A stretch of DNA of 41,522 nt from Hymenobacteraceae bacterium (GTDB lineage Bacteria > Bacteroidota > Bacteroidia > Cytophagales > Flexibacteraceae): NCBI GenBank assembly GCA_947459175.1, contig CANHCT010000010.1:1-41522 (forward strand). The letters run 5' to 3'. Shown here piece by piece: positions 1 to 41,522 of this stretch; position 1 is the first letter of the stretch, and each line of letters opens with the position of its first letter. Under the pieces are notes generated by a model that was not told the origin of the DNA, made no database searches, and saw only the letters and a list, made by a program, of their open reading frames with translations. The position numbers and the translations under genes were made by a program.

Positions 1-1439
1 GCCATCAGCAGGTGGGGCATTTTGGCTAAATCCGCCACATACACCTCATTCGATATGGTTTTACCCAAGACTATGGGCAAATCCATATCCGTTTTCATGA
101 ATTTTTCGGTGGCCATTACTGACCTGATGGAAACAATGAGCCGGTTTTTGCTGGGAACTTCAATCCCGATGGTGCCTTTTCCGGGAATAGGCGCTATAAT
201 TCTGATTTTCAGCGCCTCCAAGCTCATGGCAATGTCGTCCTCCAGGCTTTTGATTTTGGCAATCCGTATACCGGCATCGGGTACAATTTCAAAAAGCGTG
301 ACGGTTGGACCCACTGTTGCCTTGATGCTCGAAATGGTAATGTTGTAGTTCAGGAGGGTCTCAATGATTTTGTTTTTATTGAATTCAATTTCATCCGTAT
401 TGATTTCTACATCCTGATTTCCGTGGTGCTGAAGAATATCGAGAGGCGGAAATTTGTATCCCGAAAGGTCCAGCGTGGGGTCAAATTTTCCGTATTTGGC
501 CTGCAATTGTTCGGCGGTTAGGGCATTCTCCAGCAAGGAGGTATCTTCAATTTCCTTGTCTTTGTTGCCGGCCCCTACCTCTATTTGAATGTCGCTCTGT
601 CCGGCAATGACGATTTTTTGCTTATCATCTTCTTCATTAAGCTCATCCTGTTCTTCTGTGGCCGGAATCTCTTCCTGATTATCACGGCTTTCTTCGGTTT
701 CCGAAATTGCTTCCTCTTCAGCAGTCTCCCGGTTTCCGCGTTGTTCTTCTTCTCCCGCTTCTGATGGAGTTTCTTTTCTGGCTTTTCCTCCTTTCTTGCC
801 TTTCAGCAGGCTGTCAGCCAAATTTTCAGGGTTGAATTTGAAGGCAAAAACCGCAATGATGAAACCGCTTAAAAGTATGGCCAGCCAGGAGCCGAAGCCA
901 ATCATTTCGCTGAGAAACAAAGCAATTTCATACCCGATGCCACCGGAAAATGAGCCAAGATAGGTGGTCGCCCCGAAGTTTTGCGACAGTACCCCGAAAA
1001 AGGAGGAAGTCCATACAATCAGGCAAAAAACCTTCCAGTTTAACCGGGGGATTTGCAGCAGTTTTTTTCTGAAAATCAACTGATAACCAATATCTGCAAG
1101 CCAGAATGGAACCAGTAACATCGAATATCCCAACCCTTTGAATATCAAAAAATCGGCACACCAGGCACCCGCAAAACCGGCCCAGTTTTCGATTTCCTTT
1201 CCCGCATCCCGGAGTTTTAGTCCGCTGTTGGCTTCCACCAGACTTTGGTCGGCGGCACCTGTAAACATGTACGAAATCAGGGCTATGAAAAGAAATATGG
1301 CCAGCAAAAGGGATACCAGGCCGGTAACCAGTGAAAACTTGCGGCCAACCGGTAATTTTGGAGCAAATTTGCGTTTTGCCTCCCTGGTTTCAGGGTCCTG
1401 CTTAAAAGTATTTCCTTGTCTTATAGTATTTTGGGACAT
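1..1439 (-). CDS. ftsK: DNA translocase FtsK, N-terminal part (3' end beyond window)
   Basis: This frame is open from the ATG at 1439 to the window edge, giving 479 residues without a stop, so the C-terminal motor is missing only because the window ends. FtsK is a hexameric, septum-bound DNA pump that clears chromosome ends and activates XerCD recombination at division. Four hydrophobic stretches lie at about residues 35-58, 88-122, 136-152 and 168-200. A Glu-rich acidic linker follows at about 215-300. The start of the motor region follows, ending in the residues MPHLLMA just before the expected Walker A loop. It is divergent from the Omp85 gene, with only 36 bp between the two starts. The family call is secure from the membrane, linker and motor order; the motor residues themselves cannot be checked here. 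Confidence 0.93.
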   Translation of the reverse strand, partial: MSQNTIRQGNTFKQDPETREAKRKFAPKLPVGRKFSLVTGLVSLLLAIFLFIALISYMFTGAADQSLVEANSGLKLRDAGKEIENWAGFAGAWCADFLIFKGLGYSMLLVPFWLADIGYQLIFRKKLLQIPRLNWKVFCLIVWTSSFFGVLSQNFGATTYLGSFSGGIGYEIALFLSEMIGFGSWLAILLSGFIIAVFAFKFNPENLADSLLKGKKGGKARKETPSEAGEEEQRGNRETAEEEAISETEESRDNQEEIPATEEQDELNEEDDKQKIVIAGQSDIQIEVGAGNKDKEIEDTSLLENALTAEQLQAKYGKFDPTLDLSGYKFPPLDILQHHGNQDVEINTDEIEFNKNKIIETLLNYNITISSIKATVGPTVTLFEIVPDAGIRIAKIKSLEDDIAMSLEALKIRIIAPIPGKGTIGIEVPSKNRLIVSIRSVMATEKFMKTDMDLPIVLGKTISNEVYVADLAKMPHLLM

Positions 1440-1461
1440 CCCCTTTCCTTGTTCTCTTTGG

Positions 1462-1469
1462 CAAAAGTA
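1462..1469 (-). promoter_or_regulatory. -7 promoter element for ftsK
   Basis: The minus strand reads TACTTTTG, an exact match to the Bacteroidota -7 consensus TAnnTTTG, ending 22 bases before the ftsK ATG. I see no clear TTG -33 element upstream, where it would lie inside the start of the divergent Omp85 gene. The call rests on one motif. Confidence 0.5.
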
Positions 1470-1475
1470 ATACAG

Positions 1476-2969
1476 ATGAAATGGTTTACACGCATGGCAT
1501 GGCTGGCTGTTCTCCATGTTTTTTGCTTGGCTGTATCAGGGCAAAAGCTCCGATACGGCTCTGTATCTTTTGTTTCCGAATGGATTCTCAAATTAAACGG
1601 CCCCAATCCGGCGGCAGAAAAATCCTTTTCTGATGGCGAAAATTTATTCCGCTATGTAAAAAAGCAAATAGACAACAAGGCAAATTCGGGCTATCCTTTT
1701 GCCGCCATCACTTTCGATACCCTGCATTATCCCGCAGAAAAAAAGGTTGTGGTGGTGGCAAAACTCGACGAAGGACCCTTTGTGGTGCAGGGTGCAGTGG
1801 TGCAGGAGGGCGATACTTCCATTCCCTCTGCTCTGATTGCCAAAGCACTCCGCATAAAAAAGGATCTTCCTTTTTCCTACCGCCGCTTTCAGATGCTTCC
1901 TCTCTTGATCAGGCAATTGGGCTTTGCCGAAATGGTAAAAAATCCGGAACTTGAATTTTTTGGAAATCAGGCTGTTGTCCATGTTTTTCTCGCCAGGCGC
2001 AAGGCCAGTTATTTCACCGGAATTCTGGGGATTTTGCCCGGGTCTGAAACCGGAGGCGGTACCATTCTTACCGGCAATATTGATGCAGGGTTTGTCAATC
2101 TTTTTAATAAAGGTGTTACCTTCGACCTCAAGTGGAATCGCTTTGCTCCGCAATCTCAAATGGCAGAAATCAATGTTTCGGTTCCCTATCTCTTTTTCAA
2201 CGGGCTTTCGGTGGAATCTGGTTTTGAACTTTTTCGCCAGGATTCTGCCATCAACAGGCGCCGGGCCGAAATCCGGATTTCATCCAGCCCCGGCAGCGAG
2301 TGGAAGTATACGGTAGGATATAAATCGCTGGCTTCATCGGGCTTTGAAAGCCTGCAGGGAAATTCCCGAATCCGGATCACAAACCGTGCCGCTTCGCTCA
2401 CCTTTCAAAAACTCTTTCCCATCGTTTCGGGAATCGACTTGCAGAAAAGGCAATTTTCTTTCTCTTTGATTCCGGTTCTCAAAACGCTGGAAGCCCCGGA
2501 GTCGGCAGAAAAAAATTACCCTCAGCTGGAAACCAGTTTGGCATGGAAATACCCTTTCCGCTTTCCCTACAGGCGATTTGTCGTTCAAACTTCGGGATCG
2601 ATTCAAACCCTGTATTCTGAGCGGATTACCCTGCAGGACCAGTACCGCATCGGTGGAAACAACAGTGTGCGGGGATTCAATGAAAACTTTTTTTATACCA
2701 CGCAGCACGCCCTCATTTCTGTTCAGCCTCAGTTTTTGGTTGACAATAGTCTTTTGGTCGGGGTTTTCTCAGATGCCTTTTTCTTTAACTCCGGGCTGAA
2801 CAACCAGTTTTTTTCCCATACAGCCTGGGCCTTAGGGTTTGGCATCGCTGCCGAGCTCGATTTGGGAAATAATCTGGTTCGGATTTCTCTCGCCAACGGG
2901 TTTACAGAGGATATTCCCCTTGATTTTCAGACCACTAAAATTCATTTTGGTTATTTTGCCCGCTTTTAA
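1476..2969 (+). CDS. Short Omp85/BamA-family outer membrane protein
   Basis: The product has 497 residues. The ATG at 1476 is chosen because it begins a normal signal peptide (MKWFTRMAWLAVLHVFCLAVSGQ region); the open frame upstream runs into the ftsK start. Residues of about 25-190 look like one or two POTRA-type modules. The rest is rich in alternating beta strands and carries the Omp85 hallmark RIGGNNSVRGF at residues 391-401, then a long final strand ending in FARF, as expected for barrel insertion. Known members insert or translocate outer membrane proteins. At under 500 residues it is much shorter than BamA, so it is more likely a TamA-like or accessory member than the essential assembly factor. 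Its exact job is not visible. Confidence 0.8.
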   Translation: MKWFTRMAWLAVLHVFCLAVSGQKLRYGSVSFVSEWILKLNGPNPAAEKSFSDGENLFRYVKKQIDNKANSGYPFAAITFDTLHYPAEKKVVVVAKLDEGPFVVQGAVVQEGDTSIPSALIAKALRIKKDLPFSYRRFQMLPLLIRQLGFAEMVKNPELEFFGNQAVVHVFLARRKASYFTGILGILPGSETGGGTILTGNIDAGFVNLFNKGVTFDLKWNRFAPQSQMAEINVSVPYLFFNGLSVESGFELFRQDSAINRRRAEIRISSSPGSEWKYTVGYKSLASSGFESLQGNSRIRITNRAASLTFQKLFPIVSGIDLQKRQFSFSLIPVLKTLEAPESAEKNYPQLETSLAWKYPFRFPYRRFVVQTSGSIQTLYSERITLQDQYRIGGNNSVRGFNENFFYTTQHALISVQPQFLVDNSLLVGVFSDAFFFNSGLNNQFFSHTAWALGFGIAAELDLGNNLVRISLANGFTEDIPLDFQTTKIHFGYFARF

Positions 2970-2979
2970 TCTACTTTTG
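2946..2979 (+). promoter_or_regulatory. Promoter for the wecA-like gene
   Basis: TTTG at 2946-2949 and TACTTTTG at 2972-2979 (exact TAnnTTTG) are separated by 22 bases, and the ATG of the next gene follows 16 bases later. The -33 element lies inside the last codons of the Omp85 gene. The same 22-base spacing is seen for the gldK and acyl-CoA dehydrogenase promoters in this window. Confidence 0.6.
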
Positions 2980-2995
2980 CACAATTTTTTTTCTG

Positions 2996-4036
2996 ATGCA
3001 TCCAATCGTTGAGATTGATATTATTTTGTCCTTCGTCTGGGCTTTTGTCATTTCTGTTTTCGCCATCCCTTCTATTATATATGTGGCGCACCTAAAAAAC
3101 TTGCTCGACGAGCCCAACAACCGTGCTGTTCACACCAACCTGACTCCCCGCCTTGGGGGTATGGCCATTTTCGCCGGATTTATGTCGGCTGTTACCATTT
3201 TCGGAAAGGTAACCCCCCAGATTCAGGAACTTCTGGCCGCAACCCTGATCCTGTTTTTCATCGGCTTGAAAGATGACATCAGTTCGGTATCCGCATTCAA
3301 GAAGTTTTTTGTTCAGATTTTGGCTACCGGTATAGTCATGTTTTTGGGTGATATTAAAATCAATGATTTTCAGGGCTTTCTGGGAATTCATCAGATCAGC
3401 GACCGCTTTGCATATGCCTTTACATTTTTGGTAATCGTTGGTCTGATCAATGCATTTAATCTGATTGATGGCCTTGATGGCCTTGCCGGCACCCTGATTC
3501 TGATTTGTACCGCAGCCTTTGGATTCTTCTTTTTGAAATTCGGCGGTCCCAAGTATATGCCTTTTGCCCTGGTTGCCTTTTGCCTGATGGGCGGAACACT
3601 TGGCTTTCTCCGGTACAACTTCAACAAGGCCATCATATTTATGGGTGACACCGGTTCCTTGGTCTGCGGCATGATTATTTCCGTAATGGCAATTGAATTT
3701 GTGCAGATGAAGGTGGTAGAATCGGCCCCTTCCATTGCCGTTGCCATCCTGATTATTCCGGTTTTCGATACGGCAAGGGTGTTTACCAAGAGGATTGTAA
3801 ATGGCAAATCGCCCTTTATGCCCGACAAAAACCATGTGCATCATATCCTGATTCGAATGGGATTTAGTCAGGTTCAAACAGTGCTTTTTCTCGCCTTTTT
3901 AAATCTGGCTACCATCGTTGCCGCCTACTTGCTTTCTGATAAAGGCGACAATTTCCTTCTGGTGTTTTTCCTGATTTATTTCGTCGTATTTTTCTCCGTT
4001 CTGGAGTTTTTTGGTTCCCGAAAATCAAATGACTGA
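2996..4036 (+). CDS. WecA/MraY-family undecaprenyl-phosphate sugar-1-phosphate transferase
   Basis: This is a 346-residue polytopic membrane protein with about ten or eleven hydrophobic segments. Family motifs appear in order: RAVHTNLTPRLGG near residue 44, LKDD at 91-94, NLIDGLDGLAG at 155-165, FMGDTGS at 215-221 and the loop HVHHILIRMG at 280-289. These aspartates and the HxHH-type loop bind the metal and UDP-sugar substrate in this superfamily. The histidine-rich loop favours the WecA type (UDP-GlcNAc to undecaprenyl-P-P-GlcNAc, for surface polysaccharide) over true MraY, which works in peptidoglycan and normally sits in the dcw cluster. The sugar donor is inferred, not shown. It overlaps the next gene by 8 bases. 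Confidence 0.85.
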   Translation: MHPIVEIDIILSFVWAFVISVFAIPSIIYVAHLKNLLDEPNNRAVHTNLTPRLGGMAIFAGFMSAVTIFGKVTPQIQELLAATLILFFIGLKDDISSVSAFKKFFVQILATGIVMFLGDIKINDFQGFLGIHQISDRFAYAFTFLVIVGLINAFNLIDGLDGLAGTLILICTAAFGFFFLKFGGPKYMPFALVAFCLMGGTLGFLRYNFNKAIIFMGDTGSLVCGMIISVMAIEFVQMKVVESAPSIAVAILIIPVFDTARVFTKRIVNGKSPFMPDKNHVHHILIRMGFSQVQTVLFLAFLNLATIVAAYLLSDKGDNFLLVFFLIYFVVFFSVLEFFGSRKSND

Positions 4037-4865
4037 TTCCGGTGCAGCACAGGTTTTTCTTCCGTTGAATCTGTTTTATCCGGTCCGTTCAGGCCCCGGA
4101 TTCTCCTCGGAAGCAAGGCTGATTTTTCAGGGCAATCAATCGATTGCTGCCGAGAGCAATGGGAAAAAGTTCTCACAAGGGGCTTTAGTGACTTGCAGCA
4201 TTCCCATTGACAATGCAAACTTTAAGCCCGATTACTCACCGCCAAAAGAAGTTCCCTACTTTTCATTGGTGGCCATCTTTGTCCTTATTGTCTTCCGAAA
4301 CCGATTTTACGGTGCTTTCACCAAATATTTTCTAAGCATTCGAAGCAATTACGAAATCGATTTCAATTTTCAGCGCATCGGTTTTCTGCCCATTCTTTTT
4401 TGCGTAGTGGTGGTTTTTCTTTCTACCTCCGATCTTTTCAATGCAGGCGATTTGGGTTTGAATGACCGATGGCATTTCCTTCAGGAGATTCGGATCACCA
4501 CCATCATTCTGGGTCTTCCCATACTGGTATCCTGCTTGCTTTTCTTTTTTCTGGATTTCTCAGGGAAAATTTTCCCTCTGGTTTTCTCCGACCTGAAAGC
4601 CTTGTTTTATATTTCTCTTCTGGTGTTGGTATGGAATTTTTCCTCTTTTGGTGCGCAGGTTCAGCAGGTTATTTCGAAAGAAATATTTTTTCTGACTTTA
4701 GCAGGCTTTTATCTGATATTCAGGTCGTTCTTTTTTTTCAATGTATTTATCAGGTCGTTTAGATTTCGCATACCCATAACCCTTTTTTATATTTGCGCCC
4801 TAAATCTTACCGCCTTCTTTTTTTTAACCAAGGGTCTTCCCGTGGACTTTTTCAGATTCTTATGA
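4029..4865 (+). CDS. DUF4271 membrane protein
   Basis: The product has 278 residues. The ATG at 4029 overlaps the end of the upstream transferase and is preferred over an in-frame TTG at 4011. The N-terminal 75 residues are soluble-looking. At least six hydrophobic segments follow, including stretches beginning VAIFVLIVF, FLPILFCVVVVFL and ILGLPILVSCLLFFFL. It ends in an ATGA overlap with hemD. I recognise the pattern of the Bacteroidota family DUF4271, which is commonly found next to hemD and T9SS or gliding genes. Its biochemical function is unknown; the tight coupling to hemD suggests translation together. Confidence 0.75.
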   Translation: MTDSGAAQVFLPLNLFYPVRSGPGFSSEARLIFQGNQSIAAESNGKKFSQGALVTCSIPIDNANFKPDYSPPKEVPYFSLVAIFVLIVFRNRFYGAFTKYFLSIRSNYEIDFNFQRIGFLPILFCVVVVFLSTSDLFNAGDLGLNDRWHFLQEIRITTIILGLPILVSCLLFFFLDFSGKIFPLVFSDLKALFYISLLVLVWNFSSFGAQVQQVISKEIFFLTLAGFYLIFRSFFFFNVFIRSFRFRIPITLFYICALNLTAFFFLTKGLPVDFFRFL

Positions 4866-5659
4866 GCGAAACCGCAAACAAGGAGGTTCCTACCTCGAGA
4901 TTAAAAAAAGTATCTTCAATTCTGGTCACCCAACCGAAACCTTCAGATGAAGATTCTCCCTATTTTGCCTTGGCAAAAAAGTACAAAATCAAAATTGATT
5001 TTCGCCCTTTTATAGAGGTACAAGGGATTTCGCTGAAAGATTTCAGAAAGCAAAAAATTAACATTCTGGATCACAATGCAGTAATCTTTACCAGTAAAAA
5101 TGCGGTGGACAACTTCTTCCGTATCGCAGGCGAGCTGAAGCTGGATATTCCCATCGATATGAAATATTTTTGTGTTACAGAATCTACAGCCAACTACCTC
5201 CAGAAATACATTCAAATCCGGAAGAGGAAAGTTTTTGTAGGTCAGAAAAATGCCATGGATCTCGTTGATCAGGTAAAAAAGCACAAAGAGGATTCTTATC
5301 TTTTTCCCTGTTCGGATATCCGCATCGGAGATTTCCCTGACTATCTCAGAAAAAATAATTACAAATTTACTGAGGCAACTTTCTACAATACCGTGTCCAG
5401 CGATTTGTCAGATTTGAAAAACATCAAATACGATATTCTTGCTTTTTTCAGTCCCTCCGGTATTGAATCACTGTTTCATAACTTTCCTGATTTTCAGCAA
5501 AATGAGACCAGAATCGCTGCCTTCGGACCCACCACAGCCAAGTCGGTAAAAGACGCCAATCTCATCCTCGACATTCAGGCTCCATTACCAAATATTCCAT
5601 CTATGACCGGTGCCCTTGAGGAATATATCAAAGCGTGTATTAAGGCATCTAAAGAATAA
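4862..5659 (+). CDS. hemD: Uroporphyrinogen-III synthase
   Basis: The product has 265 residues and starts at the ATG that overlaps the DUF4271 stop (ATGA). HemD closes and inverts ring D of hydroxymethylbilane to give uroporphyrinogen III in heme and siroheme synthesis, in the cytoplasm. The two-domain fold is suggested by ILVTQPKP near the N terminus, AVIFTSKNAVDNFF at about residues 78-91, ESTANYL in the second domain, and the late block DILAFFSPSGIESLF with AAFGPTTAKSV. HemD is weakly conserved in sequence, but this combination is typical. No other heme gene is next to it; the neighbours are DUF4271 and porP. Confidence 0.85.
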   Translation: MSETANKEVPTSRLKKVSSILVTQPKPSDEDSPYFALAKKYKIKIDFRPFIEVQGISLKDFRKQKINILDHNAVIFTSKNAVDNFFRIAGELKLDIPIDMKYFCVTESTANYLQKYIQIRKRKVFVGQKNAMDLVDQVKKHKEDSYLFPCSDIRIGDFPDYLRKNNYKFTEATFYNTVSSDLSDLKNIKYDILAFFSPSGIESLFHNFPDFQQNETRIAAFGPTTAKSVKDANLILDIQAPLPNIPSMTGALEEYIKACIKASKE

Positions 5660-5720
5660 AATTTTTTCAATTTGTAATTTTCCCATAAACTTGGGCCCTA
5701 TTTTCGATTGCAACCAGATT

Positions 5721-6686
5721 ATGAACAAGAAGATTTTCCTCGCCGTGTTTTTTTCGGCCATAGCTGCGTCCTCTAAACTTATCGCTCAGCAGGATCCACA
5801 TTTTACGCAGTACATGTTTAACCAGCTGTATTTTAATCCTGCAGCTGCAGGTATTGAGCAGGGGTTCCGCGGCGGGCTCCTTTACAGGCATCAATGGGTA
5901 GGTTATCAGAACTCATTTGGTTCCGGTGGTGAACCCAGAAATATCTTATTTACAGGCTCATTACCAATTCTTTCAGCCAATTCAGGAGTTGGTCTTGTTC
6001 TTAATTCGGATCAGATTGGACCCTACCAGGATATTCAGGCCTCTGTGAACGGAGCTTATCAATTCAAACTCGGTGCAGGTAAACTCGCAGCTGGCTTGCG
6101 TTTGGGTGTACATTCGCGCTCTATCAATGGCAATGCCCTCAAAGTATTTGATGAATCTGATCCTGAATACCTTGCCCTTAAAAGTGCCAGTGGTCAGATG
6201 GTTCCGGATTTTGGATTTGGACTCCACTATACATCCGAGAAATTTTTTGCAGGACTCAGTTCCACCCATCTTTTTGAGCCCAAATTTGATTTTTCAGGCC
6301 CTTCATCTGTTACTAAAAATACATTGAACCGTCACTATTATTTCCTTGGCGGGTACAACTTTGATCTTTCTCCCGAAATTGTTCTGACTCCAAGCGTGAA
6401 CATGAAATATGATTCCAAAGTTTTTCAGTGGGAAGCATCTGCATTGGCCAAAATTAATAACCAATTTCTTGTTGGACTTGCATACCGCGAACAGGATGCA
6501 GTGTCTGTCCTTGCCGGGCTTACTTTATTGGATAATAAATTCAGGTTAACCTATTCCCTGGATTACACTGTGCCCGCTACAGAAGCAAAAAGGCCTACAT
6601 CGCACGAGATAATGGTTTCCTATTTTCATCCGATTGCAATGAGAGGACCTAAGCCAATTATCCGGACCCCACGCTACAGAAAATAA
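5721..6686 (+). CDS. porP: Type IX secretion system membrane protein PorP/SprF
   Basis: The product has 321 residues. The ATG at 5721 begins a clear signal peptide (MNKKIFLAVFFSAIAASS, cleaved near LIAQQ). The mature start QQDPHFTQYMFNQLYFNPA is the family hallmark, and the rest is predicted as an outer membrane beta barrel. PorP/SprF proteins act with the T9SS, and some serve as partners of type B sorting-domain cargo at the cell surface. The gene lies 125 bases upstream of gldK, the order known from other Bacteroidota (porP-K-L-M-N), which supports a role as the core-linked member. The last residues are RTPRYRK, unlike the cysteine-containing tail of the second homologue at 22152-23171. Confidence 0.92.
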   Translation: MNKKIFLAVFFSAIAASSKLIAQQDPHFTQYMFNQLYFNPAAAGIEQGFRGGLLYRHQWVGYQNSFGSGGEPRNILFTGSLPILSANSGVGLVLNSDQIGPYQDIQASVNGAYQFKLGAGKLAAGLRLGVHSRSINGNALKVFDESDPEYLALKSASGQMVPDFGFGLHYTSEKFFAGLSSTHLFEPKFDFSGPSSVTKNTLNRHYYFLGGYNFDLSPEIVLTPSVNMKYDSKVFQWEASALAKINNQFLVGLAYREQDAVSVLAGLTLLDNKFRLTYSLDYTVPATEAKRPTSHEIMVSYFHPIAMRGPKPIIRTPRYRK

Positions 6687-6730
6687 AAAAAAACCGTAAA
6701 CCTTACAGTGTTATATCCGAAGCATTACGC

Positions 6731-6763
6731 TTGCTAATTTTTAAATTTTCGGCTTTACCTTTG
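6731..6763 (+). promoter_or_regulatory. Promoter for the gldKLMN operon
   Basis: TTG at 6731-6733 and TACCTTTG at 6756-6763 (exact TAnnTTTG) are 22 bases apart, inside the 125-base gap between porP and gldK. This would let gldKLMN be made separately from porP. The 48-base leader to the ATG at 6812 is AT-rich without a strong ribosome binding site. Confidence 0.6.
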
Positions 6764-6811
6764 TGTATCTAAATAATCAAACGATTAATTCGTTTTTGTT
6801 TTAAGGTGTTT

Positions 6812-7864
6812 ATGAATATATTGAAAACTGCATGGACTATGAGTCCGGTGCTCGCCATTTCAGGATTGGTTTTACTAAATTCCTGCGGATTGGGGCAGAA
6901 GGACATTCAAGGGGAATTGATTGGAGTTCCCAATCGAGACGGTTGGGTGCAAACGGTTCCCTTCGGGATGACAACTGTTCCCTCCGGAACGTTCCACATG
7001 GGACAATCCGATGAAGATGTGGCCGCCTCCCACATCAACTACAACAAACAGGTTACCATTGGTGGATTTTATATGGATGATACCGAAATCACCAACAATG
7101 AATATCGGCAGTTTGTTGAGGCCATCCAAACAGATGATACGGTTGGACTGGGTACACTGAGCGAAGAATTTCAGAAAATGTTGGCCGAGCGGAAATACTA
7201 TCCCGATACTACTGTATGGGTCAGGGATTTCTCTCATCACATGGGTGACCCCATGATGGAATACTACTGGATTCACCCGGCCTTCGATAACTATCCTTTG
7301 GTCGGAGTTACCTGGAAAGCAGCCAAGCTGTTTTGCAAGTGGCGGACAGGCTACCTGAACAAAGCCCGCACGGATGCCGGTCTGCCAATAATGCCCAATT
7401 TTCGTTTGCCATCAGAAGCAGAATGGGAATATGCAGCCAGAGGTGGAAGGGATCTTGCCCCGTATCCATGGGGAGGGCCTTATGTGAGAAACATGAAAGG
7501 CTGTATGCTGGCCAATTTCAAGCCGGGAAGGGGTAATTATTATGATGACGGATTCTCGTATACATCTCCTATCGGACAGTATTTCTCCAATGATTATGGT
7601 CTTTATGACATGTCCGGCAATGTGTCCGAGTGGTGTGAGGATGCATTCTTTGAAGCTTCTGTTCCCGTAGTTTGGGACTTAAATCCGACCTATTTTGATG
7701 CTGCAGAGCCCCGTAAAGTGGTTCGCGGCGGATCATGGAAAGATATCAGCTATTATCTTCAAAACGGGACTCGTAATTTCGAGTATGAAGATACCGCAAA
7801 ATCATTCGTTGGTTTCAGGTGTGTGGTGACATATTTAGGTCGTTCAGCCGGCAACGAATTTTAA
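6812..7864 (+). CDS. gldK: GldK/PorK, T9SS outer membrane ring lipoprotein
   Basis: The product has 350 residues. The ATG at 6812 is preferred over a GTG two codons earlier. A lipoprotein signal ends in LLNSC with the lipidated cysteine at position 25. The body is a formylglycine-generating-enzyme-like (FGE-sulfatase) domain: PFGMTTVPSGTFHMG, DDTEITNNEYRQFV, RLPSEAEWEYAARGG, GLYDMSGNVSEWCED and VVRGGSWKD. In GldK this fold is structural, not enzymatic. With GldN it forms the periplasmic ring attached to the outer membrane that works with the GldLM motor in secretion and gliding. It is the first gene of the KLMN set, and gldL follows after 46 bases. Confidence 0.97.
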   Translation: MNILKTAWTMSPVLAISGLVLLNSCGLGQKDIQGELIGVPNRDGWVQTVPFGMTTVPSGTFHMGQSDEDVAASHINYNKQVTIGGFYMDDTEITNNEYRQFVEAIQTDDTVGLGTLSEEFQKMLAERKYYPDTTVWVRDFSHHMGDPMMEYYWIHPAFDNYPLVGVTWKAAKLFCKWRTGYLNKARTDAGLPIMPNFRLPSEAEWEYAARGGRDLAPYPWGGPYVRNMKGCMLANFKPGRGNYYDDGFSYTSPIGQYFSNDYGLYDMSGNVSEWCEDAFFEASVPVVWDLNPTYFDAAEPRKVVRGGSWKDISYYLQNGTRNFEYEDTAKSFVGFRCVVTYLGRSAGNEF

Positions 7865-7910
7865 ACATTCAAAATTTAACACTTTAACAATTTAATTTCA
7901 CACAAACAAA

Positions 7911-8720
7911 ATGAGCGCAAAAAAAGGTGGTTTTCAGGAGAAGTTTTATGGTAAAATTGCTCCCGTAATTACAGGTGTTGGTGCTTCAGTAGTAATTCTG
8001 GGCGCCCTTTTCAAAATCATGCACTGGAATGGTGCGGGTCCGATGCTTATCTTAGGATTGGGAACAGAAGCCCTTTTGTTCTTGCTTTTCGCTTTTGCAC
8101 CTCAGCCCCATGACCCAGCTTGGGAAAGGGTATATCCGGAACTGGATGATGAAGTATGGGCCAAAATGCAAAAATCCGGTGTAGCCAAGACTGCTCAACC
8201 CGGACCCGGTGCCGGTGGTTTGGACCAAATGCTGGCCGCTGCAAAAATTGACCAGGGCATGATTGACAGATTGGGTAAAGGTTTCTCCGGTCTTGCCGAC
8301 ACTGTATCCAAAATGACAGATATCAGCAATGCAACCGTAGCCACCAAGGAATATGCAGCCAATGTAACTTCCGCTTCCAAGACCTTGACTGAAATGAATA
8401 AGTCTTACGCATCTACAGTAAGTGCAATGTCTGAAATGTCGAATGCCGCCACCGATGCAAAGCAATATCATGCTCAGGTTCAGGCCATAACTAAGAATCT
8501 TGGTTCTTTGAACGCTGTTTATGAAATGGAACTTCAGGATGCCAACAACCACTTGAAGGCCATGAATAAATTTTACAACAATCTTTCGAATGCAATGGCC
8601 AACATGGCCGATGCCAGCAAGGATACCGAAGCTTTCAAAACCGAACTTTCTAAGTTGACAGGTAACCTAACCACTTTGAATAAAGTGTACGGCAACATGT
8701 TGACTGCTATGAAAAGCTGA
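7911..8720 (+). CDS. gldL: GldL/PorL, T9SS inner membrane motor subunit
   Basis: The product has 269 residues. Two transmembrane helices lie at about residues 17-35 and 43-64, with the typical FKIMHWNGAGPMLILGLGTEALLF region. A membrane glutamate at residue 53 corresponds to the conserved acidic residue known to be needed for proton-driven motor action (the GldL pentamer surrounds a GldM dimer). After an acidic patch (PELDDE) the rest is a cytoplasmic helical region that contains three related 38-residue units, listed separately. The long cytoplasmic tail is usual for GldL. It is translated with gldM, 43 bases downstream. Confidence 0.97.
   Translation: MSAKKGGFQEKFYGKIAPVITGVGASVVILGALFKIMHWNGAGPMLILGLGTEALLFLLFAFAPQPHDPAWERVYPELDDEVWAKMQKSGVAKTAQPGPGAGGLDQMLAAAKIDQGMIDRLGKGFSGLADTVSKMTDISNATVATKEYAANVTSASKTLTEMNKSYASTVSAMSEMSNAATDAKQYHAQVQAITKNLGSLNAVYEMELQDANNHLKAMNKFYNNLSNAMANMADASKDTEAFKTELSKLTGNLTTLNKVYGNMLTAMKS
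8322..8717 (+). repeat. Three-unit protein repeat in the GldL cytoplasmic region
   Basis: Residues 138-175, 176-231 and 232-269 of GldL align to one another. Unit 1 starts ISNATVATKEYAANV, unit 2 MSNAATDAKQYHAQV and unit 3 MADASKDTEAFKTEL. Each later has an LTEMNKSY, LKAMNKFY or LTTLNKVY block followed by an SAM or TAM motif. The middle unit carries about 18 extra residues before this block. The repeat is visible at protein level, not as an exact DNA repeat. Confidence 0.65.
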
Positions 8721-8763
8721 TTTTAGTCTGAATAATTTTTCAATCGAAAACAGAGAATAAAAA

Positions 8764-10371
8764 ATGGCAGGTGGTAAAGAGACCCCGCGGCAAAAACTGA
8801 TTGGTTTGATGTACCTGGTGCTCCTTGCACTCTTGGCGCTACAGGTAAGTTCGGCTATCCTTCAGAAATTTTCGTTCCTCAATTCCAGTCTGGAGCTGGC
8901 AACGAAAAACTCCAATTCTGCAAATGATGCCAAGCTTTCTGCGATCCAGGCGGCAGTAGACAAAGCTCCCAAATACAAGCCGGTTTTGGAAGATGCCGAA
9001 AGGATAAAGAAGATGTCCAGGGAAATGATCGGAGAGATTGACAGCTATAAGCAGGAAATCATCACTAAGACTGGTGGAAAAGATGAAAAAGGGCAGTATG
9101 TCGGAATGAAAGATGAAGACATTACGGCCAATCTGATGGTGGGTGATCCTTCTACCGGAAAGAAAGGAAAAGCTTACGGTCTGAAGGAGCGTCTAAATAA
9201 GTTTATCGACGAGCTCAATAGAGTTGCCGGGACAGGTTTCCCTCCCCTTGCTCAGGATGGTAAAGATGATCCATTGACCAAAAACGATCCCGAGCAGAAG
9301 AACAAAGACTTTGCTGAGTTGAATTTCGGTCATACACCCATGATTGCTGCTTTGGCTGTGCTTTCAGACAAGCAAAGTAAAATTACGGCATACGAGGCCG
9401 AGGTTTTGAATGTGCTTCAAACCAAAGTAGGGGCTAAGGATTTTAAAGTTGGTGGCTTTGAGGCCAGCTACAGCGCTCTCTCTTCTACTGTGGCTGCAGG
9501 TACCGATTACGAAGCCAAAATGTTCCTGTCTGCCAAATTGGATGTAACCCCAACCATGAAATTTCGGGGTAACACCGTTAAGGTCGAAAACGGTGTAGGT
9601 ATCATTAAGTTTAAGGCATCTGCCACCAACTACGATGCTGAAGGCAATGCCAAGCAAAACTGGGAAGGTTCGATTTCTGTAGCCAAACCAACAGGCGATG
9701 GCGACACAACCTTCAAGGTAAAAGGTGAATATATTGTAGCGAAACCTGTAATTGATGTGAAATCCGCTTCTGTTTCAGCGCTCTATTACAATTGTGGAAA
9801 CGATCTCAATGTGCAGGTACCTGCTCTCGGTGCGAACTACAAACCCAGCTTTTCTGCTAAAGGAGCCAACATCATTCCCGGAAAAGAAAAAGGAGCTATT
9901 ATTCTTATTCCAAGTATTAAAGGGCCAGATGCAAAGGTTACCCTTTCGGTCAGCAGCGATGGATCTGCTATTGGTACAAAAGATTTCCCTGTTCGTGGGG
10001 TTCCCCGGCCTTCTATTGTAGCCAAGATTGGTGGCAATTATGTGGATCAGAAAAGAGGAGTTCCTGCTCCCGGCCCTGCATCCATTCAGGTATTGGCCGA
10101 GCCAGATCCTGCTTTTGCGGCTGCTCTTCCAAAGGAGGCGAGGTACAACATTACCGAAGGGGAGGTTACACTCGCCAGAGGAAAACGCGAAATCAATACC
10201 CTGCCTATCAGAACAGACAATGTTAACCTTTCTGCCATCCGGAGCCAGGCTCAGTCGGGAGACAGGATAATTATTGTAATTAAAAAAGCAAGGCGTTTGA
10301 ACTTCAAGGATGATTCTGAGGATGTACCCATCAATGCAGCATCATCTGTGATTACCATACCGATTAACTAA
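8764..10371 (+). CDS. gldM: GldM/PorM, T9SS inner membrane motor subunit
   Basis: The product has 535 residues. The N terminus MAGGKETPRQKLIGLMYLV carries Arg9 just before a single transmembrane helix at about residues 14-32. In studied systems an arginine at this place faces the GldL membrane glutamate. The rest is periplasmic: a helical first domain to about residue 220, then beta-rich domains that reach up to the GldK-GldN ring. Recognisable blocks are LNFGHTPMIAALAVLSDKQ and the late VRGVPRPSIVAKIGG with RARRLNFKDD-like residues (KKARRLNFKDDSEDV). GldM dimers turn inside the GldL pentamer to pass proton-motive force to the outer membrane. It lies 43 bases after gldL and 40 before gldN. 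Confidence 0.97.
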   Translation: MAGGKETPRQKLIGLMYLVLLALLALQVSSAILQKFSFLNSSLELATKNSNSANDAKLSAIQAAVDKAPKYKPVLEDAERIKKMSREMIGEIDSYKQEIITKTGGKDEKGQYVGMKDEDITANLMVGDPSTGKKGKAYGLKERLNKFIDELNRVAGTGFPPLAQDGKDDPLTKNDPEQKNKDFAELNFGHTPMIAALAVLSDKQSKITAYEAEVLNVLQTKVGAKDFKVGGFEASYSALSSTVAAGTDYEAKMFLSAKLDVTPTMKFRGNTVKVENGVGIIKFKASATNYDAEGNAKQNWEGSISVAKPTGDGDTTFKVKGEYIVAKPVIDVKSASVSALYYNCGNDLNVQVPALGANYKPSFSAKGANIIPGKEKGAIILIPSIKGPDAKVTLSVSSDGSAIGTKDFPVRGVPRPSIVAKIGGNYVDQKRGVPAPGPASIQVLAEPDPAFAAALPKEARYNITEGEVTLARGKREINTLPIRTDNVNLSAIRSQAQSGDRIIIVIKKARRLNFKDDSEDVPINAASSVITIPIN

Positions 10372-10411
10372 TTGGTTTAAAGGCTTTAAGCAGTAAACTT
10401 TCTAAGGTGTT

Positions 10412-11341
10412 ATGAAAATCAGATTAAGCTTTGTCCTTTTGTTATGCTTACTCGGTGCAGCAAGCATGGCTCAGCAAGGAAAGCGTAAAAAAGGAAAAAA
10501 GAATGTAACGGAAGCCCCTGCTTCGGCCGAACCTGTTGCTGCGGCTCCTCCTGTACCCGAGGCAGTGGTTGATCCCGTTGCCAGGTCGATGGACAGTCTG
10601 AGACGAGAAGATTCGGTTGTATGGGCTTCAGGATACGATCCGCTTTCGGTTCGTAAAGTCCATGTTTCCGATATCATGTACAAAATGCAGGTATGGCGTG
10701 TTCTGGACCTTCGGGAAAAGTGCAACCAGCCTCTTTTTGCCAAGGAAAATCAAATAACCAAGGCCATTGTGGATGAGGTGAATGCAGGCAGACTCATAGC
10801 TTTTGCAAAAGATTCTCTTACCCGGCCATTGTCATTGGCTGAATTTAAGGAGAAAGTAGTGGATCCCAGCAGTATGCAAATGGATGCTGATGGTAATCCC
10901 ATACCCGGCAGCGGCCTTCCTTTTCTTCCTCAGAATCTTTATGTGCTGAAATTCAGGGAAAACCTGCTTTTTGACAAACAAAGATCCAGGTTTTACTATG
11001 ATATTCAGACCGTTACTCTTTTTATTCCTGCTGAGTTCAACACCATCAAAGGTACTGAGACAGAGGTGGCTTCGTTTCGTTACAAAGATTTGGTTCGTGT
11101 TTTCAAGAATATGCCGACCGCCAGGTGGTACAATTTTCAAAACCGGGCTGAGGATAAAAAAGTGGCCGATGCCATGGACCTTCGTCTGTTTTGTTCCCGA
11201 ATTATCAAAATTTCTAATCCCAAGGATGCGATGATCGAAGATATGCCGGAGTACAATACCTCAGACAAAGCCATTCTCATTGCTTCTCAGAAGTACGAGT
11301 ACGACTTGGTAGCCAAAGAAAATGAAGTTTGGGATTATTAG
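10412..11341 (+). CDS. gldN: GldN/PorN, T9SS periplasmic ring protein
   Basis: The product has 309 residues, with a signal peptide (MKIRLSFVLLLCLLGAASMA, then QQ). A low-complexity Lys-rich then Ala/Pro/Val-rich linker follows to about residue 50. The conserved GldN domain follows, starting near VWASGYDPLSVRKVHVSDIMYKMQVWR and including LREKCNQPLF and LYVLKFRENLLFDKQRSRFYYDIQ. GldN partners GldK in the ring under the outer membrane and contacts the GldM C-terminal domains. It is the last gene of the operon, closed by a strong terminator 22 bases after its stop. Confidence 0.96.
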   Translation: MKIRLSFVLLLCLLGAASMAQQGKRKKGKKNVTEAPASAEPVAAAPPVPEAVVDPVARSMDSLRREDSVVWASGYDPLSVRKVHVSDIMYKMQVWRVLDLREKCNQPLFAKENQITKAIVDEVNAGRLIAFAKDSLTRPLSLAEFKEKVVDPSSMQMDADGNPIPGSGLPFLPQNLYVLKFRENLLFDKQRSRFYYDIQTVTLFIPAEFNTIKGTETEVASFRYKDLVRVFKNMPTARWYNFQNRAEDKKVADAMDLRLFCSRIIKISNPKDAMIEDMPEYNTSDKAILIASQKYEYDLVAKENEVWDY

Positions 11342-11362
11342 TCCTGAATAAGAATCGCTAAG

Positions 11363-11389
11363 AAAGGGGGATTTATCCCCCTTTTTTTT
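11363..11389 (+). terminator. Rho-independent terminator after gldN
   Basis: The arms AAAGGGGGAT and ATCCCCCTTT surround a two-base loop and run into a T tract (to 11389). On the minus strand the same stem contains the last Lys, Gly and Gly codons and the stop of pyrB, so the hairpin is part of that reading frame. Confidence 0.9.
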
Positions 11390-12293
11390 GTGCCAAAAAG
11401 TAAATGATGGCCATTCGTAAAGCCACCCCTGTCTCTACTTGTTTGAGAATAAGTGATTGAGGGGAATCGGCCCAGTCCGAATCCAGTTCCACTCCGCGGT
11501 TGATGGGCCCTGGATGCAGGATGAACGCTACGCCCGGATTTTGGTCTGCATTCAGACCGAAAAAGCCATTGTACTCTTCAAGGCTGGGAATCAATTCCTT
11601 GTTTTGCCTTTCCTTTTGTATCCTCAGTTGGTAATTTACCGTGAAAGGCCGGGAGGAATTAAAGTTAGCTGACCTAAACGGTAAATGTCTGCGCATCACT
11701 GTATTGGGTCCATTAATTTCATATTCAATTCCCAGTTTCTGCCAAAGTTTCAGGGAAGATCCGGCAACCCGGCTATGTAAAATGTCACCGTTCATACAAA
11801 TTTTAATGTCTTTATTTTCCATCCCGGCATCCCATAAAGTAAACAAATCCAGCAATGCCTGGGTAGGATGTTCGTTCGTTCCGTCCCCGGCGTTGACAAC
11901 CGGAATTCCGGTTTTATTGTGGATAAACTGAGCTGTTCCCGAAATCTTGTGCCTTACCACAATCACATCAATTTTCATCCGGAGCAGGTTGTTGACTGTG
12001 TCCAGAAGTGTTTCTCCTTTTTTTAGGGAACTGCCTTGTGAAGAAAAATTGACCACATCGGCCGACAGGCGTTTTTCGGCAAGTTCGAAGGACAATCGGG
12101 TTCTGGTAGAATCTTCAAAAAACAAATTCGCAACCGTAATTTCTTTCAGTGCCGGAACCTTTTTCAAAGGGCGGTTCAGAATTTTTATGAATTCCCTTGT
12201 GGTCCGATACAAGGTATCAATGTCCGCCGTGTCCAGATCATCAATACTCACCAGTCTGCCGGCTTTGAACCCGGTTTCCAATTGGTTATCCAT
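11373..12293 (-). CDS. pyrB: Aspartate carbamoyltransferase catalytic subunit
   Basis: The product has 306 residues, the usual length. It joins carbamoyl phosphate and L-aspartate to N-carbamoyl-L-aspartate in pyrimidine synthesis. The carbamoyl phosphate loop FEDSTRTRLSFE, the SLKKGETLLDTV loop with its active-site lysine, NEHPTQALLDLFTLW, GDILHSRVAGSS and the C-terminal HPGPINRGVE are all present. The ATG overlaps the pyrR stop by 8 bases, so the two are surely co-transcribed. No pyrI regulatory subunit is next to it. Its 3' end lies in the gldN terminator hairpin. Confidence 0.96.
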   Translation of the reverse strand: MDNQLETGFKAGRLVSIDDLDTADIDTLYRTTREFIKILNRPLKKVPALKEITVANLFFEDSTRTRLSFELAEKRLSADVVNFSSQGSSLKKGETLLDTVNNLLRMKIDVIVVRHKISGTAQFIHNKTGIPVVNAGDGTNEHPTQALLDLFTLWDAGMENKDIKICMNGDILHSRVAGSSLKLWQKLGIEYEINGPNTVMRRHLPFRSANFNSSRPFTVNYQLRIQKERQNKELIPSLEEYNGFFGLNADQNPGVAFILHPGPINRGVELDSDWADSPQSLILKQVETGVALRMAIIYFLAQKKGG

Positions 12294-12828
12294 GGCTTAT
12301 TCTGACTTCAATATTTTGCTTTTCGTTGTTGATTACTTTCACTTTTTGACCGGGTTCAGAATCCAGCCGGAATCCCTCAAAATCCACAGATATCGGAATT
12401 TCCCTTTCCAGATAGCGGTTGATGAGAACCAGAAGCTTGATCCACTTTGGCCGGCCTATTTCAAAAAGGGCTTCCATGGCAGCACGGGTGGTGCGGCCTG
12501 TGTAAATGACATCATCAATAAGGAGTACAGGCTGATTTTCTATTAAAAACGGGACGCTGCTTTCCTTTGGGATAATCAGCCGGTCGGTACGGGAAAAATC
12601 ATCCCGATGAAAACTCGGATCAATGGTTCCCAACGGTAAATCCAGGTTAAATTTTTCGCAGAGAAGTTCAAGAAGGGCGTTCGCCAACAGAAAACCACGG
12701 GGCTGAATGGCCAGAATTTTGAGATCCGGGTTAAATTTATACAATTCATACATTTGAGCAGAAAGTCGAAATAAAATTTTTTCGATTTCCTTGTCGTTGA
12801 TTATCAAATGATTGGCGGGGTTTTCCAT
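12286..12828 (-). CDS. pyrR: PyrR-type phosphoribosyltransferase
   Basis: The product has 180 residues of the type I phosphoribosyltransferase fold. The PRPP-binding loop VLLIDDVIYTGRTTRAAME begins at about residue 101, and the flexible region IDPSFHRDDFSRT matches PyrR rather than hypoxanthine or adenine enzymes. PyrR proteins bind pyr mRNA in Bacillota and also have uracil phosphoribosyltransferase activity. Here the gene is the first of a pyrR-pyrB pair, but the leader before it is very short, with no room for a classical attenuator. RNA-binding control at this operon is therefore not supported by the sequence. Confidence 0.88.
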   Translation of the reverse strand: MENPANHLIINDKEIEKILFRLSAQMYELYKFNPDLKILAIQPRGFLLANALLELLCEKFNLDLPLGTIDPSFHRDDFSRTDRLIIPKESSVPFLIENQPVLLIDDVIYTGRTTRAAMEALFEIGRPKWIKLLVLINRYLEREIPISVDFEGFRLDSEPGQKVKVINNEKQNIEVRISHG

Positions 12829-12842
12829 TCGGATTTGAACTC

Positions 12843-12850
12843 CAAATATA
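12843..12850 (-). promoter_or_regulatory. -7 promoter element for pyrR-pyrB
   Basis: The minus strand reads TATATTTG, an exact TAnnTTTG, ending 14 bases before the pyrR ATG. No TTG is visible at the -33 position. Confidence 0.5.
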
Positions 12851-12901
12851 GCGGTTATGATGAATCTTTTTCCGTCGTGCTGCTGTGAATTGTTTTTTTA
12901 C

Positions 12902-12909
12902 TATTTTTG
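12902..12909 (+). promoter_or_regulatory. -7 promoter element for the tRNA-tuf operon
   Basis: TATTTTTG is an exact TAnnTTTG, 11 bases before the first base of tRNA-Tyr. No good -33 TTG is found at the usual distance; tRNA promoters often depend on other upstream features. Confidence 0.5.
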
Positions 12910-12920
12910 CCGTCCTTTTT

Positions 12921-13003
12921 GGGGCGTTACCAGAGTGGCCAAATGGGGCAGACTGTAAATCTGCTGACTTACGTCTTCGGTGGTTCGAATCCATCACGCC
13001 CCA
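12921..13003 (+). tRNA. tRNA-Tyr (GTA)
   Basis: This 83-base class II tRNA has a seven-pair acceptor stem (GGGGCGT with ACGCCCC), anticodon GTA in the loop CTGTAAA, a long variable arm and a GGTTCGAATCC T-arm. The discriminator is A and CCA is not encoded. Confidence 0.96.
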
Positions 13004-13012
13004 CTCAATTAA

Positions 13013-13085
13013 GCGGGAGTAGCTCATTTGGTAGAGCGATAGCCTTCCAAGCTATAGGTGGCGAGTTCGAGCCTCGTCTCCCGCT
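13013..13085 (+). tRNA. tRNA-Gly (TCC)
   Basis: This 73-base cloverleaf has acceptor arms GCGGGAG and CTCCCGC and anticodon stem ATAGC/GCTAT around CTTCCAA, giving TCC. The discriminator is T, and a genomic CCA follows at 13086-13088. Confidence 0.96.
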
Positions 13086-13094
13086 CCATTGAAA

Positions 13095-13166
<72 letters not shown>

Positions 13167-13214
13167 CCAAAAACAATTATCTCGAATTTCAATCAACTAG
13201 AATAGTTTTCAAAA

Positions 13215-14405
13215 ATGGCAAAAGAGAATTTTGACCGGTCCAAGCCCCACGTAAACATCGGTACAATCGGTCACGTAGATCATGGTAAAACCACCTTAAC
13301 GGCGGCAATCACCAAAGTATTGGCGAAGAACGACCCATCTGTTCAGATTCGCGACTTTTCTTCTATCGACAATGCTCCTGAAGAAAAAGAAAGAGGTATT
13401 ACCATTAATACTTCACACGTTGAGTATCAAACCAAAAACAGGCACTATGCGCACGTAGATTGTCCTGGACACGCTGACTATGTAAAAAACATGGTTACAG
13501 GTGCTGCCCAGATGGATGGTGCTATCCTTGTGGTAGCCGCTACTGATGGTCCTATGCCTCAAACCAGGGAGCACATCCTTCTGGCCCGTCAGGTAGGTGT
13601 ACCTCAACTGGTAGTTTTCATGAACAAAGTAGACATGGTGGATGATCCGGAATTGCTTGAGTTGGTTGAAATGGAAATTCGGGATCTCCTGAGTTTCTAT
13701 GAATTCGACGGCGACAACATTCCCGTAATTCAGGGTTCTGCTCTTGGTGGTTTGAACGATGATCCGAAATGGGTGGCTACCATCGAGAAACTGATGGATT
13801 CTGTTGATTCCTGGATTCCTATTCCTCCAAGGTTGACCGACCAGCCTTTTCTTATGCCTGTAGAAGATGTATTTTCTATTACAGGTCGCGGAACCGTAGC
13901 AACAGGTCGTATCGAAAGAGGTATCATCAACAGTGGTGAAGCCGTAGATATCCTGGGTATGGGAGCTGAAAACCTGAAGTCTACTGTAACTGGTGTGGAA
14001 ATGTTCAGGAAGATTCTTGACAGAGGCGAAGCCGGTGACAATGTTGGTCTCCTTCTTCGTGGTATCGACAAGGATCAAATCCGCCGCGGCATGGTTATCT
14101 GCAAGCCAGGAACTGTAACGCCTCACTCCGAATTCAAAGCAGAAGTTTATGTGCTTTCGAAAGAAGAGGGTGGCCGTCACACTCCTTTCTTTAACAAGTA
14201 TCGTCCTCAGTTTTACATGAGAACAACCGATGTTACCGGTGAAATTACCCTTCCTGCAGGAGTGGAGATGGTTATGCCTGGGGATAACATCACCATCAAT
14301 GTAAAATTGATCAATAGAGTAGCTATGGAAAAAGGTCTTCGATTTGCGATTCGTGAAGGAGGTCGTACCGTAGGTGCTGGTCAGGTAACCGAAATTCTTG
14401 ACTAA
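13215..14405 (+). CDS. tuf: Elongation factor Tu
   Basis: The product has 396 residues, the normal length. EF-Tu delivers aminoacyl-tRNA to the ribosome as a GTP complex. The G1 motif GHVDHGKT, switch [10 protein letters not shown]3 DCPGHADY and G4 NKVD are intact, followed by the beta-barrel domains 2 and 3 ([31 protein letters not shown]). It is probably read from the tRNA-Tyr promoter together with the three tRNAs, and ends at a strong terminator. Confidence 0.99.
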
Positions 14406-14424
14406 GAAAAAATCGGAATTAATG

Positions 14425-14454
14425 GTTCCCCCGGCAACGGGGGAACTTTTTTTT
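14425..14454 (+). terminator. Rho-independent terminator after tuf
   Basis: The eight-pair stem GTTCCCCC/GGGGGAAC with loop GGCAAC is followed directly by eight T residues. Confidence 0.93.
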
Positions 14455-14475
14455 CTCTGATTAAAAAAAAAGCTG

Positions 14476-14483
14476 TAATTTTG
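14476..14483 (+). promoter_or_regulatory. -7 promoter element for tRNA-Trp-secE-nusG-rplKAJL
   Basis: TAATTTTG is an exact TAnnTTTG between the tuf terminator and tRNA-Trp, 15 bases before the tRNA. The -33 region is an A/T tract without a TTG. Confidence 0.5.
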
Positions 14484-14498
14484 CAGTCCTTTTCTAAA

Positions 14499-14571
14499 AC
14501 GGGTGTAGCTCAATTGGTAGAGTAGCGGTCTCCAAAACCGTTGGCTGAGGGTTCGAGTCCTTCCTCCCGTG
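14499..14571 (+). tRNA. tRNA-Trp (CCA)
   Basis: This 73-base cloverleaf has anticodon CCA in the loop CTCCAAA closed by GCGGT/ACCGT. Acceptor arms are ACGGGTG and CTCCCGT, with a T-T mismatch at the sixth pair (14504 with 14565). The discriminator is G and CCA is not encoded. It starts the secE-nusG-ribosomal protein transcript. Confidence 0.93.
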
Positions 14572-14592
14572 CACGAAAAAACCTGATTTTCA

Positions 14593-14781
14593 ATGAAGAA
14601 GATTACCGAATTCATTAACCAATCCTACCAGGAGCTTACCACCAAAGTAAGCTGGCCTTCGGGTGGAGATCTGAACAACCAGACCATTCTGGTGTTGGTA
14701 TCGTCCCTCATTTTCGCTCTTTTGATCGGATTGATGGACTTCGGTTTCAAATCATTGATGAGTGTTTTTTATAATTTATAA
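14593..14781 (+). CDS. secE: Preprotein translocase subunit SecE
   Basis: The product has 62 residues, the short single-helix form common outside Enterobacteria. SecE clamps SecY in the inner membrane. The amphipathic start ITEFINQSYQELTTKVSWPS, with the conserved KVSWP, is followed by one membrane helix at about residues 32-55. It sits between tRNA-Trp and nusG, as is common. Confidence 0.95.
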   Translation: MKKITEFINQSYQELTTKVSWPSGGDLNNQTILVLVSSLIFALLIGLMDFGFKSLMSVFYNL

Positions 14782-14792
14782 TTTTTTCGGAA

Positions 14793-15362
14793 GTGGCAGA
14801 ACTGAAGTGGTATGTAATCCGGGCGGTATCGGGGCAGGAAAAGAAGGTCAAGAATTACATTGAGACCGAGGTAATCCGCCAGAAACTTGAGGATGTCGTC
14901 ACCCAGGTTTTGATTCCTTCTGAAAAGGTAATGGAAATGAGGAACGGCAAGAAAGTAATTCGTGAGAAGAACTTTTTTCCCGGATACATCATTGTCAATG
15001 CGGACTTGAACAACGGAGAAGCTTTTCACACCATTAAAAGTGTACCCGGTGTTATCGGATTTTTGGGTTCTAAAATGAACTCTGTTGAAAAAACTCCGGT
15101 TCCCCTCAGGGAAAGCGAAATCAACCGCATTCTGGGTAGGGTAGATGATTCAAAGGAATCGCTCCTTCGTTTTGAAACCACCTTTATTAAAGGAGAGGTG
15201 GTCAAGGTGATAGACGGCCCTTTCAATACTTTCACAGGAACGGTAGAAGAAGTTTTTGACGAGAAAAAGAAAATAAATGTGATGGTGAAAATCTTTGGGC
15301 GCAACACCCCTTTGGAACTGAACTATTCACAAGTTGAAAAATTGCAATCAATTAAAAATTAG
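14793..15362 (+). CDS. nusG: Transcription termination/antitermination factor NusG
   Basis: The product has 189 residues. It starts at a GTG, since the first residues [19 protein letters not shown] are the conserved NGN start and no ATG lies near. NusG binds RNA polymerase and modulates pausing, Rho action and ribosome coupling. The NGN domain includes [19 protein letters not shown], and the KOW domain covers about residues 130-189 ([22 protein letters not shown]). The gene is 11 bases after secE and 2 bases before rplK. Confidence 0.97.
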
Positions 15363-15364
15363 CC

Positions 15365-15808
15365 ATGGCTAAGGAAATAAGTACCTACATAAAGCTCCAG
15401 ATTAAGGGAGGCGCAGCGAATCCATCGCCGCCGATTGGACCTGCTCTTGGTTCCAAGGGTGTGAACATCATGGAGTTTTGTAAGCAGTTTAACGCCAGAA
15501 CACAAGACAAAGCAGGTGTTGTAGTCCCGGTCGTTATCACTGTTTACACCGACAAGTCTTTCGACTTCGTCATTAAAACTCCGCCGGCTGCGGTGCTTCT
15601 CCTTGATGCTGTAAAACAGAAAACCGGTTCGGCAGAGCCCAACCGGAAAAAGATTGGCTCTGTCACCTGGGATCAGGTGAAAACCATTGCGGAAACCAAA
15701 ATGCCTGATTTAAATGCATTTGAAGTAGAGCCGGCAATGCGAATTATCGCCGGAACGGCTCGTAACATGGGAATCACTATCACCGGTAAATCACCCTGGG
15801 ACAACTAA
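15365..15808 (+). CDS. rplK: 50S ribosomal protein L11
   Basis: The product has 147 residues, of normal length. L11 binds 23S rRNA in the GTPase-associated centre. The N-terminal [27 protein letters not shown] and the C-terminal RNA-binding part ending [12 protein letters not shown] are typical. The two-base gap to nusG leaves no space for an L1-binding leader here. Confidence 0.98.
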
Positions 15809-15810
15809 TC

Positions 15811-16509
15811 ATGGCTAAGTTAACAAAAAATCAAAAGAAAATCCGCTCTGTGGTTGATCTTACCAAAGAGTACTCTTTGTCTGATGCAGCGGATCTGCTC
15901 CGGAAAGCAAGTTTTACCAAATTTGACTCCTCAGTAGATATTGATGTAAGGCTGGGTGTCGATCCCCGCAAAGCCGATCAGATGGTGAGGGGCGTTGCTG
16001 CCTTGCCTCACGGCGTTGGAAAAACAGTTCGGGTTTTGGTTCTGTGTACACCCGATAAAGAAGCTGAAGCAAAAGAATCGGGCGCTGACCATGTTGGTCT
16101 TGACGACTACATTGCTAAAATTGAAGGCGGTTGGACTGATATCGATGTAATCATCACCATGCCTAGCGTAATGGCAAAAGTTGGTCGCCTAGGTAAGGTT
16201 TTGGGCCCCAGAGGTTTAATGCCCAACCCCAAGTCCGGAACCGTAACCACGGATGTGGGTAAAGCTGTCACAGAAGTGAAGGCCGGTAAAATTGACTTTA
16301 AGGTGGATAAAACGGGCATCATCCATACCAGCATTGGAAAAGTGTCTTTCACCCCTGACAAAATTGCTGAAAATGCACTTGAAATTCTTGGGGTGATCAG
16401 CAAGTTGAAGCCATCGTCTTCAAAAGGAACCTATTTTAAGTCTATCACACTGACTTCGACCATGGGTCCAGGAATTAAAATTGACAAAAACACAATCCCG
16501 GGAATATAA
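15811..16509 (+). CDS. rplA: 50S ribosomal protein L1
   Basis: The product has 232 residues, of normal length. L1 forms the mobile stalk at the E site. The blocks [41 protein letters not shown] and the C-terminal [17 protein letters not shown] are present. The gene is two bases after rplK and one base before rplJ, so it is fully coupled in the operon. Confidence 0.98.
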
Positions 16510-16510
16510 A

Positions 16511-17032
16511 ATGAATAAGGAACAAAAAGGACAAGTAATCTCTGAACTCAGCGAGAAGTTTGCCTCAAGTCTCTGCTATTATTTTGCAGACGGTTCAGGT
16601 ATGTCGGTAGAAAAAACCGATAAGTTCAGAAGGGAGTGTTTCAAGAAAGGCTTTGAATATGTCGTAGTAAAGAATACTTTGATAGAGAAGGCTTTAGAGC
16701 GGAATGAATTGGCCGACAGTGCTTTTAATTCTTCTGTTCTGAGGGGGTTTACCGGAATCATTTTCTCTGATGATGCCAAGGCTCCCGCCAGTCTGTTGAA
16801 AGAATTCTCAAGAAATAACAATGGGCTTCCCGCCTTCAAAGGTGCCATTGTTGAAAGTTCATACTTTGCTGGTGCAGATCAGCTGGATGCTTTGGTGGCC
16901 CTGAAATCCAAAAATGAATTGATTGGTGAAGTAATCGGTTTGCTTCAGTCTCCAATCAAGAATGTGGTTTCTGGTCTGAAATCATCCGGATCTACCATCG
17001 CCGGAGTATTGAAAACTTTATCCGAACGTTAA
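16511..17032 (+). CDS. rplJ: 50S ribosomal protein L10
   Basis: The product has 173 residues from the ATG at 16511; in-frame upstream codons lie inside rplA and are not needed. L10 anchors the L7/L12 dimers to the ribosome. FRRECFKKGFEYVVVKNTLIEKAL and the final helix NVVSGLKSSGSTIAGVLKTLSER, which binds L7/L12, are present. There is no separate L10 leader, since the rplA-rplJ gap is one base. Confidence 0.97.
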   Translation: MNKEQKGQVISELSEKFASSLCYYFADGSGMSVEKTDKFRRECFKKGFEYVVVKNTLIEKALERNELADSAFNSSVLRGFTGIIFSDDAKAPASLLKEFSRNNNGLPAFKGAIVESSYFAGADQLDALVALKSKNELIGEVIGLLQSPIKNVVSGLKSSGSTIAGVLKTLSER

Positions 17033-17066
17033 TTTTGGTTGAACTTTAAAATTTAAAAAAAAGAAA

Positions 17067-17450
17067 ATGTCTGATCTTAGTAAACTTGCCGAACAGTTGG
17101 TTAACCTGACTGTAAAGGAGGTAAATGAATTGGCTGGTATCCTTAAGGATGAATATGGTATTGAGCCTGCTGCCGCTGCTCCTGTAATGATTGCTGGTGG
17201 TGCCGCCGCCGGTGGAGATGCACCTGCTGCCGCTGAAAAAACATCTTTTGATGTAATTTTGAAAAGCGCCGGAGCTTCAAAGCTTAATGTGGTGAAACTG
17301 GTTAAAGACCTTACCGGCCTTGGCCTGAAAGAAGCCAAAGATTTGGTTGACGCTGCTCCAAAGCCTTTGAAAGAAGGCGTTGCTAAGGACGAAGCCGAGG
17401 GCTTGAAAAAGTCACTCGAGGAAGCCGGAGCTGAAGTAGAGATTAAGTAA
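17067..17450 (+). CDS. rplL: 50S ribosomal protein L7/L12
   Basis: The product has 127 residues, with N-terminal dimerisation region to about residue 35, an Ala/Gly-rich hinge and the C-terminal factor-binding domain ([41 protein letters not shown]). L7/L12 recruits translation GTPases. It is the last gene of this operon: the downstream region holds a terminator and ssrA instead of rpoB. Confidence 0.98.
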
Positions 17451-17475
17451 TTTTCGGCAGGATTTCCTGCCAAAA

Positions 17476-17506
17476 TTGCTTCAAAGAAAAAATGGTCGGA
17501 TATTTG
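17476..17506 (+). promoter_or_regulatory. Possible ssrA promoter overlapping the rplL terminator
   Basis: TTG at 17476-17478 and GATATTTG at 17499-17506 (one mismatch to TAnnTTTG) are 20 bases apart, and the -7 element lies in the terminator loop. The mature tmRNA start follows 20 bases later. This is inferred from motif and position only. Confidence 0.35.
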
Positions 17507-17518
17507 CCGATCATTTTT
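17488..17518 (+). terminator. Terminator after rplL
   Basis: The arms AAAAATGGTCGG and CCGATCATTTTT form 12 pairs with one G-T wobble and a seven-base loop; the right arm supplies the T-run. It closes the ribosomal protein operon just before ssrA. Confidence 0.75.
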
Positions 17519-17525
17519 ATTATCC

Positions 17526-17856
17526 GGGGTCGACTGGTTTTGACAGCGGGTGGTTTGCTTAAATTGCATGCAAGGTTTGTTCTGTTCCTTCAAAAACGGT
17601 TCATCTATACACGGCGAATACAATTACGCCCTGGCTGCCTGATCGGAGATCAGTGAAGCCGGTGTCCGTCTGATGTGTTTCGGTTGTCATCAGAAATCCG
17701 GGCATCGTAACAACCGGAATCAGGCTTCAATCCAGGTAGGGGCTTGATTATTACCTGGAAAACCAAAATGAGTTGCCGGCACTCCAAGTCCGGCTAAGCA
17801 TGTAGACGTTTTTGTGGGCTCTTGTCTGGACGTGGGTTCGAATCCCTCCGACTCCA
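17526..17856 (+). ncRNA. ssrA: Transfer-messenger RNA (tmRNA)
   Basis: tmRNA rescues stalled ribosomes and tags the unfinished protein for proteolysis. The 5' end GGGGTCGACTGGTTTTGACA pairs with the 3' end CGACTCC to form a seven-pair acceptor stem with one G-T pair. The T-arm GGGTTCGAATCCC lies near 17835, and the discriminator is A17856. CCA is not fully encoded (CCC follows). The tag frame at 17613-17642 is present. The total is about 331 bases, with a strong terminator six bases downstream. The one-piece order is intact, not permuted. Confidence 0.95.
17613..17642 (+). other. tmRNA tag-coding frame, (A)GEYNYALAA
   Basis: Codons GGC GAA TAC AAT TAC GCC CTG followed by GCT GCC TGA give GEYNYALAA and stop. 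The first alanine comes from the charged tmRNA itself. The ALAA end is the usual ClpXP signal. Confidence 0.9.
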
Positions 17857-17861
17857 CCCCG

Positions 17862-17893
17862 AAAAAAATCCCCTCTCGAAAGGGGATTTTTTT
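17862..17893 (+). terminator. Terminator after ssrA
   Basis: AAAAAAATCCCCT and AGGGGATTTTTTT form a 13-pair stem around a six-base loop. It is symmetrical enough to work in both directions. Confidence 0.92.
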
Positions 17894-17911
17894 ATTTTGT
17901 CGGGCATTCTT

Positions 17912-17919
17912 TATATTTG
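17912..17919 (+). promoter_or_regulatory. -7 promoter element for the ftsB-like gene
   Basis: TATATTTG is an exact TAnnTTTG only four bases before the ATG at 17924, so transcription may begin at or very near the start codon. No well-placed -33 element is seen. Confidence 0.45.
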
Positions 17920-17923
17920 CCTC

Positions 17924-18259
17924 ATGCATAGGCTTTTTGGTTTTTTTCGCCTGTTGTATTCCAATTTTTATGCTGGAACAGGTCTCCTGTTTTTGGTATG
18001 GGTTACTTTCTTTGACGGCAATGACCTTATCAGCCTCATTTCTAATAAAATGAAGTTGGCCGAAACCGAATCTGAAATTGCTTATTACCAGGAAAAAATA
18101 AATGCAGTTGTTGCTGAGGGACAAAAACTTCGGGGCACTCCCGATGCTATGGAACGATTTGCGAGAGAGCGTTTCTTAATGAAAAAGGACAACGAAGATA
18201 TTTTCCTGTTCAAGGAAGAGTCGAATACGTCCATTTTCGATCGCCTCTTGAAAGACTGA
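17924..18259 (+). CDS. FtsB/DivIC-family septum formation initiator
   Basis: The product has 111 residues from the ATG at 17924; in-frame codons further upstream fall inside ssrA and its terminator. One membrane helix lies at about residues 16-30. A coiled coil follows (about residues 40-65, MKLAETESEIAYYQEKINAV), and then the short conserved part ERFARERFLMKKDNEDIFLF. FtsB/DivIC proteins bind FtsL and FtsQ/DivIB in the divisome. The last 50 bases overlap the end of purM on the other strand. Family membership is judged from the helix, coil and RxRFLMKKDxEDIF pattern. Confidence 0.82.
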   Translation: MHRLFGFFRLLYSNFYAGTGLLFLVWVTFFDGNDLISLISNKMKLAETESEIAYYQEKINAVVAEGQKLRGTPDAMERFARERFLMKKDNEDIFLFKEESNTSIFDRLLKD

Positions 18260-19385
18260 CGCGACCCGTTCCCGGTTTTACTTCCCCCATTTCATGGCAA
18301 TCCAAATTCATTGAAGTGGCCAGTTTTGTTATTTTCTCCACCTCTGAAGGTTGCACATACAGCTCCATCCTTATCCCGCAGTTGAAGGTTTTGAATAATT
18401 CGGGCTCATCGATTTTTGCTTCTTTTGCTATCAGTTCAAAAACCGGCGGAAGCTCCTGATGTATTGTTTTTTCTACATCCACGCCCTTAATAAATTTCAA
18501 TACTTTGGAATGGGCACCGCCTGTATTGTGGATAATCCCGCTTACATTTCCGGTATCTATTTCCTTATAAAGGGCTGCAAGAAAAGGTGCATAGGTTCTG
18601 GTCGGTGAAAGCAATGCTTTTCCAAGGTTTTCAAAATTCTTTCCAAAGGGATCTCTCAGTCCAAAGCGGCCTTCATATCCGCCTTTGCCAATCAGTTCAG
18701 GATCAAGGCTTTCAGGATACTTTTGCGCATATTCATGCTTCAGAAGGACGTGCCGGGCCAGGGTAATGCCATTAGAAGCAATCCCCGAATTCCACTCCGT
18801 TTCATAGCTCGTTTTTCCTGTGGAACTCAGGCCGAGTACGATGTTTCCGGGCTCAATACGGCTGCAATCGATCAGGTTTTTTTTAGTAAACCGAACTGAA
18901 ATATTGGAATCAACAATGATGGTTCTGACCAAATCACCCACATCGGCCGTTTCTCCTCCGCCAAAAAAAACAGGTACACCCAAATTCCGCAACCAGGCAC
19001 AAAATTCTTCTGTTCCCTCAATAATCGCCCGGATTACTTCGCCGGGAATAAGTTTTTTATTTCGGCCCAAAGTGGAGCTGAGAATGAAATTTTCTCTTGC
19101 CCCTACGCAAAGCAAGTCATCCAGGTTCATTACAATTGAATCCTGAGCTATTGATTTCCAGACACTTAAATCTCCGGTTTCCCTCCAATACAGATAGGCC
19201 AGAATCGACTTGGTTCCGGCCCCGTCGGCATGGATGGCATTCAGCATTTCCTGATTTCCTCCTAAAAAATCGGGAAGGACTTTGCAAAAGGCACCCGGTG
19301 CTATTCCTTTGTCCAAATTTTGTATGGCGCTGTGTACTTCTTCTTTTTCTGAGGAGGCCCCGAGTTTGGAATACAAATCCTGCAT
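18210..19385 (-). CDS. purM: Phosphoribosylformylglycinamidine cyclo-ligase (AIR synthase)
   Basis: The product has 391 residues. PurM makes 5-aminoimidazole ribonucleotide from FGAM with ATP in purine synthesis. Family blocks include HADGAGTKSILAYLYW, IVMNLDDLLCVGA, GGGETADVGDLVRT, GLSSTGKTSYE, LLSPTRTYAP and IIHNTGGAHSKVLKF. It is longer than the about 345-residue E. coli enzyme, which fits the form often seen in Bacteroidota. Its 3' end overlaps the convergent ftsB-like gene by 50 bases, and its ATG is two bases from the ATG of the divergent ABC ATPase gene. Confidence 0.94.
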   Translation of the reverse strand: MQDLYSKLGASSEKEEVHSAIQNLDKGIAPGAFCKVLPDFLGGNQEMLNAIHADGAGTKSILAYLYWRETGDLSVWKSIAQDSIVMNLDDLLCVGARENFILSSTLGRNKKLIPGEVIRAIIEGTEEFCAWLRNLGVPVFFGGGETADVGDLVRTIIVDSNISVRFTKKNLIDCSRIEPGNIVLGLSSTGKTSYETEWNSGIASNGITLARHVLLKHEYAQKYPESLDPELIGKGGYEGRFGLRDPFGKNFENLGKALLSPTRTYAPFLAALYKEIDTGNVSGIIHNTGGAHSKVLKFIKGVDVEKTIHQELPPVFELIAKEAKIDEPELFKTFNCGIRMELYVQPSEVEKITKLATSMNLDCHEMGEVKPGTGRVSLSRGDRKWTYSTLP

Positions 19386-19387
19386 GA

Positions 19388-20029
19388 ATGATGAAAATTA
19401 GATGCGAAATTAAGAAGCTTAGTCAGCGGTTTCATCATTTTTATGTTTTCAGGGACTTGAATTTGCAGCTTGAGGCCGGACGAGTCAACCTGATCCGCGG
19501 TTCCAATGGATCGGGCAAGAGTACTTTATTAAAAATTCTGAGTACAGGAATGGAAAGTTGGTCGGGCGAAATACAATATTATTTTCAGGATAAGATTCAG
19601 GATTACAATGAGATGCGGAATTTTATTTCTTTTCTTGGCCCCTATCAGGAATTGCCGGAGGAGTTGAGTTTACGGGAATTGATAGATTTCCAGCAAGCCC
19701 TTGGAAATCCCTCTGGCTTTGAAATTTGCTATGATGTGCTCACGGACTTATTTGGTCTTCGGAATGATTTGGATAAACCCATTGCTCACTTTTCGACCGG
19801 GATGAAGCAAAAGGCCCGGTTTGTTCTGGCTTTCGGAGAAAAAAGACCTGTTTGGATTTTGGATGAGCCCGGCTCGAACCTTGATGCAGCATCCTCTGAA
19901 AAATTGTGGCAATGGCTTTCCGATTGCCGGGACGCACATTTGATTGTGGTGGCCAGCAATGATCCATACGAAATCAGCCGGTCTTTTTGTGTTTTGGATT
20001 TGGAGGAAAGCCAAAAGAAAAACTCCTGA
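19388..20029 (+). CDS. Lone ABC-type ATPase (nucleotide-binding domain only)
   Basis: The product has 213 residues (or 212 if the second ATG at 19391 is used). Walker A GSNGSGKST lies at residues 38-46, the signature STGMKQK at 136-142, and Walker B VWILDEP with the catalytic Glu at 155-161, so ATP binding and hydrolysis look possible. The switch (H-loop) position reads VVASNDP, with Asn191 where a His is usual. There are no membrane segments and no permease gene beside it. The size and the missing H suggest a CcmA-like or other small exporter ATPase, but the partner and substrate cannot be told. It is divergent from purM with a two-base gap. Confidence 0.82.
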   Translation: MMKIRCEIKKLSQRFHHFYVFRDLNLQLEAGRVNLIRGSNGSGKSTLLKILSTGMESWSGEIQYYFQDKIQDYNEMRNFISFLGPYQELPEELSLRELIDFQQALGNPSGFEICYDVLTDLFGLRNDLDKPIAHFSTGMKQKARFVLAFGEKRPVWILDEPGSNLDAASSEKLWQWLSDCRDAHLIVVASNDPYEISRSFCVLDLEESQKKNS

Positions 20030-20201
20030 ATTTCGCTGAAATCCTTTTTTGGGAAGGAAAAGGAAGATTGTCTGTTGGAATCAAAATTCATCTGCCGGGC
20101 CGCAGCAAATCCGGATTTTTTTTTGTGACGGGTACAAACTTTTGCAGTAGAACCCGAATTGCAGATATTGCAGCCCAATTAAATTAAGACCTTCACCATC
20201 C

Positions 20202-20519
20202 ATGAAAGAAGTTACCGTTCAGGAGTTAAAGCAAATGTTCGATTCCAAAGAAGATTTTCAATTGATAGATGTCCGCGAGCCCTATGAAGCCGAAATCTGT
20301 ACCTTGGGTGGCGAGTTAATGCCAGTAGGAAATATTTTGGATCATGCCGACAAAATCAGCAAAATCAAAACAGTGGTTTTGCATTGCCGGAGTGGTCAGA
20401 GGTCGAAAACAGCCATCCTCAATCTGGAAGAAAAATTTGGCTTTAAAAACCTTTTCAACCTGAGAGGCGGGATATTAGCCTATGCAAGCGAAATCGACCA
20501 TACGCTTGTAAAGTATTGA
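20202..20519 (+). CDS. Single-domain rhodanese-like protein
   Basis: The product has 105 residues. The rhodanese fold is shown by QLIDVREPYEAEICTLGG near the N terminus and the active-site loop CRSGQRS with Cys62. These proteins carry persulfide sulfur or act as sulfurtransferases, usually in the cytoplasm when, as here, no signal peptide exists. The CRSGxRS loop is the six-residue type seen in sulfur-transferring rhodaneses rather than the longer Cdc25 loop. The sulfur donor and acceptor are unknown. The 172-base gap upstream holds an open frame without a good start. Confidence 0.9.
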   Translation: MKEVTVQELKQMFDSKEDFQLIDVREPYEAEICTLGGELMPVGNILDHADKISKIKTVVLHCRSGQRSKTAILNLEEKFGFKNLFNLRGGILAYASEIDHTLVKY

Positions 20520-20530
20520 TAGCTAAAGTC

Positions 20531-20573
20531 TTATTTCCTTAATCTTCGGTTGCCTGCTTTGCTTAAGAAATAA
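20531..20573 (+). terminator. Possible A/T-rich terminator hairpin after the rhodanese gene
   Basis: TTATTTCCTTAA and TTAAGAAATAA are inverted copies with one extra C in the left arm and a 20-base loop, 11 bases after the stop. The stem has few G-C pairs and only a loose T-rich tail, so the assignment is weak. The rest of the 240-base gap to the next gene shows nothing else I can name. Confidence 0.35.
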
Positions 20574-20759
20574 ATTTTATTCTGAAGAATCCGGGTGCAG
20601 GAGGGGTTCATTTGATTTTTTTCATGGATTGCATGGATTCAATTGAATTGTTAAGACGGAAATCAGGGAATTCTGTTTTTAATAAGAGAGCATGGTATGG
20701 GAAATTTCAAAAAACTATTAAGCACCAAATCAGCGATTCAAACTCAACTTGTGAATTGA

Positions 20760-22010
20760 ATGAAATCTATTGTTACGATACCTGAAAACTCAGATTTTTC
20801 CATCCACAACCTGCCTTTTGGCATTTTTTCAACCCGAAACCTGAGTCCCAGGACGGGCATCCGGCTGGGAGATTTCATCATCCACATTGAAGAGCTTCGG
20901 ATTGCCGGGCATCTGGGTGATATGGAGTGGAAATATGAGCATCTTTTTGTAGGCCCAAGCCTGAACCCAATGATTGAAGCAGGTCCGGATTGTTGGCGGA
21001 GACTGCGAAACCGGGTGCAGGAGCTTTTTTCGGAAGGGGAAAATCAAATTTCCAAAAGAGAAAAAACAGATCGCTTTTTAATTCCTGCAGAGCAGGCGGC
21101 GATGCACCTGCCTGTTCAAATCGGTGATTACACCGATTTCTACTCGAGCGAATACCATGCAGCCAATGTTGGTGCCATGTTCCGTGATCCGCAAAATCCG
21201 CTTTTGCCCAACTGGAAGCATATTCCGGTGGGTTACCATGGAAGGAGTTCTTCGATTGTGGTATCCGGAACCGATTTTATAAGGCCCATGGGTCAGATAA
21301 AGCCGCCTGCCGATGAATTGCCTTCCTTTGGCCCGAGCCGGCAAATGGACCTTGAACTGGAAACGGCGTTTATCATTTCAAAAAATACCCAAATGGGAAG
21401 CCGGATACCGGTTCAGGAGGCAGAGGATTATATTTTTGGAATGGTGCTGTTAAACGATTGGTCGGCGAGGGATTTGCAATCATGGGAATATGTGCCACTG
21501 GGGCCTTTTCTCGGGAAGAACTTTTGCTCCTCTATGTCGGTCTGGGTGGTAACCATGGATGCGCTGGCGCCATTTAGGGTTGAAATGCCTGAAAACCAGA
21601 CACCTGAAGTGCAGCCTTACCTGAAGCAATCTCCGCGCTGGACTTACGACCTTCATCTGGAGGCCGAAATGATTTTGCCGGGAGGTCAGAGGAAGCTGAT
21701 CTGTAAGACCAACCAAAAATATTTGTACTGGAGTATGAATCAACAACTTGCTCATCATACAGTAAATGGCTGCCCCATGCGGACGGGGGATTTGCTGGCC
21801 AGTGGTACCATCTCCGGCCCTTCACCCGATAGCCTGGGCTGCTTGCTTGAAATTACCAAAAGAGGCCAGTATCCTGTGATTTTTGAAGACGGCAGCTGCC
21901 GGACTTTTATTGAAGACGGAGACACCATTGTTCTTCGTGGCCATGGAGAAAAAAACGGGATCCGTGTCGGCTTTGGCGAAGTGGCGGGCAAGTGCCTGCC
22001 GGCTGTTTAA
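20760..22010 (+). CDS. fahA: Fumarylacetoacetase
   Basis: The product has 416 residues, nearly the length of the mammalian enzyme. It splits fumarylacetoacetate to fumarate and acetoacetate, the last step of tyrosine breakdown. The metal ligands Asp126, Glu199, Glu201 and Asp233 and the catalytic His133 fall at exactly the residue numbers known for mouse FAH, in IGDYTDFYSSEYH, MDLELETAF and LLNDWSARDLQ. VGYHGRSSSI is also present. It has its own terminator. No other homogentisate pathway gene is in the window, so the operon is either single-gene or split. Confidence 0.96.
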   Translation: MKSIVTIPENSDFSIHNLPFGIFSTRNLSPRTGIRLGDFIIHIEELRIAGHLGDMEWKYEHLFVGPSLNPMIEAGPDCWRRLRNRVQELFSEGENQISKREKTDRFLIPAEQAAMHLPVQIGDYTDFYSSEYHAANVGAMFRDPQNPLLPNWKHIPVGYHGRSSSIVVSGTDFIRPMGQIKPPADELPSFGPSRQMDLELETAFIISKNTQMGSRIPVQEAEDYIFGMVLLNDWSARDLQSWEYVPLGPFLGKNFCSSMSVWVVTMDALAPFRVEMPENQTPEVQPYLKQSPRWTYDLHLEAEMILPGGQRKLICKTNQKYLYWSMNQQLAHHTVNGCPMRTGDLLASGTISGPSPDSLGCLLEITKRGQYPVIFEDGSCRTFIEDGDTIVLRGHGEKNGIRVGFGEVAGKCLPAV

Positions 22011-22046
22011 CCGGATTGCCGAATCTTGCTGAAAAAAAACAAAAAA

Positions 22047-22079
22047 GCCATCCTTAGCAAGGGTGGCCTTTCCTTTTTT
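22047..22079 (+). terminator. Terminator after fumarylacetoacetase gene
   Basis: GCCATCCTT and AAGGGTGGC form nine pairs with one T-G wobble around AGC, followed by CTTTCCTTTTTT. The stem could also serve the convergent SprF-like gene, though the A-rich left flank is less regular. Confidence 0.8.
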
Positions 22080-22151
22080 AACCCTAAATAAATATGAGAA
22101 CTAAAATTGTAACCTGCACATTCCCATAGGATTGAGTGCAGTAAAATGCTT

Positions 22152-23171
22152 TTAAAACTTGGGACAAGGAATGGGAGTTGCCCGTTTTTTTCTTCGCTTC
22201 GGCGAATCGAATTCGTAGGAAACGGAAACTTCGTGTGACCCTGCAGTACCGGGTCCGAGGCCGGAAATGGTGAGGTCATAACTGTACCCAACGCTGAAAT
22301 TATTGTGTTTGAAACCCAGCAACCAAACCAGGGCGTCCTGATTTAAAATTCCGTTGTAATTGAAAACAGGGAGCCCGCGGTACCAAATTCCGGTTATCAG
22401 CGGCGAAAGCGTGACATAGGCCCCCAAATCCAATTGCTGAAAGTCTCCCTGTCTCTTATAGAGTAGGGAAGGGCTGATGCTTTTTTCCTTGAATCGGTTG
22501 GCACCATAATCGGCTCCATACCTCCGTTTTGTAAGGGGAATTTTTGCTCCTGCCATTAAAGAGACACGCATAGGCAATTTACCTGTATTGCCCAGCAGCG
22601 ACTGGTTGGGTTGGTTCATGTGAAGTGCGCTACCGCCGAACCATAAATACCGGTTGTAAAGCAGAAACCCGGAAGAGATATCGAAATATCCTACTCTGTT
22701 CAAATTGGCCTGAGCCGGGTCGCTGGTGGGTGTAGGTACAAAATTGGCATTGAGCTGGTCTCTGAAGGTGAGTTTTGAGAAATCAACAAATCTGTTCGCG
22801 TACCCGAATGAGAGGCCGCCGCGACCGCTCCATTGAGAGCTGAAATGGATTTCATAAGCATATTGAATAGCTAAGGCATTGGTGCTCAGGCCGCCTGAGC
22901 CCGCCTGATCGCGGTAGGCCAATATGCCGACGCCTGAATTGTAGGCTTTGTAATAATTGTCTGCAGAAAAAGCAGTGGTAATGAACCCCTGGGGAATGGC
23001 CGGCCATTGATTTCTGTAATTGGCTACCAGCCTGCCTTTGTGGGCTGCGCCTGTAAAGGCAGGATTGTGGTACAGGGGAGCAGCATAAAATTGTGAAAAC
23101 TGCGGATCCTGTGCCAGAATTTCAATCTGCACCATCAGGAAAAGGAGAGCAGAAAATTTTAATTTTTTCAT
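22152..23171 (-). CDS. PorP/SprF-family T9SS membrane protein, partner of the adhesin gene
   Basis: The product has 339 residues from the ATG at 23171, chosen because MKKLKFSALLFLMVQIEILAQ is a complete signal peptide; an ATG at 23195 would add eight residues. The mature start QDPQFSQFYAAPLYHNPAFTG is the family mark, the body is a predicted outer membrane barrel, and the tail ends TPIPCPKF, a cysteine-containing end common in SprF-like members. SprF is needed to export the type B cargo SprB in Flavobacterium. This gene directly follows the PKD giant protein with a type B sorting domain, so a cargo-partner relation is likely. Confidence 0.92.
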   Translation of the reverse strand: MKKLKFSALLFLMVQIEILAQDPQFSQFYAAPLYHNPAFTGAAHKGRLVANYRNQWPAIPQGFITTAFSADNYYKAYNSGVGILAYRDQAGSGGLSTNALAIQYAYEIHFSSQWSGRGGLSFGYANRFVDFSKLTFRDQLNANFVPTPTSDPAQANLNRVGYFDISSGFLLYNRYLWFGGSALHMNQPNQSLLGNTGKLPMRVSLMAGAKIPLTKRRYGADYGANRFKEKSISPSLLYKRQGDFQQLDLGAYVTLSPLITGIWYRGLPVFNYNGILNQDALVWLLGFKHNNFSVGYSYDLTISGLGPGTAGSHEVSVSYEFDSPKRRKKRATPIPCPKF

Positions 23172-23197
23172 CGCAATAAGGTTCGAAATGTTCATTT

Positions 23198-26100
23198 TTA
23201 TTTCAGCAGGGTTACATCCCCGATAAAGTTCTGGGTTTCTCCGTTGGTATATTGAGCCTGAATCTGATAGATATAGGTGTCAGCAGGCATCAGCTTTCCA
23301 TTGTAGTAGCCATCCCAGCCGCGGTTTAGTTCCGAGCTGTGGAATATTACCTGGCCCCAGCGGTTGTAAATGGTCATGCGTATTTCTTTCATTCCCTTTG
23401 CAAAGGGATAAAAAACATCGTTATCCCCGTCTCCGCCAACAAAGCCACCATTTGAGCCGTCTGGATTGGGGGTGAATGCATTTGGGGCAGCGAACAGCTG
23501 ATCGGGTCTGGCTATCACCGCCCCGTTTCTGCTGCTGGTAGAATGGCAGCCATTCGGACCGGTAACTTTCAGTGACACATCGTACACCCCGGGTGCAGGA
23601 TATTTATGAACAGGTGTTCGGCTGTTGGAGGAATCTCCATCTCCAAAATACCAGGTGTAGGAAAATTCCGGTCGGTTGTCGTTTGGAAAAAAGTAGGCTG
23701 GCTCATCCAGTGCTACCACGGTTCTGGGAGGTGTGGGATCCACGGTAAAGGAACTGCGGGGTGTTTCGAACACGCGGATGTAATCAATCTTCTCCACGGA
23801 ATCCTGACCGGCCGAACCTTTGATTTTCAGTTTTACAGTTTTTAGTCCGGCGGTTTCAAAAAAGAAGACCGGATTTCTGTCCTTCAGAACCACAGGCGGA
23901 GAGCCTTCCTTGTCCACAAAAGTCCATTCAAAATTTCTGGCATAAGAGGAAGTACTGGTAAGCTGAACCTCCAGAGGCCGGCAACCCTCCCGTGGCGTTG
24001 CCTCAAAACCAGCAATTGGTTTGCCGGGTTTGATTACCATCACCCTTTTCATGGTATCAGCACAGCCCATGCTTCCTTTGGCAATCATAGTGATTACAAA
24101 AGTGGTATCTGTAAAGTCTTCATTACCAAGTGAAAAAGTATGAACAAAATCGCTTACTCCGTTGTCATCCGTCGTGCCATCCCCGAAATTCCAGGAGTAG
24201 GTCCAGTTGGATCTGAACGGGGTGGTGTTTCCAATTGTCACCGAATTCAGCGGCAACTGAATGGTAGAATCGGAGAGGAACCTGAAGTTTGCAGCAGGGG
24301 AGGGGTGAACCCGGAGTTGGATGGTTTTGGTTCTGATACAATTACCTACCGGCCCGCGGGAGGTAAGTGTAACAGAATAGACCTTGTCTGTGAGTGTGTT
24401 GTTAATAAAAACTTTGGTTGGATTCTTTTCTGTTGAAAAGCTTCCGTCTCCAAATTCCCAGCGGTAAGAACCCAGATAATTCTCACTCAAATTTTTGAAT
24501 CTCACCACATGCGGGGTACAGCCGGCGGTATCCATTTCAAATTCTGCAGTCAGATTGGGATATACCTGAACCGTTTTGGTGGCTTTGGCAATACAACCCA
24601 GGCCGGAAACCACATTTTGCTCAATCACGAGGGTCTTTGTTGCGAAATTCGGATTTTCGATAAGGCTATCTGCTGTTCCGGAAACTCCCGGGAAAATGGT
24701 GTCTGAAATCCCTCCGGAACTGATAACCCAATAACTGGTCAAACCATTAGAGCCTGTATCTGAAAGAACAAGGGGCAGGGGTCCGCACCCGGCCAGTGTA
24801 CTGGTGCTGAATCCGGTTTGGGGCGAAGGATAAACAGTAATCGTGGTATAGGCAGTATCCGGACAAAAGTTGGTTTGTGTTTTTTGGGCAATCAGCCTTA
24901 CCCGGAAGGTCCGGATGGAATCTGAAGTATTGATAAAGAGGGCATTCGGACTTGCCTGCGTGCTTTCAGGGTTCCCGTTTCCGAAATTCCAGACATACGC
25001 ATTGGCATTTACGGAATTGAGGGCGGTAAACTGGGCGGTAAAGGGTGAGCAGCCACTGGTTTGAATCAGGGAAATAACAGCTTTAGTGAAGGGCTTCACC
25101 ACAATGGTTTTTATGGTGGTATCTCTGCAGCCCTCCTCAGAAATCGAAATTCGTTTTACCCTGTGGATCCGATTGCTTACGGGATGAGAATTATACAGCG
25201 TGCGGTTCAGGGATTGGCTGGTAAGGGTGGTGTCTGTACCGTCATTGAAATCCCAGAAATAAGAAACTGCATTCTGCACATTGCCCGAAAACTGAACATT
25301 AAGCGGGCTGCATCCCTCTGTTGGATTGGCAGTCAGGGTGTTGGCCCTTGGTTTTGGAAACACCTTCACAGTTTTTGTCATGGTGTCCACACAATTGAAA
25401 CCCTGATTATTTTTTACTGCAAGGCGGATGGTGTAGGTGGTATCGCCCAGGTTGTTGTTGAAAAAAGTATGTACAATCTGGCTTTGCTGGTTTCCGAGCT
25501 GAACCCCATTGACCATCCAGCGGCGGATGTTGGAGGCCATGGTGGAGCTATCGGAAAGGGTGACCCGCAAAGGGGTGCAGCCCGAATCTACCGACATGGA
25601 AAATCTTGCCCTTACCAAGGGATTGATGTTGAAGGTATTGGCTTTTGTGATGCTGCATCCCGAAGGAGAGGTAGCCCGTACGGTTACGGTATTCGGATAA
25701 GGTGCGGCGGTTTCATTCTCATACACCTTGTTGATGGTATCTGTCATCTGGGTCAAGAGAGTATCACCATTGCCGAAATCCCAGCGGTAGCCAGCTGCAT
25801 TTTGGGTCGCCAGATACCAGAATTTTGCCAGCAGCGGTCCGCAGGTGGCATCCTGCCGCGTAGAAACCTGAAAGTTAAAATCAGGATTTGGATTTACCTT
25901 AAGGGTTTTGGCCACATTCAGCGAACAACCCGACTGAGATTTTACCAACAGCGAAACCTGAAAGAAAGCAGGGGAGCCGGTGAGGTTATTGAATACTTTG
26001 GAGAAGGTTGGCTCGGTATAGGTGGTGCCATCGTAGTCGCTGAATTTCCATTGGTAACTCACAGCCCCGGTTGTTGTGGCCAACATCATAATGGAGTTGC

Positions 26101-28654
26101 CTGAGCAAATGCTGTCGGGAATGTTGATTTCAGCTTTTGGCAGGGGATAGGTCACAATGATTTTTTCGGTGCAGTAGCTGCAACCATTCGTGGTTTGAAG
26201 GCAGAGCCGGATGGTATCCCTTCTGTTCAGGTTACTGGTGTTAAGAAAAGTTGCCGGAGGCGGATTCTGACCTTGAAAAGTCCCGGCCTGTCCCAGGTTC
26301 CATGAATACAATACAGTTCCTGTGGAGGAAATATTTTTTGAAGTATTGAGAATGCTCACATTCGACAAGGGGCTGCAGCCATCCATAGGAGTCATTTCAA
26401 AGTCCGGGATGGGAGTCGGGCCAACCCTGACCAAAACTGGTGAAGACTGAATGACACAGGAATCATTTCCGTTGATGGTAACAGCCGTAAGCACAATGGA
26501 ATAGGTAGTGGTATCTCCCGGTGGGGTGTAGGGCAGGAATAGAGGCTGATCCTGTGTATCGGTTCGGGAAAAGGAGGCAAATTCGAGGCCCGGTGTTACC
26601 GAAGTGCCTTGGTAAATCCTGTAAATGAACCGGTTGGCACTTTCTATTGTATTGTTTTTCAATATAAGGTTGGAATTGTTACAGGCCACAGATTGAATTG
26701 AAAACCTGGGTCTTGCGCTTGGTTTTACCACAACCTGAATGCTGTCAGAAACCTGGCAGCCTCCCTTTCCTGTTACCATCAGTTTTACCCAATGGGTTCC
26801 CGGTATATGGAAGGCAACTCTGGTAAGTCTACCGGTTGGGCCCGTTGAATCGAAGTTGGCAGAAAGTGGTGTTACAGAACTTAATGTGGTATCGTTTCCA
26901 ATCTTCAGTGTCCAGGAGATGTGGTTGAAGTCGGACCCAAGCCCTTTGGCATCGGTTTCCATCACCCTGGAGCTGTCCCTGATTTCAAACAACTCACCCC
27001 TGCAAAAATTGGTTTTGTTTACCCTCCAGCGAAGCAGGGGTTTGGGGTAAATTTTTATGGTATCGCCTCCGGTATTTTCATCACATCCCGGGCTTTGAGC
27101 CTTCAGATTCAGGGCATAAAGACCGTAAGTCAAAAACCGGACAGTGGCCGATGAATCTGCCGGATTAGAATTAATTATCTGTATCCTGGTCGGATCGGAA
27201 CTGGCGGGTCCGGGATAGTGATTCATGCCGGCAGTTACAGCAGGATTGCCGCCCAATGTCCATCCTTTCCAATCAGCATTGGCCGGAAAAAGGGAGGTAT
27301 TTTTAATTACTGCTGTCAGGTTTCCGCATCCGGAGTCGGAAGGTGTTATTTTTATTCGGGGAACGACCGCATCCTTGATAAAAACATTCATCGTGGTTTC
27401 CCGAATGCAGGTTTGGGTGCCGAATCCACGGGTAATAACCCTCAATCTTACGGTAAAATTTCCTCCTATGCTGTAAGCATGAAACGGGTTAGGGAGATTA
27501 GATGAGTCTGTGGATCCGTCACCAAAATCCCACCTGTAGGAATTTAACCTGTGCGGGTTGGGCGTGGTATTTACAAACTGCACCGGAGTTCCTACACATG
27601 CACCAAGATTTACAATATTGAATGACGGCGTTGCCGGATTTACCAATACTACAGTCATTTCTGCCGTGTCTTCCCCGCATTTATTCCGGATTTGCATCCT
27701 GAGTTTGAAGGTCCCTTCCGGTGGTACCACTGCAAACATAGATGCAGGTATGGTAATTCTTTGATTCCCGACCGGGCCTCTTGGGCGCCAGATTCCATTG
27801 CCCGGATTGGGAAGGGGATTGTTGAAGCCATCCAAGGCAGTCCATTTGATTTGCCTCCTTACTGTATCCCGGCAATTCATTACAGATACATCGCGGATGG
27901 TAACATCCGTTGGGGCGCATATAAACAAAGTATCAAAATTCAGCTTGGCAGAATCCTTTTCCATAAATCGGAAAGGACCAAATGTGGTACTCAAAGCCTG
28001 GCCGCAGGGAACAATGTTGCATGTATTGCGATAAGAAACTGAAATCAGCGGATTGCATAGTTTCTCCCCGGCTTTGTACTTGTGGGTAAAATACTTGTCG
28101 TAGCTCGGATAGTCTGCAGTATCTCTTCTTTGATCTCCCCAGTTAATAATCCACTCTGTAAATCCGTTCATTCCCGGAGATAAGTTTCTGATTATGATTG
28201 AATCCGGAAGACATCTCGAAGAGTCATTGGGTGGTGCAATCCAACCCACTCCGGGGCAGGTGGTATTGTAGTCGTTTACAAAAATTCCCCTGATGGGTTC
28301 GGCACAACCCGCCTGAGTGATGACATAATTATATATCCCGGTAGTTTTATACACGCGGGTGGCGGTAGTAATGGGACCGGGATAATTGGCTGTGGTATCC
28401 CCCCAATTGATGGTAACATTGGAAACAGGGGACTGGAATGTAATGGTGAATGGCGTAACCGGCGACTGCCCTGCCGCAAGACACCTGAAATCTTTTTTAG
28501 GTTTGAATGTCCAGGTGTTGTTTCTCCTCCTGTCACGGATTCGGATACACTGGGCGTTGGCAGTAAACTCAATGGTTAGTTGGACGATTAACAATCCTGC
28601 CAGCAACCATTTTTGTTTTTGCCCTATCGATAAAGGCTTCAAACAGATTCTCAT
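23198..28654 (-). CDS. Giant PKD-repeat surface protein with T9SS type B sorting domain (SprB-like)
   Basis: The product has 1818 residues, with a signal peptide ending near ANAQ at residues 31-34. About a dozen or more PKD-like modules follow, recognised by YRWDFGDG, YRWDFGNG, YFWDFNDG, YVWNFGNG, YRWEFGDG, YSWNFGDG and YTWYFGDG. At least eight units begin with a [S/E/A]GC[S/T/G/R]P[LFH] motif. The last 99 residues (about 1720-1818) are the gliding motility-associated type B sorting domain: FTPNPDGSNGGFVGGDGDND, IYNRWGQVIF, WDGYYNGKLMPADTYIYQI and a final VTLLK. It is expected to leave the cell through the T9SS and sit on the surface as an adhesin. The paired cysteines suggest disulfides. The ligand is unknown. 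Confidence 0.94.
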   Translation of the reverse strand: MRICLKPLSIGQKQKWLLAGLLIVQLTIEFTANAQCIRIRDRRRNNTWTFKPKKDFRCLAAGQSPVTPFTITFQSPVSNVTINWGDTTANYPGPITTATRVYKTTGIYNYVITQAGCAEPIRGIFVNDYNTTCPGVGWIAPPNDSSRCLPDSIIIRNLSPGMNGFTEWIINWGDQRRDTADYPSYDKYFTHKYKAGEKLCNPLISVSYRNTCNIVPCGQALSTTFGPFRFMEKDSAKLNFDTLFICAPTDVTIRDVSVMNCRDTVRRQIKWTALDGFNNPLPNPGNGIWRPRGPVGNQRITIPASMFAVVPPEGTFKLRMQIRNKCGEDTAEMTVVLVNPATPSFNIVNLGACVGTPVQFVNTTPNPHRLNSYRWDFGDGSTDSSNLPNPFHAYSIGGNFTVRLRVITRGFGTQTCIRETTMNVFIKDAVVPRIKITPSDSGCGNLTAVIKNTSLFPANADWKGWTLGGNPAVTAGMNHYPGPASSDPTRIQIINSNPADSSATVRFLTYGLYALNLKAQSPGCDENTGGDTIKIYPKPLLRWRVNKTNFCRGELFEIRDSSRVMETDAKGLGSDFNHISWTLKIGNDTTLSSVTPLSANFDSTGPTGRLTRVAFHIPGTHWVKLMVTGKGGCQVSDSIQVVVKPSARPRFSIQSVACNNSNLILKNNTIESANRFIYRIYQGTSVTPGLEFASFSRTDTQDQPLFLPYTPPGDTTTYSIVLTAVTINGNDSCVIQSSPVLVRVGPTPIPDFEMTPMDGCSPLSNVSILNTSKNISSTGTVLYSWNLGQAGTFQGQNPPPATFLNTSNLNRRDTIRLCLQTTNGCSYCTEKIIVTYPLPKAEINIPDSICSGNSIMMLATTTGAVSYQWKFSDYDGTTYTEPTFSKVFNNLTGSPAFFQVSLLVKSQSGCSLNVAKTLKVNPNPDFNFQVSTRQDATCGPLLAKFWYLATQNAAGYRWDFGNGDTLLTQMTDTINKVYENETAAPYPNTVTVRATSPSGCSITKANTFNINPLVRARFSMSVDSGCTPLRVTLSDSSTMASNIRRWMVNGVQLGNQQSQIVHTFFNNNLGDTTYTIRLAVKNNQGFNCVDTMTKTVKVFPKPRANTLTANPTEGCSPLNVQFSGNVQNAVSYFWDFNDGTDTTLTSQSLNRTLYNSHPVSNRIHRVKRISISEEGCRDTTIKTIVVKPFTKAVISLIQTSGCSPFTAQFTALNSVNANAYVWNFGNGNPESTQASPNALFINTSDSIRTFRVRLIAQKTQTNFCPDTAYTTITVYPSPQTGFSTSTLAGCGPLPLVLSDTGSNGLTSYWVISSGGISDTIFPGVSGTADSLIENPNFATKTLVIEQNVVSGLGCIAKATKTVQVYPNLTAEFEMDTAGCTPHVVRFKNLSENYLGSYRWEFGDGSFSTEKNPTKVFINNTLTDKVYSVTLTSRGPVGNCIRTKTIQLRVHPSPAANFRFLSDSTIQLPLNSVTIGNTTPFRSNWTYSWNFGDGTTDDNGVSDFVHTFSLGNEDFTDTTFVITMIAKGSMGCADTMKRVMVIKPGKPIAGFEATPREGCRPLEVQLTSTSSYARNFEWTFVDKEGSPPVVLKDRNPVFFFETAGLKTVKLKIKGSAGQDSVEKIDYIRVFETPRSSFTVDPTPPRTVVALDEPAYFFPNDNRPEFSYTWYFGDGDSSNSRTPVHKYPAPGVYDVSLKVTGPNGCHSTSSRNGAVIARPDQLFAAPNAFTPNPDGSNGGFVGGDGDNDVFYPFAKGMKEIRMTIYNRWGQVIFHSSELNRGWDGYYNGKLMPADTYIYQIQAQYTNGETQNFIGDVTLLK

Positions 28655-29328
28655 AAATACATTTCTTAGGGTTGTGCATAAGAGCCATTCCGGATACCCT
28701 GTTGTTGGGGGGTATGCGGGTCGCTTTTATGAACATTCAAATATGGCAGGAGCCAAATTGCCAACAGCTGCCTGCCTGCGGGCTTTCTTACAGATAAGAT
28801 TTTTTTAAAAAAGTTCTGAATTTGAAGGCAATTCCCAAAGAAAAGCCGGGCCAAAAAAATGGGAAAAACCGGAAGGAAAACTGCTTCCGAATTTCAAATA
28901 TTTAACTGAATATTAGGCCATTAATTCAGTCCCTGATCATGCCGCTTTTTTCATGCCGGTCGGCAGAGAAAAAAAACATCTGCTTCAATCTAACAGGTAA
29001 TTTTTTAATCTGATTGCTCCGAAGAGAGATGGATTCTAACCTGATTTTCTGATGGCAGAGGTGAAACAGGACTCCGGAATTCTGTAGTTTATCCACTGAA
29101 ATCGTAAAAATATCAAGTGTTAACCCCGTTTTCTTCAGTCCTGCCCAACTGGATTTGGGCCCATTCAATAGGAAAATATTTCAGAAAATTCTGTGCAGAT
29201 AAAGAAGTCAAGAGGCATACCTGGCTGTTTCCCTTCCCTAAATTTTGAATAAAATAAATTACCTCCGGACCTGTTTTATGGGTCTGTAAATCCGGGAAAA
29301 AAGAACAACAGAAAGGGAAGCTTTTCTC
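28655..29328. other. 674-base gap without a supported gene
   Basis: Two short minus-strand frames (28666-28854 and 28926-29168) lack family similarity and ordinary starts, so I do not call them. A minus-strand CATATTTG at 28738-28745 (one mismatch to TAnnTTTG) could belong to a promoter of the adhesin gene. No tRNA, strong hairpin or repeat is visible. Confidence 0.5.
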
Positions 29329-30789
29329 CTAACTCATCCAATTGGTTTTGCTTTCCGGATTCCACTTTACAGTGGTCTTTTTCAGTTTGGTCCAGAAGCC
29401 GATGGAGCTTTTGCCTGTGATGTCGTTGCTTCCGAATTTGCTTTCATTCCAGCCTCCGAAAGAAAAAGGCTCTCTGGGGACCGGTACACCGATGTTTACC
29501 CCTACCATTCCTGCAGAAGCTCTTTCCATGACATACCTTGCTATGCCACCGCTTTGTGTAAATACCGAAGCCGCATTTCCATACTCAGAACTGTTTTCTA
29601 TCTCCAGGGCTTCATCCAGATTTTTCGTCCGGATTATGGCCAGTACAGGCCCGAAAACCTCTTCTTTGGCTATGGCCATTTCCGGTTTAACATGGTCAAT
29701 TACAGTGGGTCCCACAAAATATCCACCTTCAAATCCCGGAACCTTCCAGTTTCGGCCATCTACCAGAACTTTGGCCCCGGCAGATTCTGCTTCACTGATG
29801 TAGCGTTCTATTCTCTCCTTGGCTTCTGCCGAAATTACCGCACCGAGGTTTTGTCCCGGAACAATTTTTCTTGCCTCCTCCACAATTTTCTGTACAATAT
29901 GGTCCGTGCTGCCCACGGCCACCATCGCAGATGCAGCCATGCACCTTTGGCCGGCACATCCCGACATCGAGGCAGCCACATTACCTGCGGTCATTTCAGG
30001 TTGGGCATCGGGCATCACGATCAAATGATTTTTTGCACCGCCCAGGGCGACGCAATTTTTCAGATTGGAGGTGGCTCTTTTATAAACTATTTTGGCAACC
30101 TTGGTAGAGCCGACAAAGGAAACTGCCTGAATATCAGGATGATCACAAATGGCTTCCACCATTTCCTTATCTCCGTTTACCACATTGAAAACCCCGTCAG
30201 GAAGACCGGCCTCCTTCAGCATTTCAGCGATTCGGTTGGCAGATACCGGTACTTGCTCTGAGGGCTTCAAAATCATGCAGTTACCAAGTGCAATGGCATT
30301 GGGTATGGTCCAATGCGGTACCATGTGCGGAAAATTGAAAGGGGCAATGGATGCCACCACGCCCATGGGCTTGTATTCAAACCGGCATTCCACACCTTTG
30401 CTTACTTCCATTACCTCGCCGTACACCATTTGCGGGAGGGAGCAGGCGAATTCTGTGAGTTCAATACTTTTTTCCACCTCGGCCCGGGCTTCGTCCAGGG
30501 TTTTTCCGTTTTCAGCTTTTACCATTTCAGACAATTCCATCATGTGCTTCTCCATCAGGGCTTTGTAGCGGTAGAATATCTGAACTCTTTCTTTTATCGG
30601 TGTGGAAGACCATCCCGGAAAAGCATCTTTGGCTGCCTTTACAGCCAAATCCAAATCGGCCTTTCCTGAAAGCGGAACGGTAGAAATGATTTTTCCTGTT
30701 TGCGGATTGATTACATCCATGGAGGATTGTCCGTTGCGATGAAAGCGGCCTCCAATAAAATTTTTAACTTCCGGATATTCCTGAATCAT
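29329..30789 (-). CDS. mmsA: CoA-acylating methylmalonate-semialdehyde dehydrogenase
   Basis: The product has 486 residues. It turns (methyl)malonate semialdehyde, NAD and CoA to propionyl- or acetyl-CoA and CO2, late in valine (and inositol or beta-alanine) breakdown. The catalytic Cys283 lies in GCAGQRCMA, and VGSTKVAKIVY binds NAD. ALGGAKNH at residues 248-255 replaces the ELGGK of ordinary aldehyde dehydrogenases, the known sign of CoA-dependent members without the general-base Glu. The C-terminal NIGVPVPREPFSFGGWNESKFG is typical of MmsA. It is the last gene of a four-gene same-strand group with an acyl-CoA dehydrogenase and an AraC regulator. Confidence 0.94.
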   Translation of the reverse strand: MIQEYPEVKNFIGGRFHRNGQSSMDVINPQTGKIISTVPLSGKADLDLAVKAAKDAFPGWSSTPIKERVQIFYRYKALMEKHMMELSEMVKAENGKTLDEARAEVEKSIELTEFACSLPQMVYGEVMEVSKGVECRFEYKPMGVVASIAPFNFPHMVPHWTIPNAIALGNCMILKPSEQVPVSANRIAEMLKEAGLPDGVFNVVNGDKEMVEAICDHPDIQAVSFVGSTKVAKIVYKRATSNLKNCVALGGAKNHLIVMPDAQPEMTAGNVAASMSGCAGQRCMAASAMVAVGSTDHIVQKIVEEARKIVPGQNLGAVISAEAKERIERYISEAESAGAKVLVDGRNWKVPGFEGGYFVGPTVIDHVKPEMAIAKEEVFGPVLAIIRTKNLDEALEIENSSEYGNAASVFTQSGGIARYVMERASAGMVGVNIGVPVPREPFSFGGWNESKFGSNDITGKSSIGFWTKLKKTTVKWNPESKTNWMS

Positions 30790-30860
30790 GGAAAAACGAT
30801 GAAATGATGGTTGTTTTTAATCAAAAGGTAAAGATAAAAAAGTAACGGAAAAAATGAGGT

Positions 30861-31535
30861 TCATTTATTTTTTACAATTCCCTTTATCCCGAAGTTGAGG
30901 AAGAATTGTCCCGAATAAATTGAAAAAATATCTTGATTTTCAATGATTCGTACTCTTTCATTCCCTTCCGCTGAGAGTAATGTACCGGCAACCTCTTCGG
31001 CTTTTGCCGGCCTTAAAGATGCGGGCAGCCAATTTCGAATCGGCCCCAGAATCTTTTGTGCCCATTTTTCTGCGGGCCGGTTTTCTTCTCTTTTTCCCAA
31101 AAGCAGCGATGGTCTGATGATGGTTATTTTTTCAAAATTCATCTTCGCCGATTCTTCCTCCAGAGTCCCTTTGGCTTTGTTGTAGAAAATCAAGGATTTG
31201 GGATTGGCTCCGGCAGCACTCACAATCAAGAGGGTTTTGCACCCCGCCTCCCGTGCCAGTTTCTCCAGTTGAAGCGGGAGTTCAACATCGGTTTTCCAGA
31301 ATGCTGCTTTGCTTCCGGCCTTGGCCATGGTAGTTCCCAATGCCATCACCAGCAGATCAGCTTGCGGTAAACTTTCAGGCGGCATTTTTCCGGTTATCCA
31401 GGTGAGTCCGGGTTGGTTTTCGCTTTGCGGACTGCGGCTCAGGGCGTACACCATTTCGATTTCCGGACGCTGTAACATCAGCCTGACCATTTCTTTTCCA
31501 ACCAGTCCTGTGGCTCCGGCAACTATGGCTTTCAT
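30861..31535 (-). CDS. Atypical SDR / NAD(P)-binding oxidoreductase (HTATIP2-like)
   Basis: The product has 224 residues. The Rossmann motif GATGLVG lies at residues 7-13, ALGTTMAKAGSKAAFWKTDVELPL in the middle, and VSAAGANPKSLIFYNKAKGTLEE holds the family's Ser/Tyr-x3-Lys-like segment (YNKAKG). This fits the short-chain dehydrogenase group called atypical, related to HTATIP2/TIP30. Such proteins bind NADPH but their substrates are usually unknown. The position between the AraC regulator and mmsA (gaps of 81 and 71 bases) may only reflect co-transcription; I see no proof of a catabolic step. Confidence 0.82.
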   Translation of the reverse strand: MKAIVAGATGLVGKEMVRLMLQRPEIEMVYALSRSPQSENQPGLTWITGKMPPESLPQADLLVMALGTTMAKAGSKAAFWKTDVELPLQLEKLAREAGCKTLLIVSAAGANPKSLIFYNKAKGTLEEESAKMNFEKITIIRPSLLLGKREENRPAEKWAQKILGPIRNWLPASLRPAKAEEVAGTLLSAEGNERVRIIENQDIFSIYSGQFFLNFGIKGIVKNK

Positions 31536-31616
31536 GTTTTCGGAGAAAGATGGAATTCAGGATTAATTGGTGAATGCTGCGGGGTTGGCTACGAGAGAGT
31601 CACAAAATCAGGATAA

Positions 31617-32534
31617 TCAGGGCCTCAGCTCCCTTTTTCTCATTTTGCCTGCAGGTATGCCAAACATCATTTTAAAGCGGCGGCAGAAATAGGCAGTATC
31701 CTTATACCCGATTTCATTTCCGATATCGCGGATGCTTTTCTTTGTGGTCCTCAGAAGGTTAACGGCTATCTCCATCCTTTGGTACTCGATGTAGTCCTGG
31801 GGATTGATGCCGGTGAGCATTTTAAAATACTGGCCAACATAATCTTCCGATACCTCAGCTACTTCGGCCAGCCTTTTGTTGCTCAGGTCGTCGCCTATGT
31901 GCTCGCGGATGAAACTGAATATGCTGATCAGGCGTGGGTCTTTGAAGTAGGTACTGTTGGTGGCCAATTGTTCAACAAAGAGGCGCTTCCGGAGGATAAA
32001 GCGGATAATTTCAATGGCAACGGCATCGGAGAGGAGTTTTGTTGCTCTTTCCTTTCCATCCTGGGGATGCATCTCTTCCTGCAGAATCAACTGGAGCAAA
32101 AAGGCAATTTTTTCATCCCGGATTTTGAAACTGCTGATGTCCAGATTTCCGAAGAAGTTGACCGAATCGAAAATTTTTGCATCAAAACTGAGATAAGTAT
32201 AGTTTTCATTTTCAATGCTTTGTGTATCTTCGGTTTTGTTAATCTCATAGCAACCTTCCGAATTGTTCAGAAATTGCTCGTAGGTAAGGGTGACCGGTTT
32301 GGATAAAACACCATATGTCAGGCTCACATAACTTTTGGCCGGGATAAACAACATTTCCCCGGCTTCTACGATATCGTCATTGGCATCCAGACGGATGGCA
32401 CCCTTGTTTACCAGTATCAGGGTATTTTCAATATCCCGGACATTTTCCATCCGGAAGGGCCGGAGGATTTTCACATTTCGGCACCGGGCATACTGAATTT
32501 TCAGTGAGTCAATAATTTTGGTGAAATCCTCCAT
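31617..32534 (-). CDS. AraC-family transcriptional regulator
   Basis: The product has 305 residues. The C-terminal about 110 residues are a double helix-turn-helix of AraC type: LSNKRLAEVAEVSEDYVGQYFKMLTGINPQDYIEYQRMEIAVNLLRTT, then SIRDIGNEIGYKDTAYFCRRFKMMFGIPAGKMRK. The N-terminal about 130 residues look like a cupin ligand or sensing domain (LILVNKGAIRL, GEMLFIPAKSYVSL). It lies 43 bases after the acyl-CoA dehydrogenase gene and upstream of the SDR and mmsA genes on the same strand, so local control of this group is a reasonable inference. The ligand is unknown. Confidence 0.92.
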   Translation of the reverse strand: MEDFTKIIDSLKIQYARCRNVKILRPFRMENVRDIENTLILVNKGAIRLDANDDIVEAGEMLFIPAKSYVSLTYGVLSKPVTLTYEQFLNNSEGCYEINKTEDTQSIENENYTYLSFDAKIFDSVNFFGNLDISSFKIRDEKIAFLLQLILQEEMHPQDGKERATKLLSDAVAIEIIRFILRKRLFVEQLATNSTYFKDPRLISIFSFIREHIGDDLSNKRLAEVAEVSEDYVGQYFKMLTGINPQDYIEYQRMEIAVNLLRTTKKSIRDIGNEIGYKDTAYFCRRFKMMFGIPAGKMRKRELRP

Positions 32535-32577
32535 TTCTGAAATCCTTTATAATTTGGCTTTAGTAAATCGCAATTTT

Positions 32578-33717
32578 TTATTTCAGGATTTCCCTCCCGA
32601 TCACCAGTTTCTGAATTTCGGATGTGCCTTCGTAAATCTGGGTAATCTTAGCATCCCGCATCAGTCGTTCCACATGGTATTCCTTCACATAACCAAATCC
32701 ACCGTGAACCTGAACGGCCTCAATGGTGGTATCCATAGCTACTTTGGATGCAAATAATTTGGCCATGGCAGCAGCTTTCACAAATTCTTTTTTCTGATCT
32801 TTCAGCAGGGCTGCTTGCAATACCATCAGCCTTGCGGCCTCAATATTGGTTGCCATATCTGCCAGTTTAAACTGAATCGCCTGGTGGTTTGAAATCGGCT
32901 TTCCGAAAGATTTCCTCTCACCTGCATACTTCAGGGCCAGTTCGTATGCGCCGGATGCAATTCCAAGTGCCTGAGCAGCAATACCAATCCTTCCGCCGTT
33001 CAGCACATTCATGGCAAATTTAAATCCGAATCCGTCTTCTCCTATCCGGTTGGCTTTCGGAACTTTTACATCCGTAAACATGAGCGAATGCGTATCGGAT
33101 CCGCGGATACCCAGTTTGTCTTCTTTTTTTCCTACCTCGAAGCCGGGCATATCTTTTTCCACAATCAGGCAGTTGATGCCCTTGTGTTTCAAATCCGGGT
33201 GTGTTTGGGCCATTACCAGAAAAACACTTCCGCTCTTGCCGTTGGTAATCCAGTTTTTGGTGCCGTTCAACAGATAGAAATCGCCCTTGTCTTCGGCAGT
33301 TGTTCTTTGTGATGTAGCATCAGAACCTGCCTCGGGCTCGGAAAGGCAAAATCCACCGTGAATTTGCCCTGATGCCAAAGGCTTCAGGTATTTTTCTTTT
33401 TGTTCTTCGGTTCCGTATTTTTCCAAACCCCAGCAAACCAATGAGTTGTTTACCGACATTACCACAGAGGCAGAGGCATCGATTTTAGAAATTTCCTCCA
33501 TAGCCAAGACATAACTGATGGTATCCATTCCGCCGCCGCCGTATTTCGGGTCAGTCATCATGCCCATAAATCCAAGTTCTCCCATTTTCCTGATTTGATC
33601 GGCTGGAAAGGACTGGTGCTCATCCCGCTCAATTACGCCGGGCAATAGTTCGGTGATGGCGAAATCTCTGGCTGCATCTCTTACAGCAATGTGTTCTTCG
33701 GTGAGATTAAAATTCAT
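32578..33717 (-). CDS. Acyl-CoA dehydrogenase (short-chain type)
   Basis: The product has 379 residues, the usual length. These FAD enzymes remove hydrogens at C2-C3 of acyl-CoA and pass electrons to ETF. FCLSEPEAGSDA, KNWITNG, DKLGIRGSDTHSL, RIGIAAQALGIA, ERKSFGKPI and QVHGGFGYVKEYHVERLMRDAKI are present. The catalytic base is expected to be Glu363 in IYEGTSEIQ, the place used by butyryl-CoA and medium-chain enzymes (isovaleryl-type members use another site). The presence of mmsA downstream makes isobutyryl- or 2-methylbutyryl-CoA possible substrates, but butyryl-CoA cannot be excluded. Confidence 0.94.
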   Translation of the reverse strand: MNFNLTEEHIAVRDAARDFAITELLPGVIERDEHQSFPADQIRKMGELGFMGMMTDPKYGGGGMDTISYVLAMEEISKIDASASVVMSVNNSLVCWGLEKYGTEEQKEKYLKPLASGQIHGGFCLSEPEAGSDATSQRTTAEDKGDFYLLNGTKNWITNGKSGSVFLVMAQTHPDLKHKGINCLIVEKDMPGFEVGKKEDKLGIRGSDTHSLMFTDVKVPKANRIGEDGFGFKFAMNVLNGGRIGIAAQALGIASGAYELALKYAGERKSFGKPISNHQAIQFKLADMATNIEAARLMVLQAALLKDQKKEFVKAAAMAKLFASKVAMDTTIEAVQVHGGFGYVKEYHVERLMRDAKITQIYEGTSEIQKLVIGREILK

Positions 33718-33777
33718 GGTCCGGATGTTATTCAGTAGATTAAATCTGGTGCTAAAAAAATTTAAATTTTAACGCCC

Positions 33778-33811
33778 CAAAAGTATTATTTGTTTTTAAA
33801 AAGTGGACAAA
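33778..33811 (-). promoter_or_regulatory. Promoter for the acyl-CoA dehydrogenase group
   Basis: On the minus strand TTTG (33811-33808) and TACTTTTG (33785-33778, exact TAnnTTTG) are separated by 22 bases. The -33 element is part of the T-tract of the upstream terminator, so the two signals overlap. Confidence 0.6.
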
Positions 33812-33853
33812 AAAAAGAAAGCCCGCCTGATTTTTATAACCAGGCGGGCTTTT
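33809..33853 (-). terminator. Terminator of the flippase-rfaE2-peptidase operon
   Basis: AAAGCCCGCCTG and CAGGCGGGCTTT form 12 pairs with an 11-base loop. On the minus strand the stem runs into TTTCTTTTTTTT, 23 bases after the metallopeptidase stop. Confidence 0.93.
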
Positions 33854-33875
33854 GTTTGTGTTTTATTAAGGAATG

Positions 33876-34550
33876 TCAGTCCCGGCTCCGGCCCCCGAAG
33901 AGGAGGGATGCGTAGTAAAGCAGCGATGCCAGTGAACTCAGGGCAGCCACCACATAGGTCATAGCCGCCCAGCGAAGGGCATCTTTCGAAAGCGCATATT
34001 CCGATGAGGTCACAATGCCTCTGGATGAAATGTATTTTAATCCTCTGGCCGAGGCATCGAACTCAACCGGCAGGGTGATGAAACTGAACAGGGTAGTCAG
34101 GGCAAAAAGCGCAACGCCGATTCCCAAAGGAATCATGGAAATATTAATGAGAACGATGCCGGCCATAATAATCCAGGACATATACTGGCTGGTAACTGTA
34201 AGCACCGGCACCATGGCCGAGCGGAAATTCAACCAGGCATAGGCAGTGGAGTGCTGAACTGCATGTCCTACCTCATGGGCTGCCACAGCCACAGCGGCCG
34301 CATTTCGGCCGTAAAAAACCTCATGGCTCAGGTTCACTGTCTTTTTTGCAGGATCGTAGTGGTCGGTCAGTTTGCCTTCTACCGACATCACCTGTACATC
34401 GGTAATGCCGTTGTCGCGGAGCATCATTTCTGCCACCTCCTGACCCGAATAGTTGGACTGAAGGGCGGTTTGAGAATACTTGCTGAATTTGGATTTGAGA
34501 ATCCATTGGACTGCCATGCTGGCAATGAAAATGAGGATGAACAAAAACAT
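33876..34550 (-). CDS. YugP-type zinc metallopeptidase, membrane-bound
   Basis: The product has 224 residues. The zinc motif HEVGH is at residues 92-96, preceded by the block DHYDPAKKTVNLSHEVFYGRN that marks the YugP (neutral zinc metallopeptidase) family. An N-terminal helix (about residues 2-18) and two or three further hydrophobic stretches (about residues 105-160 and near 200-218) place it in the inner membrane. Later PVEFDASARGLKYI holds the likely third ligand Glu. Substrates of this family are poorly known. It is the last gene of its operon, 12 bases after rfaE2. Confidence 0.88.
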   Translation of the reverse strand: MFLFILIFIASMAVQWILKSKFSKYSQTALQSNYSGQEVAEMMLRDNGITDVQVMSVEGKLTDHYDPAKKTVNLSHEVFYGRNAAAVAVAAHEVGHAVQHSTAYAWLNFRSAMVPVLTVTSQYMSWIIMAGIVLINISMIPLGIGVALFALTTLFSFITLPVEFDASARGLKYISSRGIVTSSEYALSKDALRWAAMTYVVAALSSLASLLYYASLLFGGRSRD

Positions 34551-34562
34551 GTTGCGAAATGA

Positions 34563-35048
34563 TTACGGTTTTGAATTTATTTTATCAACAATGCGGGAGG
34601 TAGAAAAACCTTCAACAAGCGGAATGGTTTCCACCCGTCCCCCCGACTCCAATACAAATTTTGCACCGACAATATTTTCAGGCAAGTAATCTTGACCTTT
34701 TGTCAGTATGTCAGGCCTGAGGAACTCAATCAGTTCCTGCGGGGTGGCTTGGTCGAAAATAACCACAGCATCCACAAAACTGAGAGAAGCCATCACCCTG
34801 GCTCTGGATTTTTCTTCCACCACAGGGCGGGTTGGACCCTTTATCCGTGAAACCGAAGCATCGGAATTGAGTCCAACTACCAGATAGTCACCCAGATTGC
34901 GGGCTTTCTCCAGATAATCCACATGGCCGAGATGCAGGATATCAAAACATCCGTTTGTGAACACCACTTGCTTCCCCTCAGACCTCGCTTTTTCTACAGC
35001 CAGCTGTGCATGGCTCCAATCCATTATTTTGGCAGCAGAATTAAACAT
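34563..35048 (-). CDS. rfaE2: D-glycero-beta-D-manno-heptose 1-phosphate adenylyltransferase
   Basis: The product has 161 residues from the ATG at 35048, which overlaps the stop of the upstream gene by 8 bases; a longer frame from 35090 lies inside that gene. The nucleotidyltransferase motif TNGCFDILHLGHVDYL (HxGH at residues 39-42) and the final loop GFSTSRIVDKI fit the cytidylyltransferase-like fold. It is the adenylyl-transferring half of HldE, here as a separate protein, as in many Bacteroidota. The product ADP-heptose feeds LPS core synthesis. The kinase half is not in the window. Confidence 0.9.
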   Translation of the reverse strand: MFNSAAKIMDWSHAQLAVEKARSEGKQVVFTNGCFDILHLGHVDYLEKARNLGDYLVVGLNSDASVSRIKGPTRPVVEEKSRARVMASLSFVDAVVIFDQATPQELIEFLRPDILTKGQDYLPENIVGAKFVLESGGRVETIPLVEGFSTSRIVDKINSKP

Positions 35049-36057
35049 GCTCAGAAATGGCTTCGGTTTTTTTCTTTTGATTGGCCACAATTACAGAAAA
35101 GAAAAAGCAAACCCCGCCGAGGGCAAGGGTAAACAATGTCTGGGTTCCGTGCATCATGGCAGCAGAGGTTTTCGATAATCCTTCCGGCTTTTGATAAAGT
35201 ACCATCAGGGCAGTGCTCACCAGCCAATGAAATGCACCGATTCCCCCCTGAACAGGTGCCACCATACCAAAACTTCCGATTACCAGGAGCATAAAAGCGG
35301 CATGAAAGCCAAGGTCAAAGGTAAAATCGAACATGAAAAGACTGAAATAGGTGGTGAAAAAGTAGCAGGCCCAGATCAGGATGGTATACAAGGAGAAAAG
35401 ACCGATTTGTTTGATTTTCAAAATACTGAGCAGTCCTTCCAATAGGCCTTTGGCAAAGTTAAGAATTTTGGCTACAAGGGGTATTTCGCGGATAAACCGC
35501 CAGAAAAACATGGTCAGGCCACCTGAAAAAACAAGAAATCCGAGAACCCAGATTTTGTAATCCGGACCGGCTGCAGCTTCTGTTTGCAGGGTTGATTTTT
35601 GTTTGAGCATATCCGAAACAAAGGCGGTCAGGATATCATACTCCAGACCAAAAGCAGTGAGGGTGATGAGCAACAACAAAACCAAGTCCAATCCTCTTTC
35701 GGCCAGCACCGTTCCGATGGAAGTGTTCAATGGAATTTTCTCCGAAGTGAGCAGCACGGTACAACGGGTGACCTCGCCGGCCCGCGGGAAAATCAGATTG
35801 GCAAAATATCCGGACATCACAGCCAGAAAACTGGACTTCAATGCCGGATGGTAGCCAATGGGGTTGAACATCAGGTTCCAGCGTGCAGCCCGAATGACAT
35901 GTGCTACAAAGGTGGTGAGAAAGGTTGCAAAAACTGCCCAGTAATGGGCCTGCTTGATATCTGCCCACATCTGGTTGAAATTCATATCCTTATAAGCATA
36001 CCAAAGCAAGGCTCCGGCCAAGCCCAGTGGAATCAGATACTGAAGTGCTTTTTTCAT
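35041..36057 (-). CDS. Flippase-like membrane protein (LPG synthase TM / UPF0104 family)
   Basis: The product has 338 residues with about eight hydrophobic segments. Family blocks are HVIRAARWNLMF, SGYFANLIFPRAGEVTRC near residue 83, LAERGLDLVLL and APVQGGIGAFHWL near the C terminus, the AglD/lysylphosphatidylglycerol synthase transmembrane pattern. No soluble transferase domain follows, so this is the stand-alone form of unknown substrate. It is the first gene of the operon with rfaE2, so a role in envelope lipid or glycan handling is an inference from context. Confidence 0.82.
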   Translation of the reverse strand: MKKALQYLIPLGLAGALLWYAYKDMNFNQMWADIKQAHYWAVFATFLTTFVAHVIRAARWNLMFNPIGYHPALKSSFLAVMSGYFANLIFPRAGEVTRCTVLLTSEKIPLNTSIGTVLAERGLDLVLLLLITLTAFGLEYDILTAFVSDMLKQKSTLQTEAAAGPDYKIWVLGFLVFSGGLTMFFWRFIREIPLVAKILNFAKGLLEGLLSILKIKQIGLFSLYTILIWACYFFTTYFSLFMFDFTFDLGFHAAFMLLVIGSFGMVAPVQGGIGAFHWLVSTALMVLYQKPEGLSKTSAAMMHGTQTLFTLALGGVCFFFSVIVANQKKKTEAISEHV

Positions 36058-36098
36058 AAAGTGGCCGCAAAGTAAGGCATAAACCTCTTTTTGGCCGC

Positions 36099-36131
36099 CT
36101 GCCCTGATTTAAAATGTGTAGAATCGGGCAG
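36099..36131. repeat. Imperfect inverted repeat between protease and flippase genes
   Basis: CTGCCCTGATT and AATCGGGCAG pair over ten positions with one bulged T and a 12-base loop. It lies in the 178-base gap downstream of the protease gene. No T-tract follows on the minus strand, so a simple terminator is not clear. Confidence 0.4.
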
Positions 36132-36235
36132 CAGCTTTCTTCTTCTTTTCCCATTCCGGGACCGGATTTGGCACTGTGTATGCCATCATATCAGACCCCA
36201 ATTGCATTCTTAAATCGGCAAGAACCCAACTTTTT

Positions 36236-39200
36236 CTACTGCTTGATGAGTTTCAGCCGTGCTCTTTGATTTGGGTTTTCGATCGTAATGAAATACAAAC
36301 CCGGAGGTAAAAATCCAATGTCTTTTCTGGTTTCGGTGCCTTCCCAATCCCAGGAGGCCACTTTTTTACCTTCGGCATTGTACACAGAAACTTGTGATTG
36401 TGCATTCATGCCCAGCAATTTCAATTCGGATACAGCCGGATTTTCGGCAATCACCAATGGATTGACCCGGTTGCCGTTCCTGATTTGGGCAAAGGTCTGA
36501 AAGCTTGGCTCACTGCTTCCGATGTCGAATTGCCTGAGCCTGTAAATCAGATTGTCGCCATTGCAGGCAGGTGGGGTGTGGAGAACACTGTATAATTTGC
36601 CGCCTTGGCTATGGCCCTTTGCTGCTTCTGTATGAAACACAGTGAAATTTTTTCGATCGCAGGAAAAGGCAAGATCGAATCGGTTGGCCAGGATTTCTGA
36701 TGTGGTCTCCCATTCCAAAGTCACAGGGGCTTTTTCATTTTCCTGCTGTGCACCGAAGAAAACCAAATGCACAGGGAGTGTAAGAGAATCCTGAGTACCC
36801 GGTTTTCGGCTGCTGATGTAAAATTCAGAGAAAAAACTGACCGAAAATTCAAGAAAATAGCCGTCTGCCGTGGGCACCTTCAGCACATCCCGGGGAAGTA
36901 TAAAATTCGACTGTCCGCCGGCAGAAGGGTTGTTGTCCAAACTCAGGTCAGCGCCGGTTCCGGCATATTGATAAATCCCCAAATCCTGGAAACTGCGAAT
37001 CGAAGAATCTGCAGCCTGCAAGGCTTCCAGTTCGGCAACTTTCAGATAAAGGCGTACTTTGGCTTGAGTAAGTGTCTGATTTTCAGGTGAAATTAAGAAA
37101 TTCCGGCTGAGATATGGAATGTTGTTATGGTATCGGATTCCACCGGCAGCATTTTTCATTTTCAACTCCACAGCGCCCAGGCCGGGGATATCTTCCACCT
37201 CTGCCACCACACCATTCTGATTGCCAAACAAAAGCCAATTGTTCGCTTCAGTCAGCGGCACGGGGCTGAAAAAGCTGCTGTCGGAGCAAATGACCTGACT
37301 TGCTTCAATATGTATGTCATCCAAACCTGCTCCCTCAGCCTGATTGGAAATGTCCGATGAAAATCCGAAACGGAACCTCACCCTGGTTTTATCAGCCAGC
37401 TGGCCAGCATTGATCCCGATGCTATGGACTGTCCAACCTCCTGAAGTTCCGGTCCATTGGTCAGATCCGTGGTTGTACCAATGGGTTCCCTGTCCGGTTT
37501 GGCCCGCTTTATTCCATGTTTTTCCGTCTTCCGAAATCTCAAGCCAGAGATAATCGTAGTCGTTTTCGGTTTTAAAATTTCCGTTAAAGCTGAATCTGAA
37601 TACCCCATCCGATCCGCTCAGATTGAAACAGGGTGACTCCAGATACGCTCTGGAATTTGCAGGATAGTTGCCGGAGATGTTGGTTCCCCAGATGCGCAGT
37701 CCATTGGCAGAAGTATCGATTACTTCCAGATTCGCCTGAGGCTTTCCCCATTCCCATGCATCATTTTGGCCATAACTGTGCCAAAAGCCGTTTCCTTGTT
37801 CAAAAGGTTCGTAATAAGGAAAGGATTGAACCACCGGTGAAAAGAACAGACGTATGTTTCGAAGGGTATCGTTCACCGGATAGACATCATTCTGACTCCT
37901 GACCCAGAACTTAAATTCTTGATTTCCAAACAATCCCACCGGTAGCGGATGGGTAAATTCAAAGTCAAGGGAGTCACCCGCATTGAGAAGGGGAATGATT
38001 TCTTCATCGGTTACGGATGAGGACAGCGAATAGCCCGCCCGGATTTGTTGAAATGCACTGTCAGATGGATTCCAGAGGCGAAGTTTTACTTTTCTTATTT
38101 CATTGGGAGATGTACAGCCGGCAATGGGAGCAATCAGTTTTTTTATGACAACTTCTTTAGGTGGGCGGCTAATCGACAGATTGTCAATGGCATAGCCAAG
38201 GCCGTTCGGAACATCAGAAGGCATTTTTCCCGTGTAGGAAAAGCGGAGCTGAAATGTCTTGCCGGGCAAATGGCTGTTCAGTGCAGCGCTCAAATCCAAT
38301 CCCCGGAATTTTTTCACAGTGCCGGCAACAATATCCGACTGCCAAAGAGGTATCCATTCTGTCCATGCCTGCTCGTCGGAGGCACGAATGCTCAGATGGC
38401 TTCCCTGCGGAATCTCTCCGAAAGAAAACAGGTCGAAATCCAGCGCAAGCTGGTCTGAAGCGTTGTATTGGCTCAGGTTAAAGGTGAAAATGACTTCAGA
38501 ATTCCCGGTTTTTCCGTCGATTTTTTCTTTGTCCAACTTCAGGCATCTGCTTCCGAATGCCGCCGGCATGGCTGAGAAACGGGTCGCCATTCGGCCCCCG
38601 TTCAGCGAATTGAAATCGAGTTCCGGAATAACCGGATGAGAAAACTGAGATAGTTTATAAGATTGTTCGGCAATATTTTCAAAGTTCAGCGTTACCGGTA
38701 GGGCAACCGCCGGATTGGCAACCTGTCTGAAAGTCCTGACCAAAGTATCATTAGATTTATTGGCGTCCTCACCCAAAGCAAACCAGACCCTGACAGAATA
38801 CTGTCCCGGATTGGCGGGAACAAACAAATTGCTCAGGATGATTACCGATGAATCGCCCGGAGAAAGGGAAATACTTCGGTTGGTTTGCTTGATAGTACCA
38901 TTATTCAATTGAATGAAAAATGAAACGGGTTTGTTTTGGAATGCAGTATTCCCTACATTTTTCAATACCAGAGAGGGGGGATTTTGCGTGTTCATCTCCC
39001 GGCTGAATTGCCTTGCATTTTTGGGAGAGTTCAACCGGATTATTCCCAAATCGGATGCCCAGGGACAAGATCCGGAACCTCCGGGAGTCACCATTTTGCC
39101 ATCCGAAATCATGCCCGGATTATTTGAAAACCAAGGCTTTACCGCAAAAGCATACCGGCGGCCGTTTTCCAGTTGGGATACAATTCGGGAGCTCGATGTA

Positions 39201-41506
39201 GTCCGGCCGATGGGATTCCATCTTCCGGCTTCTATGTCCAGTTGTAAAATTTCATACGCTTCCGCAGCCGGAACAACAGGCCATGAAAGCCGCACATGGT
39301 TCTGGCAAATCTCCGTCTGAAGGTTGATTTTGGGAGATATCCAGACTCCGGCTGTATTGGAAATAAATGTTCCTCCCTGCTGCAGGTTGGCCTTCAGTCT
39401 GAAAAACCGTTTTTCCAGCCCCGGAGAGGATAAAGTTACGGCAGCAAAGCCGTTTGAACCAGCTCCCAGACTTTGAAAAGTTGCCCATCCGGAAAGGGAA
39501 TCGCTACTGGATTCCAATACCAAACCGGTGGTTTCCTGTCCCTGCAAATCCCAGCGGAAGGTATAGCCCTGACCGCTTGCCAGGTATGCACCCGATACCG
39601 GAAAGGTAAGGACAAGCTCAGGTACAATCCATTCATACACAATCCAGTATTTTTGGTTTTGCTCGGCCAGTTCGCCGCAGTTTATCCTGACCGAGACCGC
39701 CTCACCGCCGGTTACAGGCAGGCTAACCTGCTCCAAATTGTTGGTATGGTCCTCAGCCCTTTGGGCATTTTGGGCTATGGCAGATGGCGAACTGTTCAAA
39801 ACCCAGGGCAAAAAAATCTGCCCGTTGTTTTTTGTAACCCTCAGGTCCAAATCATGAACCAGGTTGGCGCTTCCTCCCGGAAGTCCGGCCGGGTCTGTCC
39901 AGCTGAGCATTACCCTTAATCCTGTAGCTTGGGCAGGTGCGGTAAGGCTCAGGTTATGAGTGCCTTGAGAGGTAATGGTTTGAAACTTGATTTGATTCTG
40001 GTCTAAAATGGCTTTTGCTTTTCTGATGTTCAGCCTGCCGTATCCAAAGGCAAAATCTACACCCGGGTTGCCAAGGTCGTCTGCCGAATTGCAAAGCAGG
40101 GCTTTCAGCAATGCCGATTCGGGATATGTCTGATTGTGAAGGTTTTTGTAATGCTCTGCCAGCAAAGCGAGAGCACCGGTTACCCCGGGTGCTGCCATCG
40201 AAGTACCGCTTTTTACGCCGTAGCCATCAAAAGGAGTGGTGGAAATCAGGTCATTGCCCATGGCCACTATTTCGGGTTTTACTCTTCCGTCGCGGGTAGG
40301 CCCCTTGGATGAAAACCATGTGGCGCCATCCCATCCGTCAACGGCTCCCACGGTCAGGCAATTTTTTGCAACAGGATATCCTTCCGCAAGATTGAAGTAA
40401 CCGGCCGGATAGCTTTCGCATGTAACTGAACCCTGGTTTCCTGCTGCAAAAACATGGAGGACATCCGGATTTTCCACTGACTGATTGTCGAGAAATGCCG
40501 AAGTGGCATTGTATACCCCCGCCCGGCTGCAAATCAGGGCTGCGCCATATGAATTATTGGTGAGGCGAATCCCGTACTGATCCTTCAAAAGACTGGTCAT
40601 AGAGAGCACGGAATTGGTGGAAAGATTGAAAAGCCTGGCTTTGGGAGCCATTCCTTTTTGATCTGCCTGCAAAAGGCCCGGGCTGCCAATGGTGCCCGAA
40701 ACATGGTCCTGATGGTCGGCAAAGGAGGGAATTTTGGCAGAGTCCAGATTTTGCAGCCTGCTTTCCAGATCCGCATGGGTTTCTACCCTTCCGCCGTCGC
40801 CAATTCCTACGGATATGCCATCGCCGCTCAGACCGGACGGACCGGCCTGAACAAAACTGACCCGAGCCTCTGCTGCGGAAATCTGGTTGGAGTACGGAAC
40901 ATCCCGGCCTTGTGATTCTTCAGCATGAAAAACCCAATTTTCTTCAAGCAATGATTTGATTTGCAATACATTGGCCCGTATGGTCCATTTTTGATTTTTC
41001 CCCGGCCATATCTGCAAAAGGGAACCCCATTCCGGCTTCCAGGCCTGCCGGATTTCCCCGGGTGAAAGGGAGGGATGCGGCAGCAACTGGATTTCCAGTT
41101 CATCAGCTTCGTTGCTGTAGTTTAGTTTGGCATACAGATCTTTATCGCATCGGTTTACCGGTTTGATTTCGGCAAATTCCATTGCATCGGCAGATTTTAA
41201 CTGCTTCACTGAAATGTGCGACGGAACACTGAGAATGCACAGTCGGGAAGACAACATTTTTCCTTGTCTGATACCCAGCTGCCTGAGTTGTTCGCGGGTT
41301 TGGTCGGAGAGGGGATGCCGAAAACGAAATATTCCGGTATGCGGTCGGTTGCCTGCAAGGGCTTTTGCTTCCGCCGGAATTTTCCATTTTGAAACGGGCC
41401 GAAAGTTCATTTTCTGTGGCTCGTACTGACCTTGGGCCAGATGAGGCATAGAAAATCCAATCGCCAGGCACACCCCGCTCAGACACTTGAGCAGGTGCTT
41501 TTTCAT
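36236..41506 (-). CDS. Secreted subtilisin-like serine protease with T9SS type A sorting domain
   Basis: The product has 1756 residues, with a signal peptide ending at AQG (about residue 26). After a pro-like region comes an S8 peptidase domain at about residues 200-500. Candidate catalytic residues are Asp237 in GIGDGGR, His265 in HQDHVSG and Ser436 in GTSMAAPG, and the oxyanion Asn357 lies in AAGNQGS. The His motif reads HQDHVSG where HGTHVAG is usual. Then follow a P-domain-like beta region, a fibronectin-like stretch and a region with MAM-like or jelly-roll strands. The final about 75 residues (NPLVIAENPAVSELKLLG, LPPGLYFITI, LKLIKQ) are a T9SS type A sorting domain, removed or replaced by an anchor after export. 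Expected location: cell surface or medium. Confidence 0.93.
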   Translation of the reverse strand: MKKHLLKCLSGVCLAIGFSMPHLAQGQYEPQKMNFRPVSKWKIPAEAKALAGNRPHTGIFRFRHPLSDQTREQLRQLGIRQGKMLSSRLCILSVPSHISVKQLKSADAMEFAEIKPVNRCDKDLYAKLNYSNEADELEIQLLPHPSLSPGEIRQAWKPEWGSLLQIWPGKNQKWTIRANVLQIKSLLEENWVFHAEESQGRDVPYSNQISAAEARVSFVQAGPSGLSGDGISVGIGDGGRVETHADLESRLQNLDSAKIPSFADHQDHVSGTIGSPGLLQADQKGMAPKARLFNLSTNSVLSMTSLLKDQYGIRLTNNSYGAALICSRAGVYNATSAFLDNQSVENPDVLHVFAAGNQGSVTCESYPAGYFNLAEGYPVAKNCLTVGAVDGWDGATWFSSKGPTRDGRVKPEIVAMGNDLISTTPFDGYGVKSGTSMAAPGVTGALALLAEHYKNLHNQTYPESALLKALLCNSADDLGNPGVDFAFGYGRLNIRKAKAILDQNQIKFQTITSQGTHNLSLTAPAQATGLRVMLSWTDPAGLPGGSANLVHDLDLRVTKNNGQIFLPWVLNSSPSAIAQNAQRAEDHTNNLEQVSLPVTGGEAVSVRINCGELAEQNQKYWIVYEWIVPELVLTFPVSGAYLASGQGYTFRWDLQGQETTGLVLESSSDSLSGWATFQSLGAGSNGFAAVTLSSPGLEKRFFRLKANLQQGGTFISNTAGVWISPKINLQTEICQNHVRLSWPVVPAAEAYEILQLDIEAGRWNPIGRTTSSSRIVSQLENGRRYAFAVKPWFSNNPGMISDGKMVTPGGSGSCPWASDLGIIRLNSPKNARQFSREMNTQNPPSLVLKNVGNTAFQNKPVSFFIQLNNGTIKQTNRSISLSPGDSSVIILSNLFVPANPGQYSVRVWFALGEDANKSNDTLVRTFRQVANPAVALPVTLNFENIAEQSYKLSQFSHPVIPELDFNSLNGGRMATRFSAMPAAFGSRCLKLDKEKIDGKTGNSEVIFTFNLSQYNASDQLALDFDLFSFGEIPQGSHLSIRASDEQAWTEWIPLWQSDIVAGTVKKFRGLDLSAALNSHLPGKTFQLRFSYTGKMPSDVPNGLGYAIDNLSISRPPKEVVIKKLIAPIAGCTSPNEIRKVKLRLWNPSDSAFQQIRAGYSLSSSVTDEEIIPLLNAGDSLDFEFTHPLPVGLFGNQEFKFWVRSQNDVYPVNDTLRNIRLFFSPVVQSFPYYEPFEQGNGFWHSYGQNDAWEWGKPQANLEVIDTSANGLRIWGTNISGNYPANSRAYLESPCFNLSGSDGVFRFSFNGNFKTENDYDYLWLEISEDGKTWNKAGQTGQGTHWYNHGSDQWTGTSGGWTVHSIGINAGQLADKTRVRFRFGFSSDISNQAEGAGLDDIHIEASQVICSDSSFFSPVPLTEANNWLLFGNQNGVVAEVEDIPGLGAVELKMKNAAGGIRYHNNIPYLSRNFLISPENQTLTQAKVRLYLKVAELEALQAADSSIRSFQDLGIYQYAGTGADLSLDNNPSAGGQSNFILPRDVLKVPTADGYFLEFSVSFFSEFYISSRKPGTQDSLTLPVHLVFFGAQQENEKAPVTLEWETTSEILANRFDLAFSCDRKNFTVFHTEAAKGHSQGGKLYSVLHTPPACNGDNLIYRLRQFDIGSSEPSFQTFAQIRNGNRVNPLVIAENPAVSELKLLGMNAQSQVSVYNAEGKKVASWDWEGTETRKDIGFLPPGLYFITIENPNQRARLKLIKQ

Positions 41507-41522
41507 TTCATAAACAGGATTA

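Follow-up and report, generated by a model that had tools for sequence, protein, structure and literature searches.

The window analysed here is a stretch of 41,522 nucleotides from the genome of a Hymenobacteraceae bacterium (GCA_947459175.1, contig CANHCT010000010.1). Positions 22152-28654 of the window are filled by two minus-strand open reading frames (ORFs). The first one (23198..28654, minus strand) encodes a giant protein of 1,818 aa which, due to its family matches, is assigned to the PKD-repeat type B cargo proteins of the type IX secretion system (T9SS) and is a putative surface adhesin. Its type B C-terminal sorting domain (CTD; residues 1723-1816, 23207..23488, minus strand) matches TIGR04131 with 47.5 bits (cut-off 35), or 50.5 bits when the whole genome was searched, and the protein also matches PF13585 (CHU_C; 43.7 bits, cut-off 27) and PKD domains. 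The giant contains 41 cysteines, and seven motifs of the form GCxP(L/F/H) occur in it at spacings of 87-89 aa or multiples thereof. Judged by eye only, its N-terminus carries a hydrophobic stretch ending in ANAQ.

The second ORF (22152..23195, minus strand) encodes a protein of 347 aa which belongs to the PorP/SprF family (TIGR03519, 234.6 bits, cut-off 90.55; PF11751, 219.3 bits, cut-off 22.3) and is referred to below as the carrier. The two genes meet at ...CTG AAA TAA AA ATG..., with two bases between the stop codon of the giant and the first ATG of the carrier and the end positions of the ORFs 3 apart, exactly as in the preliminary description, which had the 1,818-aa protein end just before an SprF-like gene. 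The ATG at residue 9 (23171) is more likely the true start of the carrier, as both the similarity to TIGR03519 and what appears to be a signal peptide begin at this point; such a start would widen the gap to 26 bases. Scanning the surroundings of the carrier for patterns had a null result, with three terminator-like sites against a mean of 1.9 after shuffling.

In the predicted model (a prediction, not a solved structure; mean pLDDT 87) the carrier forms a 14-strand barrel, past whose final strand residues 329-347 extend as a C-terminal tail (22155..22211, minus strand) ending in RATPIPCPKF. The best Foldseek matches of the model include OmpG, the T9SS translocon entries 6h3i_F and 8gl6_F, and FadL, with a query TM of about 0.5; chain F of both translocon entries is probably PorV. 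A sequence search of the PDB with the carrier alone returned a single irrelevant match (E 0.33) and no solved member of the family, and the PDB search with the carrier alignment A1 returned nothing. The tail contains one cysteine, Cys344 (22164..22166, minus strand), which we propose as the residue docking to GldK. This column is a cysteine in 42 of 42 rows of alignment A1, which is partly selection since the rows were chosen for a tail cysteine. The nearest carriers from the same family (L171 and L067) both have a tail cysteine.

A second PorP/SprF homolog is located at 5610..6686 (plus strand, probable start 5721; TIGR03519, 260.9 bits). Its end lies 120 bases upstream of the gldK/porK lipoprotein gene (6806..7864, plus strand; TIGR03525, 463.5 bits, cut-off 350; PorK in PDB entry 9mzu), which is followed by putative gldL (7911..8720), gldM (8764..10371) and gldN (10412..11341) genes, all on the plus strand and assigned by eye from gene order and sequence. 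In a phmmer alignment Cys233 of this GldK (7502..7504, plus strand) is aligned with PorK Cys356 and corresponds to Cys343 in the GldK of F. johnsoniae; therefore the tail cysteine of the carrier would have a docking partner. The genome also contains a GldJ match of 575 bits.

Two further features of the window may be mentioned. An S8 subtilase of 1,756 aa (36236-41506, minus strand) matches the type A sorting domain model TIGR04183 with 33.1 bits (cut-off 23), and PF18962 with 24.6 bits, under the cut-off of 27; the window therefore carries type A as well as type B cargo. A tmRNA with the tag GEYNYALAA lies at 17526-17858 (plus strand).

The two carriers of the window share 26% identity, and the tail RATPIPCPKF stands against IIRTPRYRK, without a cysteine, in the GldK-linked PorP. 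The preliminary description had named the gldK-adjacent porP as another homolog with another tail, which is correct, and the tail difference is its most useful part.

The genome encodes eight PorP/SprF proteins and 12 type B CTDs above the cut-offs. A CTD gene is located directly upstream of six of the eight carriers; the exceptions are the gldK-linked PorP and one carrier on contig C4. The window had been put forward as a test case for partner specificity. Since there are six cargo/carrier pairs in the genome and specificity has already been tested in F. johnsoniae (PMC12618676), the window is not special in this respect, and the pair adds one ordinary case to the known cargo/carrier scheme. 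In F. johnsoniae, type B CTDs are reported to require their cognate PorP/SprF carrier for secretion, and three unlinked cargos share Fjoh_1677, a carrier that is itself unlinked (PMC12618676). The proposed contrast of a core-linked and a cargo-linked PorP did not turn out to be clean either: the PorP of P. gingivalis itself partners the type B protein PG1035 (PMC9143113), and with a model built here 13 type B CTD genes without a visible adjacent carrier were found in the genome (six of the 13 above the TIGR04131 cut-off; for one of them, L254, the contig ends 432 bases downstream).

Many of these 13 unlinked CTDs (L253-L265) share, as seen by eye, the form PNL(I/V)TxNxDGKND...FNRWGK...GW. It is possible that these proteins are clients of the gldK-linked PorP. 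Like Fjoh_1677, the gldK-linked PorP and the C4 carrier stand without an adjacent cargo gene, and by analogy the two could serve the unlinked CTDs; the carrier at 22152-23195 differs from Fjoh_1677, which adjoins no cargo gene. Assigning the 13 CTDs to a carrier class by their nearest CTDs gave mixed neighbours.

Four carriers of the genome have a tail cysteine, namely PCPKF (window), PCPSF (C4), PCPGL (C88) and VCPDGG (C113), and an OmpA/PorE gene is found beside none of them. The remaining four comprise two with an OmpA-domain gene next downstream, one that includes two fused OmpA domains, and the gldK-linked one. The fused protein (L251, contig C97, 1451-3850, plus strand; 799 aa) directly follows a type B CTD gene and unites carrier and wall anchor within one protein.

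For a wider comparison 193 carrier ORFs among the matches listed were taken from 33 genomes, 21 of the order of the window and 12 of other orders. Seven same-order genomes with matches were left out, and others, G073 and G081 among them, are represented by part of their matches only. Removal of one ORF that runs off the end of its contig leaves 192 carriers; three of lower coverage were also taken out of the count of cysteines per block (189). A CTD gene at most 300 bases upstream of the carrier defined a linked pair, which applies to 109 carriers from 30 genomes.

Within genomes the distances between linked CTDs and the distances between their carriers are correlated (r = 0.706; 295 comparisons in 13 genomes with at least three pairs), while shuffling the partners within genomes gave 0.02 on average and 0.36 at most, and none of 2,000 shuffles reached the observed value. 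Without three Flavobacterium-like genomes r is 0.72, which 0 of 1,000 shuffles reached. Within the family of the window alone the co-divergence is weaker (r = 0.27, 31 comparisons; reached by 8 of 1,000 shuffles). These data, which are the co-evolution analysis that the preliminary description had proposed as a check, support partner specificity in the evolutionary sense. Its claim that the giant and its neighbour form a cargo/carrier pair is thus upheld by the protein families, the gene positions and the co-divergence of linked CTDs and carriers within genomes, and the pairing is well supported by homology, linkage and co-divergence. Another carrier might still mainly handle the giant, for instance the unlinked Cys-tail carrier on C4, which is fairly close (37% identical), and crosstalk between related CTD/carrier pairs has been documented (PMC12618676). 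The CTDs of those cross-talking pairs were, however, 68% identical according to the same source, and the adjacency of the two genes together with the strong co-divergence of linked pairs makes such an assignment very improbable.

In the tree of the 192 carriers, which was built quickly and without the tails and in which several branches are long, the two carriers of the window fall into separate supported clades. The GldK-linked PorP belongs to a clade of 18 rows, 17 of them GldK-linked (SH-aLRT 99). The smallest supported clade around the carrier at 22152 has 44 rows (support 98), namely 35 with a Cys tail, itself included, four GldJ-linked and five others, and none that is GldK-linked or PorE-linked. 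Grouping of the neighbour with the core PorP, which would have spoken against a separate cargo-linked carrier, was thus not observed, and the 26% identity and the separate supported clades rule out that the neighbour is a duplicate of the gldK-linked PorP. The name SprF-like holds as far as the match to the PorP/SprF family is concerned, but not in the strict sense. The carrier has a single tail cysteine and no Cys-X-Cys, and all nine Cys-X-Cys rows, including the SprF rows L078, L084 and L095, lie outside its 44-row clade; we therefore rejected it as SprF proper.

The CTDs point to the same class. The eight nearest of the 108 other carrier-linked CTDs to that of the giant all come from Cys-tail carriers, so the CTD of the giant supports the Cys-tail class of the pair. 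Over the survey, the nearest-neighbour CTDs predict whether the carrier is of the Cys or the PorE class for 66, 70 and 68 of 78 pairs with one, three and five neighbours, respectively, against 45 of 78 for a majority guess; the own genome was excluded in each case, and 28 pairs with neither and three with both features were not counted.

The enrichment of cysteine is confined to the end of the carriers: of 175 unfused carriers, 45% have a cysteine among their final 25 residues, and for the nine 25-aa blocks that precede these the share is 0-4% per block. A tail cysteine was defined as one in the last 13 residues; the last-25-residue criterion scores two GldK-linked carriers by a cysteine inside the last barrel strand. 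PorE was called first by an OmpA model and later by a wider PorE model, both built here.

With the first model, the 192 carriers divide into four with both a tail cysteine and an adjacent or fused PorE, 70 with the cysteine only, 47 with PorE only and 71 with neither; without the genome of the window the numbers are 4, 66, 44 and 70. For the 171 unfused carriers outside the genome of the window, shuffling inside each genome gave an expectation of 14.2 carriers with both features and never fewer than six in 20,000 shuffles. With the wider model the numbers are 6, 68, 49 and 69, that is, 6 of 74 Cys-tail carriers are accompanied by PorE. The endings differ as well. Outside the genome of the window, (S/T)PR plus one to three residues ends 26 of 41 unfused PorE-linked carriers and none of the 70 Cys-tail carriers. 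All 21 GldK-linked tails have PR within the last 12 residues (TPR in 17), and none has a tail cysteine, which is present in four of the four GldJ-linked carriers. The gldJ neighbours of these four have GldJ as their best match, although two of them are slightly under the GldJ cut-off.

These patterns bear on where the carrier of the window would be held. In P. gingivalis PorP is reported to hold the type B protein PG1035 and to bind PorE, which in turn binds peptidoglycan, and it has been postulated that PorE is absent from mobile type B proteins and present for static ones (PMC9143113). On this precedent of a complex of PorP and PorE with a type B protein, the carrier of the window could be static and wall-anchored through a PorE homolog encoded elsewhere, and the six Cys-tail carriers that adjoin PorE under the wider model are in line with it. 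No PorE (OmpA-domain) gene adjacent or fused to the carrier at 22152-23195 was found beside the pair, also with the wider model, whereas three other carriers of the genome have one adjacent or fused and no tail cysteine. In P. gingivalis, the model for this reading, porP and porE are unlinked. The tail of the carrier also does not have the (S/T)PR ending that is frequent among the unfused PorE-linked and missing from the Cys-tail carriers of the other genomes. We regard a static carrier as improbable.

Carriers joined to other modules were also noticed in the survey. Two (L141, 3530-4882, and L239, 3140-4924, both minus strand) carry a fused SPOR domain, which is likewise a module that binds the wall. 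In Flavobacterium-like genomes three carriers (L080, L089 and L097) have about 670-1,230 extra C-terminal residues and an adjoining CTD gene, and a similar long form (L387) is found in Flavobacterium sp. SLB02.

The preferred reading of the carrier tails is that they act as a destination tag, track versus wall, and its main competitor is that the cognate pair is real while the tail type is an inherited clade marker without effect on destination. The tail classes are largely clades: the Cys group takes 17 changes on the tree, where shuffling gave 57.9. When corrected for the tree, the association of the Cys tail with the absence of PorE is marginal (dependent over independent change, p = 0.056 with the IQ-TREE and 0.036 with the FastTree phylogeny), and a test on independent pairs had only eight usable pairs and no power. 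Among 30 further loci from 15 other genomes no association was seen (both 2, Cys only 10, PorE only 2, neither 16); these are 30 of 41 listed matches, taken with flanks of 1.5 kb, from genomes picked in the hope that GldJ would be absent. Pooled with the survey under the wider model, the numbers are 8, 78, 51 and 85. In one genus the tail cysteine differs among apparent orthologs (LTCPQH or LTSPQH), with no PorE visible next door, and this also fits a mere marker. There are, moreover, recurrent exceptions: L127, L415 and L416 end in ICPRL or FCPRL and have a PorE gene directly downstream, a recurring subgroup with both features.

Four observations argue against a mere clade marker. Cys tails recur outside the main clade, for example in L077 and L086 among PorE-linked relatives and in L238, L240, L225 and L144. 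The GldJ- and GldK-linked carriers contrast in their tail cysteine. The Cys-X-Cys form in PorG and in the carriers matches by lineage, as described below. Finally, gliding is reported to require the tail cysteine of SprF (PMC12635249). We therefore consider a marker without function to be rather unlikely, though less so than a static carrier. The marginal tree test, the null result in the 30 loci and the recurrent exceptions mean that the destination tag has to be read as a tendency with exceptions, and at this strength it is probable. Genomes that bear a PorP and lack GldJ would serve as a control; only two were found (G362 and G294), with one carrier each and no tail cysteine, a number too small for the purpose. 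In listings of the open-access literature, and in those parts of papers that were consulted, no paper was found that links the tail type to PorE or to a GldJ or GldK neighbour.

A GldJ match was found in all 33 surveyed genomes, above a GldJ cut-off in 28 and at 289-378 bits in the five below it (G007, G016, G032, G040 and G044). In F. johnsoniae the tail of SprF has a Cys-X-Cys motif, of which Cys326 forms a disulfide with GldK Cys343 and so ties SprB to the moving track; PorG, too, forms its bond with this residue of GldK (PMC12635249). We took the best DUF6089 match of each genome as PorG; 33 genomes had a match and 30 were read. All 30 have a tail cysteine, in 19 of them in a CP setting, which is also found in 67 of 76 Cys-tail carriers. 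The PorG tail of the genome of the window, EIICPFEYQ..., shows this CP cysteine, and in this feature the carrier resembles PorG; PorG differs in being a smaller barrel of another family and a part of the secretion machine rather than a cargo carrier.

A Cys-X-Cys PorG is present in five genomes (G012, G020, G024, G052 and G056). Among the 76 Cys-tail carriers the motif is found in G020, G024, G052 and G056 only, and G012 is without any Cys-tail carrier. As these four genomes belong to one family, they represent few independent events; G028 from the same family has a single cysteine in PorG and carrier alike. The twin cysteines are described as invariant in all close homologs of SprF, and the first one as making bond formation efficient in F. 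johnsoniae (PMC12635249). The carrier at 22152-23195 is without this first cysteine, which speaks against its docking to GldK.

The Flavobacterium sequences allow a calibration. A search with the carrier L078 found 467 relatives, and the best 80 of these 467 all have Cys-X-Cys. The SprF orthologs of Flavobacterium sp. SLB02, F. chilense and F. collinsii have cysteines at 324 and 326, which matches the published SprF numbering. In the SLB02 genome there are eight carriers. Five end in (S/T)PRFF, and downstream of each lies an ORF of 484-495 codons, truncated where the locus ends, which by eye resembles the first part of PorE. Cys-X-Cys without a PorE-like ORF is found in SprF and in one unlinked carrier, and the eighth is a long fused form. 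The unlinked Flavobacterium carriers L079, L088 and L386 have Cys-X-Cys tails, and from their distance of 14-17 kb to porG L079 and L088 would be Fjoh_1677.

The pair is most similar in its layout to SprB and SprF of F. johnsoniae, in which a large repetitive type B cargo is encoded directly upstream of a PorP/SprF-family carrier. Shared are also the missing adjacent PorE gene, the cysteine in the tail of the carrier and the presence of GldJ and of the GldK docking cysteine. In contrast to SprF, the carrier has a single cysteine (PCPKF) instead of Cys-X-Cys and belongs to another clade, and in contrast to SprB the cargo is an 1,818-aa PKD giant. The order of cargo gene and carrier gene is also that of Fjoh_3952/Fjoh_3951, where, unlike in the window, a PorE-like gene (Fjoh_3950) follows and the cargo is static (PMC12618676). 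PG1035/PorP/PorE of P. gingivalis is a likeness that bears on the gldK-linked PorP, as in that species a type B cargo is kept on the cell surface by a carrier of the PorP family; P. gingivalis is described as having one PorP and one type B protein only, unlike the genome of the window (PMC9143113).

We propose that the two genes form a unit in which a surface adhesin, secreted by the type IX system, is encoded together with an outer-membrane carrier dedicated to it. A putative signal peptide would bring the giant into the periplasm, and at the translocon the co-made carrier would collect its type B CTD. The CTD would remain bound to the carrier and so anchor the adhesin at the surface, a step for which the principle is known from F. 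johnsoniae and P. gingivalis. The periplasmic tail of the carrier would then set the destination: the most likely partner of Cys344 is Cys233 of GldK, and a disulfide between the two would hook the adhesin to the moving GldJ/K/N track as described for SprF. By analogy the giant may thus be a mobile adhesin that is docked to the track by this single cysteine. For the GldK-linked PorP, whose tail TPRYRK has no cysteine, the destination of its own, unlinked cargo would be a site of the PorE type that is anchored to the wall. Taken as a whole, a cargo/carrier unit with a tail-set destination and docking to the track via Cys344 and GldK is the account that we favour, with moderate confidence.

An extension to the Bacteroidota as a whole is more tentative and at present somewhat doubtful. 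It would mean that a CPxF-like Cys tail, common to PorG, directs carriers to the GldJ/K/N track by one disulfide and that (S/T)PR(F/Y)F directs them to PorE and the wall, with most lineages using a single cysteine and no twin-cysteine donor. If this reading of the tails is true, a short motif would tell track-pulled from wall-fixed surface proteins of gliding bacteria, and mobile and static surface proteins would be predictable from sequence. The disulfide finding of 2025 would then extend from SprF to many carriers of a large phylum, for which a single cysteine would suffice.
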